Assembly (NCBI GenBank): GCA_016191335.1
Contig: JACPOW010000120.1
Coordinates: forward strand, 1 to 49,436
From: Elusimicrobiota bacterium
GTDB taxonomy: Bacteria; Elusimicrobiota; Elusimicrobia; UBA1565; UBA9628
Reading direction: 5' to 3'
Length of the DNA stretch: 49,436 nucleotides
The position numbers were made by a program, and so were the translations under genes. Numbering within the stretch: the stretch's first letter is position 1; each line of letters begins with the position of its first letter. The notes beneath the pieces were generated by a model, which did not search any database, was not told the DNA's origin, and saw only the letters and a program-made list of their open reading frames with translations. Below, in pieces: positions 1 through 49,436 of this stretch.

Positions 1-250
1 CGCGGCGCAGGAGGGCGGCGAGGGCCAAGGAGGCGGGAAGATGGCCGGGCCGCTTGCGGAGCAGCGCGGTCAGGGCTCGGGCGGCCTCCTTCGGCCGGCC
101 GGCGGAGGCCAAAGCGTGCGCCAGGAACACGGCCGTGCCCGGCGCGCGGTCTCCCGCGGCGAGCGCCGCGCGGAAGCACGCCGCCGCCCGCTCGAAGCGG
201 CCGGCGTTGAAGTACTCAATCCCGAGGCCCGCTGGTCGTTTTTCCGGCAC
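1..250 (-). CDS. TPR-repeat protein, N-terminal part (runs off the window)
   Basis: Read on the - strand from a GTG at 250, the frame stays open to the window edge (83 codons). It encodes a helical repeat with the TPR-like pattern GIEYFNAGRFERAAACF, followed by a second helix pair rich in Ala and Leu (AHALASAGRPKEAARAL). TPR repeats mediate protein-protein contacts, and no further function can be read from this fragment. There is no signal peptide after the GTG. A TATAAT box lies 6 nt upstream of the GTG, so the mRNA is probably leaderless. The gene is divergent from trpS. The start is inferred from the promoter and from where the repeat begins; an ATG further upstream at 276 opens a different frame. 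Confidence 0.6.
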   Translation of the reverse strand, partial: MPEKRPAGLGIEYFNAGRFERAAACFRAALAAGDRAPGTAVFLAHALASAGRPKEAARALTALLRKRPGHLPASLALAALLRR

Positions 251-256
251 GGGCGG

Positions 257-262
257 ATTATA
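257..262 (-). promoter_or_regulatory. -10 box of the TPR gene (leaderless type)
   Basis: TATAAT on the - strand, ending 6 nt before the GTG start at 250. Transcription would begin at or next to the start codon. No convincing -35 hexamer is seen. Confidence 0.6.
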
Positions 263-307
263 CGCATTTCCTCCATAAAAAAACTGGAATTACCCGTCGG
301 GAAACGC

Positions 308-313
308 TAGAAT
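308..313 (+). promoter_or_regulatory. -10 box of trpS
   Basis: TAGAAT on the + strand, 9 nt before the trpS ATG at 323. There is a weak -35 candidate (CTGGAA, 284-289, 18-nt spacing). No Shine-Dalgarno sequence lies between box and start. Confidence 0.55.
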
Positions 314-322
314 CCCGACGGA

Positions 323-1405
323 ATGAAGCGCGCGGATGTCGTCTTTTCAGGCATGCGTCCCACCGGCCGTCTCCATCTGGGAAACTACTGGGGGGCGTTG
401 AAGAACTGGGTCTCCCTTCAGACCCAGTACTCCTGCTTTTTCTCCGTCGTCGACTGGCACATGCTGACGACCGGCTACGACGACACCTCCAAGCTCCAGG
501 AGAACTGCCGCGAGATGGTCCTCGACTGGCTCGCCGCCGGCCTCGACCCCGCGAAGTGCGTCATCTTCAAGCAATCCGACGTGCCCGAGCACGCCGAACT
601 GGCCCTGATGCTCGGCATGGTGACGCCGCTCGGCTGGCTCGAGAACAACCCGACCTGGAAGGAGCAGCTCCAGGAGCTCGCGAAGACGAAGCACGAGCAG
701 GTCCACGCCGGCGCGGCCAAGGCGGAGGGCGCCGTCGCCGCGAAGGGCACGGCGGCCGCCCAGCAGGAGCTTCGCACCTACGGCTTCCTCGGCTATCCCG
801 TCCTGCAGGCCGCGGACATCCTCCTGTATCACGGCACGAAGGTCCCCGTCGGCCAGGACCAGCTCCCGCACGTGGAGCTGTCGCGCGAGATCGCGCGCAA
901 GTTCAACCACGTGTTCGGGGAGATCTTCGCCGAGCCCCAGCCCCTGCTGACGCCGACCCCCAAGGTCCCCGGCCTCGATTCCCGCAAGATGTCGAAGTCG
1001 TACGGCAACGCCATCGACATCTACGAGACGGAGAAGTCGCTCGACAAGAAGATCAAGGCCGCCTACACCGACCCGAACCGCAAGACCGCGACGGACCCCG
1101 GCCATCCGCTGCCGTGCGTCGAGAACCCCCCCGGCTGCTCGGTGTACGCGATGCACAAGCTCTACGCCGACACGGACTTCTACATGAAGCGCGGCGACGA
1201 GTGCCGCGCGGGCCAGCTCGGCTGCGGGGCCTGCAAGAAGGACCTGCTGGGCGAGATGTCCGGCCCGTTCGCCGAGTTCCGCACGCGCCGCGAGTCCTTC
1301 ACCCCCGCCCAGGTCGACGCCATCCTGATGCAGGGCGCGGAGAAGGCGCGCGCGGTCGCCAAGACGACGATGGTCGAAGTCCGCCGCGCGATGAGGCTCC
1401 GCTAA
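323..1405 (+). CDS. trpS: Tryptophan--tRNA ligase
   Basis: Class I aminoacyl-tRNA synthetase that charges tRNA-Trp with tryptophan using ATP in the cytoplasm. Both class I signatures are visible: the HIGH-type motif HLGN at about residues 18-21 within TGRLHLGNYWGAL, and KMSKS at about 222-226. The length (360 aa) fits bacterial TrpS, with an Ala-rich insertion at about residues 126-150 (AAKAEGAVAAKGTAAAQQ) that looks lineage-specific. The ATG at 323 is preceded by a -10 box only 9 nt away and no ribosome binding site. The stop codon abuts the scpA ATG, so trpS, scpA and scpB probably form one operon, a pairing also seen in other phyla. Confidence 0.97.
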   Translation: MKRADVVFSGMRPTGRLHLGNYWGALKNWVSLQTQYSCFFSVVDWHMLTTGYDDTSKLQENCREMVLDWLAAGLDPAKCVIFKQSDVPEHAELALMLGMVTPLGWLENNPTWKEQLQELAKTKHEQVHAGAAKAEGAVAAKGTAAAQQELRTYGFLGYPVLQAADILLYHGTKVPVGQDQLPHVELSREIARKFNHVFGEIFAEPQPLLTPTPKVPGLDSRKMSKSYGNAIDIYETEKSLDKKIKAAYTDPNRKTATDPGHPLPCVENPPGCSVYAMHKLYADTDFYMKRGDECRAGQLGCGACKKDLLGEMSGPFAEFRTRRESFTPAQVDAILMQGAEKARAVAKTTMVEVRRAMRLR

Positions 1406-2281
1406 ATGACCGAGAAGGCCTATGAAGTGTCGCTGGAGCTGTTCGAGGGCCCCCTCGACCTGCTGCTGTTCCTCGTCAAGAAGGACGACCTCGACATCCA
1501 CAACATCCCGATCTCGCACATCACCAAGGAGTACCTGTCCTACCTCGAGCTGATGAAGGACATGAACCTCGACGTGGCGGGGGACTTCCTCGTGATGGCC
1601 GCGACCTTGATGGCGGTGAAGTCCCGGTCTCTTCTGCCCTCCGAGCAGTCTTTAGACGGCGACGAGGGCCCGAACCCGGCCGCCGAGCTCGCGCAGAAGC
1701 TGATCGAGTACCAGAAGTTCAAGGAGGCCTCGAAGTTCCTCGCCGACCGCGCCGCCGAGATGGAGGGCGTGTTCTACCGCGGCGCGCCGCACTTCGAGGA
1801 GGCCGAGAAGTCCCCCAACGTCTCCCTGTTCGACCTCATGGCCCACCTGCAGGTCATCCTCGCCGGCGCCGAGGACGACTCCCAGGCCGTCGAGGGCGAG
1901 GAGTTCCCCATCGAGGAGAAGATGGAGAAGATCCTGTTCCTCCTCCAGGCGCGGCCGATGATCCCGTGGGAGGAGCTGTTCGCTGACGAGCGCAAGCGCC
2001 GCGGCATCATCGCCTGCTTCCTCGCGATGCTCGAGCTCACCAAGCTGCAGAAGATCTTCATCCGCCAGGACGGGACCTTCGGCAAGATCAGCATCTTCAA
2101 GAAGGACGAGAACGCCGTCGAGGAAACGCCCATCGCCGAAACGCTCATCGCGGAGGCCCTCGCCTCCAAGACGCCTGAGCTCGAAACCCCGATCGATACG
2201 CCGCTGGAAAGTCACGCCGAGCCGGACCCCGTGGAGCCGCCGAAGGCGGAGCCCGAAGGAGAGACCGATGTCCAGCCCTGA
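1406..2281 (+). CDS. scpA: Segregation and condensation protein A
   Basis: Kleisin subunit of the bacterial SMC-ScpAB condensin, which compacts and segregates the chromosome. The N-terminal SMC-neck-binding region is typical (FEGPLDLLLFLVKK, about residues 12-25, then the DIHNIPISHIT helix and a VMAATLMAVKSRSLLP segment). The C-terminal winged-helix part (about 180-240) ends in a variable acidic, Pro/Glu/Thr-rich tail of about 50 residues. The length (291 aa) is slightly longer than usual because of that tail. The start codon follows the trpS stop directly, and the 3' end overlaps scpB by 14 nt, indicating translational coupling. Confidence 0.96.
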   Translation: MTEKAYEVSLELFEGPLDLLLFLVKKDDLDIHNIPISHITKEYLSYLELMKDMNLDVAGDFLVMAATLMAVKSRSLLPSEQSLDGDEGPNPAAELAQKLIEYQKFKEASKFLADRAAEMEGVFYRGAPHFEEAEKSPNVSLFDLMAHLQVILAGAEDDSQAVEGEEFPIEEKMEKILFLLQARPMIPWEELFADERKRRGIIACFLAMLELTKLQKIFIRQDGTFGKISIFKKDENAVEETPIAETLIAEALASKTPELETPIDTPLESHAEPDPVEPPKAEPEGETDVQP

Positions 2282-3194
2282 AGCCGAGAACGCCGACGCC
2301 GAAACGACCGACGCCGCCGAAGCTCCGGCCGAGGTGTCCGCCGAATCCATCGCCGCCTCGGTGCCCGTCGACGCGCCCGAGCCGGACCAGGACCAGCCTC
2401 AGGCCGAGGACGCCGCCCCCGAGGGAGAGCCCGCCCCGGAGGGCGCCGCCCACACGCCGGCGCCGTCTCCCGCCAACGACCCGGCGCTCCTTCGCCGCGC
2501 GCTCGAGGGCCTGCTGTTCATCACCGACCGGCCGCTGTCGGCCGGCGAGCTGTGTAAGCTCGTCAACGTGCGCGACCAGGACCGCATCGTCGCCTGCGTC
2601 GAGGACCTGCGCCGCGAGCTCGAGGAGCGCAACCTCGGCTACCGCCTGATCGCCGTCGCCGAGGGCTGGCAGATGGCCACGCGCCCGGAGCTGGCGCCGT
2701 ACATGCGCAAGCTGTTCAGCGACCGCGCGACGATGCGCCTGTCCACCGCCGCGCAGGAGACCTTGTCCATCATCTCCTACAAGCAGCCGCTGACGCGCGC
2801 CGAGGTCGAGGAGATCCGCGGCGTCGAGGTCATCGCGGCGCTCGAGACCCTGCTCGAGAAGCGGCTGATCAAGGTCGTCGGCCGCCGGGAGACCGTCGGA
2901 CGCCCGCTGATGTACGGCACGACGATGGAGTTCCTGCGCCACTTCGGCCTGCGCAGCCTCGAGGACCTGCCGCCCCTGGACCGCTTCGCGCCCGCGGACG
3001 CCTCCGCCCCGGCCGCGCCGATCGACACCCCGCACGCCGCCGAGCGCCCCGCGCCCGACGCGGAGTCGGTGGGCGAACAGACCGAGGAGGCCGTGATCGC
3101 CGAGGCCCTGTCGGAGCACCCCGCGGAAGCTCCGGAAGCCGCCCCGGAAGAGGCTCCGGAAGAAGAAGAGAAAGAGGGGCTCTGGCCTAAATAA
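2268..3194 (+). CDS. scpB: Segregation and condensation protein B
   Basis: Partner of ScpA in the SMC-ScpAB condensin; it dimerises through two winged-helix domains. The conserved domain runs from about residue 75 (LLRRALEGLLFITDRPLS) to about 235, including the family signature QETLSIISYKQPLTRAEVEEI near residues 163-183 and the RETVGRPLMYGTT wing. About 75 residues at the N-terminus and about 65 at the C-terminus are low-complexity Ala/Glu/Pro sequence, making the protein (308 aa) longer than most ScpB. The start overlaps scpA. The acidic tails match the tail of ScpA, perhaps a shared style of the lineage. Confidence 0.95.
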   Translation: MSSPEAENADAETTDAAEAPAEVSAESIAASVPVDAPEPDQDQPQAEDAAPEGEPAPEGAAHTPAPSPANDPALLRRALEGLLFITDRPLSAGELCKLVNVRDQDRIVACVEDLRRELEERNLGYRLIAVAEGWQMATRPELAPYMRKLFSDRATMRLSTAAQETLSIISYKQPLTRAEVEEIRGVEVIAALETLLEKRLIKVVGRRETVGRPLMYGTTMEFLRHFGLRSLEDLPPLDRFAPADASAPAAPIDTPHAAERPAPDAESVGEQTEEAVIAEALSEHPAEAPEAAPEEAPEEEEKEGLWPK

Positions 3195-3195
3195 G

Positions 3196-4638
3196 GTGAA
3201 GATACTCGTCGCGGCCAGCGAAGCGGTTCCCTTCTGCAAGACCGGGGGCCTCGCCGACGTGGTCGGAGCCCTGACGCAGCGGCTCGGCGGCCTGGGCCAC
3301 GACGTGTGCCTGTTCCTGCCCAAGTACCGCTCGATCCGCGCGGCCTCGCTCGAGGGGGGCATCGCCCACCCGCTCAAGGTGCCGATCGCCGGCGGGACCG
3401 TGGACGTGGGGCTGAGCTTCATGCACCGCCGCGGCGTGTCCGTGTACTTCGTCGACTACCCGCTGTACTTCGACCGCGAGGGCCTTTACGGGAACGCGGG
3501 CAAGGACCACGAGGACAACGACCGCCGCTACGCGCTGTTCTCGCGCGCGGTGCTCGAGGGCGCGAAGGCGATCGGCTTCAAGCCCGACGTGATCCACCTC
3601 CACGACTGGCAGACCGGCCTGGTCGCCGCGCACCTGAAGCGCCATTACCGGAACGACCCCCATTTCGCGGGCACGGGCTGCGTGTTCACCATCCACAACA
3701 TGGCGTACCAGGGGAACTTCCCGCCCGCGGCGCTCGCGGCGGGGGGATTCGGCCCCGAGGACTGGTCCTCGGAGGGGCTCGAGTACTACGGCCAGGTCAG
3801 CTACCTGAAGGGCGGCATCGTGCACGCCGACAAGCTCACCACGGTGAGCGCCGCCTACGCGCGCGAGATCCAGGAGTCGCCGGACCGGGGCTTCGGCCTC
3901 GAGGGCCTGCTCCAGCGCCGCTCGAAGGACCTGCGCGGCATCCTCAACGGCATCGACCTGGAGACCTGGGACCCGTCGCGCGACGCCTCTCTGCCCCGCA
4001 AGTTCTCGCCGGACGACGCGGCCGCGGGCAAGGCCGCCTGCAAGGAGGCCCTGCATCGCGAGTGCGGCCTCGAGCTCCGCGGCGACCGGCCGCTGATCGG
4101 CGTGGTGTCCCGGCTCGACTACCAGAAGGGGCTCGACATCGCGCTCGCCGCGCTCGAGCCGCGCCTCGACCGCTGCCAGCTCGTGGTGCTCGGCACCGGG
4201 GACCCCTCGCTGACCGAGATGTTCGCGGCGCTCGAGCGGAGGCACAAGGGCTCCGTGCACTTCCACCGTCAGTTCGACGAGTCCTTCGCGCACCGCGTCT
4301 ACGCCGCCTCGGACCTGTTCCTGATGCCGTCCCGCTTCGAGCCCTGCGGCCTCGGCCAGATGATCGCGATGCGCTACGGCGCCGTGCCCGTCGTCTCGCG
4401 CACCGGCGGCCTCCACGACACCGTGTTCGAGGAGCCCCGCGACGGGCGGCCCGCCAACGGCTTCCTCTGCGAGCCCGGCGACGGCGCCGGCCTCGCGCGC
4501 GCTCTCGACCGCGCGCTGGCCGCGTTCGGCTCGGCGGCGTGGGCCGCGCGCGTCCGCGCCGGCATGGCCGCTGATTTCTCCTGGGACCGCTCGGTCGAGG
4601 CCTACCTGGGCGTCTTCCGCGAGGCCGCGCGCGGGTGA
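3196..4638 (+). CDS. glgA: Glycogen synthase (ADP-glucose type, GT5)
   Basis: Transfers glucose from ADP-glucose to the growing alpha-1,4-glucan chain. The N-terminal nucleotide-sugar motif KTGGLADVV is at residues 15-23. The N-terminal Rossmann half carries the expected HLHDWQTGL and FTIHNMAYQG stretches. The C-terminal half has SRLDYQKGLDI and the catalytic region SRFEPCGLGQMIAMRYG followed by RTGGLHDTV. The length (480 aa) is normal. The start is GTG at 3196, one base after the scpB stop. Its last codon overlaps the GTG of the next gene. No other glycogen gene is nearby, so the link to scpAB is probably only operonic. Confidence 0.96.
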   Translation: MKILVAASEAVPFCKTGGLADVVGALTQRLGGLGHDVCLFLPKYRSIRAASLEGGIAHPLKVPIAGGTVDVGLSFMHRRGVSVYFVDYPLYFDREGLYGNAGKDHEDNDRRYALFSRAVLEGAKAIGFKPDVIHLHDWQTGLVAAHLKRHYRNDPHFAGTGCVFTIHNMAYQGNFPPAALAAGGFGPEDWSSEGLEYYGQVSYLKGGIVHADKLTTVSAAYAREIQESPDRGFGLEGLLQRRSKDLRGILNGIDLETWDPSRDASLPRKFSPDDAAAGKAACKEALHRECGLELRGDRPLIGVVSRLDYQKGLDIALAALEPRLDRCQLVVLGTGDPSLTEMFAALERRHKGSVHFHRQFDESFAHRVYAASDLFLMPSRFEPCGLGQMIAMRYGAVPVVSRTGGLHDTVFEEPRDGRPANGFLCEPGDGAGLARALDRALAAFGSAAWAARVRAGMAADFSWDRSVEAYLGVFREAARG

Positions 4639-6221
4639 GCCCCACGCGCTCTCGCGGCGCGCTGCTCGCCCTCCTGGCGGCCTCGGCCGCGGCGGTGTGG
4701 GCGGCGCGCGCTCCGGCCGAGCGCGCGGTCCTGCCCTCGGTCGAGGCGGACGCGTTCGCCGCGCTGACCGGACGCGCGCCGGCGTCGACGCCCGAGCTGT
4801 GGGAGCGGCTGAAGGCCATGGGCGTGGCGGCCGTGGTCCTGCGCGAGGAGACCGCGGGCGAGCTCGCCGCGCGCGGCGAGGTGCTCCACTTCTCCCGCGC
4901 CGAGGTCGAGAAGTGGCGCGCGCTCGGCCTGGTCGCGCCGGGCGGCGGGCCGGCTCCTGATTCGCTGTGGGCCAAGGACGCCAAGGTGATGTCGCGCCTG
5001 TCGGGCGCCCTGGCCGCGCGCGGCATCGACGCCTCGACCGTGACCGTGGCCGCCTCGGGCGCCCGTTCCCTCGACCTCCCTCCGGGCGTGGACCTGTCCC
5101 GCATCCCCGCCGGCTTCGACCCGGAGACCGTGGCCGTCGTGTCCGCCGCGGGGCTCATACCCGTCGCGGCGTCGACGAGCCCCTGGGCGTCGGTCGCGGG
5201 CCAGCGGCTCTGGGTCCGGACCTTGCCCGTCTCCGCGCGGCGCCCGGCGCTGCTGCGCGCGGCCAACGGGCGCGCGATGCGCCTGCTGGTCCTGCGCCCC
5301 GCCCCCGCGGCGGGCCTCGACGATAACCTCGAGCGCCTGCGCGAGGCGCTGAAGGTCGTCAAGAGCGCGGACCTGCCGGGGGTCATCCCGGCCGCCGCGC
5401 CGAAAGACGAGAGCTCCCGCGCGGAGCGCGCCGCCCGGACCTTCCTGTTCTTCGTGATCGGCGTCCTCGGCCCGCTGCTCGCCGCGCGCGCCGGGCTCGG
5501 CGCCGAGCGGGCGGCCCGGGGCTGGTCCTCGGCGCGAGTCCCGCTCGCCGCGCCCGTGCCCGAGACCTTGGCCGGCCTCGCCGCGGCGCTGGCGGCGGCC
5601 TCCGCCGCGGGCCTGCTCGCCTGCGCCGTGCTGGCCCCTGAGCGGCGCGAGGAGCTGTCCCGCGCCTGGACCCTGTGGACCTTGTCCGCGCCGATGGTCG
5701 TGGGCGCGGCGGCGCTGTTCTCCCCTGAGGGCCCCCGCGCGCGCTCGCGCTGGAACGCGCCCCTGCGCCTGCGGGACCTCGTGACGGCGGCGGTCCTGAT
5801 CGCCGCCCTGTTCGGTCTGATGGCGCCGCGCGCGGCGCTGCGCGCGGCCGGCATGTGGGAGTCCGTGGACCGGCTCTCCGCCGCCGCCGACGCGCTGTGG
5901 TGGTGGCCGTGGCGCTGGCGCGAGATCCTCATCGGCACGCCGAGCCTGGCGGTCGCCCTGATCCTCATCGGGCGGCGCGAGGCCGGCGTCGAGGCGCCGA
6001 AGCTGCTCGGGGACCCTCGCGGCTGGCTGACCTTGGGCCTGCTCGCGCCCGCGGGAGCGGTCGCCGCGATCGGGGCGGGCGGCGTGGCTCCCGCGCTCGC
6101 CCTCGCTCACGGAGCCGCGGCCTGCGCGCTCGGCGCGGCGCTCGGCTTCGCGCTGGAGGGCCTCAGGGCCCGCGTCGAGGAATGGGTCCTAAGGCCTACG
6201 CGTACAGGTCTATTGACCTAA
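4635..6221 (+). CDS. DUF5693-like polytopic membrane protein
   Basis: 528 aa. An N-terminal signal anchor (about residues 8-24) is followed by an extracytoplasmic domain of about 240 residues. It begins with the pattern WERLKAMGVAAVVLREET, typical of DUF5693, where a helix ends in a strand carrying a 'G(V/I)xAVxxxE(D/E)T' motif. The C-terminal half has about seven hydrophobic helices (about residues 260-520), with WRWREILIGTPSLAVALIL matching the conserved 'xKExLIGxP' stretch of that family. The function of the family is unknown; in Firmicutes it is often near cell-wall polysaccharide genes (csaB). The GTG start overlaps the glgA stop. The family assignment is from memory of the pattern and should be tested by profile search. 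Confidence 0.6.
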   Translation: MSPTRSRGALLALLAASAAAVWAARAPAERAVLPSVEADAFAALTGRAPASTPELWERLKAMGVAAVVLREETAGELAARGEVLHFSRAEVEKWRALGLVAPGGGPAPDSLWAKDAKVMSRLSGALAARGIDASTVTVAASGARSLDLPPGVDLSRIPAGFDPETVAVVSAAGLIPVAASTSPWASVAGQRLWVRTLPVSARRPALLRAANGRAMRLLVLRPAPAAGLDDNLERLREALKVVKSADLPGVIPAAAPKDESSRAERAARTFLFFVIGVLGPLLAARAGLGAERAARGWSSARVPLAAPVPETLAGLAAALAAASAAGLLACAVLAPERREELSRAWTLWTLSAPMVVGAAALFSPEGPRARSRWNAPLRLRDLVTAAVLIAALFGLMAPRAALRAAGMWESVDRLSAAADALWWWPWRWREILIGTPSLAVALILIGRREAGVEAPKLLGDPRGWLTLGLLAPAGAVAAIGAGGVAPALALAHGAAACALGAALGFALEGLRARVEEWVLRPTRTGLLT

Positions 6222-6241
6222 AAACGGTCCCGTGGTAGAAT
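6213..6241 (+). promoter_or_regulatory. Sigma70-type promoter of the 6248 gene, leaderless
   Basis: TTGACC (6213-6218), 17-nt spacer, TAGAAT (6236-6241), then only 6 nt to the GTG start at 6248. This is a near-consensus promoter whose transcription start would fall on the start codon. A small inverted repeat AGGTC-N4-GACCT (6206-6219) overlaps the -35 box and the end of the previous gene. Confidence 0.75.
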
Positions 6242-6247
6242 CGGGGC

Positions 6248-7504
6248 GTGAGACATCTGATCCCCGCCCTCGTCGTGACGGCCGCGTTCCTCTCGACGGC
6301 GCACGCTCAGCCCGCGAAGACCTCGCCCTTCTCCAACAAGTCCTACGGCGACGGCGGCGGCTACAAGCATCCCGACGCGGCGGTCGGCCAGTTCTTCGAG
6401 ACCAAGCCCCAGGACTCTCCTAAGGAAGCCCCGAAGGAGAAGCCGGAGCCCAAGCCGGAACCCAAGCCCGAGCCCAAGGCCGAGCGTCCCGCTCCTAAGA
6501 CCGAGGCCAAGGCCCCGGCGGCGCCTTCGCGCCCCCGCCCTCGCCCGTTCGCTCCCGTCGCCGCGAAGACCGAGGCGCCGAAGCCCGTCGAGACCGCCCG
6601 CGTCGAGCCCGCCCCGCAGGCCGCGCCGCTCAAGACCGATAAGCCCGCCGCGCCTCCCGCCGCGCCGGCCGCCTCCGGCGGATCGCAGCTCGACTCGGCC
6701 AGCGAGGACGCCCGCCGCGATTACGAGACGCGCCTGTTCGGCGCTCCCGAAGGCCCCCGGCGTCAGGCTCTCGCGGACGCGAAGCCCGAAGCCCAGGCCG
6801 CTCCCACCGCTCCCGTCGCCCCCGTCGCTCCGGTCTCTCTCGGCGAGGGCATGCTGTTCGTCTCCCTCGAGCTCGACTCTCAGGAGGCCGGCTCCCTGCG
6901 CGACGCGGTCGCCGGACTCGGGTCCGCCGCCGCCTTCCGCCCCGACGCCCGCTTCCAGCCCCTGCCCGGCGCGGGCGGCTCCGTGCGCATCAGCGGCTGG
7001 CTGCCGGCCTCCCGTCTCGGCGACGCCATCGGCCGCCCCGGCGTCAAGCGCGTCGAGGTGGAGCGCGGCTCCCGCCCCGCGGCGGACGCCCGCGTCACCG
7101 GCGACTACCTTCTCAAGATCCGCGTCGCGGACGCCGCCCGTCCCGAGGAATCGATCGCGGAGAGCGTGCGGACTTTGACGGCGAGGACCGGCTTCGCGCT
7201 CGAGCGCGTGCTCGGCTTCGAGACCTCTCCCGCCGGCGGGGCGACCGCGCTCGTCTCCGGATCGATGCCGGTGTCCCAGCTCGGCCGCGCGCTGGGCCTG
7301 CCCGACGTCATCAAGGTCTCCTCGGCCCTGCCCGCCGAGAAGCCCGCCTCCGAGGCGCCCGCCGCTCCCGCCAAGAAGGTCGGCTTCCTGAAATACGTCA
7401 TGGACCGCAGCCTGTGGCTGGTCCTGATCACCGCCCTGCTCGCGCTGCCCGCCGTCGGCCGCGCCGTCAAGAAGGGCCTCGCCGTGTTCGTCCCCTACCG
7501 CTGA
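6248..7504 (+). CDS. Secreted, C-terminally anchored protein with a duplicated domain
   Basis: 418 aa, not a family I recognise. A signal peptide (about 1-20, ending AHAQP) is followed by a low-complexity Pro/Lys/Glu/Ala region (about 60-180) that includes a KPEP tandem repeat near residues 64-78. Two similar alpha/beta domains of about 75 residues follow, at about 197-275 and 285-368. Both start with a hydrophobic strand (LFVSLEL / YLLKIRV). Both end with an SGxLPxSRLGxAIGxPxVKRVEV-like strand-helix-strand (GWLPASRLGDAIGRPGVKRV and GSMPVSQLGRALGLPDVIKV). A C-terminal TM helix (about 388-405) with a basic tail would anchor it. It probably spans the periplasm with the two domains near the membrane. 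The start is fixed by the promoter 6 nt upstream. Confidence 0.75.
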   Translation: MRHLIPALVVTAAFLSTAHAQPAKTSPFSNKSYGDGGGYKHPDAAVGQFFETKPQDSPKEAPKEKPEPKPEPKPEPKAERPAPKTEAKAPAAPSRPRPRPFAPVAAKTEAPKPVETARVEPAPQAAPLKTDKPAAPPAAPAASGGSQLDSASEDARRDYETRLFGAPEGPRRQALADAKPEAQAAPTAPVAPVAPVSLGEGMLFVSLELDSQEAGSLRDAVAGLGSAAAFRPDARFQPLPGAGGSVRISGWLPASRLGDAIGRPGVKRVEVERGSRPAADARVTGDYLLKIRVADAARPEESIAESVRTLTARTGFALERVLGFETSPAGGATALVSGSMPVSQLGRALGLPDVIKVSSALPAEKPASEAPAAPAKKVGFLKYVMDRSLWLVLITALLALPAVGRAVKKGLAVFVPYR

Positions 7505-7518
7505 CCCCCCGCATTTCG

Positions 7519-7524
7519 TAGAAT
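7519..7524 (+). promoter_or_regulatory. -10 box and displaced ribosome binding site of ftsX
   Basis: TAGAAT at 7519-7524 is followed by the purine-rich GGAAGGAAG (7526-7534), which would be a ribosome binding site. Both are now about 88-100 nt from the ftsX ATG because the inverted repeat 7537-7614 lies between. Without the repeat the purine run would be about 10 nt from the ATG. Confidence 0.4.
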
Positions 7525-7536
7525 CGGAAGGAAGAA

Positions 7537-7614
7537 GGGGTCAGACCTCCCGTTGTTGCGTTGTTCAATGGGAATCCTCTGATCGAACAACGCAACAACG
7601 GGAGGTCTGACCCC
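7537..7614. repeat. 30-bp perfect inverted repeat (REP/RAYT-type hairpin)
   Basis: Arms 7537-7566 and 7585-7614 are perfect reverse complements of 30 bp around an 18-nt loop. The outer ends read GGGGTCAGACC and GGTCTGACCCC. These ends resemble a motif that recurs around IS200-like (RAYT) transposase genes in many genomes; this is from memory. No transposase is encoded here, so this would be a non-autonomous copy. It is followed by ATTTT, so it may also weaken or stop transcription into ftsX. Confidence 0.85.
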
Positions 7615-7622
7615 ATTTTCCT

Positions 7623-8375
7623 ATGAGTGCCGAAAGCAAGGTTCGACTGGGGTCTTTGTTCGCGCTCGCGGCGGCCGCCGGGCTGGCGGGGGAGACCTTG
7701 CTGCTGGCCGAGCGGCACTGCTCCCGCCTCGAGTCCTCCCTGCGCGACGACTTCCGCGTGGTGCTGTTCACGCGCCCTTCCCTGGAGGAAGCCCGCGCGA
7801 AGGTGCTGGAGGAGAAGCTCCGCGCCGCCCCCGAGGTCGCGGACGTGCGCTTCATCTCGGCCGACGAGGCCCTGGCGGCCCTCAAGCGCGACGACCCCGA
7901 GCTCGCCGAATCGACCGCGCTCGTCGGGGACAACCCGCTGCCCGCGGCGTTCGAGGTCAGCCCGGCCCCCGAGGCCCTGACGCATCTCGGCGCGTGGATC
8001 GACGGCGTGCGCCGCCTGGCCGACTGGTCGGACCTGCGCTACAAGTCCGGGCAGGTCCAGTCCATCCTGCGCCTGCGCTTCTACGCCTATCTCCTGCGGG
8101 TGACGCTGAGCACCTTGCTCTGCCTGATCGCCGCGCTCGCCCTCGGCCTGCTCAGCCTGCCCCCGCACGCCCATCCGTCGAAGGACAAGGGACGGCTGGC
8201 GCTGTGGGCCGGCGCCGGAGGCGCCGCGGGCGTCCTCTTCGCGGTCGCGGTCTCCTGGCCCCTGCACCGCGACGAGATCCTGTGGGCCTGGCCGCAGCCG
8301 CTCGCCCAGGCCGCCTTGCTCGCGGCGTGCGCGACCCTCGGCTGGTCCCTGTCGCTATGGCGCGCCGAGCCCTGA
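7623..8375 (+). CDS. ftsX: FtsX-like cell-division permease
   Basis: 250 aa. FtsX is the membrane half of the FtsEX ATP-driven system that switches on peptidoglycan hydrolases at the septum. One TM helix (about 9-28) precedes an extracytoplasmic domain (about 30-150). This domain carries the typical RFISADEALAALKRD pattern and the hallmark DNPLPAAFEV (about residues 102-111). Three TM helices follow (about 156-178, 191-213, 223-243). It is shorter than most FtsX (about 300 aa) and diverged in the C-terminal helices. Its 3' end overlaps the EnvC-like gene by 19 nt, the natural partner. No ftsE is present in the window. Confidence 0.8.
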   Translation: MSAESKVRLGSLFALAAAAGLAGETLLLAERHCSRLESSLRDDFRVVLFTRPSLEEARAKVLEEKLRAAPEVADVRFISADEALAALKRDDPELAESTALVGDNPLPAAFEVSPAPEALTHLGAWIDGVRRLADWSDLRYKSGQVQSILRLRFYAYLLRVTLSTLLCLIAALALGLLSLPPHAHPSKDKGRLALWAGAGGAAGVLFAVAVSWPLHRDEILWAWPQPLAQAALLAACATLGWSLSLWRAEP

Positions 8376-9463
8376 TCCTCGCCGGGCTGCTCGCGCTGAG
8401 CGCGGCCCCGGTCCGCGCCCAGCTCAAGGCCAAGCGCGCCGAGCTCTCCCGCATCCAGGTCGAGCTCAAGCAGACCCTGCGCGAGCTCGACGAGCTGCGC
8501 GAGGAGGAGAAGGAGCTCGGGGCCGACGTCAAAGGGCTCGAGAGCCGCGACGCGCAGTCGCGCAAGCGCGTCGAGGGCCTCCAGTCCGACATCCGCCGCG
8601 CGGAGGCCCGCCGCGCGGACCTGCGCTCCCGCCTCGACGCGGCGAAGAGCGTCGCCGGCTTCTGGTCGGCGGCCATCGCCTCCGAGGCCGCCCGCCACGC
8701 CGCCGCGGGCGCCTCGAGCTTCGAGGCGTACGGCACCCGCGAGCTCTGGGCCGAGGAGTTCCGCCGGTCCGCGATCATCGAGAAGGGCCGCCACCTGCGC
8801 CGCCTCCAGGGCTTCCGCCTCAAGACCGAGGAGGCCGCCGCGGAGACCGCGCGCCGCGCGCGCGAGCTCGACGAGAGCCGCCGCCGCGCCCAGAGCGAGC
8901 GCGAGGGCCGGCGCCGCGAGTACGAGGAGAAGAAGGCCGCCCTCGAGGAGACGCAGGTGAAGGTGGCCGCCCGGGCCCGGCGCGCCAAGGAGCTCGAGGA
9001 GACGGCGAAGGCCATGGCCGCCCTGATCGAGAAGCTCGGCAAGCCGGGCAAGTACCGCAAGACCGGGCCGAAGGCCGACCTGGCGATGCCCAAGCACTCC
9101 CTGCCCTGGCCGGTGGAGGGAAAGGTCCTGCGCCCGTTCGGCAGGGAACGCGACGAGCAGCTCGGCACCTGGACGGTGCGGCAGGGCGTCGTCTTCGCCT
9201 CGGCCGCCGGCGCCCCCGTCGGCGCGATCGCGCCGGGCAGCGTGATCTTCGCCGGGCCGTTCCGCTCGTACGGCAAGGTGGTGATCGTCGACCACGGCGG
9301 CGGGTTCTTCAGCGTGTACGGCGAGCTCGGCGAGATCCTCAAGGACAAGGGCGACGCGGTGCGCGCCAGCGAGAAGCTGGCGAGCGCCGGCGAGCAGGTC
9401 TATCTCGAGATCCGGCGCGGGACGGACGCCCTCGACCCGGCGGACTGGCTGGAAAAGAAATAA
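8357..9463 (+). CDS. EnvC-like murein hydrolase activator (degenerate LytM)
   Basis: 368 aa from the ATG at 8357, which gives a clean signal peptide (MARRALILAGLLALSAAP...RAQ). A long coiled coil (about residues 24-235) follows, then a C-terminal LytM/M23 fold (about 255-365). The zinc ligands are lost. The first His motif reads RQGVVFAS, and the HxH position reads YLEIRRG, exactly as in EnvC of Escherichia coli (which has YFEIRR). So this is predicted to be a non-catalytic activator of amidases recruited by FtsX, not a peptidase. The frame is open further upstream inside ftsX, but the signal peptide supports the internal start. Confidence 0.85.
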   Translation: MARRALILAGLLALSAAPVRAQLKAKRAELSRIQVELKQTLRELDELREEEKELGADVKGLESRDAQSRKRVEGLQSDIRRAEARRADLRSRLDAAKSVAGFWSAAIASEAARHAAAGASSFEAYGTRELWAEEFRRSAIIEKGRHLRRLQGFRLKTEEAAAETARRARELDESRRRAQSEREGRRREYEEKKAALEETQVKVAARARRAKELEETAKAMAALIEKLGKPGKYRKTGPKADLAMPKHSLPWPVEGKVLRPFGRERDEQLGTWTVRQGVVFASAAGAPVGAIAPGSVIFAGPFRSYGKVVIVDHGGGFFSVYGELGEILKDKGDAVRASEKLASAGEQVYLEIRRGTDALDPADWLEKK

Positions 9464-9472
9464 ACTAGGAGC

Positions 9473-10750
9473 ATGGATATGAAGCGCTACCTGACGGCGG
9501 CGGTCGTGGCCGCCGCGCTCGCCGCCCGGCCCGTCTGGGCCGCCAACGCGGACAAGACCTACGAGCAGCTCAAGCTCCTCGTGGACGTGCTCGGCTTCGT
9601 CCAGGACAACTACGTCGACGAGCCGGAGACGCAGAAGCTGATCTACGGGGCGGCGACCGGCATGGTGCGCACCCTCGACCCCTATTCCCAGTTCATGGAT
9701 CCCGAGATCCATCGCGAGATGAAGACCGAGACCGAGGGCCAGTTCGGCGGGGTGGGCCTGCGCCTGACGTTCAAGGACGACTGGCTGACCGTGCAGACGC
9801 CGATGCCCGGCTCCCCGGCGTACCGCCTCGGGGTCCTGCCCAACGACCGCGTCGTGGAGATCGACGGCGCCCCGACGAAGGACATGGGCATGGCGGACGC
9901 CCTGCGCACCTTGCGCGGCGCGCCCGGGACGAAGGTGAAGCTCAAGCTCGAGCGCGGGCCGGACGACGGCGCCGAGGGGGACTGGAAGGCCGTGACCGTG
10001 GAGATCACGCGCGAGCTCGTGAAGATCGAGTCCACGCTCGCGATGAAGCTCGACGGGGGAGTCGGCTACCTGCGCATCGCCGAGTTCAGCGCCAAGACCG
10101 CGGACGACGTCGCCGAGTCGCTCAAGAAGCTCAAGAAGGACGGGGCCACGAGCCTCGTCATCGACCTGCGCAACGACCCGGGCGGCCTGCTGTCGGCCGC
10201 CGTCGAGGTCGCCTCGATGTTCCTCGGCGAGGGCAAGCTCGTCGTCTACACCCAGGGCCGCAAGGCCGACAGCCGGCAGGATTTCACCGCCGGGGCGAAG
10301 GCCCCGTACCCGTCCTTGCCCCTCGTCGTGCTCATCAACGGCGGCTCCGCGTCCGGCTCGGAGATCGTCGCGGGCGCGATGCAGGACCACAAGCGCGCCG
10401 TCGTCGTCGGCGAGCGCAGCTTCGGCAAGGCGAGCGTGCAGTCCCTGATCCCGCTGCCCGACGGCTCCGGCCTGCGCCTGACCGTGGCGCGCTACTACAC
10501 GCCCTCGGGCCGCTCGATCCACCGCGACGAGAAGAACAAGACCGGCGGGATCGTCCCGGACATCGTGGTCCCCGTCACCCCCGAGGCCGAGGCGAAGCTC
10601 TACGCGCAATGGGAGATGATCTACGCCAAGGACAAGAAGCCCCGCTCCGCGGTGAAGGCCGAGGACCTGGTGCGCGACGAGGCGCTCGACCGCGCCGTCG
10701 AGCTGCTCAAGGCGCGCGACGTGCTCGGAGCGCTCAAGCGCGAAGGGTGA
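9473..10750 (+). CDS. ctpA: C-terminal processing protease, S41 family
   Basis: 425 aa. Periplasmic serine protease of the CtpA/Prc type that trims C-termini or degrades envelope proteins. In CtpA-type systems it often regulates peptidoglycan hydrolases. A signal peptide (about 1-25) is followed by an N-terminal helical bundle, a PDZ domain (about 85-165, GVGLRLTF...GSPAYRLGVLPNDRVVEIDG) and the S41 core. The catalytic Ser lies in GGSASGSEI (about 290-298) and the general base Lys in SFGKASVQ (about 315-322). IDLRNDPGGLL is the usual substrate-channel strand. An AGGAG ribosome binding site precedes the ATG; a second ATG two codons later is also possible. It lies just downstream of the FtsX/EnvC pair, consistent with wall remodelling. 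Confidence 0.95.
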   Translation: MDMKRYLTAAVVAAALAARPVWAANADKTYEQLKLLVDVLGFVQDNYVDEPETQKLIYGAATGMVRTLDPYSQFMDPEIHREMKTETEGQFGGVGLRLTFKDDWLTVQTPMPGSPAYRLGVLPNDRVVEIDGAPTKDMGMADALRTLRGAPGTKVKLKLERGPDDGAEGDWKAVTVEITRELVKIESTLAMKLDGGVGYLRIAEFSAKTADDVAESLKKLKKDGATSLVIDLRNDPGGLLSAAVEVASMFLGEGKLVVYTQGRKADSRQDFTAGAKAPYPSLPLVVLINGGSASGSEIVAGAMQDHKRAVVVGERSFGKASVQSLIPLPDGSGLRLTVARYYTPSGRSIHRDEKNKTGGIVPDIVVPVTPEAEAKLYAQWEMIYAKDKKPRSAVKAEDLVRDEALDRAVELLKARDVLGALKREG

Positions 10751-11736
10751 GGATCCTCGGCCTCGAGACCTCCTGCGACGACACCTCGGCCTCCGTGGTC
10801 GAGGACGGGCGCCTGCGCTCGAACGTCGTGTCCTCCCAGACCGCGCTGCACGCCCCGTACCGCGGCGTCGTGCCCGAGCTCGCCGCGCGCGCCCACCTCG
10901 ACAACCTGATGCCCGCGGTCGCCAAGGCGCTGAAGGACGCGGGGCGGGGGAAGCTCGACGCCGTCGCCTACACGCGCGGCCCCGGCCTGATGGGCCCGCT
11001 TCTGATCGGCAAGGTCGCGGCGCAGACGCTCGCGCGTCTGCTCGACATACCGGCCGTCGGGGTCAACCATCTCGAGGGGCACGTGCTCGCCGCCGAGCTC
11101 GAGCACCGGCTGCGCTGGCCGGTGATGGCGCTCGTCGTATCGGGCGGGCACACCGACCTCGTGCTGGCGAAGGGCCCCGGCAGCTACCGCGTGCTCGGCC
11201 GCACGCGCGACGACGCCGCCGGCGAGGCCTACGACAAGGTCGCGCGCCTGTTCGGCCTCGGCTACCCCGGCGGCCCCGAGATCGACGCGCGCGCCGCGAA
11301 AGGCGACGCCGCCGCCGTCGCCTTCCCGCGCCCCGCGATGCCGGGCACCTGGGACTTCTCGTTCTCGGGGTTGAAAACCTCGGTGCTTTATCATCTGAAG
11401 GGCCGCGTGCCGAAGGGCCGCGAGCTGAACGACCTGTGCGCGTCCTTCCAGGAGGCCGTGGCGGAGACGCTCGTCGACAAGACCGTGCTCGCCGCGAAGA
11501 GGTTCAAGGCGAAGGACATCGTCCTCGGCGGGGGCGTTGCGGCCAACTCACGGCTTCGGGCCTTGATGAAAGAGCGGGGCGAGGCCGCGGGCTTCGCGGT
11601 ACGTCTCCCCGCGCGCGTGCTGTGCACCGACAACGCCGCGATGATCGCCCACGCGGCCTGCCGGCGCCTGTCCGCGGGCGGCTCCCCCTGGACCGGTCCG
11701 TGCGATCCCTCGTTGCCGCTGCGCAGTTGGGCGTGA
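10747..11736 (+). CDS. tsaD: tRNA N6-adenosine threonylcarbamoyltransferase TsaD
   Basis: 329 aa. Transfers threonylcarbamoyl from TC-AMP to A37 of ANN-decoding tRNAs (t6A), with TsaB, TsaC and TsaE, which are not in this window. The ASKHA-fold signature LGLETSCDDTSASVV is at the N-terminus. The metal-binding HxxxH reads HLEGH at about 107-111. VVSGGHTDL and the C-terminal GGGVAANSRLR are typical. The start is GTG at 10747, overlapping the ctpA stop. The frame is open further upstream, but everything before the GTG lies inside ctpA and does not match the family. Confidence 0.96.
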   Translation: MRILGLETSCDDTSASVVEDGRLRSNVVSSQTALHAPYRGVVPELAARAHLDNLMPAVAKALKDAGRGKLDAVAYTRGPGLMGPLLIGKVAAQTLARLLDIPAVGVNHLEGHVLAAELEHRLRWPVMALVVSGGHTDLVLAKGPGSYRVLGRTRDDAAGEAYDKVARLFGLGYPGGPEIDARAAKGDAAAVAFPRPAMPGTWDFSFSGLKTSVLYHLKGRVPKGRELNDLCASFQEAVAETLVDKTVLAAKRFKAKDIVLGGGVAANSRLRALMKERGEAAGFAVRLPARVLCTDNAAMIAHAACRRLSAGGSPWTGPCDPSLPLRSWA

Positions 11737-13343
11737 GCGGCCCCATTTCGACGGCGAGTGGAAGGGGCACTTCCTCGCCTTATGGCTCGGTCGCGCTCGT
11801 CTTCCTCGCCGCGTTCGGATTTTTCCTCTCCGGCGCCTCGCCCTCGATCGCTCCCCGCGATTCGGCCGATATGGCTTCCGCGGCGTTGACGCTCGGCGTC
11901 GCGCATCCTCCGGGCTACCCTCTCTATTCCGTTCTCGGCCATCTGTGGCTGACGGTCTTCCCGTGGGGGAACCCGGCGTACCGCCTCGCCGTCCTGTCCT
12001 GCCTCGCCGCCGCCGGCGCGGTGTTCTTCCTGTTCCTGAGCGTCCGTCGCCGTCACGGCGTCTGGGCCGGCCTGACCGGCGCCGCCGTCCTCGCCTTCTC
12101 CGCTCCGTTGTGGAAGTTCGCGCTGATCCAAGAAAAATATTCGGTTCATGCATGCTTCGTTGCCGTTCTTTTTTATCTGTCCGAAGGCGAAAGTGGGGAT
12201 TTCTGGCGCCGGGCCCGCCTTTCCGGGCTCGTGGCCGGTCTGGGCCTGGTGAACCACCAAAGCCTTTTGTTCTTCCTTCCGGGTTTTCTCCTCCTTTGGC
12301 GGTCGGAATGCCGCCGCTTCAACGCTTCGCTCGGATCCGTCCTCGCCGCCGCCGTCCCTTGTTCGTTGGCCGGCCTTTCCCTCTACGCTTTTCTATGGGT
12401 CCGCCTCGGCTCGCTCGGCGCCGCCCTCTCCGTCGCTCTCCGTTCCCAATACGGCGCCGGCACCTTGTCGGCCCAGCTCGCCCGTCCGTTCACGCCCGAC
12501 GGAGCCGTCCGCCTCTTCGCCTGGTCCTTGAAGACTTGGGCGCTCGCCGTGTCCATCCCGGCCGCCGCCGCGGCCTGCGCCGGGGCGTTCCTCTCGTGGC
12601 GCGAGGACCGCGACCGCGCGGCCGGTCTCCTGCTGGCGGCCCTGCTGAGCGGCCCTCTCTTCGTCGTCCTGGCGAGGTTCGACGCGTCCAACTGGGTCGC
12701 CCGCTCCGTCCTCGAGCCGGCCTTCCTGGTCCCGGCGCTGGCCGCGGCCGTCTTCGCGGGAGCCGCCGTCTCCCGCCTCGGCCGCCTCGCGCCGGCCGGC
12801 CTCGCTCTCGCGGCCGCCGCTTTGCTGCTGCGTTCGCCGGTCCCCGAGCGCCGCGACGACTTCCTGGCGTACGATTACGCCCGCAACCTGCGCCGCGCCG
12901 TCCCGCCCGCCGCCAACCTCCTCGTCTCGGGCGACACCGCCTTGTTCGGCCTGCGCTGGCTCGAGGCGGCCTCTCCCCGCGAGGCCGCGCTCGAACTGGC
13001 GGGCGCCGGGCTCACGGAGCCGAGGGCCTGGCTCGCCGCCCGGACCGGCAAGTCCGCCGTCTTCGTCGCGGGGCTCGCGTCCGGGATCCTGCCCTCCGCC
13101 GCGCTCACGCCCGAAGGCCTCGTTCAACGCGCCGCCGGAAGACCCGCGACGCCCGCCCCCGTCGTCCTGCGCCGCTCCGCGTCGTGGCGCCGCGACGAGA
13201 GCTACGCGCGCGACGCCAAGCTCTCCTACGCCTTCGCCGCCTGGTCGGCGGCGCGCCTGCTGGAGGCCCGGGGGGAGCCGGTCCCGGAGGCTCTTGACCT
13301 GACCGCGGTCTCGCTCGACCCCGAGGATTACCGGCTCGAATAG
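11733..13343 (+). CDS. DUF2723 family membrane glycosyltransferase
   Basis: 536 aa, about 10-11 TM helices in the first 380 residues and a soluble C-terminal part. The first loop has the family pattern PRDSADMASAALTLGVAHPPGYPLY, with an acidic residue and the 'HPPGxPLY' motif of DUF2723. This family is related to protein O-mannosyltransferases and TMTC proteins and uses a lipid-linked sugar donor. The prediction is transfer of a sugar from a polyprenyl-linked donor to protein or glycan on the outer face of the inner membrane; the acceptor is unknown. The GTG start overlaps the tsaD stop. Codons between about 11750 and 12480 are richer in T-ending choices than the neighbours. Confidence 0.8.
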   Translation: MSGPISTASGRGTSSPYGSVALVFLAAFGFFLSGASPSIAPRDSADMASAALTLGVAHPPGYPLYSVLGHLWLTVFPWGNPAYRLAVLSCLAAAGAVFFLFLSVRRRHGVWAGLTGAAVLAFSAPLWKFALIQEKYSVHACFVAVLFYLSEGESGDFWRRARLSGLVAGLGLVNHQSLLFFLPGFLLLWRSECRRFNASLGSVLAAAVPCSLAGLSLYAFLWVRLGSLGAALSVALRSQYGAGTLSAQLARPFTPDGAVRLFAWSLKTWALAVSIPAAAAACAGAFLSWREDRDRAAGLLLAALLSGPLFVVLARFDASNWVARSVLEPAFLVPALAAAVFAGAAVSRLGRLAPAGLALAAAALLLRSPVPERRDDFLAYDYARNLRRAVPPAANLLVSGDTALFGLRWLEAASPREAALELAGAGLTEPRAWLAARTGKSAVFVAGLASGILPSAALTPEGLVQRAAGRPATPAPVVLRRSASWRRDESYARDAKLSYAFAAWSAARLLEARGEPVPEALDLTAVSLDPEDYRLE

Positions 13344-13401
13344 CCGCCGCTCCTCCGTCGTGCGTTCATGAGCCCGTAATCACTCTGGCGGCCGCGAAAG
13401 C

Positions 13402-13407
13402 TATAAT
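13402..13407 (+). promoter_or_regulatory. -10 box of the 13415 gene (leaderless type)
   Basis: A perfect TATAAT, 7 nt before the ATG at 13415. There is no ribosome binding site in between. The -35 region is weak. Confidence 0.65.
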
Positions 13408-13414
13408 TCGCGCG

Positions 13415-14770
13415 ATGCGCCTTCTTCGCGCGCTGTCGGCCGTCCTATTGGCCCTGGCTCTGCCCGGGACCTCCTTCGCCGCGTTCGAGGACGCCGGCTT
13501 CGGTCCCCGCGACATCGCCATGGGCGGCGCCTTCACCGCGGTCGTCGACGATCCCGGCGTGCTCGCCTACAACCCGGCGTCCCTCGGCCAGGCCTCGAGC
13601 CTCGAGGCGTCGATGGCCTATCTGCGCCAGTTCCACATCCCGTCGGGGGAGTCGGACCGCGACTCCGCGCGCGCGGGCATCGTCGTGCCGCTGCGCCAGG
13701 AGATACTCAACGGCGGCCTCGGCTTCGACCTGCGCTACGACCGCCGCACGGGCGTGGGCGGCGACCGCGCCATCGGCGTGATGTACGGCACGCGCGGCCT
13801 GCGCGAGACGGAGGGCGGGGGCGTGGACTTCGGCGGCGGCCTCAAGCTCCTGTCGAGCGCCTTCGATTCGGGCGGCGGCTCGGGGAACCACCTGGCCATC
13901 GACATGGGCACCCTGTACCGCTTCAGCGACCGCTACGCCTTCGGCGCGTCGCTCCTCAACTTCGGCAGCCCGAAGTTCAAGGGCGACCGGGCGCCCCTGA
14001 CGCTCAAGCTCGGCGCGGCCGAGCAGGTGCGCGGCGTCATCTTCGCCGCCGACCTCACCAAGCGCGAGTCGTCCCAGAGCGGCAACGGCCAGCACACGAT
14101 GGCGCTCGGCTTCGAGCGGTGGTGGGCCACGGCGCGAGCGGGGCAGTACGCGCTGCGCTCCGGCATGTCCCTGGGCGAGGGCACCCGCACCTGGAGCTGG
14201 GGCCTGGGCTGGCGCGCGCAGGGCGCCCGGGTCGACTACTCGATGACGGTCCCGATGACCGGCACGACGCGCTTCGGCCACGGCCTGTCCTTGTCCGTGC
14301 GCTTCGGCCGCGCCGATCCCGAGGGGGAGTACGAGAAGCTCCTGTCCCAGGAGCTGCGCTACCGGCGCCAGCTCGGCGAGGCGCTCGAGGCGAGCTCGGT
14401 CAAGCAGTGGAAGCTCGCCGAGGAGCTCAACCGCCTCAGGGCGGAGATGGCCGCCCTCGGGAAGGAAGTCGACCTCAAGCGGGCCTCCGAGGTCGACGCC
14501 AAGCGCCGCCTGCGCGAGCTCGAGACCCGTCAGCAGAAGGCCGCGGAGACCTTCGAGAAGGTGAAGGCCGACCGCGAGAGCGCCGCGCGGCAGGTCCGTG
14601 TCTCCCTCTTCCAGGAGGACTGGCGCTCCTACCAGAAGGCGAAGCTCGCCGGCGCCGCGGACTCCGTCCTGCTCGAGAAGGTCGGCCGCATCCTGCGCGA
14701 GTACCGCGACGCGGGCGTGGACCTGAGCGAGGCCAGCACCGAGCTGCGCCGCCTCCAGCGCGCCAAGTAG
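13415..14770 (+). CDS. PorV/UPF0164-like outer-membrane protein with C-terminal coiled coil
   Basis: 451 aa. A signal peptide (about 1-22) is followed by GPRDIAMGGAFTAVVDDPG...YNPASLGQA, the start signature of PorV/PorQ/UPF0164 barrels (FadL-like fold). Amphipathic beta strands run to about residue 300. The last 130 residues form a charged coiled coil (about 310-410), unusual for this family, which would sit in the periplasm. Function of the group: outer-membrane beta-barrel; PorV proper is a type IX secretion component, but many relatives occur without that system. It has its own promoter and is followed by another coiled-coil gene, so the two may contact one another. Confidence 0.75.
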   Translation: MRLLRALSAVLLALALPGTSFAAFEDAGFGPRDIAMGGAFTAVVDDPGVLAYNPASLGQASSLEASMAYLRQFHIPSGESDRDSARAGIVVPLRQEILNGGLGFDLRYDRRTGVGGDRAIGVMYGTRGLRETEGGGVDFGGGLKLLSSAFDSGGGSGNHLAIDMGTLYRFSDRYAFGASLLNFGSPKFKGDRAPLTLKLGAAEQVRGVIFAADLTKRESSQSGNGQHTMALGFERWWATARAGQYALRSGMSLGEGTRTWSWGLGWRAQGARVDYSMTVPMTGTTRFGHGLSLSVRFGRADPEGEYEKLLSQELRYRRQLGEALEASSVKQWKLAEELNRLRAEMAALGKEVDLKRASEVDAKRRLRELETRQQKAAETFEKVKADRESAARQVRVSLFQEDWRSYQKAKLAGAADSVLLEKVGRILREYRDAGVDLSEASTELRRLQRAK

Positions 14771-14811
14771 GAAGTTCATATTTCCGAAAAGAAACCCGGG
14801 CGTCCGGACCC

Positions 14812-14817
14812 TATACT
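14812..14817 (+). promoter_or_regulatory. -10 box of the 14825 gene (leaderless type)
   Basis: TATACT, 7 nt before the GTG at 14825. No ribosome binding site and no clear -35 hexamer. Confidence 0.6.
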
Positions 14818-14824
14818 TCATCCC

Positions 14825-16630
14825 GTGGGACATCTGCCTCCCGAAGACCTGAGCCGCGAGATCGAGCGTCTCTGGACGCGCCTCGGCGCCGTCTCCGCCG
14901 AAGCCGCGCCGCCTCCGGCCGCGCCCGCCCAGGCGGGCGCCGAGCTCGCGTGGGAGACGGTCTCCATGCTCAAGACCCAGCAGCGCCGCCGCGAGGCCGC
15001 GCTCGCCGAGGCCATCGCCGCCAAGGAGGAGTCCCTGAAGGTGTGGCGCTCGCGCGCCGAGGCGCTCCAGCAGGAGGCCGAGGAGCTCCGCGTCCGCGCC
15101 GACGGCAGCGACGAGCTCGTCTACGGCCAGCTGCTCGACGCGCAGCAGCGCCTCGAGCTCGCCGCGCGCGCGCTCGAGCACGAGCGCGAGGAGCGCCGCC
15201 GGCTGGAGGCCGCCCTCGAGGAGTCGCGGGCCCGCATCACGGCCGAGGTGGAGCGCGCCCGCGAGGCCGAGGCGCGCTGGGCCAAGCGCGAGACGCAGGG
15301 CCTCATCGATCTGAAGGACGTCCAGACCTCGGCCGAGCGCCGCCAGCAGGAGGCGGCGAAGGCCGACGAGGCCGTGAGCGCGCTTAAGGGCAGCCTCTCC
15401 GAGGCGAAGAACGCCCTCGAGAAGACCTTGGCCGAGCTCCTGCTCGAGCGCCACGAGCGCGTCCGCGTCGAGGAGGAGCGGGAGCGCGCGCTCAAGAAGA
15501 CCGACGAGGTCGAGCGCCACCTCACCGAGCTCCAGAAGCTATGGGAGGAAGAGCGCGCGCAGTGGCGGGAGCTCTGGGACCGCGAGCGCTCGACCTGGGA
15601 GGCCCAGCGCCAGGAGCTCGCTCAATGGGAAGAGACTTTGCGCCGCGAGCGCGAGGCCTGGCACGGCGAGCTGCAGGAGAAGGAGAAGTCTCACCTCACC
15701 TTCACCGACAGCCTCACGGGCAAGATCCGCGAGACGACCGCCGCCGCCGAGCAGGTCGCCCAGCGGATGCGCCAGATCGAGAGCCGCGAGGAGCGCGACC
15801 GCGCCGTGTCCGCGCAGGCCGGGGTGGAGGCCGGGCGCACGGCGTCGGTCCGCGCGCGCCGCGTCCGCGCCGCCGCCCTCGCGCTGGCCGCCGTCGCGCT
15901 GATCGCGGCCGCCGTGCCGACCTGGCGCTGGGGCGCCGAATGGCGCTACGAGCCCGAGGCGACCGCGCCCGTCGCCTCGCTCAACCCCGCCGCGCTCGCC
16001 TTCGACGGGACCTTGCTCTGGGTCGCGGATTGGGGGGGGCGCATCAGCGCCCTCGATCCCGCCGATCCACGAACAGCCGTTCGTGAGATTTCCATACCCG
16101 CCGGCGGACTCTACCGCCCGACGGCGGTGGCGTTCGGCGACGGCCGGATGTGGACCCTCGATTCGGCCCGCGCCCGCCTGCTCCGCGCGATGTCCTCGCG
16201 GCCGGAGACCGTCGTCGCCGCCGTCCCGTCGCCCGGGCCGGCCCCGACGGCGCTCGCCTTCGACGGCTCCTCGCTCTGGTCCTACGACGCGGCAAACCGC
16301 TCTCTGTATCGCCACGCCGCGGACGAGGCCACCTATCAGTCGTTCCCTATAGAGGAGGACGTGGTGCCCAACGCGATGGCCTGGGTCGACGGCCGCCTGT
16401 GGCTGCACGACACGAAATCCCGCCGCGTCATGATCTACGCGCTCGAGGGCGGCCGCTTCGCCCTGAAGGAGAAGCATCCGTCCCCCGACGCCGCGACGGT
16501 CGGCTTCGCGGTCCTGCCCGGGGAGAAGGGGCGCCGCGTGTGGGCGCTCGTCGGGCCGTCGGCGGAGAGGGCGCAGCCCGCGCTGCTGCGGCTGCGTTTG
16601 CATCGAAGAATACCCTTTGCCATCTTTTAA
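14825..16630 (+). CDS. Coiled-coil / TM / beta-propeller protein
   Basis: 601 aa, no known family as a whole. Residues about 40-335 form a nearly continuous coiled coil rich in Glu, Arg, Ala and Leu, with no signal peptide, so it should be cytoplasmic. One TM helix (about 346-363, AALALAAVALIAAAVPTW) leads to an outer domain of about 230 residues with repeats of the form LAFDGxxLWxxD (ALAFDGTLLWVADW, VAFGDGRMWTLDS, LAFDGSSLWSYDA, MAWVDGRLWLHDT). This is a small beta-propeller of the NHL/YVTN/SMP-30 style. It looks like an inner-membrane scaffold linking a cytoplasmic rod to a periplasmic sensor. The GTG start is chosen from the promoter 7 nt upstream. Confidence 0.8.
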   Translation: MGHLPPEDLSREIERLWTRLGAVSAEAAPPPAAPAQAGAELAWETVSMLKTQQRRREAALAEAIAAKEESLKVWRSRAEALQQEAEELRVRADGSDELVYGQLLDAQQRLELAARALEHEREERRRLEAALEESRARITAEVERAREAEARWAKRETQGLIDLKDVQTSAERRQQEAAKADEAVSALKGSLSEAKNALEKTLAELLLERHERVRVEEERERALKKTDEVERHLTELQKLWEEERAQWRELWDRERSTWEAQRQELAQWEETLRREREAWHGELQEKEKSHLTFTDSLTGKIRETTAAAEQVAQRMRQIESREERDRAVSAQAGVEAGRTASVRARRVRAAALALAAVALIAAAVPTWRWGAEWRYEPEATAPVASLNPAALAFDGTLLWVADWGGRISALDPADPRTAVREISIPAGGLYRPTAVAFGDGRMWTLDSARARLLRAMSSRPETVVAAVPSPGPAPTALAFDGSSLWSYDAANRSLYRHAADEATYQSFPIEEDVVPNAMAWVDGRLWLHDTKSRRVMIYALEGGRFALKEKHPSPDAATVGFAVLPGEKGRRVWALVGPSAERAQPALLRLRLHRRIPFAIF

Positions 16631-16663
16631 CATTCCTTTAATCAGCCGGTAACGCCGTTGCGC

Positions 16664-16669
16664 TACACT
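16664..16669 (+). promoter_or_regulatory. Possible -10 box of the FlgD-repeat protein gene
   Basis: TACACT followed by C, the same string found in the strong promoters at 21052 and 45050. It lies 39 nt before the ATG at 16709. No good -35 at the right distance. It argues against the TTG at 16658 as start. Confidence 0.35.
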
Positions 16670-16708
16670 CTAGACTCAGACGACACATCGCCGCAAAGAA
16701 ACGACAAC

Positions 16709-19700
16709 ATGAATAGACACCGGCGCCCCTCGAGCCAGACGCGTGCGGCCTTCCTCCTCGCCGCCGCCATCGCGCTCTCCCCGTTCCGCGCCGCGGCGCA
16801 GTCCGTGCAGGTCTTCATCAACACCGCGTTCGTCGCCAGCCCCGCGGTGTGCACGACCTATGTCGGGACCCCCACCATCTTCCGCTGCCCCCTCTCCGAC
16901 CGCCCCGGCACCGGCAACATCTCCAACGAGCCCCACATCGAGTTCGAGGAGAACGGCCCGCTGCGCTGCAACGCCCTGGCGCGGCCTTCCGGGACCATCG
17001 ACGCGAACTTCTGCCAGGACCGCGTGTTCCTGTGCACGCAGATCGGCGTCAACAGCTCCACCGCCGGCTCGGTCGCCATCGACGAGATCAGCTTCGAGCT
17101 GTTCAAGTTCCAGGACGGCTCCAACCCCCTGGACCCCGCGTCGACGCCGCCCCTGCGCACCTTCTTCATCGACGTCCCCGGCGCTGCGACCAACGCCGAT
17201 CCGACGGTCCCCAACGGCGGCGTCGAAGCCGCGTGCGTGATGTGGGACGGCTCGGCCAACATCCAGGGCGAGTTCGGCAAGACGAACGGCCAGTACGGCT
17301 TCCGCGTCTCGGTCAAGACCAATCAGGTCGGCCAGAGCGGCAACATCTCCATCACGGCGACCCGGGCCTATCCTTCCGGCGCGACGCTCGACAACAACCT
17401 CGATGCCGTCTCGCAGAAGCCGATCGCCGTGGACGTGACGAACGTGCACGTCATCCGCTCCTCCCCGACGGTCGTCGGCCAGATCACCGGCGTCGCCTCC
17501 CAGCCCTACAACTTCACGTACCGCCTGTCGAAGGACGCGACGATGTACCTGACGATCAACAGCTCTCTTCCGCCTTACGAGCAGCTCCGCCGCGTCGTGC
17601 CCGGGCTGCCGAAGGTCGGCGAGGGCGTCCCGCAAGGGACCCTGCTCAACGGCGACTCATGGGACGGGCGCGACGAGAACGGCAACGTCCTGACCGCGGG
17701 CCAATACCTCGCCGTGTTCCAGGCCAACAGCGTCGACCAGTACACGAAGTTCACCGGCGTCGGCGCCAACAACTTCGGCGACCTCTCCCATCCGACCACC
17801 CGCCAGGTGGCGATCGACCCGCTGCAGATCACGGACATCCGGGTCCAGCCGCTCACGGGCGGCTCGACCTCGCTGGCCGTGATGTCCTACCTCCTGACCG
17901 AGGCGGCGACGGTGTACATCGACATCTATCCGCCCAACACCCAGTTCTGCGACACCGTCCTCAACAGCGCCGTCGACACCGCCCTCGCGGACGTCAGCAA
18001 CATCCAGGGCGACCCTCAGGGCGCCGACCCGCTGGCGCCGGCCAAGAAGTTCGCTCCGCGGATGGGCGACTGTGCGACCGGCTTCGCGGTGGCTCCCGTC
18101 AAGAGCATCGCCGAGATCAAGACCCTGCGCTCCCAGGTCATCAGTTTCTGGGACGGCCGCGACACCGCGGGCAACCTCGTCGACGACGGCGACTACGTCT
18201 TCGTGATCTACGCGGCGCTGCCCTCGCAGCGCGGCGCGCCCTACCGGACCAGCGCCTTCGACCGGCGCGTGTGGACCTCGATCGCCAAGATCGGCTTCCT
18301 GCCGGTGCTCCGCGGCCTCGTCGGCATCACCCAGATCTCCCCGACCTCGACCGTGGTCGGCTCGAGCCCCGCGGTGGCCGGGATCAACCCCTTCACCTTC
18401 CGCTATACGCTGACCCGCGACGCGAACGTGTCGATGAAGATCTTCAACGCGAACGGGAACACCTTGGTCAAGACGCTCGTGAACAACGAGACCCGGCCCG
18501 GGGCGTTCGCGAACGCCGAGGTCTGGACCGACGGCACGGACGACTCCGGCCAGGTCGTATCCTCGGGCACCTACCTCGTCCAGCTGACGGCCAGCGACCC
18601 GGCCCAGCCCGCCAAGGTCTCCACGACGACCGCGATGTTCCCCGTCGACCTGTTCCGGATCACCGACGTCGCGGTCACGCCCCTGCTCAGCGGCGCCTCC
18701 GACAACGTCGTCCTCAACTACCAGCTCTCCCAGCCGATGTTCGTGGCCTGGAACATCTATCCTCCGGGCTCGGTCATCGTCAACAGCACCGGCGCCTGGC
18801 CTCCTTGCGCCGCCCAGACCCCGCCGGCGGCCTGCACGAGCGCTTCGGTCCTGACGCCCGCGCCCGCCTCGCTCCAGGCGGCCCCCGTGGTGACCTTCCG
18901 CGGCCTGCGCCCCGGCCGCCTCAAGATCTCCGAGTTCTGGGACGGCCGCGACGTGAACGGCCTGTTCGTCCCGGATGGGAACTACATCTTCACCCTGACC
19001 GCCCAGTCCACGACCACGCCCAAGCACTTCGCGTCGGACAAGGTGTTCGGCAACATCACCGTGGCCCGCGGCTCGATCATCTTCACCCAGTTCAACGTGC
19101 TGCCCGACACCCCCGAGCTGTTCAACTCGAGCAACTCGATCACGCTGCACCCTTTCACGATCAACTACGCGCTGACCCGTCAGTCCTCGGTGACGATCCA
19201 GATCCTCAATACGAACGTCCCGGCGGGCGTGGTGCGCACCATCGTCGCCGGCGCCGTCCGGCCCGCGGGGCTCCTCCAGACGGACGTCTGGGACGGGCGC
19301 AACGACACGGGGAACTTCCCGCCGTCCGGCTTCTACCTGGTGCGCGCGGTCGCCGAAGACGTCGCCTCGGTCCTCTCTTCGGGGGCCACGGCTCAACTGA
19401 CCATCGCCTTCGACCCGCTGCGCATCTTCGATCTCGCGATCACGCCGCTGCGCGCCGACTCCGGGCCGGCCGTGCTCTCCTACCAGGTGTCGGAGACCAT
19501 GAAGGTCTCGATCAAGATCTATAAATCCGGCACCATCTTCGACCTCGCCGGCAACCCTACGCCGCCCGAGACGCAGTCGCTGGTCAAGCGCATCGTCGGC
19601 GTGCGCCCCGCCCGCACGCAGATCAACGATTCGTGGGACGGCACCGACTTCAAGTTCTCGCTGCTCAAGGACGGCTCGTATAAGTTCAAGATCGTGGGCT

Positions 19701-20134
19701 CGACCGACATGGCCGCGATCGACGACAACACCGGGAACGTCCTCAACCCCGCCGCGCTCTCCCTCGACCGTCTCATCGACGAGATCCCCCTGGTGCGCAA
19801 CCGCTCCCTATCGCCCAACGAAGATTTCATCAACAACTCCTTCAACTACCCGAACCCGGTCAGCGGAGAGTCCACCACGTTCCAGATCTACTCGCCCTTC
19901 CGGGCCGTCGCGAAGATGAAGCTCTTCACGATCTCCGGCGAGCTCGTCCTGGACAAGAACTTCGGCGAGGTCCCGCCCGCCTTCCAGGCCGGACCGGTGA
20001 CGTACGTCTGGACCAAGCTCAACCAGTCGGGCAACAAGGTCGCGCGCGGCCTCTATTTCGCGGTGATCAGGATCGAGGAGACCGAAGGCGGCAAGAACAT
20101 CCTCCAGACGGTCAAAAAGGTGCTGATCCAGTGA
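16709..20134 (+). CDS. Large secreted protein with seven FlgD-like Ig repeats and a C-terminal sorting-like domain
   Basis: 1141 aa from the ATG at 16709. Signal peptide about 1-31 (ending RAAAQS). The N-terminal 230 residues contain several Cys and have no recognised fold. Seven units of the FlgD-Ig type follow, each ending with a WDGxDxxGxxVxxGxY-like motif, at about residues 316, 479, 604, 742, 859, 974 and 1100. The last unit is part of a C-terminal block with FNYPNPVSGESTTFQIYSP and a final VKKVLIQ. This resembles type-A C-terminal domains used in type IX secretion and similar surface display. The next gene encodes a PorV-like barrel. Prediction: a cell-surface filamentous or adhesive protein. 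The frame opens at a TTG (16658) upstream, rejected because the signal peptide starts at 16709. Confidence 0.8.
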   Translation: MNRHRRPSSQTRAAFLLAAAIALSPFRAAAQSVQVFINTAFVASPAVCTTYVGTPTIFRCPLSDRPGTGNISNEPHIEFEENGPLRCNALARPSGTIDANFCQDRVFLCTQIGVNSSTAGSVAIDEISFELFKFQDGSNPLDPASTPPLRTFFIDVPGAATNADPTVPNGGVEAACVMWDGSANIQGEFGKTNGQYGFRVSVKTNQVGQSGNISITATRAYPSGATLDNNLDAVSQKPIAVDVTNVHVIRSSPTVVGQITGVASQPYNFTYRLSKDATMYLTINSSLPPYEQLRRVVPGLPKVGEGVPQGTLLNGDSWDGRDENGNVLTAGQYLAVFQANSVDQYTKFTGVGANNFGDLSHPTTRQVAIDPLQITDIRVQPLTGGSTSLAVMSYLLTEAATVYIDIYPPNTQFCDTVLNSAVDTALADVSNIQGDPQGADPLAPAKKFAPRMGDCATGFAVAPVKSIAEIKTLRSQVISFWDGRDTAGNLVDDGDYVFVIYAALPSQRGAPYRTSAFDRRVWTSIAKIGFLPVLRGLVGITQISPTSTVVGSSPAVAGINPFTFRYTLTRDANVSMKIFNANGNTLVKTLVNNETRPGAFANAEVWTDGTDDSGQVVSSGTYLVQLTASDPAQPAKVSTTTAMFPVDLFRITDVAVTPLLSGASDNVVLNYQLSQPMFVAWNIYPPGSVIVNSTGAWPPCAAQTPPAACTSASVLTPAPASLQAAPVVTFRGLRPGRLKISEFWDGRDVNGLFVPDGNYIFTLTAQSTTTPKHFASDKVFGNITVARGSIIFTQFNVLPDTPELFNSSNSITLHPFTINYALTRQSSVTIQILNTNVPAGVVRTIVAGAVRPAGLLQTDVWDGRNDTGNFPPSGFYLVRAVAEDVASVLSSGATAQLTIAFDPLRIFDLAITPLRADSGPAVLSYQVSETMKVSIKIYKSGTIFDLAGNPTPPETQSLVKRIVGVRPARTQINDSWDGTDFKFSLLKDGSYKFKIVGSTDMAAIDDNTGNVLNPAALSLDRLIDEIPLVRNRSLSPNEDFINNSFNYPNPVSGESTTFQIYSPFRAVAKMKLFTISGELVLDKNFGEVPPAFQAGPVTYVWTKLNQSGNKVARGLYFAVIRIEETEGGKNILQTVKKVLIQ

Positions 20135-21006
20135 GAACGATCTCCCTCGCCGTCCTGTGCCTCCTCGCCCTGCTCGCGGCGCCGTCCGCGCGCGCCGCCG
20201 ACTCGAACGTCGGCACCAGCGGAGCCAACTTCCTGAAGATCGGGCAGGGCTCGGCCCGCGCGATGGCCATGGGCGGCGCGTACGTCGCGCTCTCCGAAGG
20301 GGCCGACGCGATGGCCTGGAACCCGGCCGGCCTCGCCGTCACCCAGCAGCGCGAGCTCGGCTTCTCCTACCTGCGCTACATCCAGGACGTGGACTCCCCG
20401 CTCTATCTCGCGCCCGGGAGCCAGATCGGCGTGCGCGACGGTCAGATGTCCATCGGCCTCGCCCGCTCCTTCTGGTACGAGAAGCTCTTCCTGGGAGGCT
20501 CCCTGCGCGCCGTCCACGAGGACATCGCCGGCGCGGTGAAGGACACGGTCGTCGGCGACGTCGGCGTGATCCTGAAGCCGAACCCGACGCTGTCGCTCGG
20601 CTTCGCGATGCAGAACTTCGGCTCGGGCTCGGGCAACGTCCCGCGCATCACCCGCGGCGGCGCCGGCCTGCGGCTCGGCGATTTCGTGACCGTGGGCCTC
20701 GAGCTCAGCAAGGCGTCGGACAGCGGCGCGCGCATCGGCCTGGGCGGAGAGTTCCAGCTGCCCGAGGAATATCTCGACGTCGGCCAGTTGGCCTTCCGCA
20801 TCGGCTACCGGAACAGCGACTATCTCGGCCAGAGCACGGACGAGACCCTGAAGTCCCTGCGCCTGGACCGCGCCAACAACCTGTCCTTCGGCTTCGGCAT
20901 GTACACGTCCCAGGCCTTCGGCTACGGCGTCTCCCTCGACTACGCGTTCGTTCCTTATGGTGCGCTCGGGACGGTCGACCAGATCTCAGTCAAGTTGAAA
21001 TTTTAA
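20131..21006 (+). CDS. PorV/PorQ family outer-membrane protein
   Basis: 291 aa. A signal peptide (about 1-22) is followed by the family start GTSGANFLKIGQGSARAMAMGGAYVAL and the MAWNPAGLA motif; the rest is alternating beta strands ending in a Phe (VKLKF), as in outer-membrane barrels. PorV shuttles cargo carrying a C-terminal sorting domain in type IX secretion, and PorQ-like relatives have unknown roles. The GTG start overlaps the stop of the large FlgD-repeat gene, a strong hint that the two proteins work together (cargo and barrel). No other type IX component is seen in the window. Confidence 0.85.
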   Translation: MRTISLAVLCLLALLAAPSARAADSNVGTSGANFLKIGQGSARAMAMGGAYVALSEGADAMAWNPAGLAVTQQRELGFSYLRYIQDVDSPLYLAPGSQIGVRDGQMSIGLARSFWYEKLFLGGSLRAVHEDIAGAVKDTVVGDVGVILKPNPTLSLGFAMQNFGSGSGNVPRITRGGAGLRLGDFVTVGLELSKASDSGARIGLGGEFQLPEEYLDVGQLAFRIGYRNSDYLGQSTDETLKSLRLDRANNLSFGFGMYTSQAFGYGVSLDYAFVPYGALGTVDQISVKLKF

Positions 21007-21028
21007 TGGTTTTTTAATGGCCAACGTA

Positions 21029-21057
21029 TTGACACGCTATGGGTCGGGTGTTACACT
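21029..21057 (+). promoter_or_regulatory. Consensus promoter of the Flp pilin operon
   Basis: TTGACA (21029-21034), 17-nt spacer, TACACT (21052-21057), then 8 nt to the pilin ATG at 21066. It is among the best promoters in the window and implies an essentially leaderless pilin mRNA. The same hexamers and spacing recur at 45027-45055. Confidence 0.85.
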
Positions 21058-21065
21058 CAGAACGG

Positions 21066-21248
21066 ATGAAGACACGTTCTTTTCGTCGGATCGTAAAAGG
21101 AAAGAATGGCCAAACGGCCATCGAGTACCTGCTCACGACGGTGGCCTTGGTCACCGTTTTCGCGGGGATGTACGGGTTCCTTCAGGGGCAGCTGAAGAAG
21201 CTGTTCACGATCGCGGGCGTCAAGATCTTGTCGACGTATCCGAAATAG
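21066..21248 (+). CDS. flp: Flp-type pilin 1
   Basis: 60 aa. Major-pilin candidate of a type IVb (Tad) pilus. A basic leader (residues 1-15, with R/K) ends at Gly, and the mature protein would begin QTAIEYLLTTVALVTVF. Glu at +5 and Tyr at +6 are as required by the prepilin peptidase and for assembly. A short hydrophilic C-terminus follows. The start at 21066 is chosen because the upstream ATG at 21039 lies inside the promoter spacer. The pilin is first in the tad operon. No prepilin peptidase gene is found in the window, so processing must be done by a protein encoded elsewhere. Confidence 0.85.
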   Translation: MKTRSFRRIVKGKNGQTAIEYLLTTVALVTVFAGMYGFLQGQLKKLFTIAGVKILSTYPK

Positions 21249-21280
21249 CGTAGACGGAATTCCTGGAAGGGGAGAATTAC

Positions 21281-21502
21281 ATGCTCATGAAACTGTCTCA
21301 GGTGGGGTCGTGGCTCAAGGCGAAGACGTCCAATCGCAAGGGTCAGAACACGGTCGAGTATCTCTTGATGCTCACGGTCGTCGTCGGCGTCGTGCTCGTT
21401 TCGGGCGCGATGCTCAAGAAGTTCATGCCGACGCTGTTCAACAACATCCAGCAGATGATCACCGGCGCCGCCGGCCAGATGGGCAGCGGCAGCGGGAACT
21501 AG
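21281..21502 (+). CDS. flp: Flp-type pilin 2
   Basis: 73 aa. The leader of about 20 residues ends at Gly, and the mature end reads QNTVEYLLMLTVVVGVVLVSG, with Glu+5 and Tyr+6. The C-terminus is Gly/Ser-rich (GSGSGN). A strong ribosome binding site (AAGGGGAG, about 21268-21275) precedes the ATG, in contrast to pilin 1, which has none. An 11-bp hairpin follows the gene. Either this or pilin 1 could be the major subunit; the better ribosome binding site and downstream hairpin favour high expression of this one. Confidence 0.88.
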   Translation: MLMKLSQVGSWLKAKTSNRKGQNTVEYLLMLTVVVGVVLVSGAMLKKFMPTLFNNIQQMITGAAGQMGSGSGN

Positions 21503-21515
21503 GTTCGCCGGGCTG

Positions 21516-21541
21516 GCTCCGGGCCCGCGAGGGCCCGGAGC
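21516..21541 (+). other. GNRA-capped hairpin between flp2 and tadE
   Basis: Perfect 11-bp stem (21516-21526 with 21531-21541) closed by a GCGA tetraloop, extendable by GGCT/AGCC (21511-21514 with 21544-21547). There is no T-run, so it is unlikely to be a full terminator. It probably stabilises the upstream pilin mRNA or partly stops transcription, giving more pilin than assembly proteins. Confidence 0.7.
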
Positions 21542-21562
21542 ATAGCCTGGGGGAGAAAGGCC

Positions 21563-22003
21563 GTGAAAAGGGTTCGAGTCGGGCGGTCGGGCCAGGTCGT
21601 CGTCGAGATGCTCCTGATCCTGCCCGTGTTCCTGACGATCATTTTCACGATCATGGAGATCGGATACGTCTCGTTCCAGCTCATCCTTCTGAATCACGCG
21701 ACGTACGAAGTGGCTCGCATCGGCGGCATGACGACGACCTCGCCTCCGGGACACGGCTGCGGAAAGCTCAACGAAATCATGAAAACGATCATCCAATCGG
21801 CGACGGTCTCCTGCAGCACGGAGAAGACCCTGACCGACCCGCAGTCGCAGCAGGACAATTTCGACCTCATCATCACCGGCAACAACACCATCAAGCTCGT
21901 TTTTCCGATCAGCAGCGTGATCCTGGCCAAGCCGAAGGGAACGGGCATGCGGCTGCTTCAGGCGGTCGTCAGGATGCCGATCGAGTCGCCGCTCAAGAAA
22001 TAG
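21563..22003 (+). CDS. tadE: TadE-like pseudopilin
   Basis: 146 aa. The N-terminus has the prepilin-like leader ending RSG and a mature start QVVVEMLLILPVFLTIIF with Glu+5, the mark of TadE minor pilins. The conserved NHATYEVARIG segment after the helix is typical of TadE. The C-terminal part is a small soluble domain with two Cys (C-G-KLN and SC-STEK). The GTG start is preceded by GGGGGAG. It belongs to the tad operon, and minor pilins of this type prime or regulate pilus assembly. Confidence 0.85.
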   Translation: MKRVRVGRSGQVVVEMLLILPVFLTIIFTIMEIGYVSFQLILLNHATYEVARIGGMTTTSPPGHGCGKLNEIMKTIIQSATVSCSTEKTLTDPQSQQDNFDLIITGNNTIKLVFPISSVILAKPKGTGMRLLQAVVRMPIESPLKK

Positions 22004-22016
22004 GGAATCGAAAAAC

Positions 22017-22772
22017 ATGGAAAAGAAAGGCGTGCTGGTCCCGATGCTCCTCGCGATGGGCGCCGCCGTGTTCTATCTGATGGTGCTCAGCAGCAAGGAG
22101 AGCGCCCTGCGCGGCGCCTACGAGACCGCCAAGGTCCTGTCCGCCCGCGTGGACATCCCCGAGCGCACGGTCCTCAAGGAGGACATGGTCGAGGTCCTCG
22201 AGGTGCCGCGCAAGTTCATGCAGCAGGACTCCTTCGAGATCAAGACGCAGAGCGACATGAAGCTCATCGTCAACCTCGTCACGCGCAACCGCGTGCCCAA
22301 GGGCAACCAGCTGACGCAGTCCTCCCTGATCTCGCTCTCGCCCGAATCCGGTCTCAGCGTCAAGATCCCTCCCGGCTACCGCGGCGCGATCCTGCCGATC
22401 GACCAGGAGATGAAGATCCTGATCAAGCCCGGCGACCGCGTGGACGTGCTCGTCACCTTCGACGCGCTGATGAACGACGGCCGCAAGGAGAAGGTCACGG
22501 CCACCATCCTCCAGAACGTGCTCGTGATCGCGGTCGGCACCAACCTCGGCCAGGGCATGAACGCGCGACAGTTCAAGAACCTCGGCGACAAAGAGGAGAA
22601 GACGGCCGCCTTCTCGGAGAAGGCTTCCGTCAGCCTCGCGCTCAATCCGAACGAAGCCCAGTACCTGGCCCTGGCCATCAAGCAGGGCGACACGACGGTG
22701 ATCATGCGCGGCCTCGGCGACGCCGAGATGCACCCGATGGAGATGGCCAGCTTCCGCAAGCTGTTCCGTTAG
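22017..22772 (+). CDS. cpaB: CpaB/RcpC family pilus assembly protein
   Basis: 251 aa. One N-terminal TM helix (about 7-25), then a SAF domain (about 40-105, AKVLSARVDIPERTVLKEDM...) and the RcpC-like C-terminal half (about 120-245, with AILPIDQEMKILIKPGDRVDVLVTF). CpaB is a periplasmic component that supports the secretin and may bind peptidoglycan. It has normal length and sits in the usual position before the secretin. There is no clear ribosome binding site before the ATG. Confidence 0.9.
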   Translation: MEKKGVLVPMLLAMGAAVFYLMVLSSKESALRGAYETAKVLSARVDIPERTVLKEDMVEVLEVPRKFMQQDSFEIKTQSDMKLIVNLVTRNRVPKGNQLTQSSLISLSPESGLSVKIPPGYRGAILPIDQEMKILIKPGDRVDVLVTFDALMNDGRKEKVTATILQNVLVIAVGTNLGQGMNARQFKNLGDKEEKTAAFSEKASVSLALNPNEAQYLALAIKQGDTTVIMRGLGDAEMHPMEMASFRKLFR

Positions 22773-22802
22773 AAATCAGTTAGAAACAATTTTGGCGTAT
22801 CC

Positions 22803-22808
22803 TAGACT
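22803..22808 (+). promoter_or_regulatory. Possible -10 box before the secretin gene
   Basis: TAGACT, 7 nt before the ATG at 22816, with TTAGAA (22781-22786) as a weak -35 at 16-nt spacing. It could give an internal leaderless transcript of the secretin and ATPase genes. Confidence 0.4.
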
Positions 22809-22815
22809 CGACAAC

Positions 22816-23559
22816 ATGAATCGACAACTGTGGACGGCGGCAGCACTCGTTTGCGCGCTTGCGGCGCGGGCTTCGGCCCAGCCGGAAGACTCGCTGATCG
22901 CCGTCTCGGCGGACATCGTCGAGATCTCAGGTTCCGTGCAGCGCGACATCGGTTTCTCCTGGACTCCTTTCGCGGCCGGCATCGGCTTCGCCGAGAAGAC
23001 GATCCCGGGCATCTACCGTATCGGCGATTTCGCCCGTCAGACCCAGCTCCAGACCCAGCTCAAGATGCTTGAAACCGAAGGCAAGGCCCAGCTCCTGTCG
23101 AACCCCAAGGTGGTGGTTCAGGCCCAGTCCCAGGCCAACTTCGTCGTCGGCGGCGAGATCCCTTATCCGTCGGCCAACGGCAACGGCACCGTGACCGCCG
23201 ACTTCAAGAAGTTCGGCGTGATCCTGAACATCGTCCCGGTCATCAACCCCAACAAGAAGGACACGATCCGGGCGGAGCTGCAGCTCGAGGTGTCCAACGC
23301 CGACTTCTCCAAGCCCGTCCAGGTCGGCAACACCTCGGTGCCCTCGATCATCACGCGCCAGATCCAGACGGCCGTCGAGATCAAGAGCGGCGAGACCCTC
23401 GTCATCGGCGGCCTGAAGTCGAGCACCAAGAGCGTCGCCAAGACCAGGGTCCCGTTCATCGGCAGCATCCCGATCCTCGGCCTCCTCTTCACGACGACGA
23501 GCGTCGTCGAGGAGCAGAAGTCCCTCTTCCTCTTCATCACCATGGAGATCGTGAAATGA
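22816..23559 (+). CDS. cpaC: Short CpaC/RcpA-type secretin
   Basis: 247 aa. Outer-membrane ring of the Tad apparatus. Signal peptide about 1-21. The secretin domain is recognisable from about residue 70: QLQTQLKMLETEGKAQLLSNPKV, then VVGGEIPYP, and the C-terminal signature RVPFIGSIPILGLLF followed by FLFITMEIV. Normal CpaC/RcpA secretins are about 400-500 aa with N-terminal pilotin-like, BON or N0 domains. Here only about 45 residues precede the secretin core, so those domains are missing. The start at 22816 is set by the signal peptide and the -10 box; the frame also opens at a TTG at 22792. Confidence 0.88.
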   Translation: MNRQLWTAAALVCALAARASAQPEDSLIAVSADIVEISGSVQRDIGFSWTPFAAGIGFAEKTIPGIYRIGDFARQTQLQTQLKMLETEGKAQLLSNPKVVVQAQSQANFVVGGEIPYPSANGNGTVTADFKKFGVILNIVPVINPNKKDTIRAELQLEVSNADFSKPVQVGNTSVPSIITRQIQTAVEIKSGETLVIGGLKSSTKSVAKTRVPFIGSIPILGLLFTTTSVVEEQKSLFLFITMEIVK

Positions 23560-23574
23560 GGACGGCAAGCGATC

Positions 23575-25911
23575 ATGGCTGACACGCCTCGGCCGGACGC
23601 GAGCGGCGCCCCGACCTCCTTCAAGGAGCCGGGGCGCGTCGTCGTCTTCACCGGGCCCAAGGAAGGCGTGGGCAAGACCACGACCTGCCTCAATCTGGCG
23701 CTCGCCTGGGCCGGCAGCCAGAACCGCAAGGTCGTGATCGTGCACATGGACCCCATGTGCCGCAACGACCTGAGCTACGTCCTCGGCGTGAACCCTCCGA
23801 CCTTGGCCAGCATGGTCCAGCTCGTCGGCGAGAACCCGACCGGGGGCCTCGGCCGCCTGCTGAAGGGGCGCATCCCGATCTCCCAGTGGGGCGTCGGCCT
23901 GCTCCCGCTCGCCGCCAACCGCGCCGAGTTCCAGAAGCTCTCCCCGAACATGGTCGTCAAGATCCTCGGCTCGCTGGCCGAGTCCTACGACCTGTTCCTC
24001 GACGTGGACCCCTTCTTCCCGATGCAGATCTTCTCGTTCGACCTGGCCGACCTGATCTACTGGGTCTGCCTGCCCCAGCGCTCCCACTTCGAGGCCACCT
24101 ACTCGCTGTTCAACGAGATCAAGGCGCTGCATTTCGCCCTCGACAAGTTCGAGATCGTCGTCAACCAGGCCAACCTTCCCGGCGCGCTGGCGCCCAAGGA
24201 GGTCGACCGCTTCTTCAACGCGATCCAGAAGCGCGTGCTGGCGTACTGCCCGTGGGAAGACCTCATCCCGGAGTACGCCAACACCCAGAAGATCCTGGTC
24301 GTGGAGCAGCTGCAGAGCGACTGGGTCAAATCCCTGCGCATTCTTTTGGGGCGGCTCATGGAAGTCAAGCCCTCCGTCAAGCACTGGGAGTCGTCGATGG
24401 ATTCCGAAGAGTTCGGCTCGTCGGCCGACATCCTCTGGAAGCAGTCGGCCTCCTCGGCGGCCGCCGAGGGCCCCAAGACCGTGGCGAAGGACGTCACCAA
24501 GTCCGCCGGCCCCGTGCCCGAGTTCTGGGACGAGCTGAAGGGCAAGATGCACAAGCTCGTCGTCGGCGCGATGGAGACCGAGCGCATCCGCATCTCCGAC
24601 GACCCCAACCAGAACGAGGAGAACCGCGCCAAGGTCTCCCAGATCATCGAGAACCTGCTCCAGCGCGAGCAGAGCCTGGCCCTGTCCCGCGCCCAGCGCG
24701 AGCAGTTCACCGGCGAGCTCGTCGACGAGATCCTCGGGCTCGGCCCCCTGCAGGCGCTCCTGCGGGACCCGGGCATCAACGAGATCATGGTCAACGCGTT
24801 CGACAAGATCTACATCGAGCAGAAGGGCCAGCTCGTGCTGCTGCCGATGCGCTTCCGCAACGACGAGCAGGTCGTGCAGGTCATCAAGCGCATCGTCGCG
24901 CCCGTCGGCCGCCGCATCGACGAATCCGTCCCGCTCGTCGACGCGCGCCTGAAGGACGGCTCGCGCGTCAACGCCATCATCGCGCCCCTGGCCATCTCCG
25001 GCCCGACGCTCACGATCCGCCGCTTCTCGGCCAAGCCCTTCACCCACACCCAGCTGATCGGCTTCGGCGCCTGCACCCCGACCTTCATCGAGTTCCTGCG
25101 CGCCGCGGTCATCGTCAAGAAGAACATGCTGATCGCCGGCGGCACCGGCACCGGGAAGACCACCTTCCTCAACATGCTCTCCAACTTCATCCCGGACGGC
25201 GAGCGCATCATCACCGTCGAGGACACGGCCGAGCTGCGCCTGCTCGCCGACCACTGGATCCGCCTGGAATCCCGCCCGCCGAACATCGAGGGCAAGGGCG
25301 AGATCACGATCCGGGATCTCATCAAGAACTGCCTCCGCATGCGCCCCGACCGCATCGTCGTCGGCGAGTGCCGCGGCGGCGAATCCCTGGACATGCTCCA
25401 GGCCATGAACACCGGCCATGAAGGCTCGCTGGCGACGCTCCACGCGAACACCCCGACCGAATCGATCTCGCGCCTCTCGGCGATGTGCCTGATGTCGGGC
25501 ATCGACCTGCCGATGAACGTGCTCATCGACATGATCTCGAGCGCGGTGCACATCTTCATCCAGATCACGCGCTTCGCCGACGGCAAACGCCGGGTCACCT
25601 ACATCTCGGAGTGCGTGGGCCGCGACGGCCAGCGCGTGCTCACCAAGGACATCTTCCGCTTCATCCAGACCGGCATGGACGAGAAGGGCGTCAGCTTCGG
25701 CTACTTCACGGCGATGGACTATGTCCCGCACTGCTACGCCGAGATCCAGCTGAAAGGCCTTCCGGTCCCGCCCGAGGCGTTCTGGAGCGAGCGGACCAAG
25801 AAGAAGAAGGGCCTGCCCAACGCCATCGACGAGCTGCTGAAAGCGGGCATCCCCGTGCCGGACGACGCCGAGGCCGTGGCGACCGGCGGCCACGGCGGAG
25901 GGGGACATTAG
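23575..25911 (+). CDS. cpaE-cpaF: CpaE/TadZ-CpaF/TadA fusion ATPase
   Basis: 778 aa, two ATPases in one chain. Residues about 20-290 are a ParA/MinD-like CpaE (TadZ) localisation ATPase with the deviant Walker A GPKEGVGKTTT. After a linker of about 40 residues, residues about 320-740 form a CpaF (TadA) secretion ATPase with an N-terminal helical domain, LGPLQALLRDPGINEIMVN, Walker A GGTGTGKTTF (about 522-531), the Asp box and RPDRIVVGECRG, and the His box GHEGSLATLHANTP. The C-terminus is a Gly/His-rich tail. CpaE normally is a separate protein that places the machine at a pole; CpaF powers pilus assembly. The fusion forces a 1:1 ratio and perhaps a CpaE hexamer around the ATPase. Confidence 0.92.
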   Translation: MADTPRPDASGAPTSFKEPGRVVVFTGPKEGVGKTTTCLNLALAWAGSQNRKVVIVHMDPMCRNDLSYVLGVNPPTLASMVQLVGENPTGGLGRLLKGRIPISQWGVGLLPLAANRAEFQKLSPNMVVKILGSLAESYDLFLDVDPFFPMQIFSFDLADLIYWVCLPQRSHFEATYSLFNEIKALHFALDKFEIVVNQANLPGALAPKEVDRFFNAIQKRVLAYCPWEDLIPEYANTQKILVVEQLQSDWVKSLRILLGRLMEVKPSVKHWESSMDSEEFGSSADILWKQSASSAAAEGPKTVAKDVTKSAGPVPEFWDELKGKMHKLVVGAMETERIRISDDPNQNEENRAKVSQIIENLLQREQSLALSRAQREQFTGELVDEILGLGPLQALLRDPGINEIMVNAFDKIYIEQKGQLVLLPMRFRNDEQVVQVIKRIVAPVGRRIDESVPLVDARLKDGSRVNAIIAPLAISGPTLTIRRFSAKPFTHTQLIGFGACTPTFIEFLRAAVIVKKNMLIAGGTGTGKTTFLNMLSNFIPDGERIITVEDTAELRLLADHWIRLESRPPNIEGKGEITIRDLIKNCLRMRPDRIVVGECRGGESLDMLQAMNTGHEGSLATLHANTPTESISRLSAMCLMSGIDLPMNVLIDMISSAVHIFIQITRFADGKRRVTYISECVGRDGQRVLTKDIFRFIQTGMDEKGVSFGYFTAMDYVPHCYAEIQLKGLPVPPEAFWSERTKKKKGLPNAIDELLKAGIPVPDDAEAVATGGHGGGGH

Positions 25912-25912
25912 C

Positions 25913-27448
25913 ATGCCCCGGCTCCTCCCGGCCCTGCTGCTGCTCGTCCTGGCCGCGGTCCCGTCGCGCGCGCAGATCTTCAGCCGCGAGGAGATCGTGT
26001 TCCTCGTCGGCTCGGGCAAGACCGCCACGGGCCCGAAGGTCGAGGGCGCGATCACCCGCACCCAGGTCTTCTACCACTACTTCAAGCGCGACCGCGACGC
26101 CAGCCTCAAGATCCCGAAATGGGTGGACCAGACCCTCGAGGCGATGCTCAAGCGGCCGGTCTGGCAGGACCCCGACGAAGGCATCCTCAACGAGGCCCAG
26201 CTCTGGCAGGCCCCCGCGTCCGTCCTCTACGAGTTCTTCGAGCTCGTCCGCAAGAGCCTGCCGCCCTCGGACGGCGGCCAGCTGATGCCGCCGGGCAACC
26301 TGATCAAGGACTACGAGGACAAGCGCATCCGCTTCCAGATGTCCCTCGACCGCCTCGTCCGCGCCAAGCTCGGCGACTCCCTCGGTGGGCGCGGCCGGTC
26401 CGTCATAGCCCACTTCGAGCTCATCAACAAGCAGTACGACAGCGTCATGGACGGCCTCGTCAACGGCGACACGCAGCGCTACAAGGACGCCGTGATCGCG
26501 ATGGGCGCCCTGATGAACGGCGCGTTCGAGACGCTGCAGTCGACGCCGCGCGGCTTCAAGTTCCAGCAGGGCGACAACAAGGGCTCCCAGGCGGCGTCGG
26601 TCCTGTTCAAGATGATCGGCATCGCGCTGATCATCGCCTGCGCCTGGACCATCGGCTCGCTCAACGAGAAGAAGATCGCGGACGGCTGGGAGCGCTACAA
26701 GCTGAAGGCCAAGGAGTGGGCCCACGAGTACGAGCGTCAGTTCATCGTCATCAAGATCCACTACCTGGTCGGCGGACCGATGGCGCTGGGCTTCCTGATC
26801 GGCCTGCTCACCTTCGACCCGTTCGGGTTCATCATCTTCTGCGGCTTCGGCATCTACGCCGGACTGACCTTGCCCGGCTGGCTCCTCCTCAACATCCGCT
26901 TCCGGCGCGGACAGAAGTGCGAGGCCCAGCTGATGGACGCCATGATCCTGATGTCCAACGGCCTCAAGTCGGGCATCGACCTGATCGGCTGCCTCGAGAT
27001 GGTGCAGCGCGACTGCCTGCCGCCGATCTCCGAGGAGTTCGGCCTGTGCATCAAGAACTACCAGCTCGGCACCGCGCTCGAGCGCGCGCTCGAGGGCGTG
27101 GAGGAGCGCGTGCAGAGCCGCCTGCTCTCCTACATGATCAAGGCCGTCGTCATCCAGCGCTCCGTCGGCGGCAACCTGACCAAGATCTTCGACCGCATCG
27201 TCGACAACATCCGCGAGGAGTCCAAGCTCCAGGAGAAGACCGCGGCGATGACGGCCCAGCAGCGCATCCAGGCGATCGTCGTCGGCGTGATGCCCTGGAT
27301 CATGCTGATCATCATGTTCCTCTTCCAGCCTCAGCCGATGAAGGAATACTACTTCAGCGGACTGGGCGTCGCCACCCTCGTCTTCTGCACCATCTGGATC
27401 GGCATCGGCATGAAGATCGTCAACAAGCTCGGGGACATCAGCGTCTGA
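25913..27448 (+). CDS. tadB: TadB-like platform protein with an extra N-terminal periplasmic domain
   Basis: 511 aa, against about 300 for usual TadB. Residues 1-20 are a signal peptide (ending SRAQ). Residues about 21-220 are a soluble, mainly helical extracytoplasmic domain without known family. A TM helix follows at about 226-245, a linker, and then the standard TadB part: a TM pair (about 283-330), a T2SSF domain (about 345-450, LMDAMILMSNGLKSGIDL and VVIQRSVGGNLTKIFDRI) and two C-terminal TM helices. TadB is the inner-membrane platform that converts ATPase motion into pilin extraction. The start codon lies one base after the ATPase stop. Confidence 0.88.
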   Translation: MPRLLPALLLLVLAAVPSRAQIFSREEIVFLVGSGKTATGPKVEGAITRTQVFYHYFKRDRDASLKIPKWVDQTLEAMLKRPVWQDPDEGILNEAQLWQAPASVLYEFFELVRKSLPPSDGGQLMPPGNLIKDYEDKRIRFQMSLDRLVRAKLGDSLGGRGRSVIAHFELINKQYDSVMDGLVNGDTQRYKDAVIAMGALMNGAFETLQSTPRGFKFQQGDNKGSQAASVLFKMIGIALIIACAWTIGSLNEKKIADGWERYKLKAKEWAHEYERQFIVIKIHYLVGGPMALGFLIGLLTFDPFGFIIFCGFGIYAGLTLPGWLLLNIRFRRGQKCEAQLMDAMILMSNGLKSGIDLIGCLEMVQRDCLPPISEEFGLCIKNYQLGTALERALEGVEERVQSRLLSYMIKAVVIQRSVGGNLTKIFDRIVDNIREESKLQEKTAAMTAQQRIQAIVVGVMPWIMLIIMFLFQPQPMKEYYFSGLGVATLVFCTIWIGIGMKIVNKLGDISV

Positions 27449-27449
27449 T

Positions 27450-28358
27450 ATGACACCCATAGACCCCCTGATGCACTACATCCTGCTCGCGGTCGGAGTG
27501 CTGGGCTCCGTCGCCATGTACACGGCCGCCAGCCGCCTGTTCGCGCCGCCCGCCGACGCCGAGGAGGGGGACCTCTCCAAGCTCGCCAAGAAGGAGGTCG
27601 GCACGAGCTCCGCGTTCTCGAGCCTCAACCCCCAGGGCAGCCTGCTCGAGAAGCTCGACCTCTTCCTGCTGAAGACCTTCCACCTCGACGTCAAGCTCGA
27701 GGAGCTGCACATGATGATGGGCCGGCCTACCAAGCCGACGCCTCTCGAGATGCTGCACCTCAAGGAGATGCTCGCGGCCGGGATCATCATCTTCCTGTAC
27801 GTCATGATGGAGTCCCCCGTCGTCGCCATGTTCGGGATCATCGGCTTCTTCATCCCGGACTCGCTGTTCCAGGGCAAGATCCGGGCCCGCCAGGCCGACA
27901 TCATGCGCAACTTCCCGACGATGGTCGACCTCATGGCTCTGACCATCGAGGCCGGCCTCGACTACATGGCCGCCATCGAGCGCATCCTGAAGAACGTCAA
28001 GCAGGCCCAGCGCACCGAGCTCGAGAACGAGCTGCAGAAGATGCTCAACGAGGTCCAGCTCGGCTACACGCGGCGCGACGCGCTCAAGCGCCTCGCCATG
28101 CGCACCGGCGTGCCCGAGATCCGCTCCTTCGTCGGCCTCATCATCCAGTCCGACGAGCTCGGCACGAGCCTCGTCGAGCTCCTGCGCAACTACGCCGCGG
28201 ACATGCGGTTCCGCCGCCTCAACAAGGCCGAGAAGCTGGCCGCCCAGGCCGCGACCAAGATGCTCATCCCGCTCTTCATCTTCATCTTCCCGACCGTGTT
28301 CATCATGATGCTGGCGCCGATGATGAAGAGCCTCGTCCAGGGAGGCCTGGGCTTCTGA
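27450..28358 (+). CDS. tadC: TadC-like platform protein
   Basis: 302 aa. Second inner-membrane platform protein. TM helix about 6-24, a cytoplasmic linker, two TM helices (about 108-140), the T2SSF domain (about 155-270, MVDLMALTIEAGLDYMAAI and IIQSDELGTSLVELLRNY) and a C-terminal TM helix (about 278-300). It has normal length. The ATG is one base after the tadB stop, and its own stop overlaps the next ATG (TGATG), so tadB, tadC and the TPR gene are translationally coupled. Confidence 0.9.
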   Translation: MTPIDPLMHYILLAVGVLGSVAMYTAASRLFAPPADAEEGDLSKLAKKEVGTSSAFSSLNPQGSLLEKLDLFLLKTFHLDVKLEELHMMMGRPTKPTPLEMLHLKEMLAAGIIIFLYVMMESPVVAMFGIIGFFIPDSLFQGKIRARQADIMRNFPTMVDLMALTIEAGLDYMAAIERILKNVKQAQRTELENELQKMLNEVQLGYTRRDALKRLAMRTGVPEIRSFVGLIIQSDELGTSLVELLRNYAADMRFRRLNKAEKLAAQAATKMLIPLFIFIFPTVFIMMLAPMMKSLVQGGLGF

Positions 28359-29707
28359 TGAACGCGAAGCTCCTCGCCGTCCTGGCATTGCTCGCCGCGG
28401 GAGGCGCGCGCGCCGCCGACACGCGGGCGCGCGACACCGAGGGGCTCTTCCTCGACATGTCGAAGCTCAACCTCGGCACGATCTCCTCCGAGGACGACAA
28501 GAAGAAGTACATCTACACGATCCAGCTCGAGAAGTCGCGCGTCACGCGCAAGACCCTCAAGAGCGTGTACGAGAACGCCTTCGACCTGTACAAGAACGGC
28601 CAGTACGAGGCCGCCAACGACCTCACGCGCAAGATCCTGTCCATCGACCCCGGCTACTCGGACGCCTCGATCCTCAACCGCGCGACCATCGACCTCAAGG
28701 GCTCGACGAAGCCGCGCGTCTCCGAGCGCCGCCTCATCGAGGAGCGCTTCGAGGAGGGCATGGCCCTCTATCGTCAGGGCCGTCTCGTCGAGGCCGCCCA
28801 GCGCTGGGAGGAGTGCTCGAAGCTCGCTCCCGGCAACCTGAAGTCCCACTACTGGCTGCGCAAGGCTCGGACCGAGATGGCCGAGGAGCATTACCGCAAG
28901 GGCCGCCAGGCCTACCGCCAGCACCGCCTGCGCGAGGCGCTCGACCAGTGGTACGCCGCGCTCGTGCTCAACCCCCGCTACCCGCGCCTGACCGTCGAGC
29001 TCGCGAAGGTCGAGGCCGAGTCGCGCGAGCAGGACGCCAACGAGAAGCTGCAGTCCGCGCTGAACCTCTACAGCCAGGGCCTCGTGCTCGAATCGCTCAA
29101 GATGCTCGACGCGGTGCTCGAGTCCGGCCCCGGCAACGTGAAGGCCCAGAAGCTCCAGGCCGAGATCCGCGCCGAGGTCGCCAACCAGCACGTCGCCGAG
29201 GGCCGCCGCTACTACGAGTCCCGCCAGTACGAGAAGGCGATCGCGGAATGGAAGCACGCCGTCGAGTACGGCTACGATCCGAAGTCCGCCGACCAGCTCG
29301 TCGCCCGCGCCAAGGAGCAGACGCGCCGCGAGGAGAGCGCCAAGAAGCGCGCCGTCGAGGTCGCCAAGCAGCGCGAGGAGGACAAGAAGAAGCAGAAGGA
29401 GGAGGAGGCGAAGCTCGCCGAGGAGGCCAAGAAGAAGGAGGAGGAGGAGAAGGCCAAGGCCGCCGCCGCCGGGACCACGACGCAGCCGCCGGCCGGCCAG
29501 GCCGCCGCCGCGCCGCCCACCGCCAGCGCGGAGAGCAACAAGCAGGCCTCCCAGCAGGCCTACCTCGAGGGCGTCATCTACTATCAGAAGGGCGACTACG
29601 AGAAGGCCCGCGACAAGTGGCTGCACGCCAAGCAGCTCGACCCGGGCAACTCGGACGCGATCGCCGGCCTCGAGAAGATCGAGAAGCTGTACGGCGCGGG
29701 GCAATAG
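28358..29707 (+). CDS. Secreted TPR protein of the tad operon
   Basis: 449 aa. Signal peptide (about 1-20, ending ARAAD), then TPR-type repeats across about 65-320 (for example AFDLYKNGQYEAANDLTRKI, GMALYRQGRLVEAAQRWEE, GRRYYESRQYEKAIAEWKHA). A Lys/Glu coiled coil (about 325-370) and a Pro/Ala linker follow, with one last TPR at about 395-440 (LEGVIYYQKGDYEKARDKW). It takes the place of TadD, the TPR pilotin lipoprotein of other Tad systems, but has no lipobox and is larger. Its likely role is a periplasmic scaffold for secretin or pilus assembly. Confidence 0.8.
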   Translation: MNAKLLAVLALLAAGGARAADTRARDTEGLFLDMSKLNLGTISSEDDKKKYIYTIQLEKSRVTRKTLKSVYENAFDLYKNGQYEAANDLTRKILSIDPGYSDASILNRATIDLKGSTKPRVSERRLIEERFEEGMALYRQGRLVEAAQRWEECSKLAPGNLKSHYWLRKARTEMAEEHYRKGRQAYRQHRLREALDQWYAALVLNPRYPRLTVELAKVEAESREQDANEKLQSALNLYSQGLVLESLKMLDAVLESGPGNVKAQKLQAEIRAEVANQHVAEGRRYYESRQYEKAIAEWKHAVEYGYDPKSADQLVARAKEQTRREESAKKRAVEVAKQREEDKKKQKEEEAKLAEEAKKKEEEEKAKAAAAGTTTQPPAGQAAAAPPTASAESNKQASQQAYLEGVIYYQKGDYEKARDKWLHAKQLDPGNSDAIAGLEKIEKLYGAGQ

Positions 29708-29710
29708 ACC

Positions 29711-30832
29711 ATGAAGCTCTCCGCCAAATGGTTCCTGTGGTTCACCGGCATCGGCATCTACGTCATGTGCCTGGGCGGGATCTTCTACTACAACCTCTTC
29801 AAATGGACCTTCGACGAGAAGCTGAAGCAGGAGTCCATCGATATGGTCCGCCTGTACGCGCCGACCCTCATCGAGGGCCTGTCGCGCAACCAGGGCGTGA
29901 TCTCCATGCCCGAGTTCGACACGGTCAGCCGCTTCTCGAAGGACGACCGCATCGCCGCCCTGCTCTACCTCAATAAATACGGCGAGGTCCGCTGGTTCAA
30001 GGACCCGTCGATGATGACCAAGACCTTCGACGACTTCGTCAAGCAGGTGAGCCTGCCCACCGACGCCATCGAGCAGGCCTGGCTCGCCAAGACCCCGATC
30101 GTGCGCGCGGTGCCGAACATGCCGCTGTACGACATCGCCATCCCGCTCGCTCTGCGCGGGGAGGTCCTGGGCATCCTCAACATGCAGATCAGCCGCGAGG
30201 GCGTGGTCAAGGTCATCAACAAGGCCATGCACAAGTACGCCGTCGGCGCGGTCGGCGTGCTGCTCCTGCTGGGCATCCCCCTGTACTTCTTCCTGCACCA
30301 CTTCGTGCTGAACCCGATCCTGAACCTGCGCGACGCGATCGAGTCGATCTCGTTCAAGAACCTGGAGCTCAAGTTCCCGGCGCGCAACGACGAGATCGGC
30401 GAGCTGGCCGGGGCCATCAACATCTTCCTCTCCAAGGTGAAGGCGGAGATCGCCAACTCGATGGTCAAGGAGAAGCAGCGCGGCCTCGCCGAGGCCAGAT
30501 GGTGGGAGTCGATCCTGAAGGCCGTGGTCTCGAAGAACCACCGCGCGATCGTCGTCGACGAGGACAACAGCGTCCTCTACACCAACTTCCCCATCACGGG
30601 GACCGTCACCACGGACGGCAAGCTCCATCTGCTCGACGTCATCGACAGCCAGCAGCAGGACGTGCTGCGCCTCGTCGGCGTCGCCCTCGACCGGCCCAAC
30701 CAGGTCGTCGAGGCGGACACGATGTTCAAGTCCGAGCCCTGCCACGTGAAGGCCGTCCACCTCGAGGAGGACGGGGAGCTGCGGCGCACGCTCATCCTCT
30801 TCGAGACCAAGGCCGTCGGCGCGCGCATCTAG
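29711..30832 (+). CDS. HAMP/PAS membrane sensor without output domain
   Basis: 373 aa. TM1 about 9-29, a periplasmic sensor of about 150 residues, TM2 about 180-200, HAMP about 202-253 (NPILNLRDAIESI...DEIGELAGAIN), a short coiled linker and a PAS-like domain (about 265-370, AIVVDEDNSVLYTNFPITG). No HisKA, HATPase, GGDEF, EAL or methyl-accepting region follows. The protein would therefore signal by contact, perhaps to one of the kinases at 33.4 or 35.3 kb or to the pilus ATPase. It starts 3 bases after the TPR gene and is probably the last gene of the tad transcript. Confidence 0.8.
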   Translation: MKLSAKWFLWFTGIGIYVMCLGGIFYYNLFKWTFDEKLKQESIDMVRLYAPTLIEGLSRNQGVISMPEFDTVSRFSKDDRIAALLYLNKYGEVRWFKDPSMMTKTFDDFVKQVSLPTDAIEQAWLAKTPIVRAVPNMPLYDIAIPLALRGEVLGILNMQISREGVVKVINKAMHKYAVGAVGVLLLLGIPLYFFLHHFVLNPILNLRDAIESISFKNLELKFPARNDEIGELAGAINIFLSKVKAEIANSMVKEKQRGLAEARWWESILKAVVSKNHRAIVVDEDNSVLYTNFPITGTVTTDGKLHLLDVIDSQQQDVLRLVGVALDRPNQVVEADTMFKSEPCHVKAVHLEEDGELRRTLILFETKAVGARI

Positions 30833-30846
30833 CGACCGGCTGGGTC

Positions 30847-30875
30847 TTGCGGCTCGTATCGGCCGGGATTATACT
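30847..30875 (+). promoter_or_regulatory. Promoter of the Cys-rich protein gene, leaderless
   Basis: TTGCGG (30847-30852), 17-nt spacer, TATACT (30870-30875), then 6 nt to the ATG at 30882. No ribosome binding site. Confidence 0.7.
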
Positions 30876-30881
30876 CCCCCC

Positions 30882-31607
30882 ATGCTCGCCCTCGCGCTCT
30901 GGCTTATGGTCGCGGCGCCGGTCGCGGCCGCTCCCGATGAAGGCGCAGCGCAATGCGTCGAGGATCCCGGCTGTCCCTACTCCTGCTGCCGGAAGCGCAC
31001 CCCGAATTCTCCCTGCTATTGCAGCGCGTGCTGCACGGCCGCCGCGGCGGGCGAGTCCGGAGAGGTCTACTGGGGCGGCGGACGCGTCGCCCTCTTGAAG
31101 CGGAGTTCGGTCGAATTCTATCGCCTCCCGAAAGGCGTTCTTGCCTTCGTCGGCGTTTCTTCCGGGACCGCGAAGCCGCTGGAGCAGGCGGTGCTTCCCC
31201 GGGGACGCCTTTACTTCCGCAGAGCCGCGACCCGGGTCTCGGTGGCCCCCGCGGTCGTCCGCCGCTTCGCCGGCGATCTTCTTTCCCCTGGCCATGCGTC
31301 CGGATCGCGTTCGGCTTTCCTGGTCTGCTCGACGGTCGCGACGGAATTCTGCGGGGGGGTGGATCTGGCCGGTAAAGTGATATTCCAATTGCCGGTTCGT
31401 TCCGGGTCGCCGGTCGAGCCCAGAGGCATCACCGAGGACGGATCCGAGGCGCTCTTCGCCTTGATCGGCGCCGCGCCGCGTCGCGAGACGATCGGCTACG
31501 TCCTCCGCGAGAAGGACGGCACGATGCGGGAGGCCGCCGTCGACGATCCCCACGCGCGGCGCCTGCTCAAGGCCTTCGAGGGTTCCGCCGTCCTGCCTGA
31601 GCCCTGA
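30882..31607 (+). CDS. Secreted protein with an N-terminal Cys cluster, unknown
   Basis: 241 aa; no family recognised. Signal peptide about 1-17 (ending APVAAAP). Eight Cys lie within 28 residues just after it, including three CC or CxC groups (QCVEDPGC, SCC, CYCSACC), which suggests a disulfide-knotted or metal-binding module. The rest is beta-rich with short conserved-looking stretches (VALLKRSSVEFYRLPKGV); it could be a FecR-like or small beta-sandwich domain, but I cannot support a name. Codons are richer in T and A at third positions than in neighbours, a possible sign of transfer. It separates the tad genes from the signalling genes and has its own promoter. Confidence 0.65.
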   Translation: MLALALWLMVAAPVAAAPDEGAAQCVEDPGCPYSCCRKRTPNSPCYCSACCTAAAAGESGEVYWGGGRVALLKRSSVEFYRLPKGVLAFVGVSSGTAKPLEQAVLPRGRLYFRRAATRVSVAPAVVRRFAGDLLSPGHASGSRSAFLVCSTVATEFCGGVDLAGKVIFQLPVRSGSPVEPRGITEDGSEALFALIGAAPRRETIGYVLREKDGTMREAAVDDPHARRLLKAFEGSAVLPEP

Positions 31608-31622
31608 CCGAGCGACGTTTGT

Positions 31623-31640
31623 TTGACGTCCTTGCGTCAA
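31623..31640. promoter_or_regulatory. Inverted repeat upstream of the 31709 promoter
   Basis: TTGACG-N6-CGTCAA, a perfect 6-bp dyad 4 nt upstream of the -35 box. It could be a binding site for a transcription factor. Confidence 0.4.
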
Positions 31641-31644
31641 GCCC

Positions 31645-31673
31645 TTGTCAAACCGTCCCGCTTCTGTTATTCT
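31645..31673 (+). promoter_or_regulatory. Sigma70-type promoter of the 31709 gene
   Basis: TTGTCA (31645-31650), 17-nt spacer, TATTCT (31668-31673). It gives a leader of about 30 nt containing a 12-bp palindrome and an AAGGAGAT ribosome binding site. Confidence 0.6.
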
Positions 31674-31679
31674 TGGCGG

Positions 31680-31691
31680 GCGTCTAGACGC
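31680..31691. promoter_or_regulatory. 12-bp palindrome at the transcription start
   Basis: GCGTCTAGACGC, a perfect palindrome at about the +1 to +12 position of the 31645 promoter, a classic place for a repressor operator. Confidence 0.4.
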
Positions 31692-31708
31692 TATTAAGGA
31701 GATTGGAA

Positions 31709-32137
31709 ATGAGCTATCGAGTGAAGAGAATCGATCCCTATTGGTTCAAGCACCCTATCCTCCCGATCGCCGTTTTCCTCGGCGCCGCGCTGGCGCTCGG
31801 CGCCAGCTTCGCGGGCAAGCCGCCCGTCGCGATCCTCGGCGCGCTCATCGCCTCCGTCGCCATCCTCGCCGCGACCCGCCCCGCGATCACCGGCACCGTG
31901 ATGCTTCTGGGCTTCCTCGGCGGCCTCGTCACCTTCGTGGTCTCGCCGAACACCCAGAACGCCGCGCTGAGCGCGATGCAGAAGGCCATGTCGGTGGGCT
32001 TCTACACCCTGTTCTACGCGGTGCTGACCGAGGGCGCGCTGCTCCTGCTCGCCGTCGTCTACAACTTCTTCGCCGCGATCAGCTCCCTCGGCGGCCTCAG
32101 CCTCGAACTCGAGGATGAGGGCGGGGCCGAGGAATAG
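31709..32137 (+). CDS. Small polytopic membrane protein, unknown
   Basis: 142 aa from the ATG at 31709, chosen because an AAGGAGAT ribosome binding site lies just upstream (about 31696-31703); a TTG two codons earlier overlaps that site. About four TM helices (about 16-35, 40-56, 62-82, 97-120), a YRVKRIDPYWFKHP basic N-terminus and an acidic C-terminus (ELEDEGGAEE). No homologous family recognised. It lies just upstream of the response-regulator gene, and its 3' end is 7 nt from that start, so the two are likely cotranscribed. Perhaps a membrane partner of the signalling genes. Confidence 0.75.
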   Translation: MSYRVKRIDPYWFKHPILPIAVFLGAALALGASFAGKPPVAILGALIASVAILAATRPAITGTVMLLGFLGGLVTFVVSPNTQNAALSAMQKAMSVGFYTLFYAVLTEGALLLLAVVYNFFAAISSLGGLSLELEDEGGAEE

Positions 32138-32144
32138 CGCCTCG

Positions 32145-32942
32145 ATGAGAACCAGCGTCGTCTACGGCTCGCGGGAGCCCAATCGCGCGGCCGTCATCCT
32201 CGAGGCCCTCCAGGCCGCCGGGATGACCGTCACCGTGGCCCAGAAGGCCAAGGAAGTCCAGGGGCTCCTGGCGCATCGCGGCTGCGACCTCCTGATCATC
32301 GGACAGAAGCTCGTCGACGAGGACGGGGTCGACCTCGTCAAGCAGCTGCGCGCCAAGGGACCGGCGCGCCAGATGCCGATCGTCGCCCTGGTCGAGCACG
32401 CCGACCAGCCGGCGGTCTCCGCCACGCCGTCGAAGCACGCCTACGCCCTGTTCGGCCGCTCGGGCCCGTCGTCGGCCCCGGCCAAGGATTCGGCCAAGGA
32501 CAAGGTCTCCCTGCGCCTCGCCTTCTTCCAGGCGGGCGCGGACGAGTGCCTCTCGCTCAACTGGGACGCCGCGGAGTGCCTCGCCCGCATCAAGGCGGTG
32601 CTGCGCCGCACCCAGGTCAACGCCTCCGAAGAGATCATCAACATGGGGGAGATCGAGCTCAACCTCACGAGCTACACTTTGCACATATCAAAAAAGCGAG
32701 TGCCGCTGACCTCGAAAGAGCTCGACCTGCTCTACGTCTTCCTGAGCTCCGCCAACCGCGTCCTGTCCCGGCCGTACCTGATCGAGCGCGTCTGGGGCTA
32801 CAACTATTTCGGCTCGCCGCGGACCGTCGACGTGCACGTGCGCCGGCTTCGCGAGAAGCTCGGCGTCGCGGCGAAATACATCACCACCATCCCCTGCGTC
32901 GGCTACAAGCTCGTTCCCCCCGGCGGGGAAATGAGGAGATAA
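32145..32942 (+). CDS. OmpR/PhoB-type transcription factor with a degenerate receiver
   Basis: 265 aa. The N-terminal receiver fold (about 1-145) has lost every catalytic residue: the acidic pair reads GS (VVYGSREPN), the phosphorylated Asp is Gly (CDLLIIGQKLV), the Thr is Val (PIVALVEH) and the Lys is missing (ADECLSLNW). A loop of about 35 residues (HAYALFGRSGPSSAPAK...) is inserted before the last strand. The C-terminal PhoB-like winged helix (about 165-260) is intact, with LTSKELDLLYVFL, RTVDVHVRRLREKLG and VGYKLVPP. It should bind DNA without Asp phosphorylation. The ATG at 32145 is preferred; a further ATG at 32115 overlaps the previous gene. Confidence 0.88.
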   Translation: MRTSVVYGSREPNRAAVILEALQAAGMTVTVAQKAKEVQGLLAHRGCDLLIIGQKLVDEDGVDLVKQLRAKGPARQMPIVALVEHADQPAVSATPSKHAYALFGRSGPSSAPAKDSAKDKVSLRLAFFQAGADECLSLNWDAAECLARIKAVLRRTQVNASEEIINMGEIELNLTSYTLHISKKRVPLTSKELDLLYVFLSSANRVLSRPYLIERVWGYNYFGSPRTVDVHVRRLREKLGVAAKYITTIPCVGYKLVPPGGEMRR

Positions 32943-32943
32943 C

Positions 32944-33333
32944 ATGGCGAAGCTTCCCAAGCTGCTGATCATCGACGACGACGCCCACCTTCGCGAGAGC
33001 CTCGCCGAGGTCCTTGAGCTCGACGGCTTCGAGTGCCATCAGGCCGGCGCGGCCAAGGAGGGCATCGCCGCCGCCTCCAAGATCGATCCCGACGCCGTGA
33101 TCATGGACATCCAGCTCCCCGACTCGTCGGGCTTCCAGATCTGCCAGGAGCTGCGCAAGCGCTCCAAGATCACCATCCTGATCATGATGACCGGCCGCTT
33201 CCTCTCGTCGGAGGAGAAGAAGCAGGGCTTCGAGCTCGGGGCGGACGAGTACATCACCAAGCCCTTCGACCTCGCGGAGCTGTCGGCCCGCATCAAGCAG
33301 CTCCTGTCCCGGAACGCGGCGAAAGGCCAATAG
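32944..33333 (+). CDS. Single-domain response regulator (CheY-like)
   Basis: 129 aa, one receiver domain only. The acidic pair is IIDDDAH, the phosphorylated Asp is in AVIMDIQLPD (about residue 56), the Thr in IMMTGR and the Lys in ITKPFD, so it should accept phosphate. It starts 1 nt after the previous stop, with an AGGAGAT site over the end of that gene. Because it is coupled to the phosphate-blind regulator, it may supply the missing phosphorylated receiver by heterodimerising with it. The phosphodonor is probably the kinase encoded next. Confidence 0.93.
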   Translation: MAKLPKLLIIDDDAHLRESLAEVLELDGFECHQAGAAKEGIAAASKIDPDAVIMDIQLPDSSGFQICQELRKRSKITILIMMTGRFLSSEEKKQGFELGADEYITKPFDLAELSARIKQLLSRNAAKGQ

Positions 33334-33371
33334 CGCCGCTCCGGCGCAACATTTTCGTGTTCCGAATCTTC

Positions 33372-33377
33372 CATAAT
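33372..33377 (+). promoter_or_regulatory. Possible -10 box of the histidine kinase gene
   Basis: CATAAT, 21 nt before the ATG at 33399; the same hexamer is used at 36434 and 38295. No clear -35. Confidence 0.4.
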
Positions 33378-33398
33378 TCGGGCACGGAACGATAACCC

Positions 33399-35279
33399 AT
33401 GGCCTCCACCAGGAACCGCGGCAAGCTCGCCTACAAGATCCTCTTCTGGTTCCTGCTCATTTCCCTCGCGCCGATGATCTTCGTCGGCTGGCACCTCGTC
33501 GGGATCACCCAGCAGTCCCTGCGCAAGGAGACGCTGGCGATGCAGGAGTCCCTGGCGGTCGGCTTCTCCGACACGACCTACAAGTACGTCACGACCTTCC
33601 GCAACGTCCTTACGGAGACGGCCGGGCTCGAGGATTTCGTCTCGATGAACCCGGTCAAGCAGCAGCAGTACCTGAACCGGATCCTGCAGATCCATTTCGC
33701 GGTCCTGGAATTGTCGGTCCTGAACGAGAAGGGCGTCGAGGCCCTGCGCATCGGCCGCTTCCTGGGCAACGCCCCCGAGATGCGGGATTTCCGGGCGGAG
33801 GAGGTCTACACCGGCGCGATGGGGCCCCGCGGCCAGTTCATCGGGAGGCTCGAGCGCTTCCAGGGCCTGTATCCGACCGTGACCATCTCCGTGCCGATCA
33901 TGGACCAGCGCGTGCAGCCCGCGAAGGCCGTGGGCGTCATCGTCGCGCGCGTGAGCCTCAACGGCCTCTCGACGATGCTGGCGATGGAGTTCCCGGCCTC
34001 CGGCAAGAGCCAGGCCGCCGTGATGACGCGCGACGGCTTCCTGATCGCCCACTCCGACCCCCGCGAGATCTACCGCCCCGACGCCCGCATGCCTCCCGAG
34101 GTCGAGAAGGTCCTCACCTCCCAGGACAACGTCAAAGGGGGAGGGGAGATCGGCCTGGAGGGCGGCAAGCGCCTGCTCGGCGCCTTCAGCCTCATCGACA
34201 AGCTCGACTGGATCGTCTACGTGCAGCAGCCGGTCGAGGCCGCGTATCAGACCGCCGCCGACATGAAGGCGCAGATCTTCCGCGTGCTGATCTGGGTCGT
34301 CCTGTTCACCGTCCTCCTGTCCCTCGCCGTGGCCGGCCACATCACCCAGCCCATCCGCATCCTCAAGGAGGCCGCCGACCGCCTCGGCAAGGGCCAGTTC
34401 GAGGACCTCCCCGAGGTCGTGACGACCAACGACGAGATCGGCGACCTGGCCCAAACCTTCCTCGGCATGAGCGAGTCGCTCAAGGAGAAGACGGGCGAGC
34501 TCATCCACGCCAAGCAGGAGCTCGAGAAGTTCACCAAGTTCCTCGAGAAGCGCGTCGACTCCCGCACCCGCGAGCTCAAGGCCGCGCAGGACGAGCTCAT
34601 CAAGAAGGAGCGCCTCGCCGCGATCGGCCAGATGGCCTCCGTCGTCGGCCACGAGATCCGCAACCCGCTCGCCGTCATCAACAACTCGATCTACTTCATC
34701 AAGACCAAGCTCGGCACCGGCGGGGAGCCCGACGCGAAGATCACCAAGCACATCAAGATCATCGAGTCGGAGATCCAGCAGGCCAACGGCATCATCAACG
34801 AGATCCTGACCTACTCCCGCCAGCGCGAGCTGCAGCTCGAGAAGGTCCGCATCAACGACTGGCTCGAGGAGCTCCTGTCCGTCTACCCGTTCCCGGCGCA
34901 CATCCAGGTGGAGAAGCACTTCGATCCGGCCAATCCTTTCGTGGAGATCGACAAGACCGAGATGCAGCAGGCCGTGCGCAACCTCATCGGCAACGGCATC
35001 GAGGTGATGCCCGCGCCGAAGGGGGGCAAGGTCACGATCCGCAGCATCATCCCCGAGGCGGGCTGGGTGCGCGTGGACATCGCCGACGCGGGCAGCGGCA
35101 TCCCGCAGGACGTGCTCGACAAGATATTCGCCCCGTTCTTCACGACGAAGGCGCGCGGCACGGGCCTCGGCCTGGCCGTCGTGCGCAAGGTCGTCGACCA
35201 CCATAAGGGAAAAGTGGACGTGGAGAGCACGGTCGGCGTCGGCACGACGTTTAAATTGTATATTCCGACGACGGCCTGA
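33399..35279 (+). CDS. Cache-type sensor histidine kinase
   Basis: 626 aa. TM1 about 12-33, a large extracytoplasmic sensor (about 35-290) with a Cache/dCache pattern (AVLELSVLNEKGVEALR, DGFLIAHSDP, DWIVYVQQPVEAAY), TM2 about 293-313 and HAMP about 315-367. A coiled coil leads to HisKA with the phosphoacceptor in VVGHEIRNPLAVINN (about His 417) and HATPase (NLIGNGIEV N box, DAGSGIP G1, TGLGLAVV G2). All catalytic boxes are present. It should sense a small extracellular ligand and phosphorylate the CheY-like protein or the NarL-type regulator. The start follows a 65-nt gap with a possible -10 box. Confidence 0.93.
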   Translation: MASTRNRGKLAYKILFWFLLISLAPMIFVGWHLVGITQQSLRKETLAMQESLAVGFSDTTYKYVTTFRNVLTETAGLEDFVSMNPVKQQQYLNRILQIHFAVLELSVLNEKGVEALRIGRFLGNAPEMRDFRAEEVYTGAMGPRGQFIGRLERFQGLYPTVTISVPIMDQRVQPAKAVGVIVARVSLNGLSTMLAMEFPASGKSQAAVMTRDGFLIAHSDPREIYRPDARMPPEVEKVLTSQDNVKGGGEIGLEGGKRLLGAFSLIDKLDWIVYVQQPVEAAYQTAADMKAQIFRVLIWVVLFTVLLSLAVAGHITQPIRILKEAADRLGKGQFEDLPEVVTTNDEIGDLAQTFLGMSESLKEKTGELIHAKQELEKFTKFLEKRVDSRTRELKAAQDELIKKERLAAIGQMASVVGHEIRNPLAVINNSIYFIKTKLGTGGEPDAKITKHIKIIESEIQQANGIINEILTYSRQRELQLEKVRINDWLEELLSVYPFPAHIQVEKHFDPANPFVEIDKTEMQQAVRNLIGNGIEVMPAPKGGKVTIRSIIPEAGWVRVDIADAGSGIPQDVLDKIFAPFFTTKARGTGLGLAVVRKVVDHHKGKVDVESTVGVGTTFKLYIPTTA

Positions 35280-35292
35280 GGACCGTGAACAT

Positions 35293-36399
35293 ATGAAAGG
35301 GAAGATCCTGATCGTGGACGACGACGCCAACATGCGCGAGAGCGTCAACGACAACCTCGAGGTCGAGGGCTACGAGACGGCCCAGGCCTCGAGCGCCGCG
35401 GAGGCCGTCGCCCAGGTCAAGAGGACCCAGTTCGACGTCATCCTGATGGACTACAACCTGACCGACGGGACCGGCATCGACGCGATCCAGAAGATCCGCG
35501 CCCTCAACTCCGAGAGCCAGATCCTGATGATCACCGCGCACGCCAACCTCGACACCGCGCTCAAGGCGATCCAGGAGTCCGTGGACGACTTCCTGACGAA
35601 GCCCGTCAATTTCGACCACCTCAAGCGGGCGATCGCCAAGTCGCTCGAGAAGATGCGCCTCAAGCAGGAGCTGAAGAGCGCGAACGACAAGAACCTCCGG
35701 CTGTCGGCGATGAAGTCGAAGTTCATGTCGATGGCGTCGCACGACCTCTCCAACTCCCTGATGACCCTCCAGGTCAGCTTCGAGATGCTCGCCCAGTCGA
35801 TCAAGCCCGACGACGAGCAGGTCAAGAAGATGCGCTACATCTCCAACGGCATCGGGCAGATCTCCCGCCTCATCGAGGACCTCGTCGACTGGGCCTCGAT
35901 CGAGCAGGGCAAGTTCCGCCTCGAGACGAACCTCTTCGACGCCGGCTCGCTCGTCGAGGAGACCGCGGTCGGCCCCGCGGCGCGCGCCTCCGTGCGCGGC
36001 CTGACCCTCAAGACCGAGCTCCAGCCGGGCCTGCCGACGATCGCCGCCGACAAGAAGCGGCTCTCCCAGGTCCTCAACAACCTCCTCGAGAACGCGATCC
36101 GCCACACCCCGAAGGGCGGCGCGGTCACCATGAGCGCCGAGAAGATCGTCGACAACGGCGTCGAGTGCGTGCGCTTCGCGGTGCGCGACTCCGGCGACGG
36201 GATCGCGCCCGAGGAGGTCGGCAAGCTGTTCCAGAGCTTCTATCAGGGGGAGAGCGCCTCCGGCGGCGGGCGCCTCGGGCTGGGCCTGTCGATCTCCCGC
36301 GAGATCGTCGACAGCCACGGCGGCCGCATCTGGGTCGAGAGCGAGGGCCTGGGGAAGGGCGCCGCGTTCCTGTTCACCGTGCCCGTCAAAAAGGCTTGA
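35293..36399 (+). CDS. Receiver-histidine kinase hybrid, soluble
   Basis: 368 aa, no TM. An N-terminal receiver (about 1-125, ILIVDDDAN, VILMDYNL with Asp about 52, MITAH, LTKPVN) is followed by HisKA with SHDLSNSLM (His about 150) and a full HATPase (about 255-365, NNLLENAIRHTP, DSGDGI, LGLGLSI). The layout (receiver first, kinase second) is that of response regulators that act on other kinases or relay phosphate. It lies 13 nt after the Cache kinase and is probably its partner. The stop codon is inside the stem of a terminator hairpin. Confidence 0.93.
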   Translation: MKGKILIVDDDANMRESVNDNLEVEGYETAQASSAAEAVAQVKRTQFDVILMDYNLTDGTGIDAIQKIRALNSESQILMITAHANLDTALKAIQESVDDFLTKPVNFDHLKRAIAKSLEKMRLKQELKSANDKNLRLSAMKSKFMSMASHDLSNSLMTLQVSFEMLAQSIKPDDEQVKKMRYISNGIGQISRLIEDLVDWASIEQGKFRLETNLFDAGSLVEETAVGPAARASVRGLTLKTELQPGLPTIAADKKRLSQVLNNLLENAIRHTPKGGAVTMSAEKIVDNGVECVRFAVRDSGDGIAPEEVGKLFQSFYQGESASGGGRLGLGLSISREIVDSHGGRIWVESEGLGKGAAFLFTVPVKKA

Positions 36400-36421
36400 G
36401 CCGGGTGGGCTTGACCTTTTT
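36388..36421 (+). terminator. Intrinsic terminator of the kinase genes
   Basis: AAAAAGG (36388-36394) pairs with CCTTTTT (36415-36421), and the inner TTGAGCC with GGCTTGA (36396-36402 with 36408-36414, two G-U pairs), around a 5-nt loop. The A and T tracts make it active in both directions. It overlaps the stop codon of the hybrid kinase and the -35 box of the next promoter. Confidence 0.65.
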
Positions 36422-36439
36422 GTGAAATCCGTCCATAAT
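36411..36439 (+). promoter_or_regulatory. Promoter of the NarL-type regulator
   Basis: TTGACC (36411-36416), 17-nt spacer, CATAAT (36434-36439). It leaves a leader of about 30 nt with a perfect AGGAGG (36465-36470), 6 nt before the ATG at 36477. Confidence 0.75.
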
Positions 36440-36476
36440 TTTCTGCTAAACTAGGCCAACTGTCAGGAGGATCGAA

Positions 36477-37157
36477 ATGGCTTCGAAGGCTGCCCCGAAG
36501 AAACGCGTGAAGGTGCTGATCGCCGACGACCAGACTCTTTTCCGTGAAGGCATCAAGGATCTTCTCGAGAACGAGAAGATCATTGAAGTCGTCGGCGAGG
36601 CCGCCGACGGCCAGGAAGCCGTCCGCTTGGCGCGCAAGCTCAAGCCCGACGTGATCCTGATGGACATCAAGCTCCCGCATCTCGACGGCGTCGCCGCGAC
36701 GCGTCTGATCCGCAAGGAGTGCCCCAACACGAACGTCCTCATCCTCTCCTCTTACGAGGACGAGGCCCACGTGATGGAGTCGATCCAGGCGGGCGCCAAC
36801 GGCTACCTCTCGAAGATGCTCCCCGCCGCCGAGCTCGTCAACGCCCTCAAGGCCTTCGCCAACGACGGCGTGATGATTCCCCAGCAGGTGATGGGCAAGC
36901 TCCTCCAGGGCCTGCGCCAGATGGCCAGCGGGGACGGCAACTCGCCCGTCGCGCTGACGAAGACCGAGATCCGCGTCCTCGTGTTCCTGGGCACCGGCAT
37001 GTCGAACAAGGAGATCGCGGCGAAGATGGAGTGCTCGGTCAAGACCATCAAGAACCACCTCAACGCCATCTTCCAGAAGCTCGAGGTCAGCAACCGCACC
37101 GAGGCCGTCGTCAAAGGCATCGAGATGGGTCTGATCTCGCCCGAAGACCCCAACTGA
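36477..37157 (+). CDS. NarL/FixJ-type response regulator
   Basis: 226 aa. The receiver domain (about 10-130) has ADDQ, the phosphorylated Asp in VILMDIKLPHLDG (about residue 62), a Ser in the Thr position (LILSSYED) and the Lys in YLSKML. The LuxR-type HTH (about 160-222) has LTKTEIRVLVFLGTGMSNKEI and VKTIKNHLNAIFQKLEVSNR. It has all residues needed for phosphorylation and DNA binding. It is the only canonical phospho-activated transcription factor in the locus, with its own promoter and the best ribosome binding site in the window (AGGAGG). Confidence 0.95.
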   Translation: MASKAAPKKRVKVLIADDQTLFREGIKDLLENEKIIEVVGEAADGQEAVRLARKLKPDVILMDIKLPHLDGVAATRLIRKECPNTNVLILSSYEDEAHVMESIQAGANGYLSKMLPAAELVNALKAFANDGVMIPQQVMGKLLQGLRQMASGDGNSPVALTKTEIRVLVFLGTGMSNKEIAAKMECSVKTIKNHLNAIFQKLEVSNRTEAVVKGIEMGLISPEDPN

Positions 37158-37173
37158 GCCGCCGATACCGACG

Positions 37174-38250
37174 GTGACGAAAGAGGAATTCGTCTCCCAG
37201 CTCGAGCGCGGCGCCCTTCAGGCCGGGGCGCTGCCGGTGACGTCGTCGATCCTCCGGTGGACGGCCGATCAGCTCAAGCGCGGCGACCCCGCGTGGTGGA
37301 AGCCGATCGCCAAGGCCTGGGAGAAGCGCTCCTTCGTCGCCTGGACCGAGGCCTGGAGCCTGTACCTCACCTGCCTCCATTTCGAGGCCTTGAGCGACGC
37401 GGAATGCCCGCTCGTGCCCTACTTCCCGTCGTGCGGCGGCACCGCCGAGGCCGATCCGTCCGTGGCCCTCGCCCGCTTCCTCGCCGCGCCGCCGCCGACC
37501 TTCTTCGAGCACCTCAAGAGCGGCCAGCGGCGGACCTACATCGCGGGGCGCGCGATCATGTGGACGGCGCCCGCCTTGCTGTTCTTCCAGCGGCGCGACC
37601 TCCCGTTCTATCTCGTCGAGGTCAACGCGGGCGCCGGGCTCAACTTGGCCGCCGACCTGGTGACGCCCGTGCAGACCTTCGATTCGGCGCTGGTCTCCGC
37701 GCGCGTGGGCCTCGAGGCCCGGCCCCTCCAGGCCGAGGACATCGCCGACCGCCGCTGGCTGACCGCGGGCATCTGGCCCGACAACCTCCCGGCGATCGCG
37801 GAGCTCGACGCGGCCCTCGACAAGATCGCCGCGCGCACCCGCGACGAGGCCGCCTTCCTCCAGCTCGCTCCGTGCCCTCCGGAGAAGGCCGCCGCCTTCG
37901 TCGCGAAGAACATCCCCTCGGACGATCCCGAGGTCGGCCTCCTCATCTTCAACATGGGCACGACCGTGCGCATGTCCGACGCCGACTACGCCGCCTACAC
38001 GGCGAGCATGGCGGCGATGCTCAAGGGGTGGGGGGAGCGCGCTCTGTGGGTGGAGGTCGAGACCGTCCGCGGCGAGACCTACTCGATGACCACCCAGCTC
38101 CGGGTCCACCGCGTCCTCGGGGGCCAGCTGCGCAGCCTGGTCATGGCCAGCGTCGATTACGAGCACGCCACCCACCAGTACAGCGAAGCCGCCCCCGCCT
38201 TCCTCGGCCCCGTCGTCCCCGCCCCCGCCCCCGCATCTCCTAATAAGTAA
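37174..38250 (+). CDS. DUF2332 family protein
   Basis: 358 aa. It has the family pattern: an N-terminal helical part with VPYFPSCGG (about residues 80-88), a central helix, and the glycine-rich strand YLVEVNAGAGLNLAADL (about 148-164), which resembles a SAM-methyltransferase motif I. The middle has RWLTAGIWPDNLPAI and the C-terminal half has EVGLLIFNMGTTVRMSDADYAAY, as in other members. The role of DUF2332 is unknown; a methyltransferase-like fold is an inference. GTG start, 16 nt after the NarL regulator, so probably cotranscribed. Confidence 0.7.
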   Translation: MTKEEFVSQLERGALQAGALPVTSSILRWTADQLKRGDPAWWKPIAKAWEKRSFVAWTEAWSLYLTCLHFEALSDAECPLVPYFPSCGGTAEADPSVALARFLAAPPPTFFEHLKSGQRRTYIAGRAIMWTAPALLFFQRRDLPFYLVEVNAGAGLNLAADLVTPVQTFDSALVSARVGLEARPLQAEDIADRRWLTAGIWPDNLPAIAELDAALDKIAARTRDEAAFLQLAPCPPEKAAAFVAKNIPSDDPEVGLLIFNMGTTVRMSDADYAAYTASMAAMLKGWGERALWVEVETVRGETYSMTTQLRVHRVLGGQLRSLVMASVDYEHATHQYSEAAPAFLGPVVPAPAPASPNK

Positions 38251-38272
38251 CCGATTTTTAACCGTTTCGACA

Positions 38273-38300
38273 TTGAATTCCGACCGAAACCGGTCATAAT
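38273..38300 (+). promoter_or_regulatory. Promoter of the TadG-like gene, leaderless
   Basis: TTGAAT (38273-38278), 16-nt spacer, CATAAT (38295-38300), then 6 nt to the ATG at 38307. No ribosome binding site. Confidence 0.6.
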
Positions 38301-38306
38301 CCATGC

Positions 38307-39404
38307 ATGAGGCCCTGGAAGTCTAGGGCGGGGCAGATCGTCATCCCGGCGATGCTGCTCTTCCCGACCCTTTTTCTTTTCGTCTATCTCATCTATGAGA
38401 CGGCGAAGCTGTCCCGCGAGAAGATCAAGCATCAGTTCGCGATGGACGCCGCGGCCTTCGTCGAGGCGACGAACTACTCCGACTTCCTGAACCGCACCGC
38501 CTACGTCAACGGCGCCTTCCCGATGCGCATCTTCGAGCAGGGCTACGACGACTTCCCGGCGGAGTGCGAAGGAAAGGTCGAGCGCTGCGAGAAGATCACC
38601 TACGCCGAGATCCTCTATCAGAACGGCATCTTCCCGCGCAGCCGCAGCGGCAAGAAGGAGTTCAAGAACGAGGACGTCTGGGACATCGAGTACGGCGGCA
38701 AGGGCGTCGGCAAGAACTCGACGAGCCCGACGATCGACGACCCCGTCGTGCTCTTCTCCCTCGACAACGCCAACAAGTTCTGGCATCCCTGGGACCTCGC
38801 CTCCGAGGTCTACAAGCTCTACGTGCAGGTCTTCTCCCTGCTCGGCTCCGTCGAGGACGCCCAGTGGCAGGTCCTCAAGCGCCTGACCAAGGACTCGAAC
38901 CACAGCTTCCTCCAGAAATCCTACTGGCTCAACACCGGCGACCCCGCCGTCTACGGCACCGAGCTCGCGCGCAGCTTCGACGTGGCCCTGGGCGAGTTCA
39001 AGACGACCCCGCACTGCGTGCGCAAGCTCGTCTACCACGGCAACCGCCACCTCGGCGGCACCGGCATCCAGCAGTACCGCGTCTACGGCACCGACCCGCC
39101 CGAGACCTTGCCCGATTCCGCCGGCTGCAGCGGCGGCGGCCTGTTCCAGCTCCAGACCGTCGACAAGGCCTCCACCGACGCCCTGGCCAAGCCCGGCGGC
39201 ACGGAGTACCCCGGCCTGTCCCTGACCTTGCGCTGGCAGATTCCGGGCAAGAACTATTTCAACGTGGACTTCGGAAACATGCCCCAGCATTTCCGGAACT
39301 CCGCGCCGGAGCTGCACACAACCGTCTCCGTCGGCGCCAACAACCCGAACGCCAAGGTGTGGCCGGAGCCGACGCCCAAGTTCCAGGTGAGGCAGTTCCC
39401 GTGA
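38307..39404 (+). CDS. TadG/TadE-like pseudopilin, large
   Basis: 365 aa. The N-terminus RPWKSRAG followed by QIVIPAMLLFPTLFLFVYLIYE is a pilin-like leader and helix, but position +5 is Pro instead of Glu. The segment KHQFAMDAAAFVEATNYSDFLNRTAYVNG is the TadE/TadG 'A-D-AA' region seen after the helix. The rest (about 85-365) is a soluble extracytoplasmic domain rich in aromatic residues, with Cys pairs, unlike known TadG. It is likely a minor pilin, tip protein or anchor of the same pilus, in a second cluster about 10 kb after the first. The start is fixed by the -10 box 6 nt upstream; the next gene overlaps its stop. Confidence 0.75.
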   Translation: MRPWKSRAGQIVIPAMLLFPTLFLFVYLIYETAKLSREKIKHQFAMDAAAFVEATNYSDFLNRTAYVNGAFPMRIFEQGYDDFPAECEGKVERCEKITYAEILYQNGIFPRSRSGKKEFKNEDVWDIEYGGKGVGKNSTSPTIDDPVVLFSLDNANKFWHPWDLASEVYKLYVQVFSLLGSVEDAQWQVLKRLTKDSNHSFLQKSYWLNTGDPAVYGTELARSFDVALGEFKTTPHCVRKLVYHGNRHLGGTGIQQYRVYGTDPPETLPDSAGCSGGGLFQLQTVDKASTDALAKPGGTEYPGLSLTLRWQIPGKNYFNVDFGNMPQHFRNSAPELHTTVSVGANNPNAKVWPEPTPKFQVRQFP

Positions 39405-39895
39405 GGCGGTTCGGCCGCAGGGGGCAGGCGACGACCGAGACCGTCCTCCTCTTCCCGATCTTCATGTTCTTCCTGTTCGCCTTCGCGAAGGTCTTCGCGC
39501 TGCTCATCCTCATGCAGAAGCTCGAGATCGCGTCCTTCTACGCCGCCCGGCGCTGGCAGCTCGAGTCCCACCGCAATGCCTCGTACGAGGGCTGGGATGA
39601 GGGCACCCTGCGCACGCACATCCAGGAAAAGGTCCTCACCTACCTCGGCTACGGCACCCCCGCCGCCAAGTTCCTCGACCTCGTCGATTTCTGCCGCCAG
39701 ACGGCGAACTGCCCGAACAAGCCGGGCGTCACCGTCCAGCGCACCCAGGTCTGGAACGTGGTCACCGTGACCGCCTGCACCAAGCCGCTGCAGATGCCGT
39801 TCTACAAGACCACCGGCTTCGTCGTTTGCTCGACGAAGTACGTGCCCAACCGCGATCGCCCGATCGCCTTCGTCCTCCCAGGGATCAGCCCCTAA
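39401..39895 (+). CDS. TadE-like pseudopilin 2
   Basis: 164 aa from the GTG at 39401, overlapping the previous stop. The leader RRFGRRG is followed by QATTETVLLFPIFMFFLFAF with Glu+5, and by MQKLEIASFYAARRWQLESH, the TadE-type segment after the helix. The C-terminal part has four Cys (CRQTANC, TACTKP, VVCSTK) that may form two disulfides. The frame is open far upstream within the 38307 gene, but only the part from 39401 looks like a protein. It is likely a partner of the 38307 product. Confidence 0.78.
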   Translation: MRRFGRRGQATTETVLLFPIFMFFLFAFAKVFALLILMQKLEIASFYAARRWQLESHRNASYEGWDEGTLRTHIQEKVLTYLGYGTPAAKFLDLVDFCRQTANCPNKPGVTVQRTQVWNVVTVTACTKPLQMPFYKTTGFVVCSTKYVPNRDRPIAFVLPGISP

Positions 39896-39917
39896 TCGGC
39901 CCGTTCGGAACAATTGC

Positions 39918-39923
39918 TATGAT
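39918..39923 (+). promoter_or_regulatory. Possible -10 box of the FtsH-like gene
   Basis: TATGAT, 37 nt before the ATG at 39961; the leader carries AAGGAG (39950-39955), 5 nt before the ATG. No good -35. Confidence 0.4.
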
Positions 39924-39960
39924 TCACGGGTCGCAAGGGGACGCATATTAAGGAGATCGC

Positions 39961-41589
39961 ATGAATTGGGCTAAATTCAAGCTGTGGTGGGAATTCTACT
40001 GGGTCCACCTCGTCCTCGCCTTCATCGTCCTCGCCGCCGTGCTCCTGCCGCTCTGGTACCTGACCCGCCTCGAGGAGAGCGTCGCCCGCTACATCATCGG
40101 GTTCAACGTGATCTCGCTGCCGTCGAGCATCATCAACTCGCTGATCTTCGTCTTCTTCTTATACACCTTCCAGTACGGCGGGCTCGCCGACATCTCCAAG
40201 AAGAAGGTCGATCCGACCAAGATCAACGTCAAGTTCAGCGACGTCGTCGGCCTGGCCGAGCCCAAGCGCGAGGCCTGGGAGATCGTCCAGCTCATCAAGG
40301 ACCGCGCCCTCCTGCGCAAGGTCGGCGGCAAGATCATCCGCGGCATGGTGCTCGCGGGGCCTCCCGGCTGCGGCAAGACCCTGCTCGCCAAGGCCATCGC
40401 CACCGAGGCCGGCGTGCCGTTCCTGACCACCTCCGCCTCCGAGTTCATCGAGATCTTCGTCGGCACCGGGGCGGCACGGGTGCGGAAAATCTTCAGACGT
40501 GCACGACTCTACGCCCAGGCCCACGGCGTCTGCATCCTCTTCATCGACGAGATCGAGGTCATCGGCCAGAAGCGGCGCTTCGGCGGCATGATGGACGGCG
40601 GCACCTCCGAGTCCAACAGCACCCTCAACCAGCTCCTCGTCGAGATGGACGGCCTCAACGAGACCGACGCCGACGTCGTGGTCATCGCGGCGACCAACGC
40701 CAACCTCGACATCCTGGACGAAGCCCTGGTCAGGCCGGGACGCCTCGACCGGACGATCCGCGTGGACCTGCCCAACCTCAAGGAGCGCCTGGAGATCTTC
40801 GAGTACTACTCGAAGAAGCTCAAGTGCGACCCCTCCATCGACCTCGCCCGCCTGGCGCGCAAGACCGTCCGCTATTCTCCCGCCTCGATCGAGAACGTCC
40901 TCAAGGAAGCCGCCCTGATCTCCACGCGCGAGCGCCGCGAGCTGATCTCCTACAAGGACTGCGTCGCCGCCCTCGACCGCATCGAGCTCGGCATCGCGCA
41001 CCGCGTGAGCATGACCTCCAAGGAGCGCGAGATGACGGCCTTCCACGAGGCCGGCCACCTCGTGCAGATGTACCTCGAGCACCCGACCCGGGACGTGTTC
41101 AAGGCTTCCATCATCGAGCGCGGCGGCGTCCTGGGCGTCGTCCACTCCGTGCCCCGCGGCGAGATCATCCTCGACGACTCGGCCTCGCTGTACGCCAACA
41201 TCAAGGTCTCGCTCGGCGGCTACCTGGCCGAGAAGATCAAGTACGGCGTCACGACCGAAGGCGTCGGCTCCGACTTCTCGAACGCGATGCGCCACGCGCA
41301 CTGGATGGTGTGGTCCATCGGCATGGGCGAGAGCGGCTACGTGGGCAACTACGCGACCATGCCCTGGGAGCACATCTCCGAGGACGTCAAGCGCAGCCTC
41401 AACGCGGACACCAACAAGATCCTGCGCAACGCGATGGCCGAGGTCGACAAGACCCTGCGCGCCGAGTGGCACATCGTCGAGCGCTTCGCGGGCGAGCTGC
41501 TCAAGCGCGAGGAGCTCGATTACGACGAGATCGTGGAGATCTTCAAGGAATACGGCAAGCAGCCGCGTCCCCTGCTCGAGTCCATCTAA
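39961..41589 (+). CDS. FtsH-like AAA+ zinc protease without periplasmic domain
   Basis: 542 aa. Two TM helices (about 14-36 and 43-69) are joined by a loop of fewer than ten residues, where FtsH normally has about 70. The AAA+ domain (about 85-340) has Walker A GPPGCGKT (about 133-140), Walker B ILFIDEIE, the pore-loop region TTSASEFIEIFVGTGAARV and the SRH ALVRPGRLDR. The M41 peptidase domain follows, with HEAGH (about 361-365) and the third zinc ligand in GVGSDFSNA. FtsH degrades membrane and short-lived cytoplasmic proteins. This one is shorter than true FtsH (about 600-650 aa), lies beside pilus genes, and may be a dedicated quality-control protease. Strong ribosome binding site AAGGAG. 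Confidence 0.9.
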   Translation: MNWAKFKLWWEFYWVHLVLAFIVLAAVLLPLWYLTRLEESVARYIIGFNVISLPSSIINSLIFVFFLYTFQYGGLADISKKKVDPTKINVKFSDVVGLAEPKREAWEIVQLIKDRALLRKVGGKIIRGMVLAGPPGCGKTLLAKAIATEAGVPFLTTSASEFIEIFVGTGAARVRKIFRRARLYAQAHGVCILFIDEIEVIGQKRRFGGMMDGGTSESNSTLNQLLVEMDGLNETDADVVVIAATNANLDILDEALVRPGRLDRTIRVDLPNLKERLEIFEYYSKKLKCDPSIDLARLARKTVRYSPASIENVLKEAALISTRERRELISYKDCVAALDRIELGIAHRVSMTSKEREMTAFHEAGHLVQMYLEHPTRDVFKASIIERGGVLGVVHSVPRGEIILDDSASLYANIKVSLGGYLAEKIKYGVTTEGVGSDFSNAMRHAHWMVWSIGMGESGYVGNYATMPWEHISEDVKRSLNADTNKILRNAMAEVDKTLRAEWHIVERFAGELLKREELDYDEIVEIFKEYGKQPRPLLESI

Positions 41590-41611
41590 AAGAAGGCGTC
41601 CTAGTCCTCAC

Positions 41612-41645
41612 CGTCGGGAACTCGCACCGGTGCGAGTTCCCGACG
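41612..41645. terminator. 34-bp perfect palindrome between convergent genes
   Basis: Two 17-bp arms (41612-41628, 41629-41645) meet without a loop. It lies between the FtsH-like gene (+) and a - strand gene, where a bidirectional terminator would be expected. There is no T-run, so it could instead be a repeat or a binding site. Flanking AGGCGTC and GACGCCT can form an alternative outer stem. Confidence 0.5.
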
Positions 41646-41668
41646 CCTGTTTACGGACACAGTCGCCT

Positions 41669-42145
41669 CTAAGCGGAGCGGTACTCGCCGCCGCGCTCGA
41701 CGTAGGACCGCTCGATCGCCCGCGCGACGCGCACGATGTGGGCGGACTCCAAGGGGCGCAGCCAGGACAGGATCAGCTGCATCTCCCGGCCCGCCGGAGC
41801 CAGCTCCACCGTGGGCTCCTCCGGCGTCTTGTCGGGCACCCCGAGGCGCCTGGGCGGGAAGGCGCGCAGGTCGATGCCCTGCAGGAGCGCCGTGTCCCAG
41901 GCGCCGGCGTCCACGTGGGCCGGCTTGCGGTGGAAGAAGACCATCGTGCAGTTCAGGACGGGGCCGTCCGGGATGGCGACATCGTCGACCTTCTCGAAGC
42001 TCAGGAAGGTCGTGTGCTCCAAGGCCTCCTTCATCTCCTTGATGAGCTTCACGGAATTCTCGAGGTGGCCGGGGCCGAAGAAGATGACGGCGCCCCTCGT
42101 CATCAGCGACTCGCCGACGTGAGGGGGGAGCTCCTTCGCGGCCAT
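41669..42145 (-). CDS. Conserved-looking small soluble protein, unknown
   Basis: 158 aa on the - strand; no family recognised. No signal peptide or TM. An alpha/beta fold seems likely: AVIFFGPGHLENSVKLIKEMKEAL at the N-terminus, then LNCTMVFFHRKPAHVDAGAW, a Pro-rich loop, and the C-terminal ILSWLRPLESAHIVRVARAIERSYV. The reading frame starts 2 nt after the end of the 42148 gene, so the two form an operon. Base composition is GC-rich like the chromosome, unlike the gene before it. Confidence 0.6.
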   Translation of the reverse strand: MAAKELPPHVGESLMTRGAVIFFGPGHLENSVKLIKEMKEALEHTTFLSFEKVDDVAIPDGPVLNCTMVFFHRKPAHVDAGAWDTALLQGIDLRAFPPRRLGVPDKTPEEPTVELAPAGREMQLILSWLRPLESAHIVRVARAIERSYVERGGEYRSA

Positions 42146-42147
42146 CG

Positions 42148-42789
42148 TCAGGCCTTCTTGGCGGGGACCTTCTGCTGCTTCTTGAGCCAGTCCTTCAGCC
42201 AGAACTTCATCTCCGCGTCGAAAGTCTTCTTGACCTCGGGTGAATTGATGTCCAGGTCGGTTTTGACGCCTGAGCCGCGCACGACCTTCCCGGACGCGTC
42301 GTACTTCCCATTGGAGAGAACGACCTTTTCAAGGTTCCCGTTCAAATCGAACTTGAAATACTTCGTTTCCTTGTCGAGTCCGGAACGCTTTGCCCGGACT
42401 ATATAAGCGCACATAGGCCGCTTGTCGACTGTTTCGCCTTTTTGGCCCTCGATCCGCTCATAGACGACGAAGCAACGGCGCGTTTCGGTCAGATCGGGTT
42501 TCTGGGTGATCGGGAGTTCAACATCCATCGTCGACATCGCTTTCGGCAAGCCGATGACGGGGGCGAGGTTGCTGCCGGTGTTCTCGCTGGTCCCGGTCTT
42601 CAGCACGACGGCGATGAGCCGGGAGATATCGGTCTTGGTGTCCTTGATCGAATCCTTGAGCCCGGTCTTGCTGGAAGAATTGTCTTTATTAACGGACGAT
42701 AAACTCTGACCCTGACCATTGACAAGAATCGGCATGGCCGTAATACTTAGCCCTAGAGCGAAAGTCGCGCGCATCAAATTATTTCCCAC
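42148..42789 (-). CDS. Secreted protein of unknown function in a low-GC patch
   Basis: 213 aa from a GTG at 42789, next to an AGGAG site (42794-42798); the ATG at 42774 (208 aa) is also possible. A signal peptide is clear (MRATFALGLSITAMPILVNGQ). A Ser/Asn/Lys-rich region follows, then a beta-rich domain with ETRRCFVVYERIEG, MCAYIVRAKRSG and KYFKFDLNGNLEKVVLSNG, and a helical Lys-rich tail (KKQQKVPAKKA). The KFDLNGNL strand pair looks like a repeat of a small beta-meander. Base composition is near 50% GC, much lower than neighbours, so it may be recently acquired. No function can be given. Confidence 0.6.
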   Translation of the reverse strand: MGNNLMRATFALGLSITAMPILVNGQGQSLSSVNKDNSSSKTGLKDSIKDTKTDISRLIAVVLKTGTSENTGSNLAPVIGLPKAMSTMDVELPITQKPDLTETRRCFVVYERIEGQKGETVDKRPMCAYIVRAKRSGLDKETKYFKFDLNGNLEKVVLSNGKYDASGKVVRGSGVKTDLDINSPEVKKTFDAEMKFWLKDWLKKQQKVPAKKA

Positions 42790-42804
42790 GGTTCTCCTGA
42801 ATAA

Positions 42805-45000
42805 ATGACCTTTCCCTATTGTAACAGTCATGCCGGTAACGTCAAGACCCGCGCGTTCCTCGTCGGGGTGCTCTTTATATGCGGTCAGGGAGCCCGCGCG
42901 GACCTGCCCCCGACGGCCCCCTCGCGATCCGCTGAGCCGGCCGAAAAGGTCAAAGAGGATGACGATATGTTCGCTGTGCTCACGGAGAGCGTGGGCAGAC
43001 TTCAGGCCAATGCCGAGGAAAAGTCCAATTTATCCGAGCAGCAGCGCGTAAATCCCAATGACCGCGCCGTCGCCGCGCAGATCAAGGCCATCGACGAGCA
43101 GAACGCCGCCATGGTGGAGCGCGCCGACGCCTCGGCTGCGAGATTCCCGGAGAGCTCGAAGATACAGCGGGCCGCCGGCGCCGTGGCCATCCAGGCCGGC
43201 GACTACAAGAAGGGCCTCGCCTACGCGGACCGCGCGGTGACCATCGCCGAGGCGAACCCCGCCGACGCCAAGGCCCTGGCGGCCGCCCTGCGCACGCGGG
43301 CGACGGGCGCCCTGTGGTCCGGCGACTACCCGAAGGCCGCGGCCGACGCGCAGCGCGTCCTGAAGACCTTCCCCGACGACAAGGCCGCGCGCTCCATCTA
43401 CGAGATGTCGAAGGGCCGCGCGAAGAACGCGGTGGTCGCCGTCGCGACGACGCAAAGCCGCCCGCTCGCGGACTCGCTCGCGGAGTTCTCGCTGCTCGAC
43501 GACCCGCGGCTGAAAGAAGCGGGGCGCCGCGCGGGCGACCGCGCCGCGGCGATCAAGCGCACGGAGACGGCGATGCGCTTCATCAATGCCGGCGACGGCA
43601 CTCGGGCCCTGGCCGCGGCGAACGCCGCCGTCGAGGCGGACCCCGCCTTGGCCGACGGCTACATGATCCGCGGCCTGGCCTACACCATCCTGAAGGAGTT
43701 CGCCGCCGCCCTGCGCGAGTTCACCAAGGCCATCGACCTGTGGTCGGCCCAGGGCAAGAAGGAGAACCTGCCCGTCGCCTTCGGCCGGCGCGCCGAGGCC
43801 GGCAACGAGGCGAGGGACTACCCCAACGCCCTGCGCGACGCGGAGAAAGCCGTGGCGGGGGACGCCGGCCTGGGCCTCGGCTACTTCGAGCGCGCGCGCG
43901 CCCTCGAGGGCCTGGGCGAGAAGGGCGAGCGCATACTCGAGGATTTCAAGCGCGCGGCGGAGCTCACGCCCGCGTACGCGGCCGACTACGCCGCGGCGCG
44001 CACCCGCCTGTCGGCCGACGCCCCGGCGCCGGTCCTCGACCGGCCGTCTCGGAACTGGCTGCGCGCCGTCCTGGTCGGCTCCTCGGCCCTGGCGGCCTTT
44101 CTGGTCTTCCTGTACTGGCGCCTGGCGCGCCGCGCCCGGCCCGAGGAGCGCATCGGCTTCGCCTCCGAGCGCAAGGAGCTGGACTCGCAGTACGACATCA
44201 CCGCCCCGCTCGGGGAGGGCGGGATGGGCATGGTGTATAAAGGATGGGACAAGGTCCTCAAGCGTCCGGTCGCCATCAAGAAGCTGCGCACCGAGCTCCA
44301 GGCCAGCCCCCGGGAGAGGGAGCGCTTCTTAAAGGAGGCCGAGATGGTGGCCTCCCTCCATCATCCGCACATCGTCGACATCTACACCATCATCCGGCAC
44401 GCCCAGGACACCTATCTCGTCTTCGAGTACGTCTCGGGGATGACGCTCCACGAGCTGCTCAACGAGAGCCCCGGGCGCCGGCTGCCTCCCGCCCGCGCTT
44501 TGGATATCCTGCGGCAGATCTCCGCGGCCGTGGACCATGCCCACTCCCGCCACGTCATCCACCGAGACATGAAGCCCTCGAACGTGATGCTGGCCGACGG
44601 GGGCTGGGTCAAGGTGATGGATTTCGGCATCGCCCGGCAGGTGCTGGACTCGCTGCTGACCACGACCAAGACCATCGTCGGCACCCCGGTGTACATGTCG
44701 CCCGAACAGGCCATGGGCGTGGTGGTCAAGGAATCCGACGTCTTCGCCCTGGGAGTCACTCTCTACGAGCTTTTGACCGGGGCCGTGCCGTTCAAGGGGC
44801 CCGGCGAGATGAACGACAAGATGGAGGGGAATTTCACGGTCCCCTCGGCCCTGGTGCCGGAGCTGGGCCAGGCCATCGACGCGGTCCTGCGCAAGGCCCT
44901 GAGCCCCCGCCCGGAGGACCGGTACCATCGCTGCGGCGATCTGTATCAGGCCGCGGTGAGCGCGCTGAAAGGCCAGGTGACCCCCGCGGGACCTCGGTAA
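42805..45000 (+). CDS. TPR-TM-Ser/Thr protein kinase
   Basis: 731 aa. A signal peptide (about 1-32, ending GARAD) is followed by a TPR-rich extracytoplasmic part (about 100-405, for example AIQAGDYKKGLAYADRAV, IRGLAYTILKEFAAALREF). One TM helix (about 417-436) leads to a cytoplasmic Hanks-type kinase (about 460-725). This has GEGGMGMV (G-loop), VAIKKL, the catalytic HRDMKPSN (about 585-592), DFG (about 606-608), GTPVYMSPEQ and DVFALGVTLYELLTG, all intact. The order (sensor outside, kinase at the C-terminus) is the reverse of PknB-type receptors. It lies just before two membrane proteins that may be substrates. The start codon is uncertain: 42805 overlaps the promoter of the divergent gene. 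Confidence 0.88.
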   Translation: MTFPYCNSHAGNVKTRAFLVGVLFICGQGARADLPPTAPSRSAEPAEKVKEDDDMFAVLTESVGRLQANAEEKSNLSEQQRVNPNDRAVAAQIKAIDEQNAAMVERADASAARFPESSKIQRAAGAVAIQAGDYKKGLAYADRAVTIAEANPADAKALAAALRTRATGALWSGDYPKAAADAQRVLKTFPDDKAARSIYEMSKGRAKNAVVAVATTQSRPLADSLAEFSLLDDPRLKEAGRRAGDRAAAIKRTETAMRFINAGDGTRALAAANAAVEADPALADGYMIRGLAYTILKEFAAALREFTKAIDLWSAQGKKENLPVAFGRRAEAGNEARDYPNALRDAEKAVAGDAGLGLGYFERARALEGLGEKGERILEDFKRAAELTPAYAADYAAARTRLSADAPAPVLDRPSRNWLRAVLVGSSALAAFLVFLYWRLARRARPEERIGFASERKELDSQYDITAPLGEGGMGMVYKGWDKVLKRPVAIKKLRTELQASPRERERFLKEAEMVASLHHPHIVDIYTIIRHAQDTYLVFEYVSGMTLHELLNESPGRRLPPARALDILRQISAAVDHAHSRHVIHRDMKPSNVMLADGGWVKVMDFGIARQVLDSLLTTTKTIVGTPVYMSPEQAMGVVVKESDVFALGVTLYELLTGAVPFKGPGEMNDKMEGNFTVPSALVPELGQAIDAVLRKALSPRPEDRYHRCGDLYQAAVSALKGQVTPAGPR
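42818..42845 (-). promoter_or_regulatory. Promoter of the 42789 gene
   Basis: TTGACG (42845-42840), 16-nt spacer, TACAAT (42823-42818) on the - strand. It lies within the first codons assigned to the divergent kinase gene. Confidence 0.55.
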
Positions 45001-45026
45001 AAACTCGGTAAAGAGGACCCCGTTCC

Positions 45027-45055
45027 TTGACAAAAATTCCGGGGGGGGCTACACT
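45027..45055 (+). promoter_or_regulatory. Consensus promoter of the 45068 gene
   Basis: TTGACA (45027-45032), 17-nt spacer, TACACT (45050-45055), 12 nt before the ATG at 45068; no ribosome binding site. Identical hexamers and spacing to the pilin promoter at 21029. The spacer ends in a run of eight G. A direct repeat CTCGGTAAA lies just upstream, at the end of the kinase gene and at 45004-45012. Confidence 0.8.
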
Positions 45056-45067
45056 CGAATCAGTCAT

Positions 45068-46177
45068 ATGAGCGTTACTTTGAGTCCCATCGCGCCGCGA
45101 TATGCGGTTTCTGATGCGGACGACCCGTTCAAGAAGTACTGGTGGGCGATCCTCATGGGGATCGTTTTCACCGCTATTTGGCTGCTGACGCCCATGCTGG
45201 GCGAGAAATCCGTGGGTTCGAGCGCGATCGACACGACCAAGCCGAAGGTCGAGGAGAACGTCGAACAGAGCCTGGCGTCCGATTCGGGCGACGGCATCAA
45301 TCTGTCGATGGAAGGCACCGGGCACAAGCGGAAGGAGGACGGCGTGCTCGGCTCGTCGCTCTATCAGGCTCCCCCGGAAGAAACGGCCCCCGCGGCGGCG
45401 GCCACGGCGGGGTCGGCGGCCCTCGGCTCCTCGGCCGGGTCGGCGTCGGGCGGCACCTTGGCGGGCGCGCTCAAGAAGGTGAGCGAGAGCTCCGGCGGGT
45501 GGGGCGAGAAGGCGCAGAAGGGGTTCAATCTTCCGAAGCTCGCGGGCGGGTCCCTGTCGGGCATGGGCGCGGCGAGCGGGGGCCGGGCCGGCTCCGCGTC
45601 GGGCTCGAGCGCGTTCGGCTCGAGCAACGCCAAGGTCGGCTTCGCGGGCACCAGCGGACTTTCCGGCAGCGCCGAGATCGACGCCGCCGTGAATTCGAAG
45701 GGAGTGGCGGCGCTCAAGGCCGCGGCCGCGCAGGCGCAGGCGGCCGCGGGCAACAGGAGCAACGACGGAGCGCGCAGCGCCATGAGCCTGGCGTTCGACG
45801 GAGCCAAGGCGGGCAGCGCCATCGGCGGGGGCGGAGCGGCCCTCAGCGGCGGCTACGCCGCGCTCGACGCCGCGCCGATGAACCTCAAGGCCGAGGACCC
45901 GAAGCTCAACGAGAAGAAGCTCGAGCCTCCTCCCGGCGCCGACGTCGGCCAGAGCAACATGGACGATTCCGAGCTGGCCAAGCAGATCGCGCTGCAGGTG
46001 GCGGGGGGCGTCCTCGGCGCGGTGATCGGCGGACCGATGGGCGCGGTCGTCACCAACGTGATCATGCAGGCCATTCAGCGCCAGATGGATCAGCAGGAGA
46101 AGATCCGCGAGATGGAAGAGAAGCAGCAGCTGGACCGTGCCACCCGACGGATGGGCGGCAAGCCGAGCGGGACGTAG
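45068..46177 (+). CDS. Gly/Ala/Ser-rich single-pass membrane protein, unknown
   Basis: 369 aa. One TM helix near the N-terminus (about 25-43, WWAILMGIVFTAIWLLTPML). A long low-complexity region (about 95-260) rich in Gly, Ala and Ser follows, with a DGAKAGSAIGGGGAAL motif at about 236-251. A C-terminal amphipathic, glycine-zipper-like helix (about 305-333, AGGVLGAVIGGPMGAVV) and a charged coiled coil (QMDQQEKIREMEEKQQ) end the protein. The N-terminus is short and cytoplasmic, so the rest is probably periplasmic. No family recognised. It shares motif and style with the next gene, 33 nt downstream. The strong promoter suggests an abundant protein. Confidence 0.75.
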   Translation: MSVTLSPIAPRYAVSDADDPFKKYWWAILMGIVFTAIWLLTPMLGEKSVGSSAIDTTKPKVEENVEQSLASDSGDGINLSMEGTGHKRKEDGVLGSSLYQAPPEETAPAAAATAGSAALGSSAGSASGGTLAGALKKVSESSGGWGEKAQKGFNLPKLAGGSLSGMGAASGGRAGSASGSSAFGSSNAKVGFAGTSGLSGSAEIDAAVNSKGVAALKAAAAQAQAAAGNRSNDGARSAMSLAFDGAKAGSAIGGGGAALSGGYAALDAAPMNLKAEDPKLNEKKLEPPPGADVGQSNMDDSELAKQIALQVAGGVLGAVIGGPMGAVVTNVIMQAIQRQMDQQEKIREMEEKQQLDRATRRMGGKPSGT

Positions 46178-46210
46178 AACGGATTTCATAGACGCACCGG
46201 AGGAGTTTTT

Positions 46211-47794
46211 ATGGACCCGAAAACCCAGATGCCCAACATCAAGGCCGAAGTCCTCAAGAGCGACGACGGCAAGAAGAAAGGAGCCGGCCTTCTCGGCCTT
46301 TTCGGAGGGGGCGGCGGTGGCGCGGCCGGAGGTCTGGGCGGATTGGGCGCGGGCGCCGCGGGCGGGACGGGGCTGCTCGCCACCAAGGCGGGGATGCTCG
46401 CCCTCGTCCTCATGGGCTCGGCGGTGGCCGGCGGCATCGGCCTGGCCGGCTACAAGATGTTCGGCCCCGGCGAGGCGGACCGGACCGGAGGCAATCTTTC
46501 GTTGTTCCAGCCGAAGCCGACGCAGGCCGCGTCCGACGCAGTGGCGCCGGTCGCCGCGGACGGCTCGTCCGCGTCCTTGGGCATGATGGCGCAGGCCGCG
46601 GCGAAGGACAAGGAGGCCGACGCCTCCGCGTCCGCCTCGGCGTCGGCCGAGGCGCCGACCGACAAGACCGCGGGCGATCCGGCGAAGGACGCCGCGGCGG
46701 CTGACGCCGCGCGCCGCGAGGCCGCCGCGCGGGCCGCTTCCGGGGGCGCCATCAACTCGGGCGGAGGCGACGGAGCCGTCGGCTCGATGAACCGCGGCCT
46801 CACCAATACGAAGAAGCTCGGCGCCCTGTCGGGCTCCGCGGGCGGCGGCGGGGCCTCGACCACGGCGGGCTCCGGAACCGTCGGGAAGCTCGGCGACGGC
46901 CTGGCGAACGCGGCCCGCAACGGGCAGAGCGGCGGCTTCTCCAAGAGCGGGCCGGGGGCCAAGGCCTCCAGCGCCCGCGGCGTGGCCGCGCGGGGCGGGC
47001 GCGGCGCCCGGGCCCAGGCGCGGGCGGTCATGGGCGACCAGCAGTTGGGCCGCGCCGGCTCCAGCTTCGCCGCCGGCCGGACCTACGACGGCTCGGCGAC
47101 GCAGGCCGGCGGCAACATCGGCGGCGGCACGGGGATCGGCCTGGACGGCGTCGGCGACGGAGCGGGCGCTCAGCCGAAGGCCCTGCCCCGCAACTCCGCC
47201 CCTAATTCGCGGGAAGAGGAGAACATCCCGACCCCTCCGGCCAAAGACGTCACCCCTTGGGCCAAGGAGATGATGATGGGTCTGGCCGCGGGCGCCGTCG
47301 CGGTCGCGTTGCTGATGTGGGCGTCCTCCCTGATCACGACCGCCAAGACGACATTGATGAATTCGTCGTTGGCGTTCCCCGCGGCCATGGCGGCGTTCCA
47401 GGCTTCGATGCAGCTGATCAGGCTGTTGATCGGCGGCGCGATCGCGATAGCATTGGCAGGAGTCGCATTGGGCGCGATGATCGCCGGCGGGAAGAACGGT
47501 CAGTCGCTCCAGGGCGGGCTCCTGGTCGCGTCCAGCGCGGCCATCGCCGCGGCCGGGACCGGCTTGATGATGTCCACCTTGAATCCGCTGCCCAAGGACG
47601 GGGCGTCCCTCAAATCCGATGAGACGCTGGCGGCGTTCGGCTCGCCGGGGACCTGGATATACATCATCGGCGGCCTGGGCGCGGTCGGCCTGGTCGGCAG
47701 CATGCTGGCTCCGAAGAAAACCTGCAAGTCCGACCAGGAAGGCTGTCACGCGTATCACCAGCAGCAGATCAGTCCCACGAACTACACCGTATAA
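46211..47794 (+). CDS. Gly-rich polytopic membrane protein, partner of the 45068 product
   Basis: 527 aa. After a basic N-terminus (KSDDGKKKGAG) and a Gly-rich run, TM1 lies at about 59-80. A low-complexity Ala/Gly/Ser stretch (about 95-340) includes RTYDGSATQAGGNIGGG (about 297-313), like the DGxxAGxxIGGG motif of the preceding protein. Four or five hydrophobic helices follow (about 355-500), with a C-terminal tail carrying two Cys and a His (KKTCKSDQEGCHAYH). The ATG is preceded by a GGAG site (46199-46202). No family recognised. The two proteins together may form an envelope complex, possibly regulated by the kinase upstream. A terminator follows. Confidence 0.75.
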   Translation: MDPKTQMPNIKAEVLKSDDGKKKGAGLLGLFGGGGGGAAGGLGGLGAGAAGGTGLLATKAGMLALVLMGSAVAGGIGLAGYKMFGPGEADRTGGNLSLFQPKPTQAASDAVAPVAADGSSASLGMMAQAAAKDKEADASASASASAEAPTDKTAGDPAKDAAAADAARREAAARAASGGAINSGGGDGAVGSMNRGLTNTKKLGALSGSAGGGGASTTAGSGTVGKLGDGLANAARNGQSGGFSKSGPGAKASSARGVAARGGRGARAQARAVMGDQQLGRAGSSFAAGRTYDGSATQAGGNIGGGTGIGLDGVGDGAGAQPKALPRNSAPNSREEENIPTPPAKDVTPWAKEMMMGLAAGAVAVALLMWASSLITTAKTTLMNSSLAFPAAMAAFQASMQLIRLLIGGAIAIALAGVALGAMIAGGKNGQSLQGGLLVASSAAIAAAGTGLMMSTLNPLPKDGASLKSDETLAAFGSPGTWIYIIGGLGAVGLVGSMLAPKKTCKSDQEGCHAYHQQQISPTNYTV

Positions 47795-47805
47795 GAACCG
47801 CATAG

Positions 47806-47841
47806 GCGCGGCCGCGCGGCGTCCCCGCGCGGCCGCGCTTT
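47806..47841 (+). terminator. Intrinsic terminator after the Gly-rich genes
   Basis: A perfect 14-bp G+C stem (47806-47819 with 47825-47838) around a 5-nt loop, followed by TTT. Located 12 nt after the stop codon of the 46211 gene. Confidence 0.8.
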
Positions 47842-47848
47842 CATTGGT

Positions 47849-47854
47849 TATAAT
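47849..47854 (+). promoter_or_regulatory. -10 box of the caspase-like gene
   Basis: TATAAT, 9 nt before the ATG at 47864, with no ribosome binding site. The -35 region falls inside the terminator stem and shows no consensus. Confidence 0.6.
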
Positions 47855-47863
47855 ACCGCGACG

Positions 47864-49279
47864 ATGAAATCTATCGCTTGCGTGTTCCTGGTGTCGGTGA
47901 CCTTAGTCGCGGGTTGCGCACCGCCTCCCGTTCGCCAGAACGCCTGGACTAGCAACATCATGTCGCAGGCGGTGTCGCCTTATGCGGGTGCCACGGTGGC
48001 AGTGGTCTATTCTGATAACACTAAGAACGCCCTGGAGTATCTGCGCAAGTCGACATACGGGCAATACGACCCCGATGCCGTCTTCGCTTTGGTTTTTGGG
48101 GCCTTCGACAAGGATTTTAAGCGCGCAGTTCGGGTCTCTCGGCTGGAAGAGGGGAAGGGTGTCGGGGCGGACGTCGTCATGGTAGTCGATTTCTATGCCG
48201 CGCTCTCGACCAACAAGTTCAGCCCGACGAAGATGGACGCCACCGTCGCGGCGTTGACGCTCGATGGCCGCCAGATTGACCGTTTCGCCGTGCACGCGGA
48301 AAGCCGCCAATCGTGGACGGCCGCCTCCCGGCCCTACGGCGCGGCCGTGGAGCAAGGTGCCAAGGACCTCGGAGCCCAACTTGAGGAGAAGATGCTCGCC
48401 TCCTCGAAGCTGCAGGACTTCGTGGGCTCGGGGCAGGAGGGGACCCTCGCGCGCCCTGCGTCCGCAGCCGCCTCTTCCCGGCCCGCGCCCGCCGCTCCCG
48501 CCGAACCGAAAGTCATCGTTCCTTCGTTCCGGAACGAGGCAAACGACGACTATGCTGTCATCATTGGCATTGAACACTATCCCGACCTCCCCGCCGCGGC
48601 CTACGCCGAACGTGACGCAGTGGCGGCCAAGAGCTTCATACGCGCCCTGGGCGTGCCCGAGCGAAACATCGTGCTCCTGACCGGCGGTCGCGCGACCAAG
48701 ACCGGTATGGAGAAGACCATCGAGGCGTGGCTTCCGAATAACGTGTCCGAGAAGTCCCGGGTATATGTCTACTACTCCGGCCACGGCGCGCCGGACACGA
48801 AAACCGGCGAGGCCTACCTCATGCCTTCCGACGGCGACCCGCAGTACCTGGCGCAGACGGGGTACCCGCTCAAGCGGCTTTATTCCAAGCTCGGCGAGTT
48901 GAAAACCAAGAGCGTTCTCGTAGCACTCGACTCGTGCTTCTCCGGCGCGGGTGGCCGGTCGGTACTGGCGAAGGGAACGCGTCCGCTGGTCGGCAAGGTT
49001 GATATGGAGGTTCAGACGCAAGGCAAGGTCTCGGTAATCGCTGCCTCGGCCGGCGACCAGATCTCAGGCGTCAATGACGATGCGGGGTATGGGCTCTTCA
49101 CCTACAACTTTCTGCAGGGCTTGAACGGGGCCGCCAAGGACGCCCAGGGACGGGTGACGCTCCAGTCGCTGTATGGCTACCTGAAACCCCGCGTGCAGGA
49201 CGACGCGCGCCGCAGCAATCGTGATCAGACGCCCCAGTTGCAGGCCGCCGGCGAAGATATTCTTCTTCGCGCCCGGTAG
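47864..49279 (+). CDS. Caspase-like (peptidase C14) lipoprotein
   Basis: 471 aa. The lipoprotein signal ends in LVAGC (Cys about 18). An N-terminal domain of about 170 residues (about 25-195) is of unknown family, with strands typical of outer-membrane lipoproteins (GATVAVVYSDNTKNAL, VVMVVDFYAAL). A Pro/Ala linker (about 205-220) leads to a caspase fold (about 225-468) with YAVIIGIEHYPDLP, the catalytic His in YYSGHGAPD (about 306) and Cys in ALDSCFSG (about 357), followed by QISGVNDDAGYGLFTYNFLQG. Bacterial C14 members cleave after Arg/Lys or Asp, and targets are unknown here. Codons are less GC-rich than in neighbours, so transfer is possible. Confidence 0.9.
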   Translation: MKSIACVFLVSVTLVAGCAPPPVRQNAWTSNIMSQAVSPYAGATVAVVYSDNTKNALEYLRKSTYGQYDPDAVFALVFGAFDKDFKRAVRVSRLEEGKGVGADVVMVVDFYAALSTNKFSPTKMDATVAALTLDGRQIDRFAVHAESRQSWTAASRPYGAAVEQGAKDLGAQLEEKMLASSKLQDFVGSGQEGTLARPASAAASSRPAPAAPAEPKVIVPSFRNEANDDYAVIIGIEHYPDLPAAAYAERDAVAAKSFIRALGVPERNIVLLTGGRATKTGMEKTIEAWLPNNVSEKSRVYVYYSGHGAPDTKTGEAYLMPSDGDPQYLAQTGYPLKRLYSKLGELKTKSVLVALDSCFSGAGGRSVLAKGTRPLVGKVDMEVQTQGKVSVIAASAGDQISGVNDDAGYGLFTYNFLQGLNGAAKDAQGRVTLQSLYGYLKPRVQDDARRSNRDQTPQLQAAGEDILLRAR

Positions 49280-49436
49280 GCCACCTCGATAACGAGGGCC
49301 AGGTTCATGCTCGCGCAGTCGGGGCCGTTCTCGCTCCAAAGCCTTCGGGTCAACGGAATGACCGTTTGGTCGGCCAGAAGAAGACAGACCCAGATCTCCT
49401 GGTAGCCCGGCACCAAAATCGTCTCGTCGGTAGGCA
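49225..49436 (-). CDS. Possible C-terminal fragment of a gene entering from the right edge
   Basis: On the - strand the frame is open from the window end to a stop at about 49225. It reads PTDETILVPGYQEIWVCLLLADQTVIPLTRRLWSENG, with hydrophobic alternation that looks more like a protein than a shadow frame. The LLLADxTVIPLTRRLW pattern is faintly reminiscent of DDE transposases, but I cannot support the name. It overlaps the 3' end of the caspase-like gene by about 55 nt on the other strand. Confidence 0.25.
   Translation of the reverse strand, partial: PTDETILVPGYQEIWVCLLLADQTVIPLTRRLWSENGPDCASMNLALVIEVAYRARRRISSPAACNWGV

Follow-up and report, generated by a model that had tools for sequence, protein, structure and literature searches.

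A CpaE-derived domain fused to the CpaF motor at a Tad pilus locus of Elusimicrobiota and in other bacterial phyla

One unbroken frame of 778 codons on the + strand of an Elusimicrobiota genome (positions 23575–25911 of the window, by which we mean the whole stretch of 49,436 nucleotides that was analyzed) encodes two complete ATPase modules, one of CpaE (TadZ) type and one of CpaF (TadA) type. That these form a single real protein had been proposed in a sequence-only reading of this DNA, and is confirmed by Pfam, by matches to PDB sequences and by conservation among relatives. We consider it probable that the product is the motor of a Tad pilus into which the partner CpaE has been incorporated, the hexameric motor carrying its own tethered CpaE collar. 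It is unusual for a positioning-type ATPase to be built into a pilus motor.

The fusion frame and its operon

The fusion and its parts are:

23575..25911, +: CpaE(TadZ)-CpaF(TadA) fusion, 778 aa (open reading frame, Pfam, PDB, conservation in the phylum)
23632..24369, +: ParA/MinD-fold ATPase domain of CpaE/TadZ type without receiver, residues 20–265 (Pfam, fold, tree)
23653..23682, +: deviant Walker A GPKEGVGKTT, residues 27–36, with both Lys29 and Lys34
24370..24522, +: tether, residues 266–316 (alignment, predicted structure)
24523..24732, +: CpaF three-helix NTD1, residues 317–386 (predicted structure; name from PMC11300603)
24733..25821, +: CpaF NTD2 and motor domain, residues 387–749 (Pfam, PDB, structure)
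25138..25167, +: motor Walker A GGTGTGKTTF, residues 522–531

Both Walker A motifs that the sequence-only reading had picked out are present. In Pfam the N-terminal end (residues 21–66) matched CbiA at 3.6e-9 and AAA_31 at 1.5e-6, and the C-terminal half (residues 388–668) matched T2SSE at 2.1e-60. Among PDB sequences, residues 356–710 matched CpaF (8rkd) at 1.2e-107, and the N-terminal end matched FleN (4.4e-6) and MinD (2.3e-5). The predicted structure, with a mean pLDDT of 80.5 overall, has two folded modules, and residues 289–311 between them fall below 50. The T2SSE motor domain with its Walker A identifies the C-terminal module as CpaF/TadA; the best NCBIfam match, TIGR03819 (TadA family conjugal transfer-associated ATPase), scored 312.8 bits and did not reach the cut-off of 373.15, and we therefore claim a CpaF-type motor and not a member of TIGR03819. 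As both parts lie in one frame, the CpaE:CpaF ratio is fixed at 1:1, just as had been claimed, and for the same reason the N-terminal module, which is not a separate protein, is filed as a CpaE-derived domain and not as a CpaE.

The gene lies within a tight + strand Tad operon, with 15 bases before it and 1 base after it (from the listed frames), and it occupies the place where tadZ and tadA usually adjoin. Its neighbors are:

21039..21248, +: Flp-like pilin, 69 aa (weak Flp_Fap match, E 0.032, under cut-off)
21281..21502, +: second Flp-like pilin, 73 aa (Flp1_like 6.3e-5 and class III signal 1.6e-4, both under cut-off)
21563..22003, +: TadE-like pseudopilin, 146 aa (3.3e-10, over cut-off)
22017..22772, +: CpaB/RcpC (1.3e-29)
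22792..23559, +: short secretin in the CpaC/RcpA position, 255 aa (1.9e-40)
25913..27448, +: TadB-type platform protein (T2SSF), 511 aa, with a long N-terminal extension
27450..28358, +: TadC-type platform protein (T2SSF)
28358..29707, +: TPR protein in the TadD position

The locus is of Tad (type IVc) type, with pilin, TadE-like pseudopilin, CpaB, secretin, motor, TadB and TadC together, the two pilin matches being weak and under their cut-offs. Of the genes in the window that were scanned, none was identified as a TadV/CpaA prepilin peptidase. At 255 residues the secretin is short; stop-to-stop secretin frames of the class Elusimicrobia as a rule have 245–356 aa, and those at other loci, in most of the complete ones, have about 400–730 aa. 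The secretin of the Kil system of Myxococcus is likewise short and is described as being without N0 (PMC8460266). The extension of the TadB-type protein begins like a signal peptide, and its single T2SSF domain lies at residues 346–469. Directly upstream of the operon (16658–21006) are a 1158-aa protein with FlgD-Ig and a type IX-type C-terminal domain (CHU_C) and a 291-aa PorV/PorQ-like protein, so that type IX secretion-like parts adjoin the Tad genes. Past the Tad genes (29711–38250) lie a HAMP protein, several response regulators, a dCache histidine kinase, a receiver-kinase hybrid, a LuxR-type regulator and a DUF2332 protein; together they are possibly a sensing module for the pilus. Farther on, 39961–41589 encodes an FtsH-like AAA and M41 peptidase protein of 542 aa.

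Tether, collar and ATP-binding residues

An in situ model of the Caulobacter machine, assembled from docked predicted models, has six CpaE dimers (12 CpaE) fitted around the CpaF hexamer, the contacts of the CpaE dimers being likely made via their receiver domains, and in the piliated state CpaE relocates to the base of CpaF (PMC13170226). With CpaF hexameric, the fusion would place six ParA domains around the ring, half the CpaE number of that model, each on a tether of about 50 residues. These could pair as ATP-sandwich dimers, three per ring, and make up a collar equivalent to the six CpaE dimers around Caulobacter CpaF. The tether would stand in for the receiver–receiver contacts that are thought to hold the collar, and this would account for the missing receiver domain. 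From the ParA fold to NTD1 the tether had a median length of 48 residues, with 23 of 26 sequences falling in the range 34–58, and its sequence varies freely. In all seven alignment rows of the class Elusimicrobia it contains an EF...(L/I)W stretch, which is a helix at residues 277–289 (24403–24441) in the predicted models and may serve in docking. The collar probably couples motor, membrane and platform to one another structurally; the N-terminal domain of the window protein could in addition bind and perhaps hydrolyze ATP, and it may gate engagement of the motor or its position.

A different reading is that the N-terminal domain is an active positioning ATPase which, through its ATP cycle, brings the motor to a pole or other site or anchors it there, in the manner of MinD or ParA. 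TadZ/CpaE has a described role in polar placing (PMC6668835, PMC13170226), and the four positions that were checked (K or R29, K34, D59 and D143) are all intact in the window protein (K29, K34, D59 and D143). The full set is also conserved in 34 of the 38 rows from its own class (one genome being counted twice, as L009 and L094, and L096 being cut at a contig end), in all 18 rows of the Bdellovibrio phylum and in 5 of 7 Omnitrophota rows. Against this reading, the remaining classes of the phylum contribute 16 rows, none of which keeps all four, nor does any of four rows from elsewhere, and even among separate CpaEs only 10 of 31 do so. In five of those 16 rows the P-loop falls outside the alignment; their N-terminal ends read GGCGQT in L128 and contain no P-loop in L132, L136, L145 and L148. 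We hold an active positioning role of this kind to be doubtful. In the P-loop-less relatives only the structural part of the collar's role could remain, and the loss of the P-loop in sister classes argues for a structural lasting role of the domain.

One family of such relatives, f21 (L138 and L140–L148), has an N-terminal domain of about 250 aa fused to CpaF, in genomes of 1.3–2.2 Mb; eight of its ten rows were missed by the profile and lie outside the four-position count. No P-loop was seen in the f21 N-terminal domains, and Pfam gave nothing credible for them (one of ten had DIX at 0.0084). Profile comparison linked the f21 domain to the fused ParA domain directly (5.5e-7, probability 92) and by way of an intermediate set (2.9e-14 from f21 to the set, 5e-46 from the set to the fused ParA domain); a K-to-Q set matched at 2.9e-53. 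Judging from these profile matches, the f21 domain looks like a decayed CpaE.

Selection was estimated by the Nei-Gojobori method. Among 16 rows of the window's family the median dN/dS was 0.147 for the N-terminal domain, 0.192 for the CpaF core, 0.255 for NTD1 and 0.579 for the tether (117–120 pairs); among eight f21 rows it was 0.241 for the N-terminal domain, 0.196 for NTD1 and 0.088 for the CpaF core, these latter figures being rough (15 of 28 pairs, the rest being saturated, with median dS of 1.5–1.7). The P-loop-less N-terminal domain of the other classes is still under purifying selection, a further point against the positioning role. Because sister classes have lost the P-loop in nature, the structural role of CpaE can be told apart from its enzymatic one. 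The fusion itself is ruled out as the cause of losing the P-loop lysine, as such loss is common in CpaE generally (20 of 31 separate CpaE frames).

Origin of the fusion and identity of its N-terminal domain

The CpaF tree, which is unrooted, was built from 110 of 153 CpaF frames after removal of near copies, contig-end fragments and second copies. On its 110 rows the fused label requires three changes, compared with a shuffled mean of 37.2, and two when L137, L063 and L042 are removed. In the same reduced set, constraining the 54 fused rows to form a single clade gave a likelihood 3.73 above the free search (p-AU 0.573). On the tree of N-terminal domains the label requires two changes against a shuffled mean of 25.5, and a single change in 24% of bootstrap trees. 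The one-clade test does not reject a single origin for the fused CpaFs; the Eremiobacterota locus (L063) may be a second, independent fusion.

An opposite reading has the fused form ancestral in bacteria, with the separate receiver-bearing CpaE and CpaF arising by gene splitting and gain of the receiver; in its favor, one branch can divide the unrooted CpaF tree into fused and unfused parts. However, the archaeal relatives (Epd) have their main and second ATPase encoded by neighboring genes (PMC6668835), which favors fusion as the later event, and tadZ adjoins tadA in a published locus, so that loss of one stop codon would be enough to fuse them. We regard an ancestral fusion as unlikely.

The claim that the N-terminal domain is CpaE-like stands with one correction: the domain groups with CpaE in the tree, but it is a shortened CpaE that lacks the receiver domain. 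It is a ParA/MinD-fold ATPase domain with the deviant Walker A of CpaE/TadZ, Lys29 and Lys34 being in place. In the N-domain tree (78 rows) it falls in the CpaE grouping, and 13 other ParA-type proteins are separate with moderate support (94/72, and 92% of bootstrap trees); these 13 were chosen from 37 loci, and their MinD- and Soj-type names were read from length and tree. The ParA fold starts at about residue 20 of the window protein, and the fusions open directly with it, while Response_reg was matched by 17 of 19 separate CpaEs (counts of separate CpaEs exclude L119, the broken copy of G203). Pfam TadZ_N (PF16968) had no match in the window's own genome, nor in any control, so that its absence carries no weight. 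For the amphipathic membrane helix that CpaE/TadZ has at its C-terminal end, the candidate at residues 249–263 lies in a stretch of moderate moment, at best 0.43 between residues 225 and 340.

It is very unlikely, in our view, that the domain was recruited from among MinD, FleN or Soj-type proteins and is not a CpaE. Such recruitment would fit its best solved relatives by sequence and fold, which are the ParA-family protein 3ea0, FleN and MinD; a fold search with the N-terminal domain alone did not favor CpaE over FleN or MinD, with 3fkq listed but lower. The structure 3fkq, from Eubacterium rectale, is one that we take to be TadZ, although it is entitled 'NtrC-like two-domain protein' in the PDB. 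Nor did the window domain score higher with the separate-CpaE profile (75.6 bits) than Soj-type proteins do. However, less diverged fusions reached 149–204 bits with a profile built without any fusion, the 13 other ParA-type proteins stand apart in the tree, and the domain occupies the position of tadZ.

No receiver-plus-ParA CpaE was found elsewhere in the window's own genome, where AAA_31 clearly matched just one further protein of ordinary length, besides matches within frames of 659–1433 aa; as the genome is 93.9% complete, absence of a second CpaE is likely and not proven. Among the matches listed, the separate-CpaE profile had full-length matches in G468 and G469, two genomes of the separate type, and none in G000, G341, G350, G344, G429 and G292; in all of these six but G292, the listed matches comprised the fused ParA part together with receiver-only and ParA-only matches.

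Spread among phyla and relation to known systems

The named loci are the best 80 of 589 candidates, those nearest to the window protein, and are biased toward fused and near-fused types. Both modules were in one frame at 25 of these 80, comprising six loci from Elusimicrobiota, seven from Omnitrophota, eight from the Bdellovibrio phylum and one each, by title, from WOR-3, Eremiobacterota, Acidobacteria and a plain bacterium; the closest relative among the best 80 of 589, from an Elusimicrobia bacterium, is 90% identical. In the window's own phylum 274 of 340 genomes had a match at 1e-60, and among the 150 matches listed 144, the window included, stay within a single frame from residue 21 or before to residue 705 or beyond. 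The six exceptions among the matches listed are G207, G197, G227, G212, G216 and G203. In G203, of the window's own genus and the one relative in which such a break was seen, the fusion frame (locus L200) is interrupted near residue 296, inside the contig. In G002, of the same class, CpaF has 437 aa and no N-terminal domain.

Within the Bdellovibrio phylum a match was found in 113 of 114 genomes. The match covers both modules in one frame in 75, and in 27 more the frame has at least 700 aa with the alignment over the CpaF part only; three of these 27 were opened (G350, G352 and G429) and are fusions. Ten shorter frames were also among the matches listed. For Omnitrophota, 52 of 117 genomes matched, 32 of them over both modules; four more have frames of 694–713 aa, and 16 have frames of 379–492 aa, which look unfused.

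An assembly or frameshift artefact, which the broken frame of G203 might be taken to suggest, is ruled out by conservation among relatives, with one frame in 143 of the 149 other listed genomes of the phylum and 75 of 114 of the Bdellovibrio phylum, by the ordinary codon-level selection on the N-terminal domain and tether, and by the state of G203 itself, a single-contig genome 83% complete whose CpaF frame continues about 500 codons beyond the usual CpaF end. Based on this conservation, the fusion is real, old and common to several bacterial phyla.

More tentatively, and as a serious possibility that we would not yet call probable, we propose that one ancient fusion founded a separate Tad lineage, now in at least three phyla, with a covalent CpaE collar, six ParA domains and not twelve, a dispensable receiver, and a pseudo-ATPase in several classes. 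If such a single ancient fused lineage exists, the essential contribution of CpaE to Tad pili would be structural coupling and not ATP-driven positioning. The fusion is also a natural 1:1 CpaE–CpaF, open to purification as a single protein, and in all likelihood the cultured predator Bdellovibrio has one too. Searches for a separate tadZ may score fused Tad loci as incomplete.

The sequence-only reading had held that these are separate genes in described Tad systems. This is true of textbook systems, but fused genes are widespread, and one of them is the gene that the published primers for bd0111 (tadA) of Bdellovibrio bacteriovorus match. The forward primer (PMC3818213) was found in three of 368 genomes of the Bdellovibrio phylum, and in one of these, G429, the reverse primer also matches. 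Both lie within the 753-codon G429 frame, which contains a ParA domain (GGKGGVGKS) and CpaF, and Bd0111 is probably such a fusion. The Bd0111 protein has been detected by mass spectrometry (PMC5430801); in the available text of PMC3818213 and PMC5430801 it is named only a pilus ATPase or TadA, with the fusion unmentioned. We found no description of a CpaE-CpaF or TadZ-TadA fusion in the titles and abstract openings of the open-access literature, a scope that leaves out most subscription journals, and in the available text of PMC4644294 and PMC13189830 'tadZ-tadA' denotes gene order only.

CpaF has been joined to another domain elsewhere, as in FHA-CpaF, for example KilF of Myxococcus (PMC8460266). 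KilF likewise has an extra domain in the N-terminal slot of CpaF, an FHA where the fusion has ParA. FHA was over its cut-off in 17 of 19 long frames that group apart in the CpaF tree (support 94, not starred) and in L042; it was under the cut-off in L075, and L033 and L073 had no FHA match. No CpaE-like frame was seen within the stretch examined at any of the 18 FHA-CpaF loci, which are:

L017, L024, L025, L027, L028, L032, L038, L042, L044, L046–L048, L051, L062, L069, L074, L078 and L083

CpaF/TadA of Caulobacter crescentus (8rjf, 8rkd, 9e24) begins with about 80 disordered residues (1–79 in PMC11300603), which in the fusion are replaced by the ParA domain and tether. Separate CpaE/TadZ, such as 3fkq, has a receiver domain, whereas the fusion has none and is part of the motor protein, and 12 CpaE/TadZ copies contrast with the six expected per hexamer in the fusion. 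The ParA-family ATPase 3ea0 of Chlorobium tepidum was solved as a lone 245-residue protein. The same architecture, a ParA domain joined to CpaF, is seen in the frame that holds both primers for bd0111 (tadA) of Bdellovibrio bacteriovorus; its P-loop reads GGKGGVGKS, compared with GPKEGVGKT in the window protein, and its CpaF part is 47% identical to the window protein over residues 321–740.
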